Below are positions 1 to 52,739 of a stretch of DNA of 52,739 nucleotides, in pieces (position 1 is the stretch's first letter; each line of letters starts with the position of its first letter). The stretch is from Bacteroidaceae bacterium (GTDB taxonomy: Bacteria; Bacteroidota; Bacteroidia; Bacteroidales; Bacteroidaceae). The stretch is from assembly GCA_017451645.1 (NCBI GenBank), contig JAFTNZ010000038.1, forward strand, positions 1 through 52,739. Direction: 5' to 3'. Both the position numbers and the translations under genes were made by a program. Under the pieces are notes generated by a model. It was not told the origin of the DNA and did no database searches. It was given only the letters and a program-made list of their open reading frames with translations.

Positions 1-72
1 ACGATAACTATATAAACATCGTCGATAATCACATAGTCATCGTCGATGATTATATAAACATCGACGATGATT
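1..72. repeat. 21-bp tandem repeat, at least three units, cut by the window edge
   Basis: The core ATCGTCGATAAT / ATCGTCGATGAT / ATCGACGATGAT recurs at 18, 39 and 60, exactly 21 bp apart. Bases 1-8 fit a fourth, partial unit. The AT-rich linker TATATAAACATCG recurs at 9 and 51. Because the core alternates between ATCGTCGAT and its complement ATCGACGAT, units 2 and 3 also form a hairpin. The array ends about 20 bp before the -33 box of the HU-like gene, so a protein-binding role is possible. The array may extend to the left. Confidence 0.8.
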
Positions 73-92
73 AAAGTTTCATGCAAAGCCAT

Positions 93-123
93 TTTGTTTT
101 TTCAGCAAGTCTTATTAACTTTG
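93..123 (+). promoter_or_regulatory. Bacteroidetes-type promoter of the HU-like gene
   Basis: TTTG at 93-96 is followed after 19 bp by TAACTTTG at 116-123, a full match to the -33 TTTG / -7 TAnnTTTG pattern. It lies 36 bp before the ATG at 160, which rules out the longer in-frame start at 67. Confidence 0.75.
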
Positions 124-159
124 CACACAAGCAAACCAACTTTTAATCTTAACATCACT

Positions 160-783
160 ATGGCAGAGTATATCAAACAGGAAATTGTGGACTTGAATGA
201 CACAGGCGAGAAGCAAGTCTATTACCGCATGAAGCGCAACCTGCACTTCACACACGAGCAGTTTTTGGAATGGTTGGAGAATGCTGACCCGTTCATCACG
301 AAACATGCAGAAAGTGTACTGAAACACATCACGCACCAAATGGCTGTAGTCATGGCACTGGGACACAGCGTGACGATTGACGGACTGGGCACTTTCCGTG
401 CCGGCATCGGACTCAAACGCGGGAAGGAGATGGACGGATTGAACGACGGAAAACCAAGCCTCAATGCACAGAGCCTGCAGGTGACGGACGTATATTTCCG
501 GCCGGACAAGAAACTTATCCACGACACGAACTACAACTGCACTCTGACACGCGGTGGCACCCGACGCATCCGCGAGCAGAAATATACCCGTGAAGAGCGA
601 CTGGCCCGTGCTTTGGAATATCTGGACAAACACGCAACCATGAACATCGCGCAATACGTGTCGCTGACCGGCCTGTCGCGCACAGCTGCCACTCTGGAGC
701 TGCAAGCCTTCCGCAACGACCCTGAAAGCGGCATCACCCACGAAGGGCGTGGCACTCACAAAGTGTATGTAAGGAGGAAGTAG
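160..783 (+). CDS. HU-like (HU-HIG type) DNA-binding protein with C-terminal domain
   Basis: The product has 207 residues. The N-terminal half (about 1-125) has the long HU/IHF-like layout of Bacteroidetes histone-like proteins: a helical part, then the hallmark beta segment VTIDGLGTFRAGI, then a strand-rich part. The C-terminal part (about 140-207) is rich in Arg and Lys and looks like a small helix-turn-helix domain (MNIAQYVSLTGLSRTAATLEL) ending in a basic tail. The start at 160 is chosen because a good promoter overlaps the upstream in-frame ATG. The gene stands alone and convergent with the porZ-like gene. A chromosome-binding or architectural role is inferred; no target is visible. Confidence 0.75.
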   Translation: MAEYIKQEIVDLNDTGEKQVYYRMKRNLHFTHEQFLEWLENADPFITKHAESVLKHITHQMAVVMALGHSVTIDGLGTFRAGIGLKRGKEMDGLNDGKPSLNAQSLQVTDVYFRPDKKLIHDTNYNCTLTRGGTRRIREQKYTREERLARALEYLDKHATMNIAQYVSLTGLSRTAATLELQAFRNDPESGITHEGRGTHKVYVRRK

Positions 784-788
784 AGGTG

Positions 789-876
789 GATTTGTGGGCT
801 AAAACGATGAAGAATCCGCTGTTTTAGCCCACTTATAACTGATAGGAGGGCAAGACATCAGTCTGGCCCACAAATC
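789..876. terminator. Convergent terminator region with two competing hairpins
   Basis: GTGGGCTAAAAC (794-805) pairs perfectly with GTTTTAGCCCAC (821-832). The overlapping arm GATTTGTGGGC (789-799) pairs perfectly with GCCCACAAATC (866-876). The two pairings share GTGGGC and exclude each other. The region lies between the convergent HU-like and porZ-like genes, so termination from both sides is the simplest role. Confidence 0.6.
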
Positions 877-933
877 TCAAAAAGGTTGTATCTCCTGTGG
901 TGGAATAACAGAAACAAAGCATTCAGGAGCCGC

Positions 934-3231
934 TCACTTGATAAAGATGATTTTAGTGACAATCCCCTCCTCGCCCTTTTCATCGGTAGCCATCACATGG
1001 TAAACCCCGGAAGCCACCCGTTTGCCCTGCGCGTTACGCCCATCCCAAGAGAAACTTCCTCCCACGGAGGTGCCTTCATGAATCAGGCTGCCATAGGCAT
1101 CTGTGATTTTCACCTGCGAATTCATCATCAGGCCCACGATGCTGACCGTACCCGCATAATCGGGACGCACCGGATTAGGATAGGCACGCACACTGCTCTC
1201 TGAAAAAGAGGATTGTGCCTGAGTGGCTTCACTCTGGTAGGCAACCAACCCTTTGCTGGTGCCTATATAGACCAAGCCGGTCTCTTTGTTGACAGCAATA
1301 CTCTGTATCTCATTAGAAAGTAAGGGGCTGTTTTCAGTAGTGAAATGAGCAATCTGTTCCAGTCCGTCTGCCGAAAGCAGATAGATGCCACCCGATTCTG
1401 TACCCACCCATTTGCGATTGGCACCATCGATAGCAATCTCGGTAATGGCCACACCATCCATCAGATAGTCGGCATAGTTGGTCCCATCGTTGCGTGGTAC
1501 CTTTATCTGGGTAAAGCGGAAGTTGTCGGCCTCATCGAATATGGTGGCCGGATTGGGTATGACAAGAAGCCCTTGCCGGGTACCCACCCAGATGGCTCCA
1601 TCGGCCTCTTCCACGGCACAAGTCACTTCCGCATTGTTCATCTTCTCGCCATCTTGATTCGTCAAGTCTGAGAGGTAAGCAATGCGGTCGTCGGACACGT
1701 CCTCGATAGTACCCTTGTGGTCAAGTACAACGATGCCTGTCTTGGTATAATTCGGTGTCAGAAACCACATCCACCCCCGACGGTCGAAAAAGGTTCTGCG
1801 GAAAGTTTCTACCTGACTAATTTCCTGATGGTAAAGCGACACCCACTTTTTTTCGTGTGTATAGACACTAATGATGTTGGTAGCTCCGGCACAGAGTGCC
1901 CACAGATTCTTCTGGTCATCGTAGCAGAGACCATCTACCCGGACGATGTTAGGATAGCGGTGATCGCTGCTGATAGCGCTGTTGGCCGGAGTATGGAGTC
2001 TGACGAACTTCCCGTCTTGAAACTCGTAAAGCCCTTCACCTGCCGAAGCGGCAAACAGGTGACCGTCGTCATCGGGATCTACAGCAATGGAGGTGATGTC
2101 CCCGTAGCGTGACTTTCCGGTCTGCTCTGTGATGCCTTCCTCCTGATAAATAAGCCATTGGCCATTTCCATCCATCATTTGAATGGTACCGGGATTGTAG
2201 TAGCGATCCAGATAGATACCTCCACCGCAAGTATATAGTTTGCCTCCATGCATGAACATCCTGTAAAAGAGGTTGCGCTTCGGTGCATTCAACGCGAGGG
2301 GAGCCACGCTCTGTTTCAGCGTATTTCCATCGGGGATATAGCCTGCCAATCCTTCGCCGGTGTGCGACACCCAATAGGTGGACTTGCCATAAGTCACATC
2401 GACGGCTCCCAGTGGAGCTTGCATGACCTCGTAGTCTTGTGGAGATTCGAAAAGATAGAGTTTGTCATCAGTACCTACAGCCAGTTTGTCGGCAAGCAGA
2501 CTGAAATAGTTGCAAGTACCCTCCAGCACGCGGGTATATTCTCCCGTCGCAGGATCGAGTGCAAGCAAAGCATGACGGGGAATGTAGCCATAGAGCACCC
2601 CCTTGTGGCTGACAAGATGCGTGAATGTATTGGTGCGTATCCGGGTCCACTTGCTGATGTCGAGCAGATTGTCTGACAAACGGCCACTATAAAGCCCATC
2701 GCCCGGAACAGCAGCCAACAAATAACCATTGCTGACAGCACAACTGACCACCTGTTTGTCAAGCGTATAATTGACAGCAATAGTCCGCTGCCTGACATCC
2801 AGTACAACAATCCCCGTGTTGGTAGCCAAGTAAGCGCGACTGCCTTCCACACTCACCCCATTCACACGCTTGTCGGCCAACGACGAGTTCTTCAAGTCTG
2901 TAATGTTGTAAATGTCTTCCTGTTCGTCCATCAGGTCTATGTTCCCGTTGCTGTAAACCAGCAACAATTTCTTTTCCTGACGACAGAGAGCGATATGCGC
3001 TATTTCCACGTCACTCAACGTATGGACAAGGTCGTATGTCACAATATCACTGTCGTCGGGGTCATAAGAAAAAAGCGAGCCACTGCTCAGGGCATATACT
3101 TTACCGCCAAAAAACACACTCATGGAGGTGCTTCCATAGGCCATGTGAGCCTGCCACTCACCTACAGCCAACTGAGCGTGAAGAACAACTCCCAAGCACC
3201 ACAACAAACAAAGAAGAACAAGTTTTTTCAT
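934..3231 (-). CDS. porZ: PorZ-like secreted beta-propeller protein
   Basis: The product has 765 residues. A signal peptide ends near HAQ at residue 20. Next come two beta-propeller-like regions with two-component-regulator propeller motifs (for example GAIWVGTRQGLLVI and NRKWVGTESGGIYLLS). The end (about 680-765) is an Ig/FlgD-like domain with AYPNPV, WDGRNAQGKRVASGVY and a final KIIFIK, as in type IX secretion (T9SS) C-terminal domains. Length and domain order match Porphyromonas PorZ, an outer-membrane factor of T9SS cargo processing. No other T9SS gene is in the window, so the role here is uncertain. The gene starts 15 bp after rdgB and should be co-transcribed with it. Confidence 0.65.
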   Translation of the reverse strand: MKKLVLLCLLWCLGVVLHAQLAVGEWQAHMAYGSTSMSVFFGGKVYALSSGSLFSYDPDDSDIVTYDLVHTLSDVEIAHIALCRQEKKLLLVYSNGNIDLMDEQEDIYNITDLKNSSLADKRVNGVSVEGSRAYLATNTGIVVLDVRQRTIAVNYTLDKQVVSCAVSNGYLLAAVPGDGLYSGRLSDNLLDISKWTRIRTNTFTHLVSHKGVLYGYIPRHALLALDPATGEYTRVLEGTCNYFSLLADKLAVGTDDKLYLFESPQDYEVMQAPLGAVDVTYGKSTYWVSHTGEGLAGYIPDGNTLKQSVAPLALNAPKRNLFYRMFMHGGKLYTCGGGIYLDRYYNPGTIQMMDGNGQWLIYQEEGITEQTGKSRYGDITSIAVDPDDDGHLFAASAGEGLYEFQDGKFVRLHTPANSAISSDHRYPNIVRVDGLCYDDQKNLWALCAGATNIISVYTHEKKWVSLYHQEISQVETFRRTFFDRRGWMWFLTPNYTKTGIVVLDHKGTIEDVSDDRIAYLSDLTNQDGEKMNNAEVTCAVEEADGAIWVGTRQGLLVIPNPATIFDEADNFRFTQIKVPRNDGTNYADYLMDGVAITEIAIDGANRKWVGTESGGIYLLSADGLEQIAHFTTENSPLLSNEIQSIAVNKETGLVYIGTSKGLVAYQSEATQAQSSFSESSVRAYPNPVRPDYAGTVSIVGLMMNSQVKITDAYGSLIHEGTSVGGSFSWDGRNAQGKRVASGVYHVMATDEKGEEGIVTKIIFIK

Positions 3232-3246
3232 ACAAACTCTAAAATA

Positions 3247-3852
3247 CTAACACTTGTAACTACTACACGGGGAATGCTCCGCAAGAAATTTGCACAACTT
3301 CTCCACAGCACGCGCACGATGGCTAATGCGGTTCTTGATGTCATTGCCCAACAACGCGAAAGAGTGGTCGTAACCTTCGGGGCGGAAGATGGGGTCGTAG
3401 CCGAATCCGCCTTCTCCCTCGCGCTCTTCCAGGATGGTTCCCTTTACCACTCCCTCGAAAAGGAACTCCTCTCCCTTTATTATTAACGCAATAACGGTGC
3501 GAAATTGTGCATGACGGTCATTTTTTCCATCCAATTCTTCCAAAAGCTTCTGCATGTTGGCTTCAGAATCATGTCCCGGACCTGCATAACGGGCAGAATA
3601 GACACCTGGGGCCCCATCCAAGGCATCGACTTCCAAACCAGTGTCATCAGCAAAGCAATCCTGCCCATAGCGCTCATAGATATAACGGGCTTTCATCAAT
3701 GCGTTTCCTTCCAAGGTGTCGGCTGTTTCGGGAATGTCGTCGGTGCAACCTATCTCTTTCAGGCTTTTCAGTTCAATACTGTCTCCGAGGATGGCGCTAA
3801 CCTCCTCCAATTTGTGTCGGTTGTTTGTTACAAAAATCATTTCATTTACCAT
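3247..3852 (-). CDS. rdgB: Non-canonical purine NTP pyrophosphatase (RdgB/HAM1)
   Basis: The product has 201 residues and belongs to the Ham1/Maf-like ITPase family. This enzyme hydrolyses dITP, ITP and XTP to monophosphates and so keeps deaminated purines out of DNA and RNA. Visible motifs are the N-terminal [12 protein letters not shown], the signature [20 protein letters not shown], and near the end GFGYDPIF and SHRARAV. The start at 3852 gives the usual number of residues before the TNN motif; the ATG at 3840 is an alternative. The chosen ATG lies inside an arm of an intergenic inverted repeat. The gene sits between yitT and porZ on the same strand. Confidence 0.92.
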
Positions 3853-3913
3853 TTACCATTTACAAAGTACCATTTATCATGCTGTACACAAATTGTACCT
3901 TGTAAATGGTAAA
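3852..3913. repeat. Intergenic inverted repeat with 19-bp arms
   Basis: TTTACCATTTACAAAGTAC at 3852-3870 pairs with GTACCTTGTAAATGGTAAA at 3895-3913, with one mismatch and a 24-nt loop. A third TTTACC copy at 3845 makes the left arm partly tandem. It fills the yitT-rdgB gap and supplies the first codons of rdgB. It resembles dispersed palindromic intergenic repeats rather than a terminator, because no T-run follows it in the direction of transcription. Confidence 0.7.
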
Positions 3914-3925
3914 TTGTACATGCAC

Positions 3926-4873
3926 TTATTTTTTCTTGCTCTTTACTTTAATCTGGTCAAATCCTTCGCCATAGACACCCACCACGTTGCTTTGCGAAAT
4001 GAAGGCGTTGGGGTCTATGTCCTTCACCAGGCGGAAAATGTGGATGGCCTCACTCTTCTTGGCCAATATGCAAAGTACCTTCATAGGCTGTTTGCTGTAA
4101 AAGCCTGTACCATCCAGTATGGTGACACCGCGGTTCACTTCCGTTAAGACAGCTTCGCCAATCTCCTCGTACTTCTTGCTGAAGATAAGGAATTGCACAC
4201 TCTGTCGGGCACTGTTGACAATATAGTCGATGGCCACACTGATGATGATGAGTGTGACGAAACCGAATACTACGCGGCGCCAATCTTCGAAAATGAAATA
4301 GCAGGAAGAGATGATGACAATGTCGCACACCATAATCATGCGACCGAAAGTGATGGTCTTGTACTTGTTGACAATGGCAGCGATGATGTCCGTACCACCC
4401 GTACTACCACCTACTATGAATACCACGGCAATACCTACTCCGCAGAATATGGAACCGATGACGCAGGCCATAAAGTCCTGTCCGGGACCGATAATTTGTA
4501 GTAGTTCGCCTGTTTCGGGGTTCTTCATCATCTCTTGGAATACATCCAGGAAGAATGTCAGCACCGATACAGAATAGATAGTTTTCAAGCAGAATTTCAG
4601 TCCCAAGATATAGAGGGCTACTGCCAGAAAGGCCGCATTGATGACGAAATAGGAAATTTGCATCTCAATGCCTGTGGCATAGTATATGATGGCCGAGATA
4701 CCTGTCACTCCTCCCGTGGTTATCTGATAGGGTAGCAGGAAAAGGGTCCATCCGAGTGCATAGGCCATCAAGCCTAAAGTGATTGTGAGATAGTCTTTGG
4801 TTTCTCGCCAAAGAAGACCCACCCTGCCCCTCCCAGAGGAGGGGAGTGAGTTGCCTTTTTTGTCTGTTTCCAT
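3926..4873 (-). CDS. YitT family membrane protein (DUF161 + DUF2179)
   Basis: The product has 315 residues. After about 22 unusual residues, five to six hydrophobic segments follow between about 30 and 220, with the family motifs LPYQITTGGVTGIS and FIVGGSTGGTDIIA. The C-terminus (about 225-285) is the soluble DUF2179 domain (VTILDGTGFYSKQPMKVL). The family is known as putative membrane transport or regulatory proteins; the substrate is not established. The N-terminus (NSLPSSGRGRVGLL) is translated from a dispersed GC-rich palindromic repeat and the start codon lies in that element's spacer. The next Met (residue 36) would remove part of the first membrane segment. The gene lies 52 bp downstream of leuS. 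Confidence 0.85.
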   Translation of the reverse strand: METDKKGNSLPSSGRGRVGLLWRETKDYLTITLGLMAYALGWTLFLLPYQITTGGVTGISAIIYYATGIEMQISYFVINAAFLAVALYILGLKFCLKTIYSVSVLTFFLDVFQEMMKNPETGELLQIIGPGQDFMACVIGSIFCGVGIAVVFIVGGSTGGTDIIAAIVNKYKTITFGRMIMVCDIVIISSCYFIFEDWRRVVFGFVTLIIISVAIDYIVNSARQSVQFLIFSKKYEEIGEAVLTEVNRGVTILDGTGFYSKQPMKVLCILAKKSEAIHIFRLVKDIDPNAFISQSNVVGVYGEGFDQIKVKSKKK

Positions 4874-4922
4874 ACGTATTGTCTATTTACTCCCCTCCCT
4901 TGGGAGGGGTAGGGGGAGGGTC
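4815..4922. repeat. GC-rich inverted-repeat element, copy 2 (leuS/yitT junction)
   Basis: Two palindromic ends face each other. The left end (4815-4849) begins AGACCCACCC and ends GAGGGGAGT. The right end (4889-4922) begins ACTCCCCTCCC and ends GGAGGGTCT. About 40 bp of AT-richer sequence separates them. The left end is translated as the N-terminus of YitT, the spacer holds the yitT ATG, and the right end reaches to 4 bp from the leuS stop. Layout and end sequences match the element inside leuS at 6433-6535. Confidence 0.85.
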
Positions 4923-4925
4923 TGT

Positions 4926-7850
4926 TTACAGTACAATGTTCACAATCTTTTTCGGTACGATGATGACCTTCTTCGGAGTCTTTCCTTCAATCCATTTCTG
5001 ACTCTGCTCGTCAGCCATCACAGTACTTTCGATGGTTGCATTATCGGCATCTGCAGGGAAGTCCAATGTGAAACGTGCCTTACCGTTGAAAGAGATGGTA
5101 TATTTTACGGTATCCTCTACAAGGTATGATTCATTGTACTCCGGCCACTTGGCATCGCAGACACTGGTAACTGGCAGTCCGTCACTATGCAGCATTTCCC
5201 AAAGTTCTTCGGCCAAATGGGGGGCAAAAGGCGCAATCAGCGTGGTCAGCAGGCGCAGGACCTCTGTAGAACGACACTTCAATTGGATCAGTTCGTTGAC
5301 ACAAATCATGAAGGCACTGATGCTGGTGTTGTATGAGAAGGTCTCGATATCACCGGTTACCTTCTTGATGAGTTTGTGGATGCACTTCAACTCCTCTTTT
5401 GTCGCGGGGACATCGGTGGGCAGATATTCATCCGTACGGCTGTAGAACAATCCCCACAGCTTCTTCAAGAAGCGGTGTACACCATCGATTCCGTTAGTAT
5501 CCCATGGTTTGCTCTGCTCTACAGGTCCCAAGAACATCTCGTACATACGCAAGGTGTCGGCACCGTATTTCTCTACAATCATGTCGGGGTTCACCACGTT
5601 GAACATCGATTTTGACATCTTCTCTACGGCCCAACCGCAGATATATTTGCCATCCTCAAGGATGAACTCTGCATCGTTATACTCAGGACGCCATGCCTTA
5701 AAAGCTTCCACATCCAACACATCGGCACTTACAATGTTCACATCGACATGCAGGGGTGTCACATCGTACTGGCCCTTCAGGCCATGGCTGACGAAGGTGT
5801 TGGTATCCTTGATACGATATACGAAGTTGCTTCGTCCCTGAATCATTCCTTGGTTCACCAGTTTCTGGAATGGCTCATCCTTCATGCTGACTCCCAGGTC
5901 ATAGAGGAACTTGTTCCAGAAACGGCTGTAGATAAGGTGTCCTGTAGCGTGTTCGGTACCACCTACATAAAGGTCCACATTCTGCCAGTAGCCTGCAGCC
6001 TTCTGACTCAGCAATGCGTTGTCGTTCTGCGGGTCCATATAGCGCAAATAGTAGGCGCTTGAACCGGCAAAGCCAGGCATTGTATTCAGTTCCAAGGGGA
6101 ATACATTTACGTTGTCGATGAGGGTATTGTCCACCACTTCGCCTTTCTGTACATCCCAAGCCCACTTGGTTGCATTGCCCAACGGTGGTTCGCCTGTCTC
6201 GGTAGGCAGGAACTTGGATACTTCGGGGAGTTCCAGTGGAAGTTTGCTGCTATCAATCATGTAGGGCATGCCATCCTTGTAATATACAGGGAACGGTTCG
6301 CCCCAGTAGCGCTGGCGGCTGAAGATGGCATCGCGAAGACGGAAGTTCACCTTCACGCGGCCAAGTCCGTGCTCTTTCACATATTTCTTGGTGGCAGCGA
6401 TAGCCTCTTTGATGGTAAGTCCGTTGAGGACCAGACCCTCCCCCTGCCCCTCCGCAAGGGAGGGGAGTGAATTGTTTTGCCCATCAATGGCAGAAGTTTT
6501 TACTCCTTCCCCTTGGGGAAGGCTGGGATGGGGTCTTCTGGGACTGTTGCAGACGATACCCTCTTTGGCATCGAAACTTTCTTCGCTCACATCGCATCCC
6601 TCAACCAATGGGATGATAGGCAAGCCAAAGTGCTTGGCAAAAGCATAGTCACGGCTGTCGTGGGCAGGTACGGCCATGATGGCACCTGTTCCGTATCCGG
6701 CCAATACATAGTCACTGATCCAGATGGGTACAGCCTCACCGGTGAAGGGGTTGATGGCATACGAGCCACTGAATACACCTGTCACCTTGCGATCGGCGAT
6801 ACGTTCGCGCTCGGTACGCTTCTTGGTGCGGTCAAGGTAAGCTTCTACCTCCTCCTTCTGCTCGGCTGTTGTCAGTTGGGCAACCAACTCACTTTCGGGT
6901 GCCAATACCATGAAGGTGACGCCGAACATGGTGTCTGCACGGGTGGTGAAGATGGTGAATTCCATGTCTGAGTCTTTCACGCGGAATTGTACCTCGGCAC
7001 CCTCTGAGCGGCCAATCCAGTTCTTCTGGGTCTCCTTCAGTGACTCTGTCCAATCTATCTTGTCCAATCCGTCAAGCAGACGCTGTGCATAGGCGCTTAC
7101 ACGCAAGCACCATTGGCGCATCTTCTTCTGCACTACAGGGAATCCGCCGCGTTCAGATACACCGTCCACCACTTCGTCGTTGGCCAATACTGTACCTAAG
7201 GCCGGACACCAGTTTACCATGGTTTCGCCCAGATAAGCGATGCGGTAGTTCATCAATGTCTCTTGCTGCTCCTTCTCTGTCATGGCATTCCACTCATCGG
7301 CGGTGAAGTTCAATTCTTCACTTTGGGCCACGTCCAGTCCTTCTGTACCCTTCTGGGCAAAGTGTTCCACCAGTTTGCTGATGGGTTGTGCCTTCTGGCA
7401 AGAGTTGCAATAGAAACTGCCGAACATCTGTTGGAAGGCCCATTGGGTCCAATGGTAGTATCCCGGTTCGCAGGTACGCACTTCGCGGTCCCAATCGAAT
7501 GAGAAACCTATCTTGTCCAATTGCTCACGGTAGCGGTTGATGTTTGCTTCTGTGGTAACGGCCGGGTGTTGTCCGGTCTGTATAGCATATTGTTCTGCTG
7601 GCAATCCATACGCATCATATCCCATGGGATTCAGCACGTTGAATCCCTGTTGGCGTTTGTATCGGGCATAAATGTCACTGGCAATGTAGCCCAGCGGATG
7701 GCCCACGTGCAATCCGGCCCCTGATGGATAGGGGAACATATTCAGTACATAGAATTTCTTTTTGGTGTCGTCTTCAGCAACTTTATAGGTCTTCTGCTCC
7801 ACCCATCGTTGTTGCCATTTTTTCTCAATTTCTCTGAAATTATATTCCAT
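4926..7850 (-). CDS. leuS: Leucyl-tRNA synthetase, with an in-frame repeat insertion
   Basis: The product has 974 residues. It charges tRNA-Leu with leucine in the cytoplasm. The class I signatures are present: HVGH at residues 48-51 after PYPSGAGL, and KMSKS in [10 protein letters not shown]. The editing domain (CP1) motif [18 protein letters not shown] and the [16 protein letters not shown] segment are intact. Bacteroidales LeuRS is usually about 940-945 residues; the surplus is explained by about 35 extra residues at about 439-473 ([12 protein letters not shown] through SLAEGQGEG), translated from an inverted-repeat element. Reading resumes in frame with [10 protein letters not shown]. The insertion sits near the junction of the editing domain and the second half of the catalytic domain. 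The gene follows ftsZ by 51 bp. Confidence 0.96.
6433..6535. repeat. GC-rich inverted-repeat element, copy 1 (inside leuS)
   Basis: The left end, 6433-6467, runs from AGACCCTCCCCC to GGGAGGGGAGT. The right end, 6502-6535, runs from ACTCCTTCCCC to GGGATGGGGTCT. They are imperfect inverted copies of each other, each with its own internal palindrome (CCTCCGCAAGGGAGG; CCTTCCCCTTGGGGAAGG). A spacer of about 34 bp lies between. Both the ends and the spacer are open in the leuS frame. No clear target-site duplication is visible. Confidence 0.85.
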
Positions 7851-7901
7851 AACGGATCTCTTTATATATATTTTATTATGTGATTATACCCTATTTCACT
7901 C

Positions 7902-9242
7902 TCAGAAGAAAGTAATCATCCCATCGGATTCGACATGCGTATCGGCGGAATCCGACTGTATTGAATCCGCTTCAGCAGAAGCGGACTCGGGGTGACGCAG
8001 TGTTTCAAGCTCTGCCAATTCTTTGAAGGTACGTCTGTAAGCAGGTGAACTTTCGATAGCTGCAATGAGAGAGGCATTGTCCAAATCCTCATCAGCAAAA
8101 AGGAAAGTGCGCACAGTTCGTTTGGGAGAAAGTTTCGAAGGACCATAATATTTCTCCACCTTAGCTTGATTCTCTTCGGTCTGCTGGATACGCCAACGTT
8201 CGTTACGGATACGTTCCTCGGTACGCCGTCCTGCCAATGCCTCATCCATACCAGGAATATGCTCCATACTGAATCCGGTAGCCAGCAAAGTGATTTTCAC
8301 CTCATCCTGCAAAGTCGGATCGTCAGCAACTCCCCAGATAACCTCTATCTCCGAAGAACAAAAACGGTTCATGAAATTATCCAACTCATCCATTTCCTCC
8401 ACAATAAGCGGTTTCGTTGTACTCTGGTAAATGTTGAAGAGAATCTTGCGGGAATTGTAAATGTCATTATTATTGAGCAGAGGAGAATAAAGCGCTGCGG
8501 AAATGGCATTGTCGAGACGCTTCTCACCTGTACCTGTTCCGGTACTCATGATGGCTACACCTCCATCTTTAAGCACTTTGCTGACATCACGAAAATCAAG
8601 ATTGATAATGCCCTCTACAGTTATGATTTCAGCAATACTCTTGGTGGCAGTAGTGAGCATACGGTCAGCCACACGGAAGGCTTCGGCAATCGTCTGACTG
8701 GGATACATCTCACGCAAACGCTCATTGTTGATGACAAGTAGGGCATCCACATGCTGTGCAATAGCCTCTACCCCTTCAATAGCCTTTAAAATTTTAGGTT
8801 CTCTCTCGAACTTGAAAGGAATAGTGACAATACCCACCGTAAGCATACCCATCTCTTTGGCAGCACGGGCGACCACAGGAGCAGCCCCTGTGCCTGTCCC
8901 CCCCCCCATACCGGCAGTAATGAAAACCATCTGTGTACGGTCACTGAAGAGTGACTTGATTTCCTCAATGCTCTCTTCTGCCGCCATACGTCCGACTTCA
9001 GGTTGGGCACCGGCACCCAATCCTTTACAGGTCTCAGGACCCAACTGGATTCGGATGGGTATATCAGAACTATTGAGTGCTTGAATATCGGTATTGCAAA
9101 GTACAAAGGTAACATCATGAATACCTTCGTGGTACATATTCTTTACAGCGTTGCTACCACCGCCTCCTACACCAATAACCTTTATGATGTTGGGAGTGCC
9201 GGTAGGTAAATTCAATGGCAGGGTGCTATTATAGTCGTTCAT
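7902..9242 (-). CDS. ftsZ: Cell division GTPase FtsZ
   Basis: The product has 446 residues. It is the tubulin-like GTPase that forms the Z-ring at midcell. The nucleotide-binding loop VGGGGSNAV (about 25-33) and the tubulin signature GGGTGTG (113-119) are intact, as is the T7-loop region NLDFRDV. After about residue 320 comes a variable linker and a short tail ending MITFF; the tail carries a YRRTFKELAEL helix-like stretch that may be its partner-binding peptide. It is the last fts gene of the cluster, 26 bp after ftsA, so it should be made together with its membrane tether. Confidence 0.97.
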   Translation of the reverse strand: MNDYNSTLPLNLPTGTPNIIKVIGVGGGGSNAVKNMYHEGIHDVTFVLCNTDIQALNSSDIPIRIQLGPETCKGLGAGAQPEVGRMAAEESIEEIKSLFSDRTQMVFITAGMGGGTGTGAAPVVARAAKEMGMLTVGIVTIPFKFEREPKILKAIEGVEAIAQHVDALLVINNERLREMYPSQTIAEAFRVADRMLTTATKSIAEIITVEGIINLDFRDVSKVLKDGGVAIMSTGTGTGEKRLDNAISAALYSPLLNNNDIYNSRKILFNIYQSTTKPLIVEEMDELDNFMNRFCSSEIEVIWGVADDPTLQDEVKITLLATGFSMEHIPGMDEALAGRRTEERIRNERWRIQQTEENQAKVEKYYGPSKLSPKRTVRTFLFADEDLDNASLIAAIESSPAYRRTFKELAELETLRHPESASAEADSIQSDSADTHVESDGMITFF

Positions 9243-9268
9243 CTATTTTTAGTTTTGAGTTATGATTT

Positions 9269-10801
9269 TTACACTTTCTTTTCCTCATCATCCATCAGTT
9301 CCTGAGTGAATTTTTCCCATTTCTTCTGCAAAAGTCCGAAAAGGCTGTTTTGACGGCGGCGGCGACGTTCTTCATCATCTTCCTCTTTTTTCTTCCTTAT
9401 ATTCTCAATTTCTTCGGCTGCCCGTTCTGCCGCACGACGATCAGCATCTTCCTTGGCTTTGATGGCACGCCGGGCAGCTTCCTCATCTTCTTTCTGACGA
9501 GCCAAACGGACAGCCTTGTCCTTCTGCTGCTGGATGAGAGCTTCCTTTTCATCACGTTCGCGCTCCGCTTTGGCGGCAGCATCTTCACCCTCCTCATCGA
9601 AAAGAGAGCCAATCTGCTGCTCCTGCTGTCCACAACAATTTTCGCGCGCAGCGGCTAATAAAGAGAGTAAAGTGACTGTACGACCATCTTTCGTTAAAGG
9701 TTCGGGACTGACACTCTCGACGGACAGACCAACGTAAGGAGCATAACGGAACTTTTCAATATGAGTTTTGGCCACAATGGCTTCCTGCAAACCACTGATT
9801 GCAGAAGCCCCCCCGGTAACGATGATACCACCCATCAATTTATCGTCGTACCCTGAAAGACTCACCTGATGCCATACATTAGCAATAATCTCTTCCTGAC
9901 GGGCTTCGGCAATTTCAGAAAGCAAGCGGGCACTGACAGTAGCCCCCTCAGTGCCATAAGTGTAAGAATTGCCATTATCAGCACCTGCAGATCGATTTTC
10001 AGTTTGAGGATGGGTAAAGACATTTGCATAATCCAGTTTGAGTTGCTCGGCATCAGCCTCCTCAATCTTCAGACTGCAGATGTCTTTAGTGATAGAAGCT
10101 CCACCCAAAGGTATAACAGCCAAATGGCGCAACAAATGGTCTTTGTAAACTTGCACAGTAGTGGTTTCAGCACCAAAATCAACTAAAACACATCCCGAAC
10201 GCAACTCCGCATCAGTGAGCACTGTACGAGCCATCTCCAAAGGAGCGATGAGACAACCTGCAATGCGAGTTTTTGTCTGGGCAAAACATGCTTCAATTCT
10301 CTGACGAACAGCAGTATGAGCCACGATGTTCAGAAAACGCCCTTCAATAGCAGAACTGACCACTCCCACAGGTTCAGCAAGCATACCACTATCTACACGA
10401 TATTCTTGAGGAACAACCTCCAAAATCTCCTGACCAGCCATCTGAATAGTACGATTGACCGCAATGAGTTCGCTGACAATGGCAGAAGTTATACGTGTCT
10501 CCTCATCAAAATGACGGCAGGCAGAGTTTTTGACTGTATGAAGCGATTGCCCGCCAATACCTACATAAACCCGAGCAATGGGAGCATCAAGAGCAGCTTC
10601 AAGCCGATTAAGAATAGAGGTGACGGCAATAGCCGTCTTGTCAATGTTGAATATGACTCCCTTGCGAATGCAAGCAGACGCCTCTTCTGCAGCATATGCC
10701 AATATATCGAGCGTACCGTCTGAACGCTTGCGCCCGGCTACGCCTGTAATTTTGGTGGAACCCAATTCGATTGCCACCATGAAATCTGTTGTTGCTGTCA
10801 T
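9269..10801 (-). CDS. ftsA: Cell division protein FtsA with long charged C-terminal extension
   Basis: The product has 510 residues. Its actin-like fold begins with IELGSTKITGV (phosphate-1 loop) and includes VDFGAETTTV and IIVTGGASAISGLQ. FtsA anchors FtsZ to the membrane and recruits later division proteins. Typical FtsA has about 420 residues; here an extension from about 400 on is almost purely Glu/Lys/Arg/Ala coiled coil. It ends in an amphipathic stretch (SLFGLLQKKWEKFTQEL, about 485-501) that fits a membrane-targeting helix. It lies 11 bp after ftsQ and 26 bp before ftsZ. Confidence 0.95.
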   Translation of the reverse strand: MTATTDFMVAIELGSTKITGVAGRKRSDGTLDILAYAAEEASACIRKGVIFNIDKTAIAVTSILNRLEAALDAPIARVYVGIGGQSLHTVKNSACRHFDEETRITSAIVSELIAVNRTIQMAGQEILEVVPQEYRVDSGMLAEPVGVVSSAIEGRFLNIVAHTAVRQRIEACFAQTKTRIAGCLIAPLEMARTVLTDAELRSGCVLVDFGAETTTVQVYKDHLLRHLAVIPLGGASITKDICSLKIEEADAEQLKLDYANVFTHPQTENRSAGADNGNSYTYGTEGATVSARLLSEIAEARQEEIIANVWHQVSLSGYDDKLMGGIIVTGGASAISGLQEAIVAKTHIEKFRYAPYVGLSVESVSPEPLTKDGRTVTLLSLLAAARENCCGQQEQQIGSLFDEEGEDAAAKAERERDEKEALIQQQKDKAVRLARQKEDEEAARRAIKAKEDADRRAAERAAEEIENIRKKKEEDDEERRRRRQNSLFGLLQKKWEKFTQELMDDEEKKV

Positions 10802-10812
10802 AACTTATAGTT

Positions 10813-11547
10813 CTATTTTCTCTTACATATCACTTGGTTATCAAACTCCACGCTAATGCGAGAATACTTATTCCATCCAATGCGATGAAGTGCTTTATCA
10901 TAAAAGGTGCGGATACGGCGAAGTTTTGCTTCCAGATTCTCAGCCTTTCCGAGAAAGAGAATGTGATTGCCCACACGCGGAACCAGTTCCAATGACCCGT
11001 CAGAAGTGACATTAATCTGTTCGACCTGCTTATCCCAAAAAGAATCTGCCCGAAGAAGCAAAGAAAAATGGTACAAGGTACTCTCGGCCATTGTCCGGTT
11101 AATATAACCTGTAGCCACAGGAAGACGAGCTGCACTACCTGCCGCGTAGGGCATAGTGCGCCCCTGTTCATCAACATAATAGCTTTCCCCTGAAATGGGA
11201 ATAACACGCAAAATGGGACGACGCTGTTGTACACTGATACATAGGCTACCACCTGGCGTCTTGTAACACTCTGCATTGTCAATGAAAATGTTTTTTTCCA
11301 AAGACTGTTCGATAATTTTGCTCTGAACACTATCGATTGGCGTTCCCAAAGGATAAAGGCGACTCTGTTTAAGGATAGCATCCACTTCGTTAGAAGTGAT
11401 GAAACAAGGGCCTGTACTATCATTCATAATGATGTTGACAGATTCACAAATACGTCCAGAAGGTGTACTGTTGAGTACTGTGAAAGCTACGGCCAAATAG
11501 GCCGTCACGCCCAACAAAACAACTATAATTAATATTCGACGAAACAT
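10813..11547 (-). CDS. ftsQ: Cell division protein FtsQ
   Basis: The product has 244 residues. One N-terminal membrane segment (about 4-24) is followed by a periplasmic region with the FtsQ-type pattern ITSNEVDAILKQSRLYPLG and the later VDEQGRTMPY motif typical of the beta domain. FtsQ links the early cytoplasmic divisome to the septal synthase complex. Assignment rests on these patterns and on position between murC and ftsA, where Bacteroidetes ftsQ lies. Sequence conservation in this family is low, so context carries weight. Confidence 0.88.
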   Translation of the reverse strand: MFRRILIIVVLLGVTAYLAVAFTVLNSTPSGRICESVNIIMNDSTGPCFITSNEVDAILKQSRLYPLGTPIDSVQSKIIEQSLEKNIFIDNAECYKTPGGSLCISVQQRRPILRVIPISGESYYVDEQGRTMPYAAGSAARLPVATGYINRTMAESTLYHFSLLLRADSFWDKQVEQINVTSDGSLELVPRVGNHILFLGKAENLEAKLRRIRTFYDKALHRIGWNKYSRISVEFDNQVICKRK

Positions 11548-11594
11548 ATTTTTGAGTTTAGGTTACAACTTTTTTATTCTTTAACTGATACAGA

Positions 11595-12992
11595 TTACTC
11601 TTTTACCTTTTCATCTTTTTCCTCCATTATGCCCACGATTTCTTCCGCATAGTTCTCTACATCACCCGCACCGAGCATGACCAATACCTCTATATCCGTA
11701 CGCTTACGTACAATATCCGACAATTCCTCCTTACAACAAAGCCGACAAGACATTCCTTGGCGTAAATGATCAGCAATAAGCTGGCTCGTCACACCGGGAA
11801 TAGGTTGTTCACGGGCCGGGTATATATCCGTTAGAATAAGGTCGTCGAAAAGTGACAGACTTTCAGCAAACTCACGATAGAAATCACCTGTACGACTATA
11901 CAGATGAGGTTGAAATATCGCTGTAATGCGACTGCCGACATAGAGTTGGCGAATGGAAAGGGCACTTTGTCGTATTTCCGAAGGATGATGAGCATAATCG
12001 CAAATGAAAGCCCGAGTATTGCTCTTGTACTTGAAATCGAACCGGCGTTCTACACCACTGAACGAGGCCATAGCCAAACGAATTTCCTCCATAGACATAC
12101 CCACCAACTGAGCTATAGCCATAGCAGCAATGCCATTGTCTATATTGATACTCACGGGAACCCCCAAATGAACATCGTCAATACAGCCCAGCGGAGATAC
12201 ATAATCGAATATTATTTCTCCTTTACCAATACGTACATTAGCTGCGTGAAAATCGCCCTCATCGCGCGAATAAGTGTATAGGGCAACTCCCTCTGCCAAA
12301 TCAGGAACTACCTCAAGTCCCTCGTGCATAATTAGAACTCCTCCCGGACGGATGAGTGAGGTATAATGACGAAAACTCTCCAGATAGGCTTCACGCGTTC
12401 CATAAATATCAAGATGATCTGAATCGGCAGAAGTAATAACAGAGATATAAGGTGAAAGATGATGGAACGAACGATCAAACTCATCAGCCTCTATAACAAC
12501 ATACTCACTCGCAGGTGAAAGGATATAGTTAGTGCCATAATTTTTAGAAATTCCTCCCAAGAATGCGTTACAATCCACATCTGACTGGTGAAGCAGATGA
12601 GCCAACATGGTAGAAGTAGTGGTTTTGCCATGAGTACCTGCAACACACAGGGCTTTCGAGGAACGCGTAATAATACCCAACACTTGAGCACGCTTCTCCA
12701 CACAAAACCCTCTAGTGAGAAACCAACAAAGCTGTCTGTGATCTGACGGAATGGCTGGTGTATAAACAACTAACGTAGTCTCTTTTCGGCGAAATTCCTC
12801 CGGTATCAAAGCGGGATTGTCTTCATAGAGTATTACAGCTCCTTCCTCAACCAGACGAGAAGTGAGAGAAGTGGCGGTACGGTCATACCCCGCTACCAAT
12901 TTCCCTTGTGTGAGGAAGTAACGAGCTATGGCACTCATACCAATGCCTCCGATACCTATAAAATAAACCGATTGTATATCCTTGATGTCCAT
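11595..12992 (-). CDS. murC: UDP-N-acetylmuramate--L-alanine ligase MurC
   Basis: The product has 465 residues. It adds L-alanine to UDP-MurNAc, the first step of the stem peptide, using ATP. The N-terminal Rossmann motif is FIGIGGIGMSAIA. The ATP loop GTHGKTTTSTML and the ligase-fold motifs (EADEFDRSF; DYAHHPSEI; FQPHLYSRT) are present and typical of MurC. The gene is 20 bp after murG and 47 bp before ftsQ. Length is normal and nothing is missing. Confidence 0.97.
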   Translation of the reverse strand: MDIKDIQSVYFIGIGGIGMSAIARYFLTQGKLVAGYDRTATSLTSRLVEEGAVILYEDNPALIPEEFRRKETTLVVYTPAIPSDHRQLCWFLTRGFCVEKRAQVLGIITRSSKALCVAGTHGKTTTSTMLAHLLHQSDVDCNAFLGGISKNYGTNYILSPASEYVVIEADEFDRSFHHLSPYISVITSADSDHLDIYGTREAYLESFRHYTSLIRPGGVLIMHEGLEVVPDLAEGVALYTYSRDEGDFHAANVRIGKGEIIFDYVSPLGCIDDVHLGVPVSINIDNGIAAMAIAQLVGMSMEEIRLAMASFSGVERRFDFKYKSNTRAFICDYAHHPSEIRQSALSIRQLYVGSRITAIFQPHLYSRTGDFYREFAESLSLFDDLILTDIYPAREQPIPGVTSQLIADHLRQGMSCRLCCKEELSDIVRKRTDIEVLVMLGAGDVENYAEEIVGIMEEKDEKVKE

Positions 12993-13012
12993 AGTTGATG
13001 AATATATAGTTG

Positions 13013-14134
13013 TTACTCAATGCTCGTTTTTCTTCTTCCCAATTTATATACTTCTCTGGCTATGACATTTGCAGAGTCGTTGAAAGCCATGGTGGCAATG
13101 TGTTGACTAAGTGATGTCAGCACATCATCTTTTAAAACAGTATCTATAGCTGTCTCCAACAGTTTTTCAGTCGCATCAGCATCTTTAATGTAGAGAGCCG
13201 CCTGTTTTTCTACTAATGCCAAAGCATTCTTGGTCTGATGATCCTCAGCCACATTGGGGGAAGGCACCAAAATAACGGGTTTTTTCAAGACACAGAACTC
13301 AGAAATAGATCCTGCTCCGGCTCTTGAAATAACCAAATCCGCTGCGGCATAAGCACAGTCCATCCTCGAAATAAAGTCCGTAACACAAAGCATAGGCAAC
13401 TTTTCTGTACGATTTAACCGGTCAAGAATTTCCTTGTGATAAAATTTCCCTGTCTGCCAGATAAACTGCACGCCTGACTTTTTTACCAAATCAAGATGTT
13501 GCAATACACTCTCATTCACAGTGCGTGCCCCCAAACTACCCCCTATAATGAGAATTGTACGTTTGTCTGGCGATAGCCCAAATGATTGTAATGCCTCCTC
13601 TCTTGTAATGTTGCAATTGGACAACCCTTGTCGAACGGGATTTCCCGTAAGTAATATTTTCTCTTTTGGAAAGAAACGTTCCATACCTTCATAAGCCACA
13701 CAAATGGCATCAGCTTGTCGAGCCAATAGTTTATTGGTTACGCCCGCATAGGAATTCTGTTCCTGTATCAATGTAGGAATTCCCATCATAGCTGCGGTTT
13801 TCAAGGTAGGCCCACTGGCATAACCACCGACTCCCACCACCACATCAGGACGAAACTGCCGTATGATCTTCCGTGCAATCCATTGGCTCTTAACGATACG
13901 CCACAATACGAGCAAATTACGCAAAGGATTCTTGCGGTCGAACCCACAAATGGGTAGTCCTTCTATACGATATCCTGCAGCAGGCACACGCTGCATCTCC
14001 ATACGCCCTTCAGCCCCTACAAAAAGTATTTCCGTCTCGGGCCAAAGTTTTTTCAGTGCGTCTGCGATGGATACTGCGGGGAAGATGTGTCCGCCAGTAC
14101 CTCCTCCGCTAATGATAACTCTGATGTTGTCCAT
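13013..14134 (-). CDS. murG: Lipid II synthase glycosyltransferase MurG
   Basis: The product has 373 residues. It transfers GlcNAc from UDP-GlcNAc to lipid I on the inner face of the membrane, giving lipid II. The N-terminal glycine-rich loop GGGTGGHIFPAVSIA, the second loop GGSLGARTVN and the donor-binding motif ISRAGAGSISEF are all visible. The start is fixed by GGGTGGH lying at residues 10-16, the family-typical position, and by a GGAAG just upstream. Its first 82 bp overlap the 3' end of ftsW in another frame, which suggests translational coupling. Confidence 0.97.
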   Translation of the reverse strand: MDNIRVIISGGGTGGHIFPAVSIADALKKLWPETEILFVGAEGRMEMQRVPAAGYRIEGLPICGFDRKNPLRNLLVLWRIVKSQWIARKIIRQFRPDVVVGVGGYASGPTLKTAAMMGIPTLIQEQNSYAGVTNKLLARQADAICVAYEGMERFFPKEKILLTGNPVRQGLSNCNITREEALQSFGLSPDKRTILIIGGSLGARTVNESVLQHLDLVKKSGVQFIWQTGKFYHKEILDRLNRTEKLPMLCVTDFISRMDCAYAAADLVISRAGAGSISEFCVLKKPVILVPSPNVAEDHQTKNALALVEKQAALYIKDADATEKLLETAIDTVLKDDVLTSLSQHIATMAFNDSANVIAREVYKLGRRKTSIE

Positions 14135-15408
14135 GCTTCCGATATGTTTTCTTTATTTACAATTTCAATTATCTCTTCACTCTCATTTTCAGCAGATAGC
14201 CCCTCATTTTCTTCTGACTCCGTAACAGGAATAGCAATCTGATTTTTCTTCATCTGTTCCACATAACAGCTCACACTGAGAATGATGCCGATATAAACAC
14301 AGTTGATCAATGTAGATGTACCGCCTTTACTTATTAGGGGGAGAGGTTGTCCTGTTACAGGAAATAACCCGACAGCCACCATCATATTTAACATAGCCTG
14401 TGCTACCAATAACAAGGCTATACCCATAACCAATAGTGACAAATATTTCTTGTCGCACTGCCCAGCTATACGTCCTGCTCTGATAAGAAGGATTATGTAT
14501 AGAAAAACGACAAATCCTCCACCAAGCAATCCCAATTCTTCAATGATAATAGCAAAGATAAAATCAGAAAAAGCTTGAGAGAGAAAATCCCTTTCCACTG
14601 AATTTCCTGGCATTTTCCCTACTACATGACTTGTAGCAATAGCAATGCTTGCATGTGCCTTCTGTGCATTTTTGTCTATGTCGTAGTCTTGAGGCGACAC
14701 ATCTTTGCTGACAAAAAATTCCGTCAGACGATTCTTCCAAGTAATGGCACGGTGCAATCCTGGAGTCTCATTGAGAACTTTCTCTGGAGTGGCAAAAAGT
14801 GCAGCAACAGCAATCCCTGCAGCTACAGTAATGACTCCCAATAATTTACCCAATTGTTTCATAGACACTCTCCCAATATACATCAACAACAAGGTTACCA
14901 TAAAAAGCATTCCTGCTGTTGAGAAATTCTCTGGAGCAATAAGTAAACAATTCACTCCCACTATCCCAAGAATGTACCTAAAAGCTTTCGGTTGTGCATT
15001 GCTTTCGCCTTGCATCATTGACAGAATAAGGGCTGTAGAAGTAATAACAGCCATTTTGGCTATTTCCGACGGCTGAAACTGTATTCCAAAAATTGGTAAC
15101 CATCGACCAGCTCCATTCACTCTTTCACCGAACAGCATAGCAACCAGTAACAATATAATACCCGCAGGCAATGTCAATACGGGAATAAGACGCAACAATT
15201 TGCATGGAATATTGTGCACTATCACCACCACCCCGGCTCCCAACAGCAAATAAAGGCTATGCTGTGCAATGGGTGCCCAGTGATCACCACTCTTATAAGT
15301 GAGCGTACTGGCCGCACTGAACACTTCTATGATAGAGATAAGACACAAAGTCATGAAAACCACCCAGATTACTTTATCTCCCTTGAAAAGACTCTTTAAT
15401 AAATCCAT
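14053..15408 (-). CDS. ftsW: SEDS glycosyltransferase FtsW
   Basis: The product has 451 residues. About ten membrane segments run from 15 to about 385, with SEDS family motifs near FIFAIIIEELGLLGG and PLISKGGTSTLI. FtsW polymerises lipid II at the septum with the class B PBP encoded upstream (ftsI). A hydrophilic, Glu/Ser-rich tail of about 60 residues follows the last membrane helix, and its last 27 codons overlap murG. The gene follows murD by 43 bp. Confidence 0.95.
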   Translation of the reverse strand: MDLLKSLFKGDKVIWVVFMTLCLISIIEVFSAASTLTYKSGDHWAPIAQHSLYLLLGAGVVVIVHNIPCKLLRLIPVLTLPAGIILLLVAMLFGERVNGAGRWLPIFGIQFQPSEIAKMAVITSTALILSMMQGESNAQPKAFRYILGIVGVNCLLIAPENFSTAGMLFMVTLLLMYIGRVSMKQLGKLLGVITVAAGIAVAALFATPEKVLNETPGLHRAITWKNRLTEFFVSKDVSPQDYDIDKNAQKAHASIAIATSHVVGKMPGNSVERDFLSQAFSDFIFAIIIEELGLLGGGFVVFLYIILLIRAGRIAGQCDKKYLSLLVMGIALLLVAQAMLNMMVAVGLFPVTGQPLPLISKGGTSTLINCVYIGIILSVSCYVEQMKKNQIAIPVTESEENEGLSAENESEEIIEIVNKENISEAWTTSELSLAEEVLADTSSPQYPSQTH

Positions 15409-15451
15409 ATAATTGCACTTCGATTTATGAATAATACACCCCTAAACCAAC

Positions 15452-16885
15452 TCATAACTCTTTTACACACTGCTTGAACTGCCTTCCACGATCTTCATAA
15501 CTCATAAAAAGGTCAAAACTGGCACAACAAGGGCTAAGCAACACTGTATCTCCAGACACTGCCATACTAGTAGCAGTTTCTACAGCCGCCTTCATACTCT
15601 GTACATCAGCCACAGGTATTCCTATAGAGTCAAACGAATCATGCAACTTTTCGTTATGCACCCCCAAATAAACCAATGCTTTGCACTTTTCTTTGACTAA
15701 CGGTATGATTTCCGCATAGTCATTTCCCTTATCCTTCCCTCCAAGTATAAGCACGGTAGGAGCCGTCATGCTTTGTAAAGCGTACCAACAAGAGTTTACA
15801 TTCGTAGCCTTTGAATCGTTGATATATTCTATACCCTTCACCCTTCCCAGTTTCTCTAACCGATGTTCCACACCACCGAATGTGGCCAATGCGCGTCGGA
15901 TATCCTCCTTACGTATTCCTGCCAAACCTGCTGAAATTCCTGCAGCCATGGAATTGTAGAGGTTATGTTCTCCTGTCAGTGCCAACTCCTCCTGTTCCAT
16001 ATTAAAAGAAGGAACTTCAGAATCAATAGCCCCCTCAAAACAGAGGTAACGATCTTCTGTATAGGCTACCAATCCCTGCGCTTTAGCTATGGCAAAAGGA
16101 CACAGACGTGCCTCGATACCGTATCGACGCAATTCACGACGGATAACAGGATCATCGTTCCAAAATACGAAGGCATCTTCTGGCGTCTGATTCTGCAGGA
16201 TACGGAATTTCGCATCCACATAGTTTTGCATCTCCCCCTCATAACGATCCAAGTGATCGGGGGTAATGTTCATCATTACAGCTATGTTTGCTCTAAAACC
16301 ATACATATTATCAAGCTGAAAACTACTTAACTCCACCACATAATACTTATGGTCTCGGGTGGCCACCTGCAATGCCAAACTCTGCCCTATGTTCCCAGCC
16401 AATCCTACATCAAGTCCAGCTTCTTTAAAAATATGATAAATGAGGGATGTAGTAGTGGTTTTTCCATTCGAACCAGTAATGCACACCATGGTAGCATCAG
16501 TATACCGTCCTGCAAACTCTATTTCCGAGATAATTGGTATCCCGTGTGCCATTATCTTTTGCACAATAGGAGCCTCTTTGGGTATACCGGGACTTTTTAT
16601 CACCTCGTGGGCAAAAAGTATAAGATCTTCCGTATGCTGACCTTCTTCCCAAGAAATTCCATGACAATCGAGCAGTGCCTTATAATGGGACTTGATGGAC
16701 GATGCATCCGACACAAATGTTTCCAATCCCTCTTTCTTCGCCAACACAGCAGCTCCCACTCCGCTTTCGCCAGCTCCCAATATTACAATACGAGACCGAC
16801 CCGATTTCTCACAGTGAAAATCGCTTCGGCTATTTCCACCCCCTCCTTCATGAGGAAAATTCAGGTGTCCTTTATCGTCATTCAT
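15452..16885 (-). CDS. murD: UDP-N-acetylmuramoylalanine--D-glutamate ligase MurD, N-terminally extended
   Basis: The product has 477 residues from the chosen start. It adds D-glutamate to UDP-MurNAc-L-Ala. Motifs: VILGAGESGVGAAVLA (Rossmann), GSNGKTTTTSLIYH (ATP loop), NITPDHLDRY, and NDSKATN near the end. Family members normally begin only a few residues before VILGAGES; here about 34 extra residues (GHLNFPHEGGGGNSRSDF and so on) come first. The start at 16885 is preceded by AAGGAG at good spacing; an ATG at 16909 in the same frame is less supported. The extension is Gly-rich and may stem from a diverged palindromic repeat. Confidence 0.94.
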   Translation of the reverse strand: MNDDKGHLNFPHEGGGGNSRSDFHCEKSGRSRIVILGAGESGVGAAVLAKKEGLETFVSDASSIKSHYKALLDCHGISWEEGQHTEDLILFAHEVIKSPGIPKEAPIVQKIMAHGIPIISEIEFAGRYTDATMVCITGSNGKTTTTSLIYHIFKEAGLDVGLAGNIGQSLALQVATRDHKYYVVELSSFQLDNMYGFRANIAVMMNITPDHLDRYEGEMQNYVDAKFRILQNQTPEDAFVFWNDDPVIRRELRRYGIEARLCPFAIAKAQGLVAYTEDRYLCFEGAIDSEVPSFNMEQEELALTGEHNLYNSMAAGISAGLAGIRKEDIRRALATFGGVEHRLEKLGRVKGIEYINDSKATNVNSCWYALQSMTAPTVLILGGKDKGNDYAEIIPLVKEKCKALVYLGVHNEKLHDSFDSIGIPVADVQSMKAAVETATSMAVSGDTVLLSPCCASFDLFMSYEDRGRQFKQCVKEL

Positions 16886-16930
16886 ATTTTTCTCCTTAAC
16901 ATTAAACATTGATTTCTTCGTTCTTCACTC

Positions 16931-18205
16931 TTATCTTATTTTCAACGTGATGATGGTAATGGCAGCTAATACCAAAGTGACAATCCAGAAACGAACGGTA
17001 ATTTTCGATTCGTGAAAAACACTCTTCGGCCCCATAATCAGATAAGAACATTCAGGATCAAGCATCGATGGCAGTGTGCGAAAGTGATCATGTATGGGTG
17101 TACGCTTAAATATACGCTGCTTCCGTCCATGACGCTTCCCTTTCTGAAAATACTTTACCTGTAGAATGACACTCAGATTCTCTATCAAGAAAACTCCGCA
17201 GAGTACCGGTATGAGCAACTCCTTGTGTATGATAATGGCTATAACAGCTATAATACCTCCAATGGTTAGACTTCCTGTATCACCCATGAATACCTGAGCA
17301 GGATAGGCATTGTACCAAAGAAATCCCACTAAAGCACCTACCAGAGCACAGACAAAAACCACCAACTCTTCAGCCCCAGGAATATACATGATATTCAAAT
17401 AGGCCGCATATGCTGTATGACTCGACACATAGGCCAACACTCCCAACGTGGCAGCAATAATGGCTGAATTTCCTGCTGCCATACCATCCATGCCGTCATT
17501 GAGATTTGCTCCATTTGATACAGCCGTTACCACCAATATAGTAACAATGACAAACAGAATCCATCCTGCCGCCTGCGCATGCTCTCCCATAAAGGCCGTC
17601 AAATCTGCATAATCCAAGTTATTATTCTTCACAAAAGGAATGGTCGTCTTAGTCGATTTCTTATTTTCTGCACGGTGTACCACTTCGATATGACCTCCTC
17701 CTTTAGAATTTGTCACTTCCACATTTTCTCGCATCACTACATCAGAACTCAGATAAAGAGTCACTCCCACAATAAGCCCTAATCCTACTTGTCCGATAAT
17801 TTTAAAGCGTCCATGCAACCCTTCTTTATTGTGATGAAAGATTTTAATATAGTCATCCGCAAACCCTAAAATACCCAACCAAAGCGTAGTAACAATCATC
17901 AACTGCATATAAATGTTCCCCAGTTTCCCTAATAAAAGACAGGGAACCAACACTGCCACAATAATAATGACTCCTCCCATAGAAGGAACTCCTTTCTTCT
18001 CCACTCCAAAGGGATCTATAGCAGGGTCTCGCTGTGTCTCGGTAATCTGACGTTTTTTCAGAAATTTGATAAACCGTTCACCGAAAATAGCCGAAATCAG
18101 CAATGCTAAAATAACAGCAGTCAACGATCTGAACGAGACATACCCCATCATCCGTGCACCTGGAAAATCAATTTGCTGTAAATAATCAAACAGATAATAT
18201 AGCAT
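16931..18205 (-). CDS. mraY: Phospho-MurNAc-pentapeptide translocase MraY
   Basis: The product has 424 residues. It is a polytopic membrane enzyme that transfers phospho-MurNAc-pentapeptide to undecaprenyl phosphate, forming lipid I. The Asp-rich motif LGFADDYIKIFHHNKEG, the NDGMDGMAAG motif and YPAQVFMGDTGSLTIGG are intact. About 60 residues of hydrophilic sequence near 160-220 separate helices, a longer cytoplasmic or periplasmic loop than in E. coli and common in Bacteroidetes. It lies between murE and murD. Confidence 0.96.
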   Translation of the reverse strand: MLYYLFDYLQQIDFPGARMMGYVSFRSLTAVILALLISAIFGERFIKFLKKRQITETQRDPAIDPFGVEKKGVPSMGGVIIIVAVLVPCLLLGKLGNIYMQLMIVTTLWLGILGFADDYIKIFHHNKEGLHGRFKIIGQVGLGLIVGVTLYLSSDVVMRENVEVTNSKGGGHIEVVHRAENKKSTKTTIPFVKNNNLDYADLTAFMGEHAQAAGWILFVIVTILVVTAVSNGANLNDGMDGMAAGNSAIIAATLGVLAYVSSHTAYAAYLNIMYIPGAEELVVFVCALVGALVGFLWYNAYPAQVFMGDTGSLTIGGIIAVIAIIIHKELLIPVLCGVFLIENLSVILQVKYFQKGKRHGRKQRIFKRTPIHDHFRTLPSMLDPECSYLIMGPKSVFHESKITVRFWIVTLVLAAITIITLKIR

Positions 18206-18279
18206 TTTCGAATTTTATCTAAAATTTAACCTTAATGGACAGATTCATTAATCCGCACTTGCTTCTCAAATCTCTAATT

Positions 18280-19725
18280 CTACACTTTCTCTACCTCTTC
18301 CTTATCATCAAAATGGTGTTTTACCCCCTTCACTTCTTGATAATTTTCATGCCCTTTGCCTGCTACAAGCACAACGTCTCCTTGCTGAGCCATCATACAA
18401 GCAGTCCGAATGGCTTCGCGACGATCGGAAATGGACAATGTGCGCGTGCGCTGCCCTTCATTGAGTCCAGCCATCATATCAAAAATTATTTCTTCCGGCT
18501 CTTCCCATCGGGGGTTATCTGAAGTCAAGATAAGCAGGTCACTGCCTTTGGCTGCTTCAGCAGCCATCAGAGGACGCTTTCCTTTGTCACGATTACCTCC
18601 TGCACCTGTTACAGTGATTATTCTTCCTTTTCCTGCAGTGACTTCACGTATAGCACCTAATACATTAGCTATAGCATCAGGAGTATGAGCATAGTCAATC
18701 ACAGCAATGTATCCCTGCGATTTCTGTACAGTTTCGAACCGACCGGCTACAGGTGTAAGTACACTTAGCAGACGCAAAACCTCTTCTTGAGTTTTTCCCA
18801 ACATCAGAGCTGCTCCATAAACAGCCAATAAATTGCTAACATTAAAACGTCCCATTAGCTGGACAGCAACTTCATGTCCATCAATACTGATGAGCATTCC
18901 ACCCAAATACTCTTCGACAATCCTCCCTCTGTAATCAGCCATACTCCTGAGAGAATATGTTTTGACCGTAGCCAAAGAATTCTGTATTACCACACAACCA
19001 TTCTTATCATCAACATTAGTCAGCGCAAAAGCATCAGATGGCAAGTTATCGAAAAAGCTCTTTTTAGCCTTCAGATAATTCTCTACCGTTTTATGGTAAT
19101 CAAGATGGTCTCGTGTCAGATTGGTAAAAATACCACCAAAAAACTTTAATCCACCAACACGTTGTTGTACCACTGCATGCGAACTTACTTCCATAAAAGC
19201 ATATTCACACCCTTCATCGACCATGCGTGCTAACAGACGATTCAGAGTGATAGGGTCAGGAGTTGTATGATCTGTAGCCACGGCCTCCGTATCAATGTAA
19301 TTGCATACGGTAGATATTAATCCCACTTTATGCCCCATCTGACGAAATAATTTATAGAGCAGTGTGGCTACAGTGGTCTTTCCATTTGTACCTGTCACTC
19401 CAACCAATTTTATTCGTTCCGTAGGTTTCCCAAAAAATGTTGTAGCAATGCATCCGGATACACTCTCAGTGCTTTTCACTTTCACATAAGACACCTTTGA
19501 ATCATCTCTTTCTATCGGTATTTCTTCACAAATAACAGCTACTGCACCAGCAGCAATAGCGTTGTTTATATAAACGTGTCCGTCAGCAACCGTACCTTTA
19601 AGAGCGATAAAAAGGTATCCTTGCTTTATTTGGCGCGAATCAATGTCTATGCCAATAATTTCCTTGTCTATGCAACCCACGGTCTCCACAATCGGCAAAC
19701 CCGCTATCAGTTCTTTCAAATTCAT
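18280..19725 (-). CDS. murE: UDP-MurNAc-tripeptide ligase MurE (probably meso-diaminopimelate adding)
   Basis: The product has 481 residues. It adds the third stem-peptide residue. The ATP loop [16 protein letters not shown], the segment [16 protein letters not shown] and the substrate-selecting [10 protein letters not shown] are visible. DNPR at this point is the known marker of meso-diaminopimelate specificity, which fits a Gram-negative cell. It is 52 bp after ftsI and 74 bp before mraY. Confidence 0.96.
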
Positions 19726-19777
19726 TTTATACCTACATTTATTATTTAGGTGACCACAAGAGAAACCTACAATTCTT

Positions 19778-21931
19778 TTATTTCATTTTCAGCACCACCG
19801 TATGCCCCTTCACCACCCGACTTCCTGCCGCAATACTTTGGGAAGAAACTTTACCGACTCCATTGACCATCACTCTCAGCCCACTACGCTCCATCAGATA
19901 GACAGCATCTTTGGCTCCCATTCCACGTACATCCGGAACACGCCCGTCAACCACCTCCATTTGTGTCAGTAACACTTCTTCACCTACAATATCAGCCTTA
20001 CCATAAACACCAGCCTTCTGATAATATCCATCCCATTCACTTTCTATGTCTAACTCGTCAAGCAAATAACGTGCATCACCGAGTTCACCAGGTTTGACAT
20101 CAGGAACCCTCACAGCACCCGAATCTGCAGCTTCTGCCAAACTGCGCTTCAGACTACCAGCCATCACCCGTTCAGCTATGCGACTGAAAACAGGCCCAGC
20201 CATTCCTCCTCCTGAAGCAGGATACCCAGGCTTACAAATTGCCACAAGCAAGCTGTATTTGGGTTGATCTGCAGGAAAGTATCCACAGAAACTCACCAAA
20301 TATTGCATCGGCCCGCTCTTATATCCGGCAGCACCTTGTGACACTTGAGCCGTACCCGTTTTACCTGCTACTGCAAATTGTTTACTACCCGCCTTTTTTC
20401 CCAATCCCTTGCTCACCACCATTTCCAACATATATTGTACCTTCTTCAAGGTTGTTTCCGAACATATAGCAGGTATAAGAACTTCAGTAGGAATCTCCTC
20501 TACAACTTCACCTCCTCGTACCACGGATTTCACAAATTTCGGTTTTACCATTACTCCCCCATTAGCTATGGCATTGTAAAAAGCCAATGTGTTGATAGGA
20601 GGTATTTGCGTTTCATATCCGATAGACATCCACGCCAAAGCTGTCTTAGACCAATAAGGACTACTGGGTCGTTTGATACGTGGAGTGGCTGACCCGGCAA
20701 AAGGCAATTCCAAATCAGCGGCCATCCCTATACGATAAAGGCCATCAACAAATTTCTCCGGCTGTTTGTAATAATAATCATCAATCAAACGAGACACACC
20801 TATATTTGATGATACCATCATCACTTCTGTGGCTGTGAGTTGCTGATAACCTCCACGATACCAATTGTGATCTTTCATTTTGCTGCCATGCATATTGTAA
20901 ATCCCACATCCTGTATCGACCACCGTAGATGTATCGATGACTCCATCTTCCAATGCCACCATCATTGAAGCAGTCTTGAAAGTCGATCCTGGTTCCATTA
21001 ATGCCGACACTGCATGATTCTGCATTTCATAATATTTTCCATCAGCAGCACGCGTCATATTGACTATTGCTTTCACTTCTCCTGTTTTCACCTCCATCAA
21101 CAAAGCTACTCCCATCGAAGCTTTCAATTCAACGAGTTTGTCCACCAATGCTTTTTCTGCTATATCCTGCATATTCACATCAATGGTTGTCACAATGTCA
21201 GCACCATCTACAGGAGCTTTATCTACGATATCAAGATAGGTATTTTTTACTTTCTGCCGATGTATCAATCCGTTTTCACCTTTCAAGATAGAGTCGTAAG
21301 CCAATTCCAATCCGTTTTTTGCGGAATCTGGATATCCGATGAAAGTATCGCCCAACGTGCGCATTGCCAATGAACCAAAAGGTTTTTTTCGTCGACTGAA
21401 GGGCAATCCGATAAATCCTCCTCGATACTGGTTCATCCGGAACACGGGCAATTTTTTTACTTCCTTGTACTGTATGTATGATATACGCTTAGGGTAAATG
21501 GGCCAATTGCGGCTCTTCTTTTTCCTTCCCTTGAGCAGATGAGCCTTGAATTCTGCCACACTTTTTTCTGGAAATATGCGATGCAACCCTCGGCAAATAG
21601 AGTCAATGTTGTTTTGCAACAGTGTATCTCTCCGATATTGATCTTTCTCCCGCTTCTCAGGATTTTTTTTCGATTCTGCTGTCATGAAATCCATGAATAT
21701 CTTATATTCAGGTAAACTACTGGCCATCAGTTGGCCGTCAGCAGAGAGAATGTTTCCCCGATTCGGTTTCTTCACAATATCGACCTTCACGAAGCGTGCA
21801 GCCACCTCTTCCCAATAATCGCGTCGGGCGAACATCAGGAAAGCAGCTTTTACAATGATAGACAATGCTACAACCACCATGATGGCAACTACAGAGAAGT
21901 AGCGCATCGATATGTTCTTTCTAAAATCCAA
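19778..21931 (-). CDS. ftsI: Septal class B penicillin-binding protein FtsI with PASTA domain
   Basis: The product has 717 residues. One N-terminal membrane anchor (about 11-34) is followed by a pedestal and a transpeptidase domain. The active-site motifs are S316-T-F-K319, SSN (in [12 protein letters not shown]) and KTG (in [11 protein letters not shown]). The last 65 residues form one PASTA domain ([22 protein letters not shown] onwards), which is unusual for proteobacterial FtsI but known in Bacteroidetes. It crosslinks septal peptidoglycan together with FtsW. It is 48 bp after the ftsL-like gene. Confidence 0.95.
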
Positions 21932-21979
21932 GATATACCTTTATTTTAAACGTTCTATACTCTCTTTTTTCTAAACCAC

Positions 21980-22375
21980 TCATTCCACGACATAGGGTGG
22001 AGCCGTTGATGTCTGCAGTTCACTGTTCTTCTCCGACACATACTCCTCTATGCGAGACTGCCGGGTACGCTCTGTCAACTCGCTTGACCGTGTCAATGCA
22101 TCGTATTTAATATCCACCAACTGTTTGCGCAAGCGATCTATTTCTATCATTTCCTGCTGGCAGGAATACCGGTTGCTTATGTATATCACTGTGTATATGG
22201 TAATCAGTGCCAACAACAATGCCTGCCTACGTAAAAATCCTCCTATCAGAAAATCTCCTAGAAAAATACTTTTCAAAGTAATCTTCCTTCCTGTTGAGGA
22301 CACATCTCCCCGCTTGTTATCCTCACCATTGCTTTTGGGCATTTCACCCTGTCTGTCCAAAACTTCGTTCCTCAT
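21980..22375 (-). CDS. FtsL-like cell division protein
   Basis: The product has 131 residues. A charged cytoplasmic tail (1-55) precedes a single membrane helix (about 57-77, ALLLALITIYTVIYI) and a periplasmic coiled coil (about 82-120). That architecture and its place between rsmH and ftsI define the FtsL slot of the cluster; sequence similarity to E. coli FtsL is not visible by eye. Its ATG overlaps the rsmH stop by 4 bp, so the two are translationally coupled. Confidence 0.85.
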   Translation of the reverse strand: MRNEVLDRQGEMPKSNGEDNKRGDVSSTGRKITLKSIFLGDFLIGGFLRRQALLLALITIYTVIYISNRYSCQQEMIEIDRLRKQLVDIKYDALTRSSELTERTRQSRIEEYVSEKNSELQTSTAPPYVVE

Positions 22376-23310
22376 TCTTCTATTTTTTCCGCTATCCTCA
22401 ATTTAGCACTCCGTGAACGTGGATTCTGTTCCAATTCCTTTTCACTTGGAGTTATTACTTTCCCTGTCAATGCACGCAAAGGCGAAGTGACACGTCCGAA
22501 AAAATCTTGTTTGGCATTCCCCTCTACATTTCCTGTTTTCATCATATTCTTTACCATACGATCTTCTAACGAATGATAGGTAATGACCACCAACCGCCCT
22601 CCCGGCTTCAAAGTCTTCACTGCATCCTGCAGCACTTCACGCAAAGCATCCATCTCCTGATTCACTTCAATGCGTAATGCCTGAAACACTTTTGCTAGCT
22701 CCTTTTTTTCACGCTCGCGTCCGAAAAGAGGTTTGACAATATCCAAAAAGTCACCAATCGTTTCAATCTGACGTTTTCCTCTTGCTTTCACAATGGCAGT
22801 CGCTATACGTCGGCTGTTCTTCAACTCTCCATAAAGATAAAAGATGTTAGCCAAACTATCTTCACTAAGAGTATTCACCAATTCAGCTGCAGTCCGTCCC
22901 GCCCGTTTGTTCATGCGCATATCCAATCTGCCATCAAATCTGAATGAGAATCCACGTTCAGCCTCGTCCAGATGATGAGATGAGACACCCAAGTCCGCCA
23001 AAATAGCATCCACTCTTCCCGCTGTGCCATAATAACGCATGAAGTTATTCAGATAACGGAAATTACTGCGTACAAAAGTGAATCTTGAGTCAGCAGGTAT
23101 ATTCCGTTCCGCATCCTCATCCTGATCAAATCCGTAAAGATGGGCATCTTCGTCCATACGTGCCAATATTTCACGTGAATGACCTGCTCCTCCCAATGTC
23201 AAATCAACATAGATACCTCCAGAGGTTATATTCATCCCCTCCAAAGCTTCATGCAACATCACAGGTACGTGATATCCATTCACTTTATTCGTTTCTTTTC
23301 CCTTCATCAT
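22372..23310 (-). CDS. rsmH: 16S rRNA (cytosine-1402 N4)-methyltransferase RsmH
   Basis: The product has 312 residues. It methylates N4 of C1402 in the ribosomal P site using S-adenosylmethionine. Motifs: HVPVMLHEALEGM, VDLTLGGAGHSREIL (SAM loop), ILADLGVSSHHLDEAERGFSFR, and VVITYHSLEDRMVK. Two adjacent ATGs (23310 and 23307) follow GGAGG; spacing favours the second, giving 311 residues. A longer in-frame start at 23337 would overlap mraZ and is unlikely. Confidence 0.95.
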   Translation of the reverse strand: MMKGKETNKVNGYHVPVMLHEALEGMNITSGGIYVDLTLGGAGHSREILARMDEDAHLYGFDQDEDAERNIPADSRFTFVRSNFRYLNNFMRYYGTAGRVDAILADLGVSSHHLDEAERGFSFRFDGRLDMRMNKRAGRTAAELVNTLSEDSLANIFYLYGELKNSRRIATAIVKARGKRQIETIGDFLDIVKPLFGREREKKELAKVFQALRIEVNQEMDALREVLQDAVKTLKPGGRLVVITYHSLEDRMVKNMMKTGNVEGNAKQDFFGRVTSPLRALTGKVITPSEKELEQNPRSRSAKLRIAEKIEE

Positions 23311-23323
23311 CACCTCCACATAT

Positions 23324-23794
23324 CTATAGAGCGGCATCTTTGCTCAAATCCATCAATTTTTCCAATTCTTCACTGAATTTTTCTGGTGACATGAAAGGTG
23401 CATCAACTTTTTCACGAGCCCACACTTCAATCACGTCATCCATCCCAATAAATCTAACATCTTGTACAATGCCAACCATATCGCGGTAACGCCGAGGCAG
23501 AAGAATACGCCCATTGGCATCTGGCACCAGCACTTCAGCATCAGCAGTAAACTGCCTGAAAATATTTTGTTCATGACTATTCCACCGACTAAGTTTCCCC
23601 CGCAAAATTTCCAACTGTGTTTCCCATATCGATTCGGGATAGATGACCAGACAATCCTGAAAGACATCCTTGCGCATAACCATACCTTCTTCACCGGCTT
23701 CCTGCATTACTTTACGAAAGTTTGCCGGGAAAAAAATTCGGCCTTTTGCATCGGCTTTAGCATCACTGCTCCCTATAAATCGAATACCCCTCAT
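23324..23794 (-). CDS. mraZ: Transcriptional regulator MraZ
   Basis: The product has 156 residues. Two AbrB-like half-domains are seen, each with the family motif: DAKGR at 15-19 and DANGR at 92-96. In E. coli and mycoplasmas MraZ assembles into rings and binds TGGGN direct repeats in its own promoter. The start at 23794 gives the family-standard N-terminus; an in-frame ATG at 23851 would be inside the putative operator. It heads the division cluster. Confidence 0.93.
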   Translation of the reverse strand: MRGIRFIGSSDAKADAKGRIFFPANFRKVMQEAGEEGMVMRKDVFQDCLVIYPESIWETQLEILRGKLSRWNSHEQNIFRQFTADAEVLVPDANGRILLPRRYRDMVGIVQDVRFIGMDDVIEVWAREKVDAPFMSPEKFSEELEKLMDLSKDAAL

Positions 23795-23833
23795 TTTAGT
23801 AGAAATAGAATTTGGCCGTAAAATTACACAATT

Positions 23834-23848
23834 CCCCACAATTCCCCA
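23834..23848 (-). promoter_or_regulatory. Probable MraZ autoregulatory operator
   Basis: On the coding strand TGGGG occurs twice (23848-23844 and 23838-23834) with exactly 5 bp between, inside the 10-bp direct repeat TGTGGGGAAT x2. E. coli MraZ is known to bind TGGGN repeats spaced by 5 bp. The sites lie 40-54 bp upstream of the mraZ ATG. No clean -33/-7 pair could be placed with confidence next to them. Confidence 0.7.
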
Positions 23849-24051
23849 CACTTTTTATGAAAAAAGTTTCAAAAAGGTTATAAACAGACTTGTTAATAAC
23901 TACAATACGCTGATTTTAAAGCTTCTGAAAACGATGACCAAAAGGAGCTTTCTGGTATTTTGAAAGTAGAAATTAAGAAGAAATAGGAATATCTTATGCT
24001 GATGTGAATGATTTTGAATTTTGGAAATCCAACATATCAAAAGCTAACAAA

Positions 24052-26055
24052 TTATACTTTCGTACGATACTGATGAGGTGTTACACCAAACTGTTTCTTA
24101 AAATGATTGTAGAACTGATTAGAATTCCCAACACCACATTGTAAGCGAATTTCCTCTATTGTTAAATCTGTTTCCAACAAAAGATGTGCAATATGCTCCA
24201 TACGCACCTTTCTCAACATTTCCGAAGGTGTCTTGCCTGTTACTTCCTTTATGCGTGTATATAACCGTGTACGGCTCAAATGCATCTGTACAGCCAATTC
24301 ATCCACCGTGAATTCCGGATTTTCGGCATTCAATGATAAAATAGTCTGCAACCTATTATAAAACCGCAGATCCTTCGGGTTGAGCACACTTTTTTCATCA
24401 TTGTCTTTTTGCATTGTTTCTCTTTCAGTTTGTTCCTCAAGCTCTCTTTTTACCCCCGAATGCTTTTCTCTGTATTTTCTTTTGTACACAAAGACACCTG
24501 ATATACCCCCTATAACTAATATATACAATATTTGGTCAGACCATTGACTCCACCAAGGGTGTTCAATGAAAAAAGTATAAGATGAAACCTCTCCCCAACA
24601 ATCACTACTATCGGCAGACCGCACATGAAATACATACATTCCTGGAGATAAATTATGGTAAACGGCAGTATGACCGGAAGTAATTTCACTCCATTCATTC
24701 TCTATCCCTTCCAAATAATATTGATAACGAACGGAACGGATATCCGCATACTGAAAATTGGAAAAATACAAAGTCAATTTTCTATGTTTTCCTTCTAGTT
24801 CTAAAGGCGTTCTATCTGGGGTAAAATGCTGATTTCCATAAATAATATCGGTGACTACGCTTACAGAATGGACTTCATTTTTTTGACTAATTCTCAAACA
24901 GAGCACACCATCTCTTTTTTTACCTATCCATATACACCCCGTCCGATCTGAAACCATAGCAGTAATGCTATCCCCCTTCTGTACTATCGGACATTTGTCC
25001 AGTTCATTTTGTTCAATATCATAAATCCATAATCCTTCATCGTGTACAGCTATAGCTTCTATGTCGGCATTCACCTTTGCATAAAGAGGGGAATAGCGTT
25101 CTTTTTTCCTAACTTCATCTGATTTCAAACGTTTTACTTCTCCATTGCTCCTGTAGCAGAGCCACTCTCCCCTTTCATCCTCTACCATCACATCCCCCTC
25201 ATGTTCAGAGAATACACTGCCATCAGGCGCTTGCCATTCCTCAGGCGAGGTGAATATGCCATCAATGATATGATAGGCATAAGTTCTTCCAGAAGAAAAT
25301 AATAGCAATTGTTCATTCCAAACAGACTTATCCGAGCAATTGCTCAAATCAGCGAGCAAATTGGCAGGAAACAGCGTCTCTCTCACAACACGTCTGGAAA
25401 CATTATATATAATTATCCTGTCGGAAGCGATAGCTAAACATATGTTACGATAAACTGCTATGTGACGAACATTATCCGAATGAGGAAGCATCCTCTCAAA
25501 TCCATTTAAATATACTCCATCATTAGTCAATATCCAATCATTTCCGGCTTGATCAGAACATATATCATTCACTTTTTTACTGAACTCCTCTTTATGTATC
25601 TTGCCTCCTACAAAACGTACTCGTCTGCATTTCTCCCCATCACCATATTGCCACAAATACAGCTTTCCCACGTATTGTTGTGCAAATTTACCCGAATCTT
25701 CTCCTTGGTCAAATTCTATGAAACAGTGCTTTTTAAGGTCCAAACAATCAGTCCCTCCCTGCTTGTACAGAATCCATAAAACCCCGTTTTTTTTATCTTC
25801 TGTCAGACAAACAACATCTTGACTATTTTTCCTGTCAGATTCAATCTTTCGCAACCAATATCCGTCATACCTATATATTCCCTTATCGGTAGCAATCCAC
25901 ATATATCCCTGTTCATCTTGCAGTATTTTTACAATTTCACACTCTTCCAAGCCATCTTTAGCCGATAATCGTTCAATATCATACCCACCTATGGCCCAAA
26001 GAACTGTCTGAAACAGCATAGCGACAAGACACAAGAACCATTTTTCTTTTTTCAT
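24052..26055 (-). CDS. Membrane-spanning propeller/Y_Y_Y sensor with AraC-type DNA-binding domain
   Basis: The product has 667 residues. A signal or anchor segment (about 5-22) is followed by propeller motifs (GYMWIATDKGIYRYDG; GVLWILYKQGG; GCIWIGKKRDGVL), a Y_Y_Y-like domain (about 435-500, with YQYYLEGIENEW and YVFHVRSAD), one membrane helix (about 507-525), a charged linker and an AraC/HTH_18 domain (about 575-667, ending NQFYNHFKKQFGVTPHQYRTKV). No histidine kinase or receiver is present, unlike Bacteroides hybrid two-component systems. It is therefore likely a one-component transmembrane regulator sensing a periplasmic ligand. The ATG at 26055 overlaps the lgt stop (ATGA). Confidence 0.85.
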   Translation of the reverse strand: MKKEKWFLCLVAMLFQTVLWAIGGYDIERLSAKDGLEECEIVKILQDEQGYMWIATDKGIYRYDGYWLRKIESDRKNSQDVVCLTEDKKNGVLWILYKQGGTDCLDLKKHCFIEFDQGEDSGKFAQQYVGKLYLWQYGDGEKCRRVRFVGGKIHKEEFSKKVNDICSDQAGNDWILTNDGVYLNGFERMLPHSDNVRHIAVYRNICLAIASDRIIIYNVSRRVVRETLFPANLLADLSNCSDKSVWNEQLLLFSSGRTYAYHIIDGIFTSPEEWQAPDGSVFSEHEGDVMVEDERGEWLCYRSNGEVKRLKSDEVRKKERYSPLYAKVNADIEAIAVHDEGLWIYDIEQNELDKCPIVQKGDSITAMVSDRTGCIWIGKKRDGVLCLRISQKNEVHSVSVVTDIIYGNQHFTPDRTPLELEGKHRKLTLYFSNFQYADIRSVRYQYYLEGIENEWSEITSGHTAVYHNLSPGMYVFHVRSADSSDCWGEVSSYTFFIEHPWWSQWSDQILYILVIGGISGVFVYKRKYREKHSGVKRELEEQTERETMQKDNDEKSVLNPKDLRFYNRLQTILSLNAENPEFTVDELAVQMHLSRTRLYTRIKEVTGKTPSEMLRKVRMEHIAHLLLETDLTIEEIRLQCGVGNSNQFYNHFKKQFGVTPHQYRTKV

Positions 26056-26885
26056 TTTTGCTCTCCCCATCGGCGCAGCCATGGTCCACCTTTCATGCAA
26101 GCAATGCCTATAATTATGAATGGCACACTCAGCCATTGCCCCATATCCAACACCATTCCTTGTTCGAAATCTACCTGTATTTCTTTACAGAATTCCACAA
26201 AAAATCTGAATGTAAAAATAGTAGCCAAACAATAACCGAAGAAAAATCCCGAACCTACCTGTTCAGGCTTTTTCTTGTAAATGTTCCATCCTACAACAAA
26301 AAAGATGAAATAAGCGATAGCTTCATAAAGTTGAGCCGGATGACGCGCAAAATCTTCTCCATTCTGTACAAAAACAAATCCCCAAGGCAAATCAGTTGCC
26401 TTACCGACAATTTCACTGTTCATCAGATTTCCTATCCGTATCAGACAAGCCGTAACAGGAGTAGCAATGGCAATGTTATCCAACACACGCAATATGTTTA
26501 CCTTCGTCTTACGAACATAAAACCACAAAGCTATCATTAATCCTAAAGTTCCTCCATGACTGGCCAATCCTTGATACCCAACCATTTTCCATCCATTGGC
26601 AGTCTCACGGAAAGGCAACAACATTTCAATAGGATGACTCAGATAAAAAGCGGGTTCGTAGAACAGGCAGTGCCCCAAACGAGCACCGATAAGAATACCA
26701 AAAAAACAGTAAAAAGCTAATGGGTCGAACTTCTCGTCCGAAATTCGTTGCTCCTTATAAAGATGCTGTACAATGAAATAAGCCAATGCCAATCCTATAA
26801 TCCAACAGAGCGAATAATACCGTAAGGAGAAATCACCTATAGAGAACAAATCCATAGACGGATTCCATATTATTTGAAGTAACAT
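26052..26885 (-). CDS. lgt: Prolipoprotein diacylglyceryl transferase
   Basis: The product has 277 residues. It transfers diacylglycerol from phosphatidylglycerol to the lipobox cysteine of prelipoproteins in the inner membrane. About seven membrane segments are visible. The Lgt signature region is IRIGNLMNSEIVGKATDLPWG, with the RHPAQLYEA motif further on. Its stop overlaps the start of the AraC-type regulator, an unusual partner for lgt. Confidence 0.96.
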   Translation of the reverse strand: MLLQIIWNPSMDLFSIGDFSLRYYSLCWIIGLALAYFIVQHLYKEQRISDEKFDPLAFYCFFGILIGARLGHCLFYEPAFYLSHPIEMLLPFRETANGWKMVGYQGLASHGGTLGLMIALWFYVRKTKVNILRVLDNIAIATPVTACLIRIGNLMNSEIVGKATDLPWGFVFVQNGEDFARHPAQLYEAIAYFIFFVVGWNIYKKKPEQVGSGFFFGYCLATIFTFRFFVEFCKEIQVDFEQGMVLDMGQWLSVPFIIIGIACMKGGPWLRRWGEQK

Positions 26886-26972
26886 AATTCAGCTTTATTC
26901 TTTCCTTCTCTCTCTCCGAGAGAAAACAACTATTTTTTATCTCATCCCTCCTTGAAAGAAAATGGAGAATCA

Positions 26973-28076
26973 TTATACATTAAAACGGAAATGCATAATA
27001 TCTCCATCTTGTACCACATATTCCTTTCCTTCTACTCCCATTTTACCAGCTTCCTTGACGGCTGATTCTGAGCCATACTTGATAAAATCATCGTACTTGA
27101 TAACTTCAGCACGGATAAACCCTTTTTCAAAATCAGTATGTATCACACCTGCACACTGTGGTGCCTTCCACCCCTTCCGATAGGTCCAAGCCTTCACTTC
27201 CATTTCACCTGCTGTGATAAAAGTCTCCAGATTTAGCAATTTATAAATGGCCTTTATAAGACGGTCGCATCCAGACTCCTTCAATCCTAAATCCTCAAGG
27301 AATATCTGTTTCTCTTCATAGTCATCCAATTCCGCTATATCCGCTTCTGTTTGTGCACTGATAATGAGCAGTTCGGCTTCTTCATCTTTGATGGCTTCAC
27401 GCACAGCCTCTACATAAGGATTTCCGATGGCTGCAGCGGTATCATCCACATTACATACATAAAGTACTGGTTTTGTTGTCAATAAAAAAAGATTTTTTGC
27501 TGCAATTTCTTCATCTTCCGTATCAAAAGTGACTGTTCGTGCCGATTTTCCCTGCAACAATGCATCCCGATACCTGAGCAGGACATCGTATTCTATCTTA
27601 GCCAACTTGTCACCTCCCACTTTGGCTTGCTTTTCCACACGCTTGATTCGATTCTCTACCGTCTCCAAATCCTTCAATTGTAACTCTGTATCAATGATTT
27701 CTTTATCACGTACAGGATTCACAGAACCATCTACATGTACAATGTTATCGTTATCAAAACAACGTAACACATGAATGATTGCGTCCGTTTCACGGATGTT
27801 CCCTAAAAATTGGTTTCCCAATCCTTCACCCTGACTGGCTCCTTTTACCAATCCGGCAATATCCACAATGTCACACGTAGCTGGCACAATACGTCCAGGG
27901 TGTACTAATTCTGCCAACTTGTTCAGTCGCTCATCGGGTACAGAAATTTGTCCCTGCTGTGCATCTATGGTGCAAAAAGGATAATTGGCACTCTGTGCCT
28001 TTGCGCTTGACAAACAATTGAAAAGTGTAGATTTCCCCACATTCGGTAATCCTACAATACCTGCTTTTAATGCCAT
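26973..28076 (-). CDS. ychF: Redox-/ribosome-associated GTPase-like ATPase YchF (OLA1 family)
   Basis: The product has 367 residues. The P-loop GLPNVGKSTLFNCL, switch region and DIAGLVKGASQGEGLGNQFL are typical Obg-family features; the C-terminal TGS domain ends with the family motif VQDGDIMHFRFNV. YchF prefers ATP to GTP and associates with ribosomes. A minus-strand TATCTTTG at 28130-28123 is a likely -7 box. lgt follows 87 bp downstream. Confidence 0.96.
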   Translation of the reverse strand: MALKAGIVGLPNVGKSTLFNCLSSAKAQSANYPFCTIDAQQGQISVPDERLNKLAELVHPGRIVPATCDIVDIAGLVKGASQGEGLGNQFLGNIRETDAIIHVLRCFDNDNIVHVDGSVNPVRDKEIIDTELQLKDLETVENRIKRVEKQAKVGGDKLAKIEYDVLLRYRDALLQGKSARTVTFDTEDEEIAAKNLFLLTTKPVLYVCNVDDTAAAIGNPYVEAVREAIKDEEAELLIISAQTEADIAELDDYEEKQIFLEDLGLKESGCDRLIKAIYKLLNLETFITAGEMEVKAWTYRKGWKAPQCAGVIHTDFEKGFIRAEVIKYDDFIKYGSESAVKEAGKMGVEGKEYVVQDGDIMHFRFNV

Positions 28077-28122
28077 ATATGATTGAATGTTTTTTTTTTG
28101 AAGTACATAATGAAATATCCTG

Positions 28123-28130
28123 CAAAGATA
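28123..28130 (-). promoter_or_regulatory. -7 box of ychF promoter
   Basis: TATCTTTG on the minus strand, 47 bp before the ychF ATG, matches TAnnTTTG. The -33 position, about 20 bp upstream, reads GTTTA, a partial match. Confidence 0.6.
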
Positions 28131-28205
28131 GTGTTTTTTCTTGGTTAATAGGTAAACTCCACCGTTTTTTTACTTCCAAATGCAATCTATCTGAAAAAAA
28201 TACAT

Positions 28206-28213
28206 TACATTTG
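28206..28213 (+). promoter_or_regulatory. -7 box of the response regulator/kinase operon
   Basis: TACATTTG matches TAnnTTTG, 31 bp before the ATG at 28244. No convincing -33 box is seen. It is divergent from the ychF promoter about 80 bp away. Confidence 0.55.
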
Positions 28214-28243
28214 CAGCAAACAATGGCAAATTTGACAGCATAG

Positions 28244-29623
28244 ATGGAACAAAAGAAAGACAAACCTTATGGAAAAGTGCTTGTGGTAGATGACAACGAA
28301 GATGTTCTTTTTGCACTCAACATGATACTTAAACCCCATGTGGAAGCTGTGCGGGTAACTACCCAACCTGCCCGTGTAGAACATTATATCACAACATTTT
28401 GTCCCGATGTGGTACTGCTTGATATGAATTTCACAATTGATACAGTCGAAGGTGAAGAAGGATTTGAACTTCTGCAACATATTCTGACATTGGAACCACA
28501 AACTTCTGTCATTATGATGACAGCTTATGGCGACACTGAAAAGGCTGTACGAGCCATTAGGCAAGGAGCTGTCGATTTCATTTGCAAACCATGGGAAAAC
28601 GACAAACTGTTGGCCTCACTTCTTGCAGCTATACGCCTGAAGCAGTCTCGTCAGGAGGTTTTCCGCATGAAAGAACACATCAGCATGCTCAGTCCTCACA
28701 CATCAGACATTATAGGCCAATCACCGGCCATGCAACGTGTGTTTGCCATGATAGAACAAGTGCGGAATACGGATGCGAATGTACTCATTTTGGGAGAAAA
28801 TGGAACTGGTAAAGATTTGGTTGCCAATGCATTGGCAAATCCATCTTTAGAACGCGGAGCACCTTATGTATGCGTTGACTTAGGAAGTATTCCTGAAACA
28901 CTTTTCGAAAGCGAACTCTTCGGTTACGAAAAAGGAGCCTTTACTGATGCGCGTCAGGCAAAAGCCGGACGTATGGAATTGGCCGACGGAGGTACTCTTT
29001 TTCTCGATGAAATAGGCAATTTGTCTCCGGCCATGCAGTCAAAACTACTTACAGCCATAGAGAAGAAGCAAATTATGCGTGTAGGTTCTACCCATTCACG
29101 AAGCATAGAAATGCGACTTATTTGTGCCACTAATGCCGACATACGTCGTATGGTACGTGAAGGTACGTTCAGACAAGATCTTCTTTATCGTATCAATACG
29201 GTAGAAATACACATTCCGCCTTTGCGCGAACGCGAAGGCGATGTAAAATTGCTGGCACACTTTTTTCTCAAGCAATTTTCAGACAAATACAAAAAAAATA
29301 TCGATAACTTTTCAGAAAAGGCCATACATAAGTTACAAATGTATAACTGGCCCGGCAATGTGCGCGAACTGCAACATACTATCGAACGGGCTGTAATCCT
29401 TTGCAACACATCCACTATAGAATCAGCCAACCTGATGCTTTTACCCATCAATGAAGTACAAGAAATTACTGATAAATTGCCTACACTCAATCTCGACGAA
29501 CTGGAACGAAGAGCTGTGTCCGAAGCTATGAAAAATGCCAAAGGAAATCCACAGCAAGCAGCCGAATTGTTGGGTATCAGCCGATATGCCATTTATCGGA
29601 AATTAGAAAAACATCATCTATGA
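28244..29623 (+). CDS. Sigma-54-dependent response regulator (NtrC family)
   Basis: The product has 459 residues. Receiver domain (about 10-125): acidic pair D16-D17, phosphoacceptor D60, T93 and K115. AAA+ domain (about 155-390): Walker A GENGTGKD (184-191), the sigma-54 contact loop as GAFTDA (231-236, the usual motif is GAFTGA), Walker B GGTLFLDEIGN, and the PGNVREL motif. The C-terminus is a Fis-type helix-turn-helix (GNPQQAAELLGISRYAIYRKLEK). It activates sigma-54 promoters after phosphorylation, presumably by the kinase whose ATG overlaps its stop by 4 bp. The target genes are unknown. Confidence 0.93.
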   Translation: MEQKKDKPYGKVLVVDDNEDVLFALNMILKPHVEAVRVTTQPARVEHYITTFCPDVVLLDMNFTIDTVEGEEGFELLQHILTLEPQTSVIMMTAYGDTEKAVRAIRQGAVDFICKPWENDKLLASLLAAIRLKQSRQEVFRMKEHISMLSPHTSDIIGQSPAMQRVFAMIEQVRNTDANVLILGENGTGKDLVANALANPSLERGAPYVCVDLGSIPETLFESELFGYEKGAFTDARQAKAGRMELADGGTLFLDEIGNLSPAMQSKLLTAIEKKQIMRVGSTHSRSIEMRLICATNADIRRMVREGTFRQDLLYRINTVEIHIPPLREREGDVKLLAHFFLKQFSDKYKKNIDNFSEKAIHKLQMYNWPGNVRELQHTIERAVILCNTSTIESANLMLLPINEVQEITDKLPTLNLDELERRAVSEAMKNAKGNPQQAAELLGISRYAIYRKLEKHHL

Positions 29624-30876
29624 CCACTCTCACAGACATACAATCGTACACCATCATTTTTGGTATAGTAGCGGTTGTCATAGCCATGTTATACTATATC
29701 CATTATTTACGTTCACGACTGAACACTATAGAGCAGATTCTCAACTGCATAAAATGCAATAATTATTCTGTGCGTCCTCTTTCGAAATGGACGCTCCCCT
29801 TTATAGACAGACACGAAAAAACAGTCAACAATGTTCTCAACTATCTCAACGAACGTTATCTGCAACAACAAGAACAGCTGCTTTATCTGAACAATTTGCT
29901 CGATAACGTGGATTCAGCGCTTATCGTTTTAGATGAACATGGAAACATCAATTGGTGTAATCGGTCGGCTCAACACTCTTTATTGGGATATACACCACAC
30001 AAACTACAACAATTGGAAACACTCTCACCCGAACTCCCCGGACAACTGGCACAACTCCGTCCAGGAGAAGTCAAATCATTACGATTCGAACGCAATGGAA
30101 AAAACTATGAAATGGCCGTTACCATGACACGTTATTTTTCGCGAAAACAATCGCTGACCATTTTCAATCTGCGCAACATCCATCAGTTATTGATAGAAAA
30201 TGAACAGCAGGCCAATCACCAACTGATGAAGGTACTTACACATGAAATGATGAATTCATTAACTCCCATCATTGCCCTGAGCGAAACATTGAAAAAGGCC
30301 GTTTTACAGCCCGAATGCGACTTGCATGAAATCTGTGAAGGCATCGAAGTCATCCGCCGACGTAGCGATGGTCTTTTACGTTTTGTCAACAATTACAGGC
30401 AACTAACCAAACTCGCCTCTCCCATTTTACAATCTTTCTCACCGTATGATTTATTGAAGACTCTGCGTCCACTCACTCACGGCTTCCGTGCAAAAGTAAT
30501 TTTCCCTTCTATCCCACACAATGTCAGTACACTTCGCGTACAGATGGATCCCATACAGATAGAACAAGTGATACTTAATCTTTTGAAGAATGCCGATGAT
30601 GCTTGTCAACAAACAAACCAACCGCGCATAGACATCAACATTGAAGTTTCTGAAAAACAAGTACAGTTACACATTCAAGACAATGGTACAGGCATTTCAC
30701 CTACAGCAATCAAGCATGTTTTTGTACCCTTCTACACCACAAAACAGCACGGTTGCGGTATCGGTCTGGCTCTTTGCCGTCAGATAATGTTAGGACATCA
30801 TGGAAACATAACATTGAAGAGCACCCCGGGAAAGGGAGCATGCTTCACCTTACACTTTCCTCGCGAAGAAAGTTAA
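29620..30876 (+). CDS. Sensor histidine kinase, partner of the NtrC-like regulator
   Basis: The product has 418 residues. One membrane helix (about 12-30), a PAS-like region (about 90-185), then the kinase core: phosphoacceptor H208 in LTHEMMNSLTP, N-box NLLKNADDA, G1 box DNGTGIS, F-box VPFYTTK and G2 box GCGIGLALC. There is no large periplasmic domain, so the signal is probably cytoplasmic or membrane-borne. It is translationally coupled to the upstream regulator. The stop is only 11 bp from the convergent mutS stop. Confidence 0.93.
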   Translation: MTTLTDIQSYTIIFGIVAVVIAMLYYIHYLRSRLNTIEQILNCIKCNNYSVRPLSKWTLPFIDRHEKTVNNVLNYLNERYLQQQEQLLYLNNLLDNVDSALIVLDEHGNINWCNRSAQHSLLGYTPHKLQQLETLSPELPGQLAQLRPGEVKSLRFERNGKNYEMAVTMTRYFSRKQSLTIFNLRNIHQLLIENEQQANHQLMKVLTHEMMNSLTPIIALSETLKKAVLQPECDLHEICEGIEVIRRRSDGLLRFVNNYRQLTKLASPILQSFSPYDLLKTLRPLTHGFRAKVIFPSIPHNVSTLRVQMDPIQIEQVILNLLKNADDACQQTNQPRIDINIEVSEKQVQLHIQDNGTGISPTAIKHVFVPFYTTKQHGCGIGLALCRQIMLGHHGNITLKSTPGKGACFTLHFPREES

Positions 30877-30887
30877 ATCTTCAGTAC

Positions 30888-33515
30888 TCATTTTCCTCTG
30901 ACAATCTTTTTGATGTCATTCAGTTTGTTAAGAGCCTCTAATGGAGTCAGATTATTGACATCCAAATTAAGAATTTCGTCACGTATCTGACAAAGTACCG
31001 GATCATCCAACTGAAAGAAATTGAGTTGTATTCCTTCCCTACTGTCAGCCACTCCAGCAACCGATCCTACCGGATTTCCTTGCCGGCGATTTTCTTTCTC
31101 AAGCTGTTTTAATATCTGCCCTGCACGTTTCACAATACTCTTCGGCATACCGGCCAACCTCGCAACATGGATACCAAACGAATGTTCGCTCCCTCCAGGT
31201 TCCAGCTTCCGGAGAAATATCACTTTACCATCCACTTCACGTACTGATACATTGTAATTCTTGATACGTACAAACGAACGTTCCATTTCGTTCAGTTCAT
31301 GATAGTGGGTAGCAAAGAGTGTACGTGCCTTAGCTTTTGGATGCTCGTGAATATGCTCTACAATAGCCCATGCAATAGAAATACCATCGTAAGTTGACGT
31401 ACCTCGACCCAATTCATCAAAAAGCACCAAACTGCGTGATGAGAGGTTATTCAATATGTCAGCCGCCTCATTCATCTCTACCATGAAAGTAGATTCTCCT
31501 ACCGAAATATTATCACTGGCTCCCACGCGGGTAAAAATCTTATCCACCAATCCGATACGCGCACTTTCTGCGGGGACAAAACTACCCATTTGTGCCATCA
31601 ATGTAATGAGTGCGGTCTGACGCAGCAGAGCCGATTTTCCGGCCATATTAGGACCTGTAATAATGATTATCTGCTGCCGTTTGCTGTCCAAAGAGACACT
31701 ATTCGGAGTATATTTTTCTCCTGCCGGCAACTGATGCTCTATCACCGGATGCCTTCCTTGGCAAATGTCCAACGTATCAGTATCGTCCACTATCGGACGG
31801 ATATAGCGGTTTTCCAAAGCAACATTAGCCAACGAAAGCAGACAATCAAGTCGTGCCAATTGATTGGCATTGACCTGAATGGCAGGAATAAACTCTGCTA
31901 CTGCCATCACCAATTCATTGAAAAGGCGTGTTTCAATAGCCAATATTTTCTCCTCTGCACCCAGTATTTTTTCTTCGTAGATTTTCAATTCTTCCGTGAT
32001 ATAGCGTTCAGCATTTACTAATGTCTGCTTACGTATCCATTCGGCAGGTACTTTATCTTTGTAGGTATTACGTACTTCTATGTAGTATCCGAACACATTG
32101 TTGTAAGCTATTTTCAGGCTTTGTATTCCTGTTCGTTCAGCTTCGCGCTGTTGCATCTGCAATAGATAGTCCTTTCCACTGTAAGCCATACGGCGGAGTT
32201 CGTCAAGTTCCTCATTCACCCCACTGTTGATTACTCCTCCTTTAGCTACTAACAAAGGAGGATCCGGAGTCACTTCACGAGCAATCCTGTCTCGTATGCT
32301 CCGGCAAAGATTCAGTTGTTCACCTATCCGTTCCAAACTGCCTTCTCCCGTTTCCATACAAAGTTGCTTGATTGGCTCTATTGCCTGTAGAGCCACTTTA
32401 AGTTGCACCATTTCACGGGGTGATACACGCCCGACAGCCACTTTCGAAACTATTCGTTCCAAATCTCCCACTCGTTGAAGTTGCTCACCCACAGCATCCC
32501 TCAACGATGGCTCACGGAAAAAATGTTCTACAGCATCCAGACGCTCCTCAATAGGTTTTACATCTTTCAATGGAAAAATCACCCACCGTTTCAGCATACG
32601 TGCCCCCATAGGGCTGACAGTACGATCCATCACATCCAACAATGCAGTTCCTCCCTCATTCATAGGTGCAGCCAACTCCAAACTCCTGACAGTAAATTTA
32701 TCCAACCGTACATATTTGTCCTCCTCTATACGGCTTAATGCTGTAATGTGTCCTGTGCGTGTATGTTGCGTCATTTCAAGATATTGCAGAACAGCTCCAG
32801 CTGCCACAATACCCAAACGCAGATGTTCCACTCCAAATCCTTTCAGGTTCTTCGTTTCGAAGTGTCCGGTCAGTTTCTCTCTGGCAAAATTTTCGGTAAA
32901 CACCCAATCATCCAATTCATAAGTGAAATGCCGGCTGCCGAAACGCTCTTCAAACATACTTTTCCGTCCACGTTCAAAAAGAATCTCTTTCGGACTGAAC
33001 CCTACCAATAATTTATCTATATAATCAGCGGTCCCTTCGGCAGTCATAAACTCACCGGTAGAGATATCCAACAGTGCCACTCCACATAAGTTCCCTTTTC
33101 CGAAATGAATGGATGCCAAAAAATTATTTTCTTTGTAATTGAGTACATTGTCAGCCATGGCAACACCGGGTGTTACCAATTCCGTAATACCTCTCTTTAC
33201 TAATTTTTTCGTCAGTTTAGGATCTTCCAACTGGTCGCAGATAGCCACTCTCCGTCCGGCTCTCACCAATTTTGGCAGATAGGTATCCAATGCATGGTAG
33301 GGGAATCCTGCCATCTCTATTATACTTCCCCCTCCGCCATTGTTCCGGCGGGTCAGTGTGATACCCAATATGTCCGCTGCAACTACAGCATCTTCCGAAT
33401 ATGTCTCATAGAAATCTCCACACCTGAAGAGCAGCACCGCATCCGGATGCTTTGACTTCAGCTCCAAAAATTGCCTCATCATTGGAGTTTCCATAGCCTC
33501 TTTTAGTTTCGCCAT
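30888..33515 (-). CDS. mutS: DNA mismatch repair ATPase MutS
   Basis: The product has 875 residues. It recognises mismatches and recruits MutL. The N-terminal mismatch-binding motif appears as [10 protein letters not shown] (the Phe-x-Glu module is FYE). The ATPase has Walker [14 protein letters not shown], Walker [17 protein letters not shown] and the ATHYHEL motif. Length and order are normal. A strong promoter with ideal spacing lies just upstream. Confidence 0.97.
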
Positions 33516-33547
33516 TCGCTTTCTGTCTTCTGTTTTTTAGAAAAGTG

Positions 33548-33578
33548 CAAAGATAGATTTTTTCGAAAGAGGGTCAAA
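33548..33578 (-). promoter_or_regulatory. Promoter of mutS
   Basis: On the minus strand TTTG (33578-33575) is followed after 19 bp by TATCTTTG (33555-33548). It is a full match to the Bacteroidetes housekeeping promoter, 32 bp before the ATG. Confidence 0.8.
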
Positions 33579-33884
33579 GAAAAAAGAAGAAAATTAATGG
33601 AATCTCATACAAAAAGTAACTTTATTACAACCTTAAACTGATAAAGAATACCAATCGTACACACGTAAGATTAGTATTCTTTACTCATCAAGATTACCAT
33701 TCTTTCACTCTTTTTTTGCACATACATCCGAAGCGTAAAAAAATCTCATTTTGATTTCTTTCCCATGCCTTCCCCTGTTTCCCTATTTGCAGAAGTTTCC
33801 TGTCAAGCGGTCGTTTTCCTACCTTTTCAGGTTAAATAAACTTATAAACAAGCGGATATATAGGATTTATCTGCAATTCTTATT

Positions 33885-33892
33885 TATCTTTG
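33885..33892 (+). promoter_or_regulatory. -7 box upstream of the DUF2723 gene
   Basis: TATCTTTG fits TAnnTTTG, with a weak TTTAT at the -33 position (33866-33870). The leader to the ATG at 33985 is about 85 bp. Confidence 0.6.
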
Positions 33893-33984
33893 CCCGATAA
33901 AGCCTGCAAACAACCTCATACATTGGTAATTTTGAAGGCATAGACTACACGGAAAAGGAAAAAATAAAATAATAATAGTCAAAA

Positions 33985-36900
33985 ATGAAAAAGTACAGTA
34001 TCGTCAACAACATCTTCGGCTGGATTGCTTTTGCCATTGCAGCCGTGGTGTATTGTATGACCATCGAACCGACAGCCAGTTTTTGGGACTGTCCTGAGTT
34101 TATCACCACCGGCTATAAGCTGGAAGTAGGCCACCCTCCTGGTGCTCCTTTCTTTATGCTGACAGCCAACATCTTCTCGCAGTTTGTCAGCGATCCGAGT
34201 CAGGTAGCCTACATGGTGAACATCATGTCGGCATTGCTCAGTGCAGGATGTATCCTTTTCCTTTTTTGGAGCATCACACACCTGACCAAGAAGTTGGTGT
34301 GCCCTGATGAAACAAAGATGACTACCGGAAAACTGATTACCATCATTGCTTCAGGCATGACCGGTGCTTTAGCTTACACGTTCAGCGATACTTTCTGGTA
34401 TAGTGCTGTGGAGGGTGAAGTATATGCCTATTCGTCACTTTTTACAGCTGTAGTTTTTTGGTTGATACTCAAATGGGAAGAGCAAGCCGATAAACCTCAC
34501 AGCGACCGTTGGCTGATACTTATAGCTTATCTGACTGGACTTTCAGTGGGTGTACACCTGCTCAATCTTCTCTGTATCCCTGCTATCGTACTCATTTGGT
34601 ACTACAAACGGAATCCCAATGCAAACCTGAAAGGTTCCTTAGGAGCACTCATTGTTTCAGCACTGCTGATAGCAGCCGTACTTTATGGCATCGTGCCGGG
34701 CATCGTGAAGGTAGGCGGATGGTTCGAACTATTGTTTGTCAACACTTTAGGTACACCATTCAATACAGGTTTGATTGTCTATATCATTTTGTTGGCAGTT
34801 ACCCTTATCTGGGGTGTCTATGAAACCTTCCGTAGCGAAAATCGCAAACGGATGAACATCGCCTTTCTCCTTTCTGTAGCTCTCTTGGGTATCCCTTTCT
34901 ATGGTTACGGATTCAACAGTATCCTCATCGGAATGGTGGTATTGGCCGTATTGGCTTTCTTCCTTTTCTACAAAAAGGGTGGAAACTACCGGGTATCAGT
35001 GCGCACACTGAACACAACATTACTCTGCCTGACAATGATTGTAGTGGGATATTCCTCGTATGCCGTCATTGTCATCCGTTCTACGGCCAATACACCGATG
35101 GATCAGAATTCACCGGAAGACATTTTCACCTTAGGTACCTATTTAGGACGAGAACAGTACGGCGACCGACCGCTTTTTTATGGACAAGCATACTCATCCA
35201 AAATAGCACTGAAGACTGAGGGAAATCACTGCATACCCGTCTATGAAGAGGGTGCACCTGTCTATCACCGCAAGGAGAAAAAGTCTGCCGACGAACCCGA
35301 CCGTTACGAATTGATTCGTTACAAGCAGAACTACAAGTATGCACAAAATATGCTCTTCCCACGTATGTACAGCCCTGAACATGCTGACAAGTACAAACAA
35401 TGGCTTGGAGGAATCAAAGAATATAAGGTACCCTATGACGAATGTGGAAACATGGTGACGGTACAGATGCCTACCCAGTTGGAAAACTTGAGATTTTTCT
35501 TCTCTTACCAGATAAATTTCATGTACTGGCGCTATTTCATGTGGAATTTTGCCGGACGACAGAATGACATTCAGGGCAACGGAGAACTGGAACATGGCAA
35601 CTGGATAACCGGTATCAGTTTCATAGACAATCTGCTTGTGGGTAACCAGGATAATCTGCCCAGTGACCTGAAAAACAACAAGGGACACAACGTATTCTAC
35701 TGCCTGCCATTGTTGTTAGGACTCATCGGACTCTTTTGGCAAGCCTACCGGGGAGAACAGGGAGTAAAACAATTCTGGGTAGTATTTTTCCTCTTCTTCA
35801 TGACGGGTATCGCCATCGTATTATACCTTAACCAAACACCGTCACAGCCACGTGAACGAGACTATGCCTATGCAGGGTCGTTCTATGCTTTCGCCATCTG
35901 GATTGGTATGGGAGTGGCCGGACTCACCGAATTGCTCCGCAAGAAAATGAAAGAGACACCAGCCGCCATACTGGCTGCAGTGGCATGCCTCTGTGTACCT
36001 GTCCAAATGGTCAGCCAGACATGGGATGACCACGACCGGAGCGGACGATACACTTGTCGCGATTTTGGACAAAACTATCTGAACAGTATTTCGGAAAAAG
36101 ACAATCCCATCATCTTCACCAATGGAGACAACGACACATTCCCCCTTTGGTACAATCAAGAAACCGAAGGGGTCCGCACCGATGCACGTGTCTGCAACCT
36201 CAGCTACTTACAGACCGACTGGTACATCGATCAGATGAGGCGTCCGGCATACGATTCTCCTTCATTGCCCATTGAATGGAAACGCTACGACTATGTGGAA
36301 GGCTCAAATGACTACGTACGGATTGAGTCCAAAATGAAGAATGAAATCAGGAAACTTTATAAGAATCAGCCAGAAAAGGCCAGACAAGCATTCGGAGATA
36401 ATCCGTTCGAAGTGAAGAACATCATGAAGCATTGGATTTGTTCTGGCAATCCTAACTTTCAGGTTATTCCTACAGATACGTTGGAAATCACTGTAGATAA
36501 GGAAGCTGTCCTCCGCTCAGGTATGTTCATTCCTGATTCAGCTGAAATTCCAGACAAGATGTATATTTCATTGAAAGGACGCAACGCACTCTACAAAAAC
36601 GACCTGATGATGTTGGAAATGTTAGCAAATGCCAATTGGAGCCGTCCCATTTACATGGCCATCAGTGTCGGACCACAGAATCACTTGGGGTTGAGTGACC
36701 ACTTTATTCAGGAAGGATTGGCCTATCGCATTACACCATTCAACTGGGCAAAACTGGGCTACTTGCCAAAACAACAACAATATCCGAGAGAATATTTCAT
36801 GGATACGGAAAAGACTTACGATGTCATGCTCAACAAGTTCAAATTCGGAGGTATAGACAATCCGGATATCTATTTGGATGAAACTGTGAGCCGTATGTGT

Positions 36901-37314
36901 CACAGCCACCGCCGCATCTTTGCCCAACTTATCAGACAACTGATTCGTGAAGGAAAGAAAGACAAGGCACTCAAGGCACTTGACTATATGGAAAAAGTGA
37001 TTCCATCTACAACGCTGCCTCACGATTATCTCATGTCAGGCTCTATGGAATTTGCCGAAGCATATCTCCAATTGGGTGAAAAAGAAAAGGCTACAGGCAT
37101 ACTCAAACAATTGGGAGATAAAGCAAACGAATATATCGACTGGTATCTTTCATTGGATCAAAAACAACTTCAGGCCAAAATTAGCGATTGCCAATGGAAT
37201 TTCAGCATACTGAACACAGTAGCTACACTATTGGGTAACTCTGAAGAAGGATTGGCTTATCAGCAATCACTCGATGAGAAATTTGCCAGATTGCGTGGCC
37301 GGTTGAATCAATAA
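33985..37314 (+). CDS. DUF2723 (GT117-type) membrane protein
   Basis: The product has 1,109 residues. The N-terminal half has about a dozen membrane helices. The opening motif (TIEPTASFWDCPEFITTGYKL, VGHPPGAPFF) is diagnostic of DUF2723, a family related to protein O-mannosyltransferases and to GT-C glycosyltransferases and widespread in Bacteroidetes. The SQPRERDYAYAGSFYAFAIW segment precedes the last helices. From about 690 on it is soluble, with helical repeats near the end (about 950-1090). A role in glycan or glycoprotein assembly is inferred from the fold; acceptor and donor are unknown. A terminator follows. Confidence 0.88.
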   Translation: MKKYSIVNNIFGWIAFAIAAVVYCMTIEPTASFWDCPEFITTGYKLEVGHPPGAPFFMLTANIFSQFVSDPSQVAYMVNIMSALLSAGCILFLFWSITHLTKKLVCPDETKMTTGKLITIIASGMTGALAYTFSDTFWYSAVEGEVYAYSSLFTAVVFWLILKWEEQADKPHSDRWLILIAYLTGLSVGVHLLNLLCIPAIVLIWYYKRNPNANLKGSLGALIVSALLIAAVLYGIVPGIVKVGGWFELLFVNTLGTPFNTGLIVYIILLAVTLIWGVYETFRSENRKRMNIAFLLSVALLGIPFYGYGFNSILIGMVVLAVLAFFLFYKKGGNYRVSVRTLNTTLLCLTMIVVGYSSYAVIVIRSTANTPMDQNSPEDIFTLGTYLGREQYGDRPLFYGQAYSSKIALKTEGNHCIPVYEEGAPVYHRKEKKSADEPDRYELIRYKQNYKYAQNMLFPRMYSPEHADKYKQWLGGIKEYKVPYDECGNMVTVQMPTQLENLRFFFSYQINFMYWRYFMWNFAGRQNDIQGNGELEHGNWITGISFIDNLLVGNQDNLPSDLKNNKGHNVFYCLPLLLGLIGLFWQAYRGEQGVKQFWVVFFLFFMTGIAIVLYLNQTPSQPRERDYAYAGSFYAFAIWIGMGVAGLTELLRKKMKETPAAILAAVACLCVPVQMVSQTWDDHDRSGRYTCRDFGQNYLNSISEKDNPIIFTNGDNDTFPLWYNQETEGVRTDARVCNLSYLQTDWYIDQMRRPAYDSPSLPIEWKRYDYVEGSNDYVRIESKMKNEIRKLYKNQPEKARQAFGDNPFEVKNIMKHWICSGNPNFQVIPTDTLEITVDKEAVLRSGMFIPDSAEIPDKMYISLKGRNALYKNDLMMLEMLANANWSRPIYMAISVGPQNHLGLSDHFIQEGLAYRITPFNWAKLGYLPKQQQYPREYFMDTEKTYDVMLNKFKFGGIDNPDIYLDETVSRMCHSHRRIFAQLIRQLIREGKKDKALKALDYMEKVIPSTTLPHDYLMSGSMEFAEAYLQLGEKEKATGILKQLGDKANEYIDWYLSLDQKQLQAKISDCQWNFSILNTVATLLGNSEEGLAYQQSLDEKFARLRGRLNQ

Positions 37315-37322
37315 CATCGTTA

Positions 37323-37386
37323 GAAAAAGGGGAGATTGAAGCTACTGTACAGCAGACAGACTTCACTCTCCTTTTTCTTTTTTTTA
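37323..37386 (+). terminator. Rho-independent terminator after the DUF2723 gene
   Basis: GAAAAAGGGGAGATTGAAG (37323-37341) pairs with CTTCACTCTCCTTTTTC (37361-37377) apart from a small internal bubble, followed by a T-run to 37386. It lies just before the deacetylase ATG at 37402. Confidence 0.75.
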
Positions 37387-37401
37387 CATCAGACTATACA
37401 C

Positions 37402-38010
37402 ATGTTTATAGAACAACCTCCAAATATTGTCAGATGGATATATCCCAAGGCCATTTGGCGGATGAATCCCAATGAAAGAAAGGTTTACCTTACTTTCGAT
37501 GATGGCCCTATACCAGGCATTACACCTTGGGTACTCGACCTTCTTGACAAATACAAAATAAAGGCAACTTTCTTTCTTGTGGGAGACAATGTGAGGAAAC
37601 ACAAGGAAGAATTCGACATGATTGTCAGACGTGGACACCGGGTAGGCAACCATACATATAACCATGTAAGAGGATTCAGTGACAAAGCACCACAGTATAT
37701 TGAAAATGTGAAAAAAGCCGATGAACTCATACATTCCGACCTTTTCCGTCCACCACACGGATATATGGGATGGAGACAGTATCATACCCTATGCAAGCAG
37801 TACCGCATCATCATGTGGGATCTTGTCACACGCGACTATAGTCGGCGGCTGAATGGCAAACAGGTCTTCGAAAAACTCAAGAAATATGTACGCAATGGTT
37901 CCATCATCACTTTCCACGATTCACTGAAATCCGAAAAAAATCTCAAATATGCCTTGCCACGTTCCATTGAGTGGATGATAGAACAAGGATACAGTTTCGG
38001 CACACTATAA
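37402..38010 (+). CDS. Polysaccharide deacetylase family protein (NodB fold)
   Basis: The product has 202 residues. Motif 1 YLTFDDGPIPG, motif 2 HRVGNHTYNH (metal ligands) and motif 3 FRPPHGY of carbohydrate esterase family 4 are visible, as is the late SIITFHDS motif. Such enzymes remove N-acetyl groups from amino sugars in peptidoglycan or other glycans. There is no signal peptide, so the protein may act in the cytoplasm on lipid-linked or nucleotide-linked sugars. The start at 37402 is chosen because the upstream in-frame Met lies in the terminator. queG follows after 1 bp. Confidence 0.85.
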   Translation: MFIEQPPNIVRWIYPKAIWRMNPNERKVYLTFDDGPIPGITPWVLDLLDKYKIKATFFLVGDNVRKHKEEFDMIVRRGHRVGNHTYNHVRGFSDKAPQYIENVKKADELIHSDLFRPPHGYMGWRQYHTLCKQYRIIMWDLVTRDYSRRLNGKQVFEKLKKYVRNGSIITFHDSLKSEKNLKYALPRSIEWMIEQGYSFGTL

Positions 38011-38011
38011 G

Positions 38012-38956
38012 ATGACAATCTCCCCTATAGATACAAAACGTTTGAAGGAAGAAGCTCTGAAACTCGGGTTTTCAGCTTGTGGAGTGACTACTGTAAAAGC
38101 TGTTGACCACATTCAGTGCGAAAACTTTATGCGATGGTTATCAGAAGGCAAACAGGCAGAGATGCATTATATGGGCAATAATGTAGAAAAACGCCTTTCC
38201 CCAACTCTGCTGATGGAAGGGGCAAAAAGCATTATCAGTCTGGCTATGAATTATTACCCCCAAAAAAGGTTGGATCCTTCATCACAATACGAATTTTCCT
38301 ATTATGCTTATGGAAGAGATTATCATGAAGTGATGAAGGAACGTATATACACCTTATTATATATTATAAGACAATGGACGGACAAGGAGATACATGCACG
38401 TGTCTTTTGCGACACAGCTCCCATGTTTGAACGCTATTGGGCACAACAATGTGGAATAGGATGGATAGGTAAAAACACACAATTGGTTATCCCTAACGCA
38501 GGCTCTTATTTCTTTTTGGGAGAAATTCTCATCGACCAACCATTCACTCATTACGACACACCCATAAAAGACCGTTGTGGAAATTGTAATGCCTGCATCA
38601 GGGAATGCCCCACACACGCATTGGAAAAACCTTACAAATTGAATGCGGCGCGATGCCTTTCTTATCTGACTATCGAATACAGGGGAGAAACGCTCACTCC
38701 TGAAGCAGGGAATGCTATGGGAAACTGCATCTATGGTTGCGACCGGTGCCAAAAAGTATGTCCATGGAACAGATTTGCCACACCTACGAAAATTGAAGAA
38801 TTACATTCTTCTGAAGCATTCATCCAAGCTACGCACGAAGATATGGACAATTTGGACAGAGATACATACCGCAAACTTTTTAAAGGTTCTGCTGTCAAAC
38901 GTGTAAAATATGAAGGATTGGTACGAAACATCCAAGCAGCAAAAAAACAAAAATAA
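38012..38956 (+). CDS. queG: Epoxyqueuosine reductase QueG
   Basis: The product has 314 residues. It reduces epoxyqueuosine to queuosine in tRNA using cobalamin and two [4Fe-4S] clusters. Cluster motifs are CGNCNACIRECPTHAL and, further on, CIYGCDRCQKVCPWN. The N-terminal half is the cobalamin-binding domain (ISLAMNYYP, YGRDYHEVM, GIGWIGKN). It is shorter than E. coli QueG, without HEAT repeats, as usual in this phylum. It is read with the deacetylase. Confidence 0.95.
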   Translation: MTISPIDTKRLKEEALKLGFSACGVTTVKAVDHIQCENFMRWLSEGKQAEMHYMGNNVEKRLSPTLLMEGAKSIISLAMNYYPQKRLDPSSQYEFSYYAYGRDYHEVMKERIYTLLYIIRQWTDKEIHARVFCDTAPMFERYWAQQCGIGWIGKNTQLVIPNAGSYFFLGEILIDQPFTHYDTPIKDRCGNCNACIRECPTHALEKPYKLNAARCLSYLTIEYRGETLTPEAGNAMGNCIYGCDRCQKVCPWNRFATPTKIEELHSSEAFIQATHEDMDNLDRDTYRKLFKGSAVKRVKYEGLVRNIQAAKKQK

Positions 38957-38967
38957 CAAGGCTTACA

Positions 38968-38999
38968 TTTCGTATATCCGATAAAAAAGCCTACCTTTG
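38968..38999 (+). promoter_or_regulatory. Promoter of tRNA-Arg
   Basis: TTTCG (38968-38972) is followed after 19 bp by TACCTTTG (38992-38999), 20 bp before the tRNA 5' end. Confidence 0.7.
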
Positions 39000-39019
39000 C
39001 AGCCTGAAAGTATTGAGTT

Positions 39020-39091
39020 GCCTCTGTAGTTCAACGGATAGAATAGAAGTTTCCTAAACTTTAGATAGGGGTTCGATTCCCCTCGGAGGTA
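39020..39091 (+). tRNA. tRNA-Arg (anticodon CCT)
   Basis: The 72-nt cloverleaf folds well. Acceptor GCCTCTG pairs with CGGAGGT (one G-T at the first pair), then discriminator A. The anticodon stem GAAGT/ACTTT encloses loop TTCCTAA, giving CCT, which reads AGG. The T arm is GGGG-TTCGATT-CCCC. The 3' CCA is not encoded. It stands between queG and the DUF4294 gene. Confidence 0.93.
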
Positions 39092-39151
39092 CACTTTTAA
39101 TACAACTTTACATAAAAGTTATCCTGACTGACTAAAAGATAGTTAAGATAC

Positions 39152-39183
39152 TTGGTAACCAACAGATTTTATTTTTACTTTTG
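39152..39183 (+). promoter_or_regulatory. Promoter of the DUF4294 gene, close to the start codon
   Basis: TTG (39152-39154) and TACTTTTG (39176-39183), 21 bp apart. The ATG follows the -7 box by only 4 bp, so transcription would begin at or next to the start codon. Confidence 0.55.
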
Positions 39184-39187
39184 CTGC

Positions 39188-39793
39188 ATGTTAAGATATC
39201 TCCATACAGCTATATTTGCCGGATTTCTTGCAATCAGCATAAATGCTTATGCACAGACACAGAGCACAACTGAAAACAGACGGGTAATGCTCAGGTTATG
39301 TGTATATGAAGGAGACACCATACCATGGATACAGCTCCGCACGGTATATATATATAAGCCACTCAAACTGAAAAACAAAAAACAAAGAAAGGCCTACGAC
39401 AAATTGGTGCGCAACGTGAAAAAGACATTGCCCATAGCCAAAGAAATCAATCACATCATCATAGAGACCTATGAATATATGGAGACATTGCCTGATGAGA
39501 AGGCCAGAAAAAAACACATCAAAGCTGTAGAAGAATCGCTGAAAGAGCAATATACACCACGGATGAAAAAACTCACCTTCTCACAAGGAAAACTGTTGAT
39601 AAAGTTGGTGGACAGGGAGTGCAACCAGTCGTCATACGAATTGGTAAAAGCTTTTATGGGACCTTTCAAAGCAAGTTTCTATCAGACCTTCGCTTCGCTC
39701 TTTGGAGCAAGCCTCAAGAAGGAATACGACCCTGAAAACGACGATGCTATGGTCGAACGCGTGGTGGTATTGGTTGAAAACGGACAATTATAA
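39188..39793 (+). CDS. DUF4294 family secreted protein
   Basis: The product has 201 residues. A signal peptide (LRYLHTAIFAGFLAISINAYAQ) is followed by the DUF4294 region, which opens with YEGDTIPWIQLRTVYIY. It has many Lys and Glu residues (KLKNKKQRKAYDKLVRNVKK) and a later LTFSQGKLLIKLVDRE motif. The family is common in Bacteroidetes and of unknown function; the protein is probably periplasmic. The stop codon overlaps that of the convergent methyltransferase by 6 bp. Confidence 0.82.
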   Translation: MLRYLHTAIFAGFLAISINAYAQTQSTTENRRVMLRLCVYEGDTIPWIQLRTVYIYKPLKLKNKKQRKAYDKLVRNVKKTLPIAKEINHIIIETYEYMETLPDEKARKKHIKAVEESLKEQYTPRMKKLTFSQGKLLIKLVDRECNQSSYELVKAFMGPFKASFYQTFASLFGASLKKEYDPENDDAMVERVVVLVENGQL

Positions 39794-40321
39794 TTTCATT
39801 ATCCGGCGGGCAAATTCCCAAATGATGATACCGGCAGTAACGGAAACATTCAACGAATGTTTCGTACCAAACTGAGGAATCTCTATACATCCGTCGCAAG
39901 CATTCACCACCTCCTGCTTCACTCCCTTCACTTCATTTCCCAATACAACAGCATATTTTCCTTCAGACGACAGCGCTATATCCTGAAGCATCGTGCTTCC
40001 TTCACACTGTTCGATAGCAAACACAGTGTAACCTGCTGCATGAAGTTGGCCGATGACATCCGATGTATCGGTGTGATATGTCCATGCTACAGTGTCTTCA
40101 GCACCAAGTGCAGTCTTGTGCATCTCGGGATGTGGTGGAGTAGCTGTAATACCACACAAGCAGATGCGCTCCACTTTGAAGGCATCCGACGTACGGAAAA
40201 CTGACCCTACATTATGCAAACTACGCACTTCATCAAGCACCACTACCAAAGGTATTTTTTCCGATAGACGAAACTCCTCGGCACTGATACGTTTCATTTC
40301 TGTTATACTGAGTTTTCTCAT
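39788..40321 (-). CDS. SpoU/TrmH-type RNA 2'-O-methyltransferase
   Basis: The product has 177 residues. The SPOUT knot motifs are clear: LDEVRSLHNVGSVFRTSDAF, VVLGNEVKGV and IPQFGTKHSLNVSVTAGI. These enzymes methylate ribose 2'-OH in tRNA or rRNA; the exact target cannot be read. The start at 40321 is chosen by homology; the ATG at 40393 would add a 24-residue unrelated tail. Confidence 0.88.
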   Translation of the reverse strand: MRKLSITEMKRISAEEFRLSEKIPLVVVLDEVRSLHNVGSVFRTSDAFKVERICLCGITATPPHPEMHKTALGAEDTVAWTYHTDTSDVIGQLHAAGYTVFAIEQCEGSTMLQDIALSSEGKYAVVLGNEVKGVKQEVVNACDGCIEIPQFGTKHSLNVSVTAGIIIWEFARRIMKL

Positions 40322-40865
40322 TATTCTTTCCCCTAATCCTATAAATATTTTGCAAAGAAATGGATTTTCTTTCACAACAGCAAAGGTTTTCAAGGGAATT
40401 TCGATAAAAGGAGGAACACAGCTGACAAATCTACTTGCTTCAGAATGTCAACAACCCTTGCTTATTTGTTAACAACCGGTGAAAAACCGGTGAATTAAAA
40501 TCTGAAAGAAAATAGGAAAAACTTTTGGTCATTCAAAAAAAACGCATATCCAAACGCAAAATTGAACTGCCCAAAAAAAGAAGCAGAAAGTTAATTCTAT
40601 AATATAAACTCACTTTTCAATAATAAATGGCATGGTTTTTCAAATTTACTTTTTAACTTTGCACTTATAAACAGAAAGTTGAAAACTATGCAATTCCTTT
40701 TATAATCAAAGAACTATCCTGTGGACAGATAGAGGAAGACAGTTAATAATACCTTAATAACTTAATGAACAAAAAAACGGAAGTTTCATTATCCACACAG
40801 TTAACAGGCTATTATCATCAGCATAGATTTTTCTTCTATAGAAATAAAAAAATATATATTAATTT
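40322..40865. other. Intergenic region upstream of nadA: palindromes, DnaA-box-like sites, promoter
   Basis: The palindrome ACCGGT occurs twice (40475-40480 and 40486-40491), separated by GAAAA, forming a 6-bp hairpin. TTATCCACA (40789-40797) is a perfect DnaA-box consensus. TTATAAACA (40665-40673) and TGTGGACAG (40720-40728, inside a CTATC...GATAG dyad) are near matches. The rest is very AT-rich. No gene is seen. Confidence 0.5.
40654..40661 (+). promoter_or_regulatory. -7 box upstream of nadA
   Basis: TAACTTTG matches the -7 consensus. The leader to nadA would be about 200 bp and contains the dyads and the TTATCCACA site. A clear -33 box is not seen. Confidence 0.5.
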
Positions 40866-41858
40866 ATGGTTAAGCAGAATTGGTTGAAAAAAGGATTTGT
40901 AGATGAACCTATCGATGAATCCGTAGATTTGAAAAAAGAGATTGACAGGTTGCGCAAAGAAAAGAATGCAGTCATCTTGGCGCACTATTATCAGTCTGGT
41001 GAAATACAGGATATAGCCGATTATGTGGGCGATAGTCTGGCATTGGCACAATGGGCGGCAAAGACCGATGCTGACATCATAGTACTTTGTGGAGTGCATT
41101 TTATGGGAGAGACAGCAAAAGTCATCTGTCCTGAAAAAAAAGTGCTTGTGCCCGATATGAATGCCGGATGTTCATTGGCTGACAGTTGCGATGCCAAGGA
41201 GTTTGAAGCTTTTGTAAAGCAGCATCCCGGACACACTGTCATTTCTTATGTGAATACTACAGCTGCTGTAAAGGCGGTAACGGATGTGGTAGTTACCTCT
41301 ACCAATGCCCGACAGATAGTAGAGAGTTTTCCTGAGGATACACCCATTATTTTTGGACCCGATCGCAATTTGGGCAATTACATCAATTCCATTACTGGGC
41401 GTGAAATGCTCTTGTGGAATGGTGCCTGCCATGTGCATGAACAATTTTCTGTACAGAAGATTCTCGAACTCAAGCGCCAGTATCCCGATGCACTCATCCT
41501 TGCCCATCCGGAGTGTAAGGGCGCAGTGGTGAAGTTGGCTGATGTGGTAGGTTCTACAGCTGCTTTGTTGAAGCATGCTGTAAATAGTAATTGTAAGGAC
41601 TTCATTGTAGCTACCGAAAGCGGTATTTTGCATGAGATGCAAAAACAGTGTCCTGAGAAAAATTTCATTCCTGCTCCGCCTGAGGATAGCACGTGTGCTT
41701 GTAACGAATGCAATTTCATGCGTTTGGGTACATTGGAGAAATTATATAACACCCTGAAATATGAGTGGCCGTCCATTGAAGTGGATGCAGAAGTAGCTGA
41801 AAAAGCTGTGCGTCCTATCCGGCGGATGTTAGAAATTTCAGCCAAGCTTGGGTTATGA
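40866..41858 (+). CDS. nadA: Quinolinate synthase NadA
   Basis: The product has 330 residues. It condenses iminoaspartate with dihydroxyacetone phosphate to quinolinate in de novo NAD synthesis, using one [4Fe-4S] cluster. Motifs: ILAHYYQSGEIQDIADYVGDS, CGVHFMGETAKVICP, MNAGCSLADSC, WNGACHVHEQF and CACNECNFMRLGTLEKLY. nadB and nadC are not in the window. The stop overlaps the next start (ATGA). Confidence 0.97.
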   Translation: MVKQNWLKKGFVDEPIDESVDLKKEIDRLRKEKNAVILAHYYQSGEIQDIADYVGDSLALAQWAAKTDADIIVLCGVHFMGETAKVICPEKKVLVPDMNAGCSLADSCDAKEFEAFVKQHPGHTVISYVNTTAAVKAVTDVVVTSTNARQIVESFPEDTPIIFGPDRNLGNYINSITGREMLLWNGACHVHEQFSVQKILELKRQYPDALILAHPECKGAVVKLADVVGSTAALLKHAVNSNCKDFIVATESGILHEMQKQCPEKNFIPAPPEDSTCACNECNFMRLGTLEKLYNTLKYEWPSIEVDAEVAEKAVRPIRRMLEISAKLGL

Positions 41859-43036
41859 TGACAGTGCGGTTTGGTTTGGTTTGGTTGCTGTTCACATTGG
41901 TGACTGCTCCTCTGCACGCCCAAAAGAAGAAAGGTGAGGAGGCAAGGGTGAGCGGCCGGTATGAATTGAGGAAAGATATGCCCGTGTTTCTTGATGCATT
42001 GAAGTCGGAGCTGACCTATCCCTTAGCTTGGGGAAACAGTCCTATAAAGAAATTTTCAAAATGGAAGCGTGAAGCGCGCAGAAAAGTGTTCGAATCCATG
42101 ATGGCACCTCCTCTTGAAAGCAGTTCGTACGACATGGAGGTCAGCGCTGTGGAGAAACGTCCGGGATACGAGGTAAGGAAAATAGATTTCAATCTTACGC
42201 AATATTCCCGTGTGCCTGCCTACTTGTTGGTACCTGAAGGTGAAGGCCCTTTTCCTGCCGTTGTGCTGATGCATGACCATGGTGCACACTTCTCGATTGG
42301 CAAAGAGAAAATGGTGCGTCCTTTTGGAGTGGATTCATTGGTGTTGGCTGATGCAGACACTTGGGCACATGGGTGTTACGACGACCAGTATGTGGGCGAC
42401 TATCTGGCTTCACGCGGTTATGTTGTGCTCACTTTCGATGCACTCTTTTGGGGAGAGCGTGGACGCAAAGAGGGAGTAAAATACGATAGTCAGCAGGCTG
42501 TAGCTTGTGTATTTGAGATGTTGGGTCGTAGTTGGAGCGGATTCACCACTTATGAAGATTGTTATGCAGTAGATTTTCTGACAACTTTGCCGGAAGTGGA
42601 TAAAGAGCGGATAGGAGCAATGGGATTTTCCATGGGGGCTTATCGCACCTGGATGCTTTCTGCTTTGAGCGATAAGGTGAAGGCAGGTGCTGCCATTTGT
42701 TGGATGGTGACTACCGACTATCAGCTTCATTGGGATTATCGTGGAGGAAAAGGAGGTTCTGACTTTGCCAATACATTGCCTGGTATCCGTCAGTATATGG
42801 ATTATCCTCACATTGCCTCTTTGGCATGTCCGAAGCCCATGCTTTTCTTCAATGGAAGAAAAGATAAACTTTTCCCCGTGCCTTCTGTCGAAAAGGCTTA
42901 TGCAGAAATGCGTCGTGTGTGGGAAAGTCAAGATGCTTCAGATAAGCTTGTCACCGAATTTTGGGATCTTCCTCATTTTTGCAGTAAGGAGATTCAAAAA
43001 AAAGTAGCCGATTGGTTTGACGAAGTCCTGAAATGA
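41855..43036 (+). CDS. Secreted alpha/beta hydrolase (dienelactone hydrolase-like)
   Basis: The product has 393 residues. The signal peptide ends near APLHAQ (about residue 23). The catalytic fold is visible: HDHGAHFSIGKEK, nucleophile elbow GFSMGAYRTW (Ser), acid loop FFNGRKDKLFPV (Asp) and DLPHFCSKE (His). Related proteins act on esters of plant or microbial glycans; the substrate cannot be inferred. It is translationally coupled to nadA, an unexpected pairing of a cytosolic biosynthesis gene with a secreted hydrolase. A strong terminator follows. Confidence 0.85.
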   Translation: MMTVRFGLVWLLFTLVTAPLHAQKKKGEEARVSGRYELRKDMPVFLDALKSELTYPLAWGNSPIKKFSKWKREARRKVFESMMAPPLESSSYDMEVSAVEKRPGYEVRKIDFNLTQYSRVPAYLLVPEGEGPFPAVVLMHDHGAHFSIGKEKMVRPFGVDSLVLADADTWAHGCYDDQYVGDYLASRGYVVLTFDALFWGERGRKEGVKYDSQQAVACVFEMLGRSWSGFTTYEDCYAVDFLTTLPEVDKERIGAMGFSMGAYRTWMLSALSDKVKAGAAICWMVTTDYQLHWDYRGGKGGSDFANTLPGIRQYMDYPHIASLACPKPMLFFNGRKDKLFPVPSVEKAYAEMRRVWESQDASDKLVTEFWDLPHFCSKEIQKKVADWFDEVLK

Positions 43037-43040
43037 AATA

Positions 43041-43094
43041 TTCCGGACATGAATGACGATGTGACTGATTTTTCAACATCATTCATGTCCGGAA
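43041..43094. terminator. Bidirectional terminator
   Basis: TTCCGGACATGAATGA (43041-43056) and its perfect complement TCATTCATGTCCGGAA (43079-43094) form a 16-bp stem that extends by GATG/CATC across one bulge. T-rich sequence follows on the plus strand. It lies between the convergent hydrolase and yjbQ-like genes. Confidence 0.8.
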
Positions 43095-43097
43095 ATT

Positions 43098-43508
43098 TTA
43101 TTCATAAATGGTTGCCACTATTTTTCGTTCTCCGCCATAGTTGCGGAATTCACAGAGGTAGATACCTTGCCAAGTGCCAAGGTTCAGACGTCCTTCTGTG
43201 ATTGGAATAGTCAGACTTACACCAAAGAGTGAGCATTTTGCATGTGCCGGCATGTCATCTTCCCCTTCCATTGTATGGTTGTAATATGGTTCATTCTCTT
43301 TTACAAGCCGGTTCATTATCTGGTTCAAGTCGCTCCGTACGTCCGGATCAGCATTTTCATTGATGGAGAGTGCGCATGAAGTATGTTGTACAAACAGGTT
43401 AAGCAATCCTGTTTTCGGCAGAGGAGTTATGTTTTTCAATATTTCGTTGGTTATCAGATGACATCCTCTGCGTTTTGATGAAATTTTGAACGTAAATTGT
43501 TTTATCAT
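43098..43508 (-). CDS. YjbQ family protein (UPF0047)
   Basis: The product has 136 residues. Family motifs are HTSCALSINENADPDVRSDL and HAKCSLFGVSLTIPITEGRL, with the late GTWQGIYLCEFR. YjbQ proteins have weak thiamine-phosphate synthase activity in vitro; the true role is not settled. It lies 21 bp after the yjbR-like gene and is probably co-transcribed with it. Confidence 0.9.
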   Translation of the reverse strand: MIKQFTFKISSKRRGCHLITNEILKNITPLPKTGLLNLFVQHTSCALSINENADPDVRSDLNQIMNRLVKENEPYYNHTMEGEDDMPAHAKCSLFGVSLTIPITEGRLNLGTWQGIYLCEFRNYGGERKIVATIYE

Positions 43509-43529
43509 AGTTGTGGATTATTTATAGAA

Positions 43530-43910
43530 TCACCTTAAATTTATTTCATCATTCAATAAATTTATTCCTGCCTCTTTTTTTATTTTTTTTGATATCTTCT
43601 TCACCACCTCATTGTAGCTGTGTCGGATGAGTGAACATATCAGGTTGTCGGGTAACTGGCCGAAAAGATTCAATTGGTTCCAGTATTTCTTGTTCATGTG
43701 CCAGGCAGGAGCTATCTCCGGATAATGCTCGCGTAACTCAATGGCATATTCAGGTTCACACTTCAGTACAAACCATTCTGTATTTTCCAAATCCATCATG
43801 GCAAATATTTTTCCACCTATACGAAATACCAATGTTGTTTCGTCAAATGGGAAATCTTCTGTTACCTGAGGCAGTGAGAGGCAATAATCTCTTGCTATTT
43901 CTATATCCAT
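43530..43910 (-). CDS. MmcQ/YjbR family protein
   Basis: The product has 126 residues. Recognisable features of the YjbR fold are EIARDYCLSLPQVTEDFPF, VFRIGGKIFAMMDLE and HMNKKYWNQL. The family has a DNA-binding-like double-wing fold; function is unknown. The start at 43910 fits the -7 box TACTTTTG at 43935-43928; the longer in-frame start at 43940 would lie upstream of transcription. Confidence 0.88.
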   Translation of the reverse strand: MDIEIARDYCLSLPQVTEDFPFDETTLVFRIGGKIFAMMDLENTEWFVLKCEPEYAIELREHYPEIAPAWHMNKKYWNQLNLFGQLPDNLICSLIRHSYNEVVKKISKKIKKEAGINLLNDEINLR

Positions 43911-44476
43911 CTTCTGTATTTTTGGAGCAAAAGTAATCAATCTTTTCTGAATACATAGTATTTTTTACAGATTAATGATTTGATTGATGTGTTTCCAAAA
44001 TAATTGCAATTACTTTGCCAACGAATATATACTGCGTTGGCACTTGGAGTATATATTACTTTACCGATGGAGTCCATTAAGGATAAGCAATAGCCAAAGA
44101 CATTCGGGCCTGACAGTTGATATTCGGGTATCAAAAATCTGATTGCCTATGCAAACTTTTTATTTTGCGGATGTGAAAAGTTTAATTTAAACTTTTGCGT
44201 GCTGCATGACAATAAAAGTAAATTGATTTTACTTTATTTCTCGTATATATGAGTAAAATTGTTTTTTTTGAAATCAATCGAATAATGATAAGAATTAGCG
44301 TAAAACCACTTTTTTCGAATGAAATATGTGTTTGATTGAAAGTAAATCAGTAGATTTGCATTATAAATATCAATAGTTACATCTAATCAGGTTTATGCAG
44401 TTATCTGTCGCTTTCCCGATCTGTTTGTGAAATCCGAAGGGCGGATAATGTTGATGATATAAAAGAATAAGACTTT
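43911..44476. other. Intergenic region with nested palindromes
   Basis: It contains the yjbR promoter box (CAAAAGTA at 43928-43935, minus strand). Two interleaved inverted repeats are present: CCAACG/CGTTGG (44018-44023, 44035-44040) and AATATATACT/AGTATATATT (44024-44033, 44048-44057). The SDR/ADH promoter lies at 44331-44358. A 65-codon open frame at 43937-44134 has no family features and is not called. Confidence 0.55.
44331..44358 (+). promoter_or_regulatory. Promoter of the SDR-remnant/ADH operon
   Basis: TTTG (44331-44334) and TAGATTTG (44351-44358) are 16 bp apart, slightly short of the usual 19. The leader to the SDR ATG at 44477 is about 115 bp. Confidence 0.5.
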
Positions 44477-44664
44477 ATGATAGCAAATACATTCAAAGAT
44501 AAAGTAGTTATTGTAACCGGTGGTGCCAACGGTATTGGCCGGTGTATTGCCGATGAGTTCCGTTCAAAGGGAGCCATTGTCTGTGTGATTGACAAGCAAG
44601 AAGGTGAGCATTTACCAAGCAGATGATTTATCACGGAGACTGTGGGTGGAAGTTGGAGGAATAA
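44477..44664 (+). pseudogene. Short-chain dehydrogenase with large internal deletion
   Basis: The first 45 codons encode a normal SDR N-terminus: the NAD(P) loop VTGGANGIGRCIADEF and the strand IVCVIDKQEGEH. The frame then ends at 44626. In another frame, 44611-44664 reads KQMIYHGDCGWKLEE and stop, which resembles the usual SDR C-terminus (...GGMTRxMIYH...). The middle of the gene, including the catalytic Ser-Tyr-Lys, is missing and the junction is out of frame. Roughly 500-600 bp is inferred to be lost from normal family size. It lies 14 bp before the ADH gene. Confidence 0.75.
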
Positions 44665-44678
44665 ATATTCAGACAATT

Positions 44679-45710
44679 ATGTTAGCATACACATACATCG
44701 AAAAAGGAAAGTTCGCTTTGGTGGAAAAGCCGAAGCCTGCACTCATTGAACCTACCGATGCCATTGTTCGAGTGACGATGAGTAGTATCTGCACCAGTGA
44801 CCTACATATTAAGCATGGAAGCGTGCCTCGTGCAGTGCCTGGTATTACTGTCGGTCACGAAATGGTAGGTGTTGTTGAAGAGGTTGGATCAGAAGTCACC
44901 AATGTAAAGCCAGGGGATAGAGTAACTGTAAACGTAGAGACCTTCTGCGGAGAGTGTTTCTTCTGCAAGAATGGCTACGTGAACAATTGTACCGACCCGA
45001 ATGGCGGTTGGGCATTGGGATGCCGTATCGATGGCGGACAGACGGAATACGTGCGTGTACCGCTTGCCAATCAAGGATTGAACCACATCCCTGATAGCGT
45101 TTCCGATGAACAAGCCTTACTAGTAGGCGATGTCTTGGCCACAGGCTTTTGGGCGGCCCGTATTTCTAAGATTACTGAAGACGATACCGTACTAATCATA
45201 GGAGCGGGACCTACAGGTATCTGCACGCTCCTTTGCGTGATGTTGAAACACCCCAAACGCATCATTGTCTGTGAAAAATCTGAAGAAAGATGTCGCTTCA
45301 TCCAAGAACATTACCCCGATGTGTTGCTCACTACTCCCGAAGAATGCAAGGAGTTTGTCTTGAAGCATAGCAATCATGGTGGAGCCGACCGTGTGCTTGA
45401 AGTGGCCGGAGCCGATGATACTTTCCGCCTCGCGTGGGAATGTGCCCGCCCGAATGCCATCGTAACGGTGGTTGCCCTCTACGACCAGCCTCAGGTTCTT
45501 CCTTTACCCGACATGTATGGCAAGAACCTTACCTTCAAGACCGGTGGTGTGGATGGATGTGATTGCGAAGAAGTCCTTCATCTTATTGAACAGGAAAAGA
45601 TTGACACCACTCCGCTCATCACGCATCGTTTCACATTGAGTGAAATTGAAGAAGCCTACCACATCTTCGAGAACAAGTTGGATGGGGTGATTAAAGTGGC
45701 GATAGTTTGA
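44679..45710 (+). CDS. Zinc-dependent alcohol dehydrogenase
   Basis: The product has 343 residues. Medium-chain fold: catalytic zinc ligands in SSICTSDLH and VGHEMVGVVEEVG, the structural-zinc lobe CGECFFCKNGYVNNC (four Cys), and the cofactor loop GAGPTGICTLL. E244-like acidic residues after the second strand (IVCEKSEER) suggest NAD over NADP. Substrate is unknown. The start at 44679 is family-typical; an in-frame ATG at 44589 would run through the SDR remnant. It was probably the second gene of an SDR-ADH operon. Confidence 0.92.
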   Translation: MLAYTYIEKGKFALVEKPKPALIEPTDAIVRVTMSSICTSDLHIKHGSVPRAVPGITVGHEMVGVVEEVGSEVTNVKPGDRVTVNVETFCGECFFCKNGYVNNCTDPNGGWALGCRIDGGQTEYVRVPLANQGLNHIPDSVSDEQALLVGDVLATGFWAARISKITEDDTVLIIGAGPTGICTLLCVMLKHPKRIIVCEKSEERCRFIQEHYPDVLLTTPEECKEFVLKHSNHGGADRVLEVAGADDTFRLAWECARPNAIVTVVALYDQPQVLPLPDMYGKNLTFKTGGVDGCDCEEVLHLIEQEKIDTTPLITHRFTLSEIEEAYHIFENKLDGVIKVAIV

Positions 45711-45723
45711 TTGCTAACCACCA

Positions 45724-46356
45724 TTACCCAAGCATCTGCTTGCCTGCATCGTATGCCTTTTGCAAGTCTTCCTCCCAATGGGCATCACGCCAAGCATATT
45801 TGGCTTCTTCGGAAAAACCGCCCAATTCGTAATTGCCATATTTCGCCACCTGACAAGTGTTGTAGGCTACTATACGTTGTGGCTCGCCAAGGGCTGTAGT
45901 GATGCACCATTCCATCGAGCCAAAGCCGTTGCTATTATTGCGTTCAGGCGTACCATTCATGGTTTCAACAAGTAGCACTGGCATACGCTTGGGGGCGGTC
46001 AGGCTGTAATCGTTATACGATAGCCACGGGAATGCCAAACGCTCCAGAAAAGCACGCATCTGTCCCGTTACTTCACCAAAATAGATTGGTGAGCCAAGCA
46101 CAAGACCATCAGCCTGCGCAATCTCCTCCAAGAGGGGAGTCAGCGTATCCTTAAAACGGCAGATATTCGATGCTTTACCTTTGAGTTTGCAAGCCATGCA
46201 CGACATGCAACCCTTATAATCGAGGTCATAGAGCCGTACAGTCTTAACTTCAATATCACTACCCACAGATTTGGCTCCTTCGGCAGATCTCTGCAACAAC
46301 TTTGCAGTATTCATATTCTTTCGTGGACCGCCATCGATAATTATAATCTTTTTCAT
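45724..46356 (-). CDS. Flavodoxin-fold NAD(P)H-dependent FMN reductase, iron-sulfur flavoprotein type
   Basis: The product has 210 residues. It begins with the flavodoxin strand IIIIDGGPRKNMNTAKLL (FMN phosphate loop). It continues with a cysteine cluster GCMSCMACKLKGKASNIC, which matches the compact Cx2Cx2C...C arrangement of iron-sulfur flavoproteins, and with the FMN-ring loop LGSPIYFGEVTGQMRAFLERL. It may reduce quinones, metals or electrophiles. It converges on ADH with 13 bp between stops. The position of the cysteines suggests, but does not prove, a 4Fe-4S cluster. Confidence 0.87.
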   Translation of the reverse strand: MKKIIIIDGGPRKNMNTAKLLQRSAEGAKSVGSDIEVKTVRLYDLDYKGCMSCMACKLKGKASNICRFKDTLTPLLEEIAQADGLVLGSPIYFGEVTGQMRAFLERLAFPWLSYNDYSLTAPKRMPVLLVETMNGTPERNNSNGFGSMEWCITTALGEPQRIVAYNTCQVAKYGNYELGGFSEEAKYAWRDAHWEEDLQKAYDAGKQMLG

Positions 46357-46980
46357 TGACTCTATTGTTTATTCTTATACAACTTCAATAAATGAGATTT
46401 TGTTCACTTCCCGATGCAGCAAAGTAACCCTTCTGATAGTCAATAACTTACATGAAATTGGGCAAAAATTTGGGCCACGCTTGTAACTATCAAGCTTTCA
46501 ATGACTTACAAAGATAATATTTGAAATTCAAAAAGGAAAAAGAAATTTCCCTGAAAAAGTCAAGATTTAACATATTTAACTTTTATTAAGTGCTATATCT
46601 CAGTGATTTACCTGATTTCATGCTGTTTTACTCTATTTAGATTAACAGTTGCCATATGGGTTTAAATGGCCTGAATAAATTTGGGCCAAAAACTGTCCAA
46701 ATTTGGTTGAAAAATCATTTGTGAGCATTCTGGAACATTTAAAAGATATTGTACAGAATCTCATCGGTGGCTACTTTGTATTCCATTGATAGCTAGTAGA
46801 TAAACGCTATTTTCGTATTGTCTTTGAGTTTAAGTTTAGGTTTAAATAGGCATATACATATATATGATATTACTTAAACTCATTTGCTTTTCACGGAAGT
46901 AGATTTGAGTTTAATTTTCGGGTTTAGATTACATGTATATATACATGATTTTAACATAAACTTTGATGATACTTTTCTCT
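46357..46980. other. AT-rich intergenic region at the edge of the accessory island
   Basis: No gene is seen. The word AAATTTGGGCC occurs at about 46468 and 46678. From about 46822 a degenerate relative of the long direct repeat (GTTTAAGTTTAGG... with an AT-rich dyad) precedes the exact copy at 46911. A minus-strand TATCTTTG at 46516-46509 could serve the flavodoxin gene. Confidence 0.5.
46911..46963 (+). repeat. Long direct repeat, copy 1 (53 bp identical)
   Basis: It is identical over 53 bp to 49111-49163, with weaker similarity continuing to about 47010. It contains the perfect 16-bp palindrome CATGTATATATACATG. The two copies start exactly 2,200 bp apart and bracket the AbiEi remnant, fic1 and its promoter. 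Confidence 0.9.
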
Positions 46981-47181
46981 TTACTGAAATAACAGGTTTG
47001 TGATGAGTTCGTTGATTTCTTGATTAATGCTTCTGCGTTTTGCATAGCGCAACAGCTTTTGGGTATTTATAGAATATTGGTCGAATGCAAGCCAGTACAT
47101 GTTAAGGGATTCAACTCCACGCAAATAGTCAAAGTCTGCATCTTTTTGAGTATCGACCAACAATTTTTCCAAAGTTGGCAC
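46981..47181 (-). pseudogene. C-terminal remnant of an AbiEi/DUF6577-like protein
   Basis: A 66-codon frame reads PTLEKLLVDTQKDADF... LLRYAKRRSINQEINELI. The PxLEKLLVD and LxRYAxRR patterns are typical of the C-terminal part of AbiEi-type or DUF6577 proteins. Upstream in the same frame is KKATEAALL, an in-frame TAG, then KEVPTLEK, so the gene is broken. A short GGKPIIN stretch further upstream may be another piece. Family assignment is from memory of motifs. Its 3' end overlaps the degenerate tail of the direct repeat. Confidence 0.5.
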
Positions 47182-47369
47182 TTCCTTCTACAAAAGGGCG
47201 GCTTCGGTCGCTTTTTTCTTTACTGAAAAGATTTCTTATTAGACTAATTGATAATAGGTTTACCGCCGACAATGACATACATAAGTTCACCTCTCTCATT
47301 ATGACTCAAGTTATATCATTTGAAGAGAGAGGCGAATTTCGTTATCCACAAATTCGATGGCTACTTAGA

Positions 47370-48881
47370 TCAAAGAAGGATAATCTTTGCAAAATCAGTA
47401 ATATCTCCATTGATACTTGCCTTTTCAAGTGCAGCCATATATGTGGAACGTTCTTCAACAGTAATGATTTTCCAAGGGTAACCGGCCGTAACCAGCATTA
47501 CATTCATCAGGAATCGCGCTGTTCTTCCGTTTCCGTCCATGTAAGGATGGATATAGACAAAGAAAAAGTGCCCTAAAATGGCTCTTACCATGGCATTCTC
47601 CTCTTCCTTCATCAGATCAATGAATACGGGCATAGCGTCTCTGACCGCATCGGGAGAAAGGGGTGTATGCTTAGAACCACGAATGTAAACTTGTCCAGTT
47701 CTATATCCAATCAGGTCTGAAGGCTTGATGATACCGGCTACGATACAGGGTTGAAACATCTCAAAGTGCCAATTCTCAAAATTACGCCCGGCGATTTCTC
47801 CTGCATTGCCGTTCTGAATAATCTCCCTTACACTTTCCTTAACTTGCAGGAATGCCTGATAATACCCTCTTGCCGCTAATGCGTTCTTGCGTTCTGCATC
47901 TGTCTTATCATCTTTAGGATTCCATTCACCAGAACGCACTCGTTCTATAAGTCCTTCTGTAACTCTGTAACCCTCGATTGACAGGGAGTGATAGGAGTCT
48001 CTAACATAGTTCTCGTCCATGTTACCAAGAACCTCCTCCAAGGATAATGTTGAATTAGCTGCCTTTGGATTCAATGCAAGAATCTGTTCTTTCATCTTCT
48101 TCCACATCAGGCGTAAGCGTATTGTATAGGGAGAAATGATACGACCACTTGCAAACGTGCTTTCCATTTTATCCTCAAAAGGGTCCTCGGGACGCAGATT
48201 GTGACCTATTCTTACCATATAGTCAAGGATTCTCTGAGCCATTTCCTCGCGCCCGACATTGCGAAGAGCACCAACCAATCTTGATGCTCTGGATGAATTT
48301 CCTTCATCTGCAACTTCCCTTAGTATTTCATCCGCACTACCAACCATCAAAAGACATGTACGTGCATTTACAGCACTCTTCTTGAAGTACGTGGGAGTAC
48401 AAAATGCCAAAGCTTCGGGCAGAGTGTACAATCTTAAACCATATCTTGGTTCGATGTACACCTGTCTGGGCATCGAGGCAGTGATGTCCAATAATGAGTC
48501 GCCATGTTTCAGCTGGATGATGTTATTACTGGCTTTTGTGGAACGCAGAATCAACTGATGCGGAGCAACAGTCTCTCCTGCATAAAAATCTAATGATTCT
48601 TCAGGGGTAAGACACCAGCCCTCTCCGAATCTATTGTTTGCATAGGCTACGACGAAATGCCAATAAGAAGCGTACCAAACTGTGGTATCTCCTTCCATGC
48701 CAGGCATGGTGGGCATATACCATCCTTTGATGATCTGTTCAAGGTAGCCATTTTGAATAAGGCGTTTTGAATGAACACCCCCCAAGGTTTCAAGACCTTT
48801 AATGATGCAGTTTTGGTGAGTGTCTTGATATTGTTTCAAAACACCCAATGAATCTGCCAGTTTCTCTTGTATGCTTGCCAT
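47370..48881 (-). CDS. Fic family protein with N-terminal AbiEi-like region (fic1)
   Basis: The product has 503 residues. The Fic motif HPYMDGNGRTAR (445-456) is complete: catalytic His, acidic residue, anion-binding loop and Arg. Fic proteins transfer AMP or a similar group from a nucleotide to Ser, Thr or Tyr. An inhibitory-helix motif S-x-x-x-E-G is present as SLSIEG (299-304), upstream of the Fic core (class II type), so activity is probably restrained in cis. Residues about 10-200 resemble the winged-helix part of AbiEi antitoxins (IIKGLETLGGVHSKRLIQNGYL, IIKGWY). The promoter carries five repeats. No partner gene is adjacent. Confidence 0.9.
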   Translation of the reverse strand: MASIQEKLADSLGVLKQYQDTHQNCIIKGLETLGGVHSKRLIQNGYLEQIIKGWYMPTMPGMEGDTTVWYASYWHFVVAYANNRFGEGWCLTPEESLDFYAGETVAPHQLILRSTKASNNIIQLKHGDSLLDITASMPRQVYIEPRYGLRLYTLPEALAFCTPTYFKKSAVNARTCLLMVGSADEILREVADEGNSSRASRLVGALRNVGREEMAQRILDYMVRIGHNLRPEDPFEDKMESTFASGRIISPYTIRLRLMWKKMKEQILALNPKAANSTLSLEEVLGNMDENYVRDSYHSLSIEGYRVTEGLIERVRSGEWNPKDDKTDAERKNALAARGYYQAFLQVKESVREIIQNGNAGEIAGRNFENWHFEMFQPCIVAGIIKPSDLIGYRTGQVYIRGSKHTPLSPDAVRDAMPVFIDLMKEEENAMVRAILGHFFFVYIHPYMDGNGRTARFLMNVMLVTAGYPWKIITVEERSTYMAALEKASINGDITDFAKIILL

Positions 48882-48990
48882 TAGTATTTATACTATATGA
48901 TGCTGTTAGTTTTTATATAGAGCGATGATATTAGTTTATATCAATGCATCGATGTTAGTATTTACGCCTGCAAAGGTATTAGTTTTTACC
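48881..48990. repeat. Five-copy operator-like array over the fic1 promoter
   Basis: TTAGTATTTATA (48881), TTAGTTTTTATA (48906), TTAGTTTATATC (48931), TTAGTATTTACG (48955) and TTAGTTTTTACC (48979) lie 25, 25, 24 and 24 bp apart. On the coding strand each reads about TAAAAACTAA. The array spans from the -33/-7 spacer to the ATG. Spacing near 2.3-2.4 helical turns is regular enough for a repeated protein site. Confidence 0.8.
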
Positions 48991-49002
48991 GTAACACACA
49001 AG
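48971..49002 (-). promoter_or_regulatory. fic1 promoter
   Basis: On the minus strand, CTTG (49002-48999) is followed after 20 bp by TACCTTTG (48978-48971). Repeat 5 abuts the -7 box on its upstream side and repeat 4 covers the expected start of transcription. The leader is about 85 bp. Confidence 0.65.
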
Positions 49003-49110
49003 CTTTACGACAATTATTTCAAATTCTGACTACCTGATTTTTGCATGTTTTCTGCAAGAATCGAGGATTAAATGTGATTTTTATGTATTTAAGCCATTCG
49101 GGGATGAACC

Positions 49111-49163
49111 TTAATTTTCGGGTTTAGATTACATGTATATATACATGATTTTAACATAAACTT
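49111..49163 (+). repeat. Long direct repeat, copy 2
   Basis: It is identical to 46911-46963 over 53 bp, including the palindrome CATGTATATATACATG. Similarity continues with gaps to about 49217, covering sequence that in copy 1 is the 3' end of the AbiEi-like remnant. Confidence 0.9.
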
Positions 49164-49218
49164 GGTGCTTGATAATGCTTTTCTCCTTATTGAAAGACAG
49201 GCTTGTGATAAGTTTTGA

Positions 49219-49261
49219 ATATAAATTCGGCAATAACTCTATATTATTGCCGAATTTATAT
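49219..49261. terminator. Hairpin, possible terminator
   Basis: ATAAATTCGGCAATA (49221-49235) and TATTGCCGAATTTAT (49245-49259) are perfectly complementary, extending by two pairs outward, with a 9-nt loop. It follows copy 2 of the direct repeat. It has few T's after the stem, so its role is uncertain. Confidence 0.5.
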
Positions 49262-49525
49262 AACCGCTTTAAATGTGATTAACCGAGTAACTAGTTCTAT
49301 TTAGCCTGAAGAAGTAAATTTTGGAGATTGACTTTTCAGCTCTCGTTTCCATAGTTCTGAATAAAATCCCCTCAACCCATCATATAATTAATGAAACATA
49401 CCCATATAATGTACTATAATAAATGTTGAGCCATCTGTATTCTACTTTCCTTTCTGAGCAGAATGCGTTCAATGTGAGATTTAATCTTACTAACCAATAA
49501 ATATAATTTTGCCTTATTTGAATCC

Positions 49526-49730
49526 TTAATCGACAAAATTACCCTAAAATACGCCTCTTAATCGACAAAATTACCGTTTCTTGTAGCAATTGATGTCGCT
49601 TAATGGAAAAATTTGCTTTTAATCATAAGATAAATATCAAAATCTGGCTTTTTAATCAGAAAAATCATCTTTTTAACCCCTTAATCGACAAAATTACCCT
49701 AAAACACACCCCTTAATCGACAAAATTGCC
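49526..49730 (+). repeat. Four iteron-like copies in two pairs upstream of fic2
   Basis: TTAATCGACAAAATTACC occurs at 49526, 49558 and 49681, and as TTAATCGACAAAATTGCC at 49713. Copies within a pair are exactly 32 bp apart, and the sequence between them (CCTAAAAYACRCC) is also conserved. Degenerate relatives lie between the pairs (TTAATGGAAAAATT near 49600; TTAATCAGAAAAAT near 49652). Copy 4 ends at 49730, directly against the -7 box. Confidence 0.85.
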
Positions 49731-49738
49731 TAATTTTG
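49731..49738 (+). promoter_or_regulatory. -7 box of fic2
   Basis: TAATTTTG fits TAnnTTTG, 29 bp before the ATG. The same octamer also occurs at 49504-49511, before copy 1 of the repeat. No -33 box is clear because repeat 4 occupies the spacer. Confidence 0.65.
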
Positions 49739-49767
49739 CATTAGAATTGAATTATTAATAGAAAAAA

Positions 49768-51243
49768 ATGGCAAAAAACAGTTCAATGCAGAATGTCTTG
49801 GAAGTGATAATGGCTACTTCCGAAAAGAATGATTCAAGCCGAAAGGCAGAAATGATAAAACAGGGTACAATAAGGAAAATTGCTCCAAAGGTATATACTA
49901 CCAATATGGAAGATACACCGGAGGTAATTATCCGTAGGAATTTGTTCTACATATTAGGACAACTATACCCTCGTGCCGTCATAAGCCACAGGTCTGCTTA
50001 TGAACTGAAACCTACAGCAGAAGGTGATATATTTCTGACCTACTCATATACCAAGAACATTTCTTTGCCAGGAATTAAAGTACACCTGTTGCAAGGACCA
50101 CAAGGAACGGAGCATGATATGCCTTTCATCGAAAACCTCTATATCTCCAGTGCGGAACGCAGGACTTTGGAAAATCTTCAGAAAGGCAGAGCGCGTTCAG
50201 GTGTATCCAAATGTATGCCCCGTACATTCATTGAAGAGAATTTGGAACGGATGCTTCAGATAAACGGCGAGGCTTACATCAATATGTTCCGTGATAAAGC
50301 TAGGACTATTGCTGCAGAACTTGATATGGTAGAAGAGTTTGAGACTTTAAACTCCATTATCGGTGCACTGTTGTCAACTCGCCCGACTGAAATACTCACA
50401 TCCGAAAGTGCAGCAGCAAGAGCTAAAGGAGAACCATTTGATTCAGAAAGAGTGCATCTATTTGGAACTTTGTTTCAGGCACTTCACAATGAACAGTTCC
50501 CTTATATAGACGAACCCAATGTGGAAAATTCGGCTTTCAGAAATTTTGCATTTTTTGAAAGCTATTTCTCCAACTATATTGAAGGAACTGAATTTGAAAT
50601 CGAAGATGCTTGGCAAATAATTGAGACTGGCCAGCCAATGCCAGCACGTAATGCTGATTCACATGACGTTTTGGGTACATTCCAAATTGTTGCAAGCCGA
50701 AGAGAAATGCGGCGAACCCCCACATCATCAGATGATTTGATTGAGCTGCTTCAAGACAGGCATCGAATAATGATGGCTGCTCGTCCGGACCGAAATCCTG
50801 GTATGTTCAAGATGCAAAACAATCATGCAGGAGACAGCCATTTTGTGGATTGTATGCTTGTTAGAGGCACACTTCGTAAAGGGTATGAATTTTATCAGGC
50901 TCTCGAACATCCTTTCGCCAAGGCTTTGTTCATGCTGTTTATGGTAAGTGAGGTTCATCCGTTCAATGATGGTAACGGACGTATTTCAAGAATAATGATG
51001 AATGCAGAACTTGTAGCGGCAGACCAATCAAAGATTATCATTCCTACAGTCTTTCGAGAAGACTATCTGAATGCACTCCGTAGATTGACAAGAAAAGGAG
51101 ATCCATGTGTCATCATAAGAGCTATGTCCAGAGTCCGTCAGTTCAGTGCAAAACTGACTGGTGACGATTTTGAGACTACCCGAAAATATCTGGAAGAATG
51201 TTATGCATTCAAGGATGGTGATGGGTATATACTCCGTTTCTAA
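49768..51243 (+). CDS. Fic family protein with N-terminal AbiEi-like region (fic2)
   Basis: The product has 491 residues. The Fic motif HPFNDGNGRISR (397-408) is complete. The inhibitory motif S-x-x-x-E-G appears as SNYIEG (268-273), again N-terminal to the catalytic core. Residues about 30-130 (IRKIAPKVYTTN, NLFYILGQLYPRAVISHRSAYEL) look like an AbiEi-type winged-helix region, which would bind DNA. The sequence is quite unlike fic1 outside the motifs, so this is not a recent duplicate. It is transcribed away from fic1 and has its own repeat array. Targets are unknown. Confidence 0.9.
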   Translation: MAKNSSMQNVLEVIMATSEKNDSSRKAEMIKQGTIRKIAPKVYTTNMEDTPEVIIRRNLFYILGQLYPRAVISHRSAYELKPTAEGDIFLTYSYTKNISLPGIKVHLLQGPQGTEHDMPFIENLYISSAERRTLENLQKGRARSGVSKCMPRTFIEENLERMLQINGEAYINMFRDKARTIAAELDMVEEFETLNSIIGALLSTRPTEILTSESAAARAKGEPFDSERVHLFGTLFQALHNEQFPYIDEPNVENSAFRNFAFFESYFSNYIEGTEFEIEDAWQIIETGQPMPARNADSHDVLGTFQIVASRREMRRTPTSSDDLIELLQDRHRIMMAARPDRNPGMFKMQNNHAGDSHFVDCMLVRGTLRKGYEFYQALEHPFAKALFMLFMVSEVHPFNDGNGRISRIMMNAELVAADQSKIIIPTVFREDYLNALRRLTRKGDPCVIIRAMSRVRQFSAKLTGDDFETTRKYLEECYAFKDGDGYILRF

Positions 51244-51296
51244 TGTTTGATATGTATTCAACAAGAAATATCCAAATAATATTGTCTGGACACATA

Positions 51297-51327
51297 TTCG
51301 AGATATGTATAAAAAGCAGTACCTTTG
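51297..51327 (+). promoter_or_regulatory. Promoter of the accessory HU gene
   Basis: TTCG (51297-51300) is followed after 19 bp by TACCTTTG (51320-51327). It is the same arrangement as the tRNA-Arg promoter. It makes the HU gene independent of fic2. Confidence 0.65.
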
Positions 51328-51367
51328 TACCCCCAATTCAGAAATATAATAAATTAAGAAGATAATT

Positions 51368-51640
51368 ATGACAAAAGCAGAGATTGTAAGCGAAATAGCT
51401 TCTAAAACAGGAATTGACAAACGTGAAGTTTTGATGGTTGTTGAGAGCTTGATGGACACAATCAAGACTACAATGACCAATGGTGAAGAAGTATTTCTTC
51501 GTGGATTTGGCAGCTTTATCATTAAGCGCAGAGTGGAAAAGACTGCAAGAAATATATCAAAGAATACCACAATGATTGTACCTGCTCATAACATTCCGGC
51601 ATTCAAACCTGCAAAAGAATTTCTGGAGAAAGTAAAATAA
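51368..51640 (+). CDS. HU family DNA-binding protein
   Basis: The product has 90 residues, the standard HU/IHF size. It starts MTKAEIVSEIASKTGI, carries the turn FLRGFGSF and the DNA-gripping arm region with NIPAFKPAKEFLEKVK at the end. It binds and bends DNA as a dimer. Gene position in the island, between fic2 and ssb, suggests service to a mobile or defence region, though it could be a plain nucleoid protein. A terminator follows. Confidence 0.93.
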   Translation: MTKAEIVSEIASKTGIDKREVLMVVESLMDTIKTTMTNGEEVFLRGFGSFIIKRRVEKTARNISKNTTMIVPAHNIPAFKPAKEFLEKVK

Positions 51641-51692
51641 TCACTATAAAGCAATATAAGACCGTAAAAGTCTGACTGTGGCATAAGCTTTC

Positions 51693-51733
51693 AAGAGTTG
51701 AATCGTTTTAAATGGTTCAGCTCTTTTTTCTTT
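51693..51733 (+). terminator. Rho-independent terminator of the HU gene
   Basis: AAGAGTTGAATC (51693-51704) pairs with GGTTCAGCTCTT (51714-51725), including two G-T pairs, followed by a run of T. Confidence 0.75.
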
Positions 51734-52461
51734 ATTGATACGGTATTTCACCTGGGGAAACCTGCTTTTATGAAGAATTTTAGCCTATTTTTTATGTTTT
51801 TCCAAAAATAATTTTCGTTACGCAAAAACAAAAATCATATTTTATTTATGTGATTTATTGGATTCCCGTAATTTCGGACCGAAACCGCTCTTGGCATGTG
51901 AAAAGCTTTTTCTTCTTCTTGGTCTTCCTTTGAGTCGTTCCTTATCATTCAATATTGCTCACTTGGTTGCTGCATATCCGTAAACTTGCCTGCATTTTCA
52001 TTAGTTCTTCCTCTGTTCGTGTCTTTCTGTCAGATTCCTATTTCTAAGACAATGAAGAGTCGTATCTGTTCTGGCCACTTTGCTGTTTAGCAGATATGCT
52101 AGTATATCTTTTCTTCTTACTGAATACTGATGTGAATGAAGCGGCAACATGTAGCAAACTCTTAGGGCAGCTTACCTTATGAACCTGTGCGAGTGTTCTT
52201 GGTCATCCTCTTCATATCAGTTTTTTCGAGCGAAGTATCACACTTACTTTTTCCGCTGCAAAGTTAGTGCAAGCCGTATTCCTACAAGTACCAGTTCCTT
52301 ATTTCCTGAATTTTTTCAAAAACTTTTCCGCATGCTGCTCATACATAAAACTTTTCCAGGCAGAGTGAAATAATTCGTTAATTCCTTGCTTTGCATCCTT
52401 TCCTTGCCAACTCTGAGAGCACCGTAAAAAATAAATGTATAACTTCTAAAAAACAAAGATT
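51734..52461. other. Long non-coding stretch before ssb with an orphan leftward promoter
   Basis: No protein family is recognised on either strand. On the minus strand CTTG (52288-52285) and TAACTTTG (52266-52259), 18 bp apart, form a good promoter pointing left, with no gene downstream. A short minus-strand frame near 51850-51960 reads KGRPRRRKSF...KSGFGPKLRES; it is basic but too short to name. Confidence 0.5.
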
Positions 52462-52739
52462 ATGAAAAAGATTGAAAACACTTTCGCAGTTACAGGTTTC
52501 GTTGGTAAGGACGCTTCTATCCATGAGTTCACAACATCTAGCGTTGCTCGTTTCTCACTTGCAATCAGCCGTACAGAGAAGAATGGCGATGAAACCAGCC
52601 GTACATCAGCCTTCATCAACATCGAGGCTTGGCGCAAGAACGAAAACACCTCTTCATTCGAACGTCTCACAAAAGGAACCATGTTGACAGTAGAAGGCTA
52701 CTTCAAGCCAGAGGAATGGAACTCTGAAGATGGTGTCAA
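52462..52739 (+). CDS. ssb: Single-stranded DNA-binding protein, cut by the window end
   Basis: The first 92 residues are present. The OB-fold pattern is clear: VTGFVGKDASIHEF, VARFSLAISRTEK, TSAFINIEAWRK and RLTKGTMLTVEGYFKPEEW. It binds single-stranded DNA during replication or transfer. The short N-terminus and divergent sequence are like the accessory SSBs of Bacteroidales mobile elements rather than the main chromosomal SSB, but this is inference. The C-terminus lies beyond the window. Confidence 0.88.
   Translation, partial: MKKIENTFAVTGFVGKDASIHEFTTSSVARFSLAISRTEKNGDETSRTSAFINIEAWRKNENTSSFERLTKGTMLTVEGYFKPEEWNSEDGV

What the first reader, a model, noticed from the sequence alone, without database searches (positions are those of the whole stretch)
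47370..51243. Two divergent, apparently self-contained AbiEi-like/Fic modules
Both proteins combine an N-terminal region resembling AbiEi antitoxin winged helices, an S-x-x-x-E-G inhibitory motif and a complete Fic motif in one chain, and neither has an adjacent partner gene. Each has its own distinct repeat array at its promoter. This suggests a single-protein switch: DNA binding for autoregulation, cis inhibition, and a modifying toxin-like activity. Fic proteins and AbiEi are known; the fused, paired arrangement with private operators may be undescribed.
Basis: partly seen in the sequence, partly recalled or inferred. Interest (0 to 1): 0.75.

Follow-up and report, generated by a model that had tools for sequence, protein, structure and literature searches.

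The report
Fic proteins with promoter repeat arrays
Two neighbouring bacterial genes each make one protein that appears to read its own promoter through evenly spaced DNA repeats at one end and to carry a self-inhibited protein-modifying (Fic) enzyme at the other; each belongs to its own widespread family with a typical repeat spacing.

Summary
P0001 (47370-48881, -) and P0002 (49768-51243, +) are single-chain proteins: an N-terminal DNA-binding-like module, an S-x-x-x-E-G motif and an intact Fic motif. Each promoter carries a direct-repeat array seen nowhere else in the genome, bar one two-mismatch site for P0002. Relatives turn this into a rule: P0001 relatives have arrays of period exactly 24 nt (61 of 71 homologues; 8 of 398 control upstream regions), P0002 relatives 31 nt (24 of 36; controls 5 of 151), with steps of 41 or 52, i.e. 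extra DNA turns. In both families array similarity follows the N-terminal module, not the Fic domain. AlphaFold gives P0001 a confident winged helix. AbiEi kinship is supported for P0002 and weak for P0001. The pairing is local. A one-chain Fic autorepressor is known (CccR), but with a C-terminal HTH and palindromic operator; this module order with fixed-pitch direct-repeat arrays I did not find in the papers searched. Most likely: autorepressing, self-inhibited Fic toxins or defence proteins, often on mobile elements. Binding, repression and AMPylation are untested.

The parts
47370..48881 (-). P0001, 503 aa: wHTH (about 4-57), alpha/beta module (about 61-165), helical linker (166-285), class II Fic domain (286-503; SLSIEG at 299, HPYMDGNGRTAR at 445)
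   Evidence: AlphaFold model mean pLDDT 89.9, pTM 0.88
48882..48993 (-). P0001 operator-like array: five units of about 24 nt with TAAAwACTAAyA-type cores; first bases of the cores near 48988, 48964, 48940, 48915, 48890; the last unit abuts the ATG
   Evidence: 0 of 500 shuffles; 24-nt period in 61 of 71 homologues
48971..48978 (-). Bacteroidota -7-like box TACCTTTG inside the first unit of the P0001 array
   Evidence: consensus match only; the box consensus is recalled
49525..49730 (+). P0002 operator-like array: units CTTAATCGACAAAATT(A/G)CC at 49525, 49557, 49599 (diverged), 49651 (weak), 49680, 49712; spacings 32, 42, 52, 29, 32
   Evidence: 31-nt period in 24 of 36 homologues
49731..49738 (+). 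-7-like box TAATTTTG directly after the last P0002 unit
   Evidence: consensus match only; the box consensus is recalled
49768..51243 (+). P0002, 491 aa: AbiEi-like N-terminal module (about 8-160), helical linker, class II Fic domain (SNYIEG at 268, HPFNDGNGRISR at 397)
   Evidence: AlphaFold model mean pLDDT 83.1, pTM 0.78
46904..47009 (.). left copy of a roughly 105-nt direct repeat that brackets the P0001 gene and its array (partial third copy at 46823-46880)
   Evidence: only these places, and the duplicate contig, in the own genome
49111..49214 (.). right copy of the same direct repeat, 87% identical

Best explanation
Each gene encodes a one-chain, self-contained switch. The N-terminal winged-helix (AbiEi-like) module recognises the units of the gene's own promoter array, probably one protomer per unit, lined up head to tail with a fixed pitch (24 bp for the P0001 family; 31 bp, or 31 plus whole turns, for the P0002 family). 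Filling the array over the -7 box, start site and leader (P0001) or just upstream of the -7 box (P0002) represses the gene. The class II inhibitory motif keeps the Fic domain idle in the same chain. Some trigger, perhaps phage infection or loss of the element, removes repression and/or inhibition, and the Fic domain AMPylates a target and halts growth. Shown here: gene anatomy, arrays, pitch, their conservation, covariation with the N-terminal module, intact motifs, predicted winged helix in P0001. Inferred: binding, repression, AMPylation, trigger and the defence or maintenance role.
For: 24 nt is the single best lag in 61 of 71 P0001 homologues against 8 of 398 control upstream regions (ties that include 24: 1 and 39); 31 nt in 24 of 36 P0002 homologues against 5 of 151, with further steps at 41 and 52, as expected of one DNA face. 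Partial correlation of array similarity with the N-terminal module given Fic: 0.371 (P0001, 64 arrays, 0 of 300 permutations) and 0.323 (P0002, 31 arrays, 0 of 300); with Fic given the N-terminus: -0.236 and -0.086. Confident winged helix in P0001 (H4-21, H29-33, H35-43, E47-51, E54-57); the elements of P0001 67-160 and P0002 51-135 follow a similar order, P0001 having one strand more. AbiEi profiles hit P0002. Fic motif intact in 70 of 71 and 36 of 36, inhibitory motif in 65 of 71 and 36 of 36. Arrays private to the locus. On plasmids: 78 and 19 of 72,556 records, 41 of the 78 conjugative. Precedents: CccR represses its own promoter and AMPylates FtsZ (PMC9755527); AbiEi monomers bind 23-bp repeats (PMC7319586).
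Against: No binding or activity data. N-terminal profiles find no solved structure by sequence, and the fold search returned only Fic proteins in the 50 rows shown of 276, so AbiEi fold identity was not shown; the N-terminus was not searched alone. Mutual information did not single out the HTH residues 25-56 (1 of top 10, 2 of top 40, permuted mean 2.55). Permutations ignore phylogeny. In one genus seven P0002 relatives of the 36 have no clear array. Six of 71 P0001 relatives fail the strict inhibitory or Fic pattern. In the P0002 model the first 30 residues have low confidence and no wing strands. A small partner cannot be excluded: a same-strand ORF of at least 45 aa follows within 120 nt in 12 of 33 P0002 loci, though none recurs, three of five annotated plasmid relatives are followed closely by a small hypothetical gene (69 of 67-71), and EcSofic has a small downstream antitoxin (PMC12249575 abstract).
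Confidence: 0.67

Rival explanations
1. The P0001 array acts as RNA: the transcribed leader consists of repeats that the protein, or a type III-like mechanism, binds to control translation or toxicity.
For: In 32 of 45 P0001 relatives with a -7-like box no unit lies upstream of it, so the array runs through the leader, often up to the ATG; repeats just before a toxin-like gene recall type III toxin-antitoxin loci (recalled).
Against: In 13 of 45, the window included, at least one unit reaches upstream of the -7-like box (loose unit calls); in L129, L138 and L143 two or three do. P0002 arrays step by helical turns (31, 41, 52) and all called units start upstream of the -7-like box in the four homologues where a box was found. 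No Rfam match, no terminator between array and gene, a winged helix is predicted. The -7 boxes are consensus matches, not mapped promoters.
Confidence: 0.1
2. The arrays are operators of another regulator, host or element encoded, not of the Fic protein.
For: No binding test. The two Bacteroidales plasmid relatives looked at have a recombinase gene directly before and a RhuM gene near the Fic gene.
Against: No recurrent neighbour in 71 P0001 and 36 P0002 loci; array similarity follows the N-terminus of the Fic protein itself in two families; the units occur only at these genes in the own genome.
Confidence: 0.08
3. The repeats are replication iterons, recombination sites or slippage products without regulatory role.
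For: Mobile-element context and the 105-nt repeats around P0001.
Against: Family-specific pitch across phyla and place before the start codon; upstream regions of other ORFs in the same loci lack it.
Confidence: 0.03

Closest known systems
CccR of Yersinia pseudotuberculosis (PMC9755527; section 9 and passages seen, abstract in part)
   Same: One chain with class II Fic and a DNA-binding domain; represses its own promoter; AMPylates a target.
   Different: HTH is C-terminal; operator is one pair of 10-bp inverted repeats 26 bp apart; secreted by a type VI system; dimer. Here the module is N-terminal and the operators are direct-repeat arrays of fixed pitch.
AbiEi antitoxin / Rv2827c of type IV AbiE systems (PMC7319586; passages seen)
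   Same: N-terminal winged helix, second domain, one monomer per 23-bp repeat, negative autoregulation of the own promoter.
   Different: Partner toxin AbiEii in an operon; inverted repeats; no Fic domain.
SoFic and PDC-S04 defence proteins (PADLOC models; PMC12249575 abstract read)
   Same: Fic domain matched in 67 of 67 and 10 of 10 family members; Sofic AMPylates targets in phage defence.
   Different: Match covers only the Fic half; other flanking domains; EcSofic has a small downstream antitoxin; no phage test here.
CbFic2 (PMC10628234; passages seen)
   Same: Class II Fic with a winged helix whose DNA binding changes (de)AMPylation activity.
   Different: C-terminal wHTH, random DNA was used, no promoter array.

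Membership tests
[quoted passage not shown]
   P0001 model matches FICD and other Fic chains, (P0002 model not searched)
Class II Fic proteins | inhibitory (S/T)xxxE(G/N) N-terminal to the Fic motif in the same chain | tested here: met
   both window proteins; 65 of 71 and 36 of 36 relatives
Class II Fic proteins | AMP transfer held back by the motif | not testable with these tools
   no assay
AbiEi (type IV toxin-antitoxin) | sequence kinship of the N-terminal module | tested here: inconclusive
   P0002: PADLOC AbiEi E 3.3e-4, family best 3.1e-6; P0001 itself none, family best 4.5e-4, at most 10 of 67 members for one model; Pfam none on either; hhalign to four AbiEi groups that I picked from PF13338 hits: E 1e-4 to 2e-3, probability up to 57% (P0002) and 1e-3 to 0.08, up to 21% (P0001), against 0.06 and 0.26 for an unrelated set
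AbiEi (type IV toxin-antitoxin) | operon with an AbiEii nucleotidyltransferase toxin | tested here: not met
   no neighbour recurs
AbiEi (type IV toxin-antitoxin) | paired inverted repeats of 23 bp as operator | tested here: not met
   direct repeats of 24 or 31 nt pitch
CccR-like Fic regulators | C-terminal HTH and palindromic operator | tested here: not met
   module is N-terminal, operator is a direct-repeat array
SoFic / PDC-S04 defence systems | full-length match to the defence protein | tested here: not met
   only the Fic half of P0001 and P0002 is matched; relatives matched, ranges not listed
SoFic / PDC-S04 defence systems | protection against phage | not testable with these tools
   no assay
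Type III toxin-antitoxin | RNA repeats, terminator, ToxN-like endoribonuclease (recalled) | tested here: not met
   Fic domain instead, no terminator found, units upstream of the -7-like box in some relatives

The most novel reading that the evidence does not exclude
The array is the antitoxin. With no protein partner, binding of several protomers in register on the promoter array holds the Fic domain inactive or in a deAMPylating state, so loss or destruction of that DNA (plasmid loss, phage attack on host DNA) frees the enzyme. Two distinct Fic families would then have evolved the same DNA-as-antidote design with different pitch and changing private codes.
Probability: 0.1. Interest if true: 0.88.

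Novelty: new variant of a known kind. Interest (0 to 1): 0.62.

Why it matters
A single gene that carries sensor, brake and effector, with an operator of fixed geometry but private code, is a compact regulatory design. It is found on many plasmids, where the listed matches are mostly annotated only as 'Fic family protein'. The pitch makes it testable at once: a 24-bp and a 31-bp head-to-tail array predict defined protein-DNA assemblies, and the covariation of array and N-terminus offers a natural set of protein-DNA specificity pairs. It may also show how class II Fic enzymes, whose release from inhibition is poorly understood (PMC9755527 and PMC10628234, passages), are switched.

Tried and rejected
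Viral-contig search with single sequences gave nothing for P0001 and no true relative for P0002; alignment queries found 20 for P0002 and 2 for P0001. Isolated phage records at E 1e-50: no match. Pfam and PDB sequence searches of the N-termini: no AbiEi hit on the queries; one P0001 relative of 67 has AbiEi_3_N at E 0.13. hhalign of P0001 and P0002 N-termini with each other: no signal. Mutual information with the HTH alone: not enriched. The first array test (10 of 12 matches) was too strict for the window copy. The duplicate pair on C30 is rejected as a second locus. RNA model: rejected as main reading. Fold search of P0001: only Fic matches in the 50 rows shown; none was run for P0002. I saw no description of N-terminal AbiEi-like plus Fic proteins with such arrays in the listings, an open-access library only.
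Full report
What is there. The two ORFs are as described. Pfam sees only Fic in each. The Fic motif and, 146 (P0001) and 129 (P0002) residues before it, a class II inhibitory motif are intact. The best solved relatives are FICD chains or their homologues by sequence (profile of P0001) and, for P0001, by fold.

N-terminal modules. AlphaFold gives P0001 a confident winged helix (helices 4-21, 29-33, 35-43, strands 47-51 and 54-57), followed by an alpha/beta piece (67-160). P0002 shows a similar order of elements at 51-135, with one strand fewer, but its first 30 residues have low confidence and its first 50 show helices without wing strands. PADLOC AbiEi profiles match P0002 (best E 3.3e-4, residues 8-89), and its family with up to 7 of 10 members for one model (best E 3.1e-6). 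In the P0001 family one model reaches 10 of 67 members (best E 4.5e-4), the window protein none. So P0002 is probably, P0001 possibly, AbiEi-derived. N-terminal profiles find no PDB chain.

Relatives. In a sample of 395 genomes of the phylum, own included, P0001 is matched in 15 and P0002 in 37 at E 1e-60. They lie on plasmids (78 and 19 of 72,556 records), including p5482 of B. thetaiotaomicron, and in viral contigs (2 and 20 loci), but were not found in isolated phage records.

Arrays, P0001 family. The single best repeat lag before the ATG is exactly 24 nt in 61 of 71 dereplicated homologues, against 8 of 398 upstream regions of other ORFs in the same loci; ties that include 24 number 1 and 39. 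The shared unit is nnCAnAATAAACTAATAATAGTAC (89 of 96 upstream regions gave a chain, some out of phase). The core differs between lineages (CTAAT, CGAAT, CGAGT, CTTGT, CGTGT, CTAAA, CTGGA and others, read), and units are more alike within an array (0.74 at the core) than between arrays (0.58-0.59). Of 45 upstream regions with a -7-like box, the box lies 11-14 nt before a unit in 35, and 13 have at least one unit upstream of it, two or three in L129, L138 and L143.

Arrays, P0002 family. The best lag is exactly 31 nt in 24 of 36, against 5 of 151 controls; spacings between copies are 31 (30 times), 41 (9), 32 (4), 34 (2), 42 and 52 (1 each), with nine other values once each. On a count of repeats, 18 of 36 pass p<=0.05 against 40 shuffles, and 11 of 36 against 2 of 151 controls score 4 or more. 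Steps of a helical turn point to DNA read from one face. The last unit starts 37-60 nt before the ATG in 22 of 27. In the window the units are spaced 32, 42, 52, 29 and 32.

Who reads the arrays. Array similarity was compared with similarity of protein parts. P0001 (64 arrays): partial correlation with residues 1-165 given Fic 0.371 (0 of 300 label permutations reach it), with Fic given 1-165 -0.236. The left part of the unit follows residues 24-58 (0.281) and also 166-285 (0.274), the core follows 111-150 (0.408) (windows). P0002 (31 arrays): 0.323 for the N-terminus given Fic (0 of 300), -0.086 for Fic given the N-terminus. Two families give the same answer. Limits: permutations do not respect the tree, and mutual information by residue did not favour the HTH, although none of its top 10 pairs lay in the Fic domain.

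Partners and context. Within 2 kb no neighbour recurs in more than 4 of 71 P0001 loci or 3 of 36 P0002 loci, so 'self-contained' holds as far as tested; small lineage-specific partners are not excluded (12 of 33 P0002 loci have a same-strand ORF within 120 nt downstream). The pair is not conserved: window and G014 have it; among the 71 loci only the window has a P0002 relative within 2 kb, while L107 and L149 have other Fic ORFs at 23-26% identity and L090 a P0002 piece about 4.5 kb away. G045 carries relatives of both about 157 kb apart, the P0001 one broken; G115 carries both on separate short contigs, so their distance is unknown. The duplicate contig C30 shows ssb, a ParA-like and a HipA-like ORF beyond the window's end (the names are my reading of the translations), consistent with a mobile element.

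Mechanism and comparison. CccR shows that a one-chain Fic protein can repress its own promoter and AMPylate a target (PMC9755527). AbiEi monomers bind 23-bp repeats and repress their promoter (PMC7319586), which fits a 24-bp unit per protomer. CbFic2 suggests that DNA binding can change Fic activity (PMC10628234). I therefore read the window pair as two autorepressing class II Fic switches of different families, with direct-repeat operators of fixed pitch. That is a new variant of a known kind. Everything beyond anatomy, conservation and covariation is inference.

Noticed in passing
window 46823-46880, 46904-47009, 49111-49214: A roughly 105-nt direct repeat with a palindromic centre (ACATGTATATATACATG) brackets the P0001 gene and is found nowhere else in the own genome but the duplicate contig; possible trace of insertion.
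   Followed up: partly
window 37045-52739 and G000:C30 (L068) 4306-20000: The end of the window's contig is repeated, inverted, on C30 with 19 mismatches in 15,695 nt: redundant or two-strain assembly.
   Followed up: partly
L068 97-4583: Beyond the window end: HipA-like ORF, ParA-like ORF with a small partner, ssb, names by my reading: plasmid or integrative-element genes; HU-like ORF at window 51368-51640.
   Followed up: partly
L267 and L268: On two Bacteroidales plasmids a recombinase gene stands directly before the P0001 or P0002 relative, and a RhuM gene lies nearby.
   Followed up: no
L132 and L121: Longer arrays of 8 and 6 called units in single P0001 relatives, suggesting unit gain and loss.
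   Followed up: no
L216, L217, L218, L220, L222, L226, L227: P0002 relatives from one genus without a clear array.
   Followed up: no
G045:C2 462691-463835: A P0001 relative in two overlapping open stretches of different frame with a stop, while its P0002 relative elsewhere on the contig is open throughout.
   Followed up: no
L107 and L149: Other Fic ORFs (23-26% identical to P0002) within 1 kb of a P0001 relative: Fic genes may cluster.
   Followed up: no
window 2-73: Tandem array of a 21-nt unit overlapping the start of an HU-like ORF (name by my reading) at 67-783.
   Followed up: no
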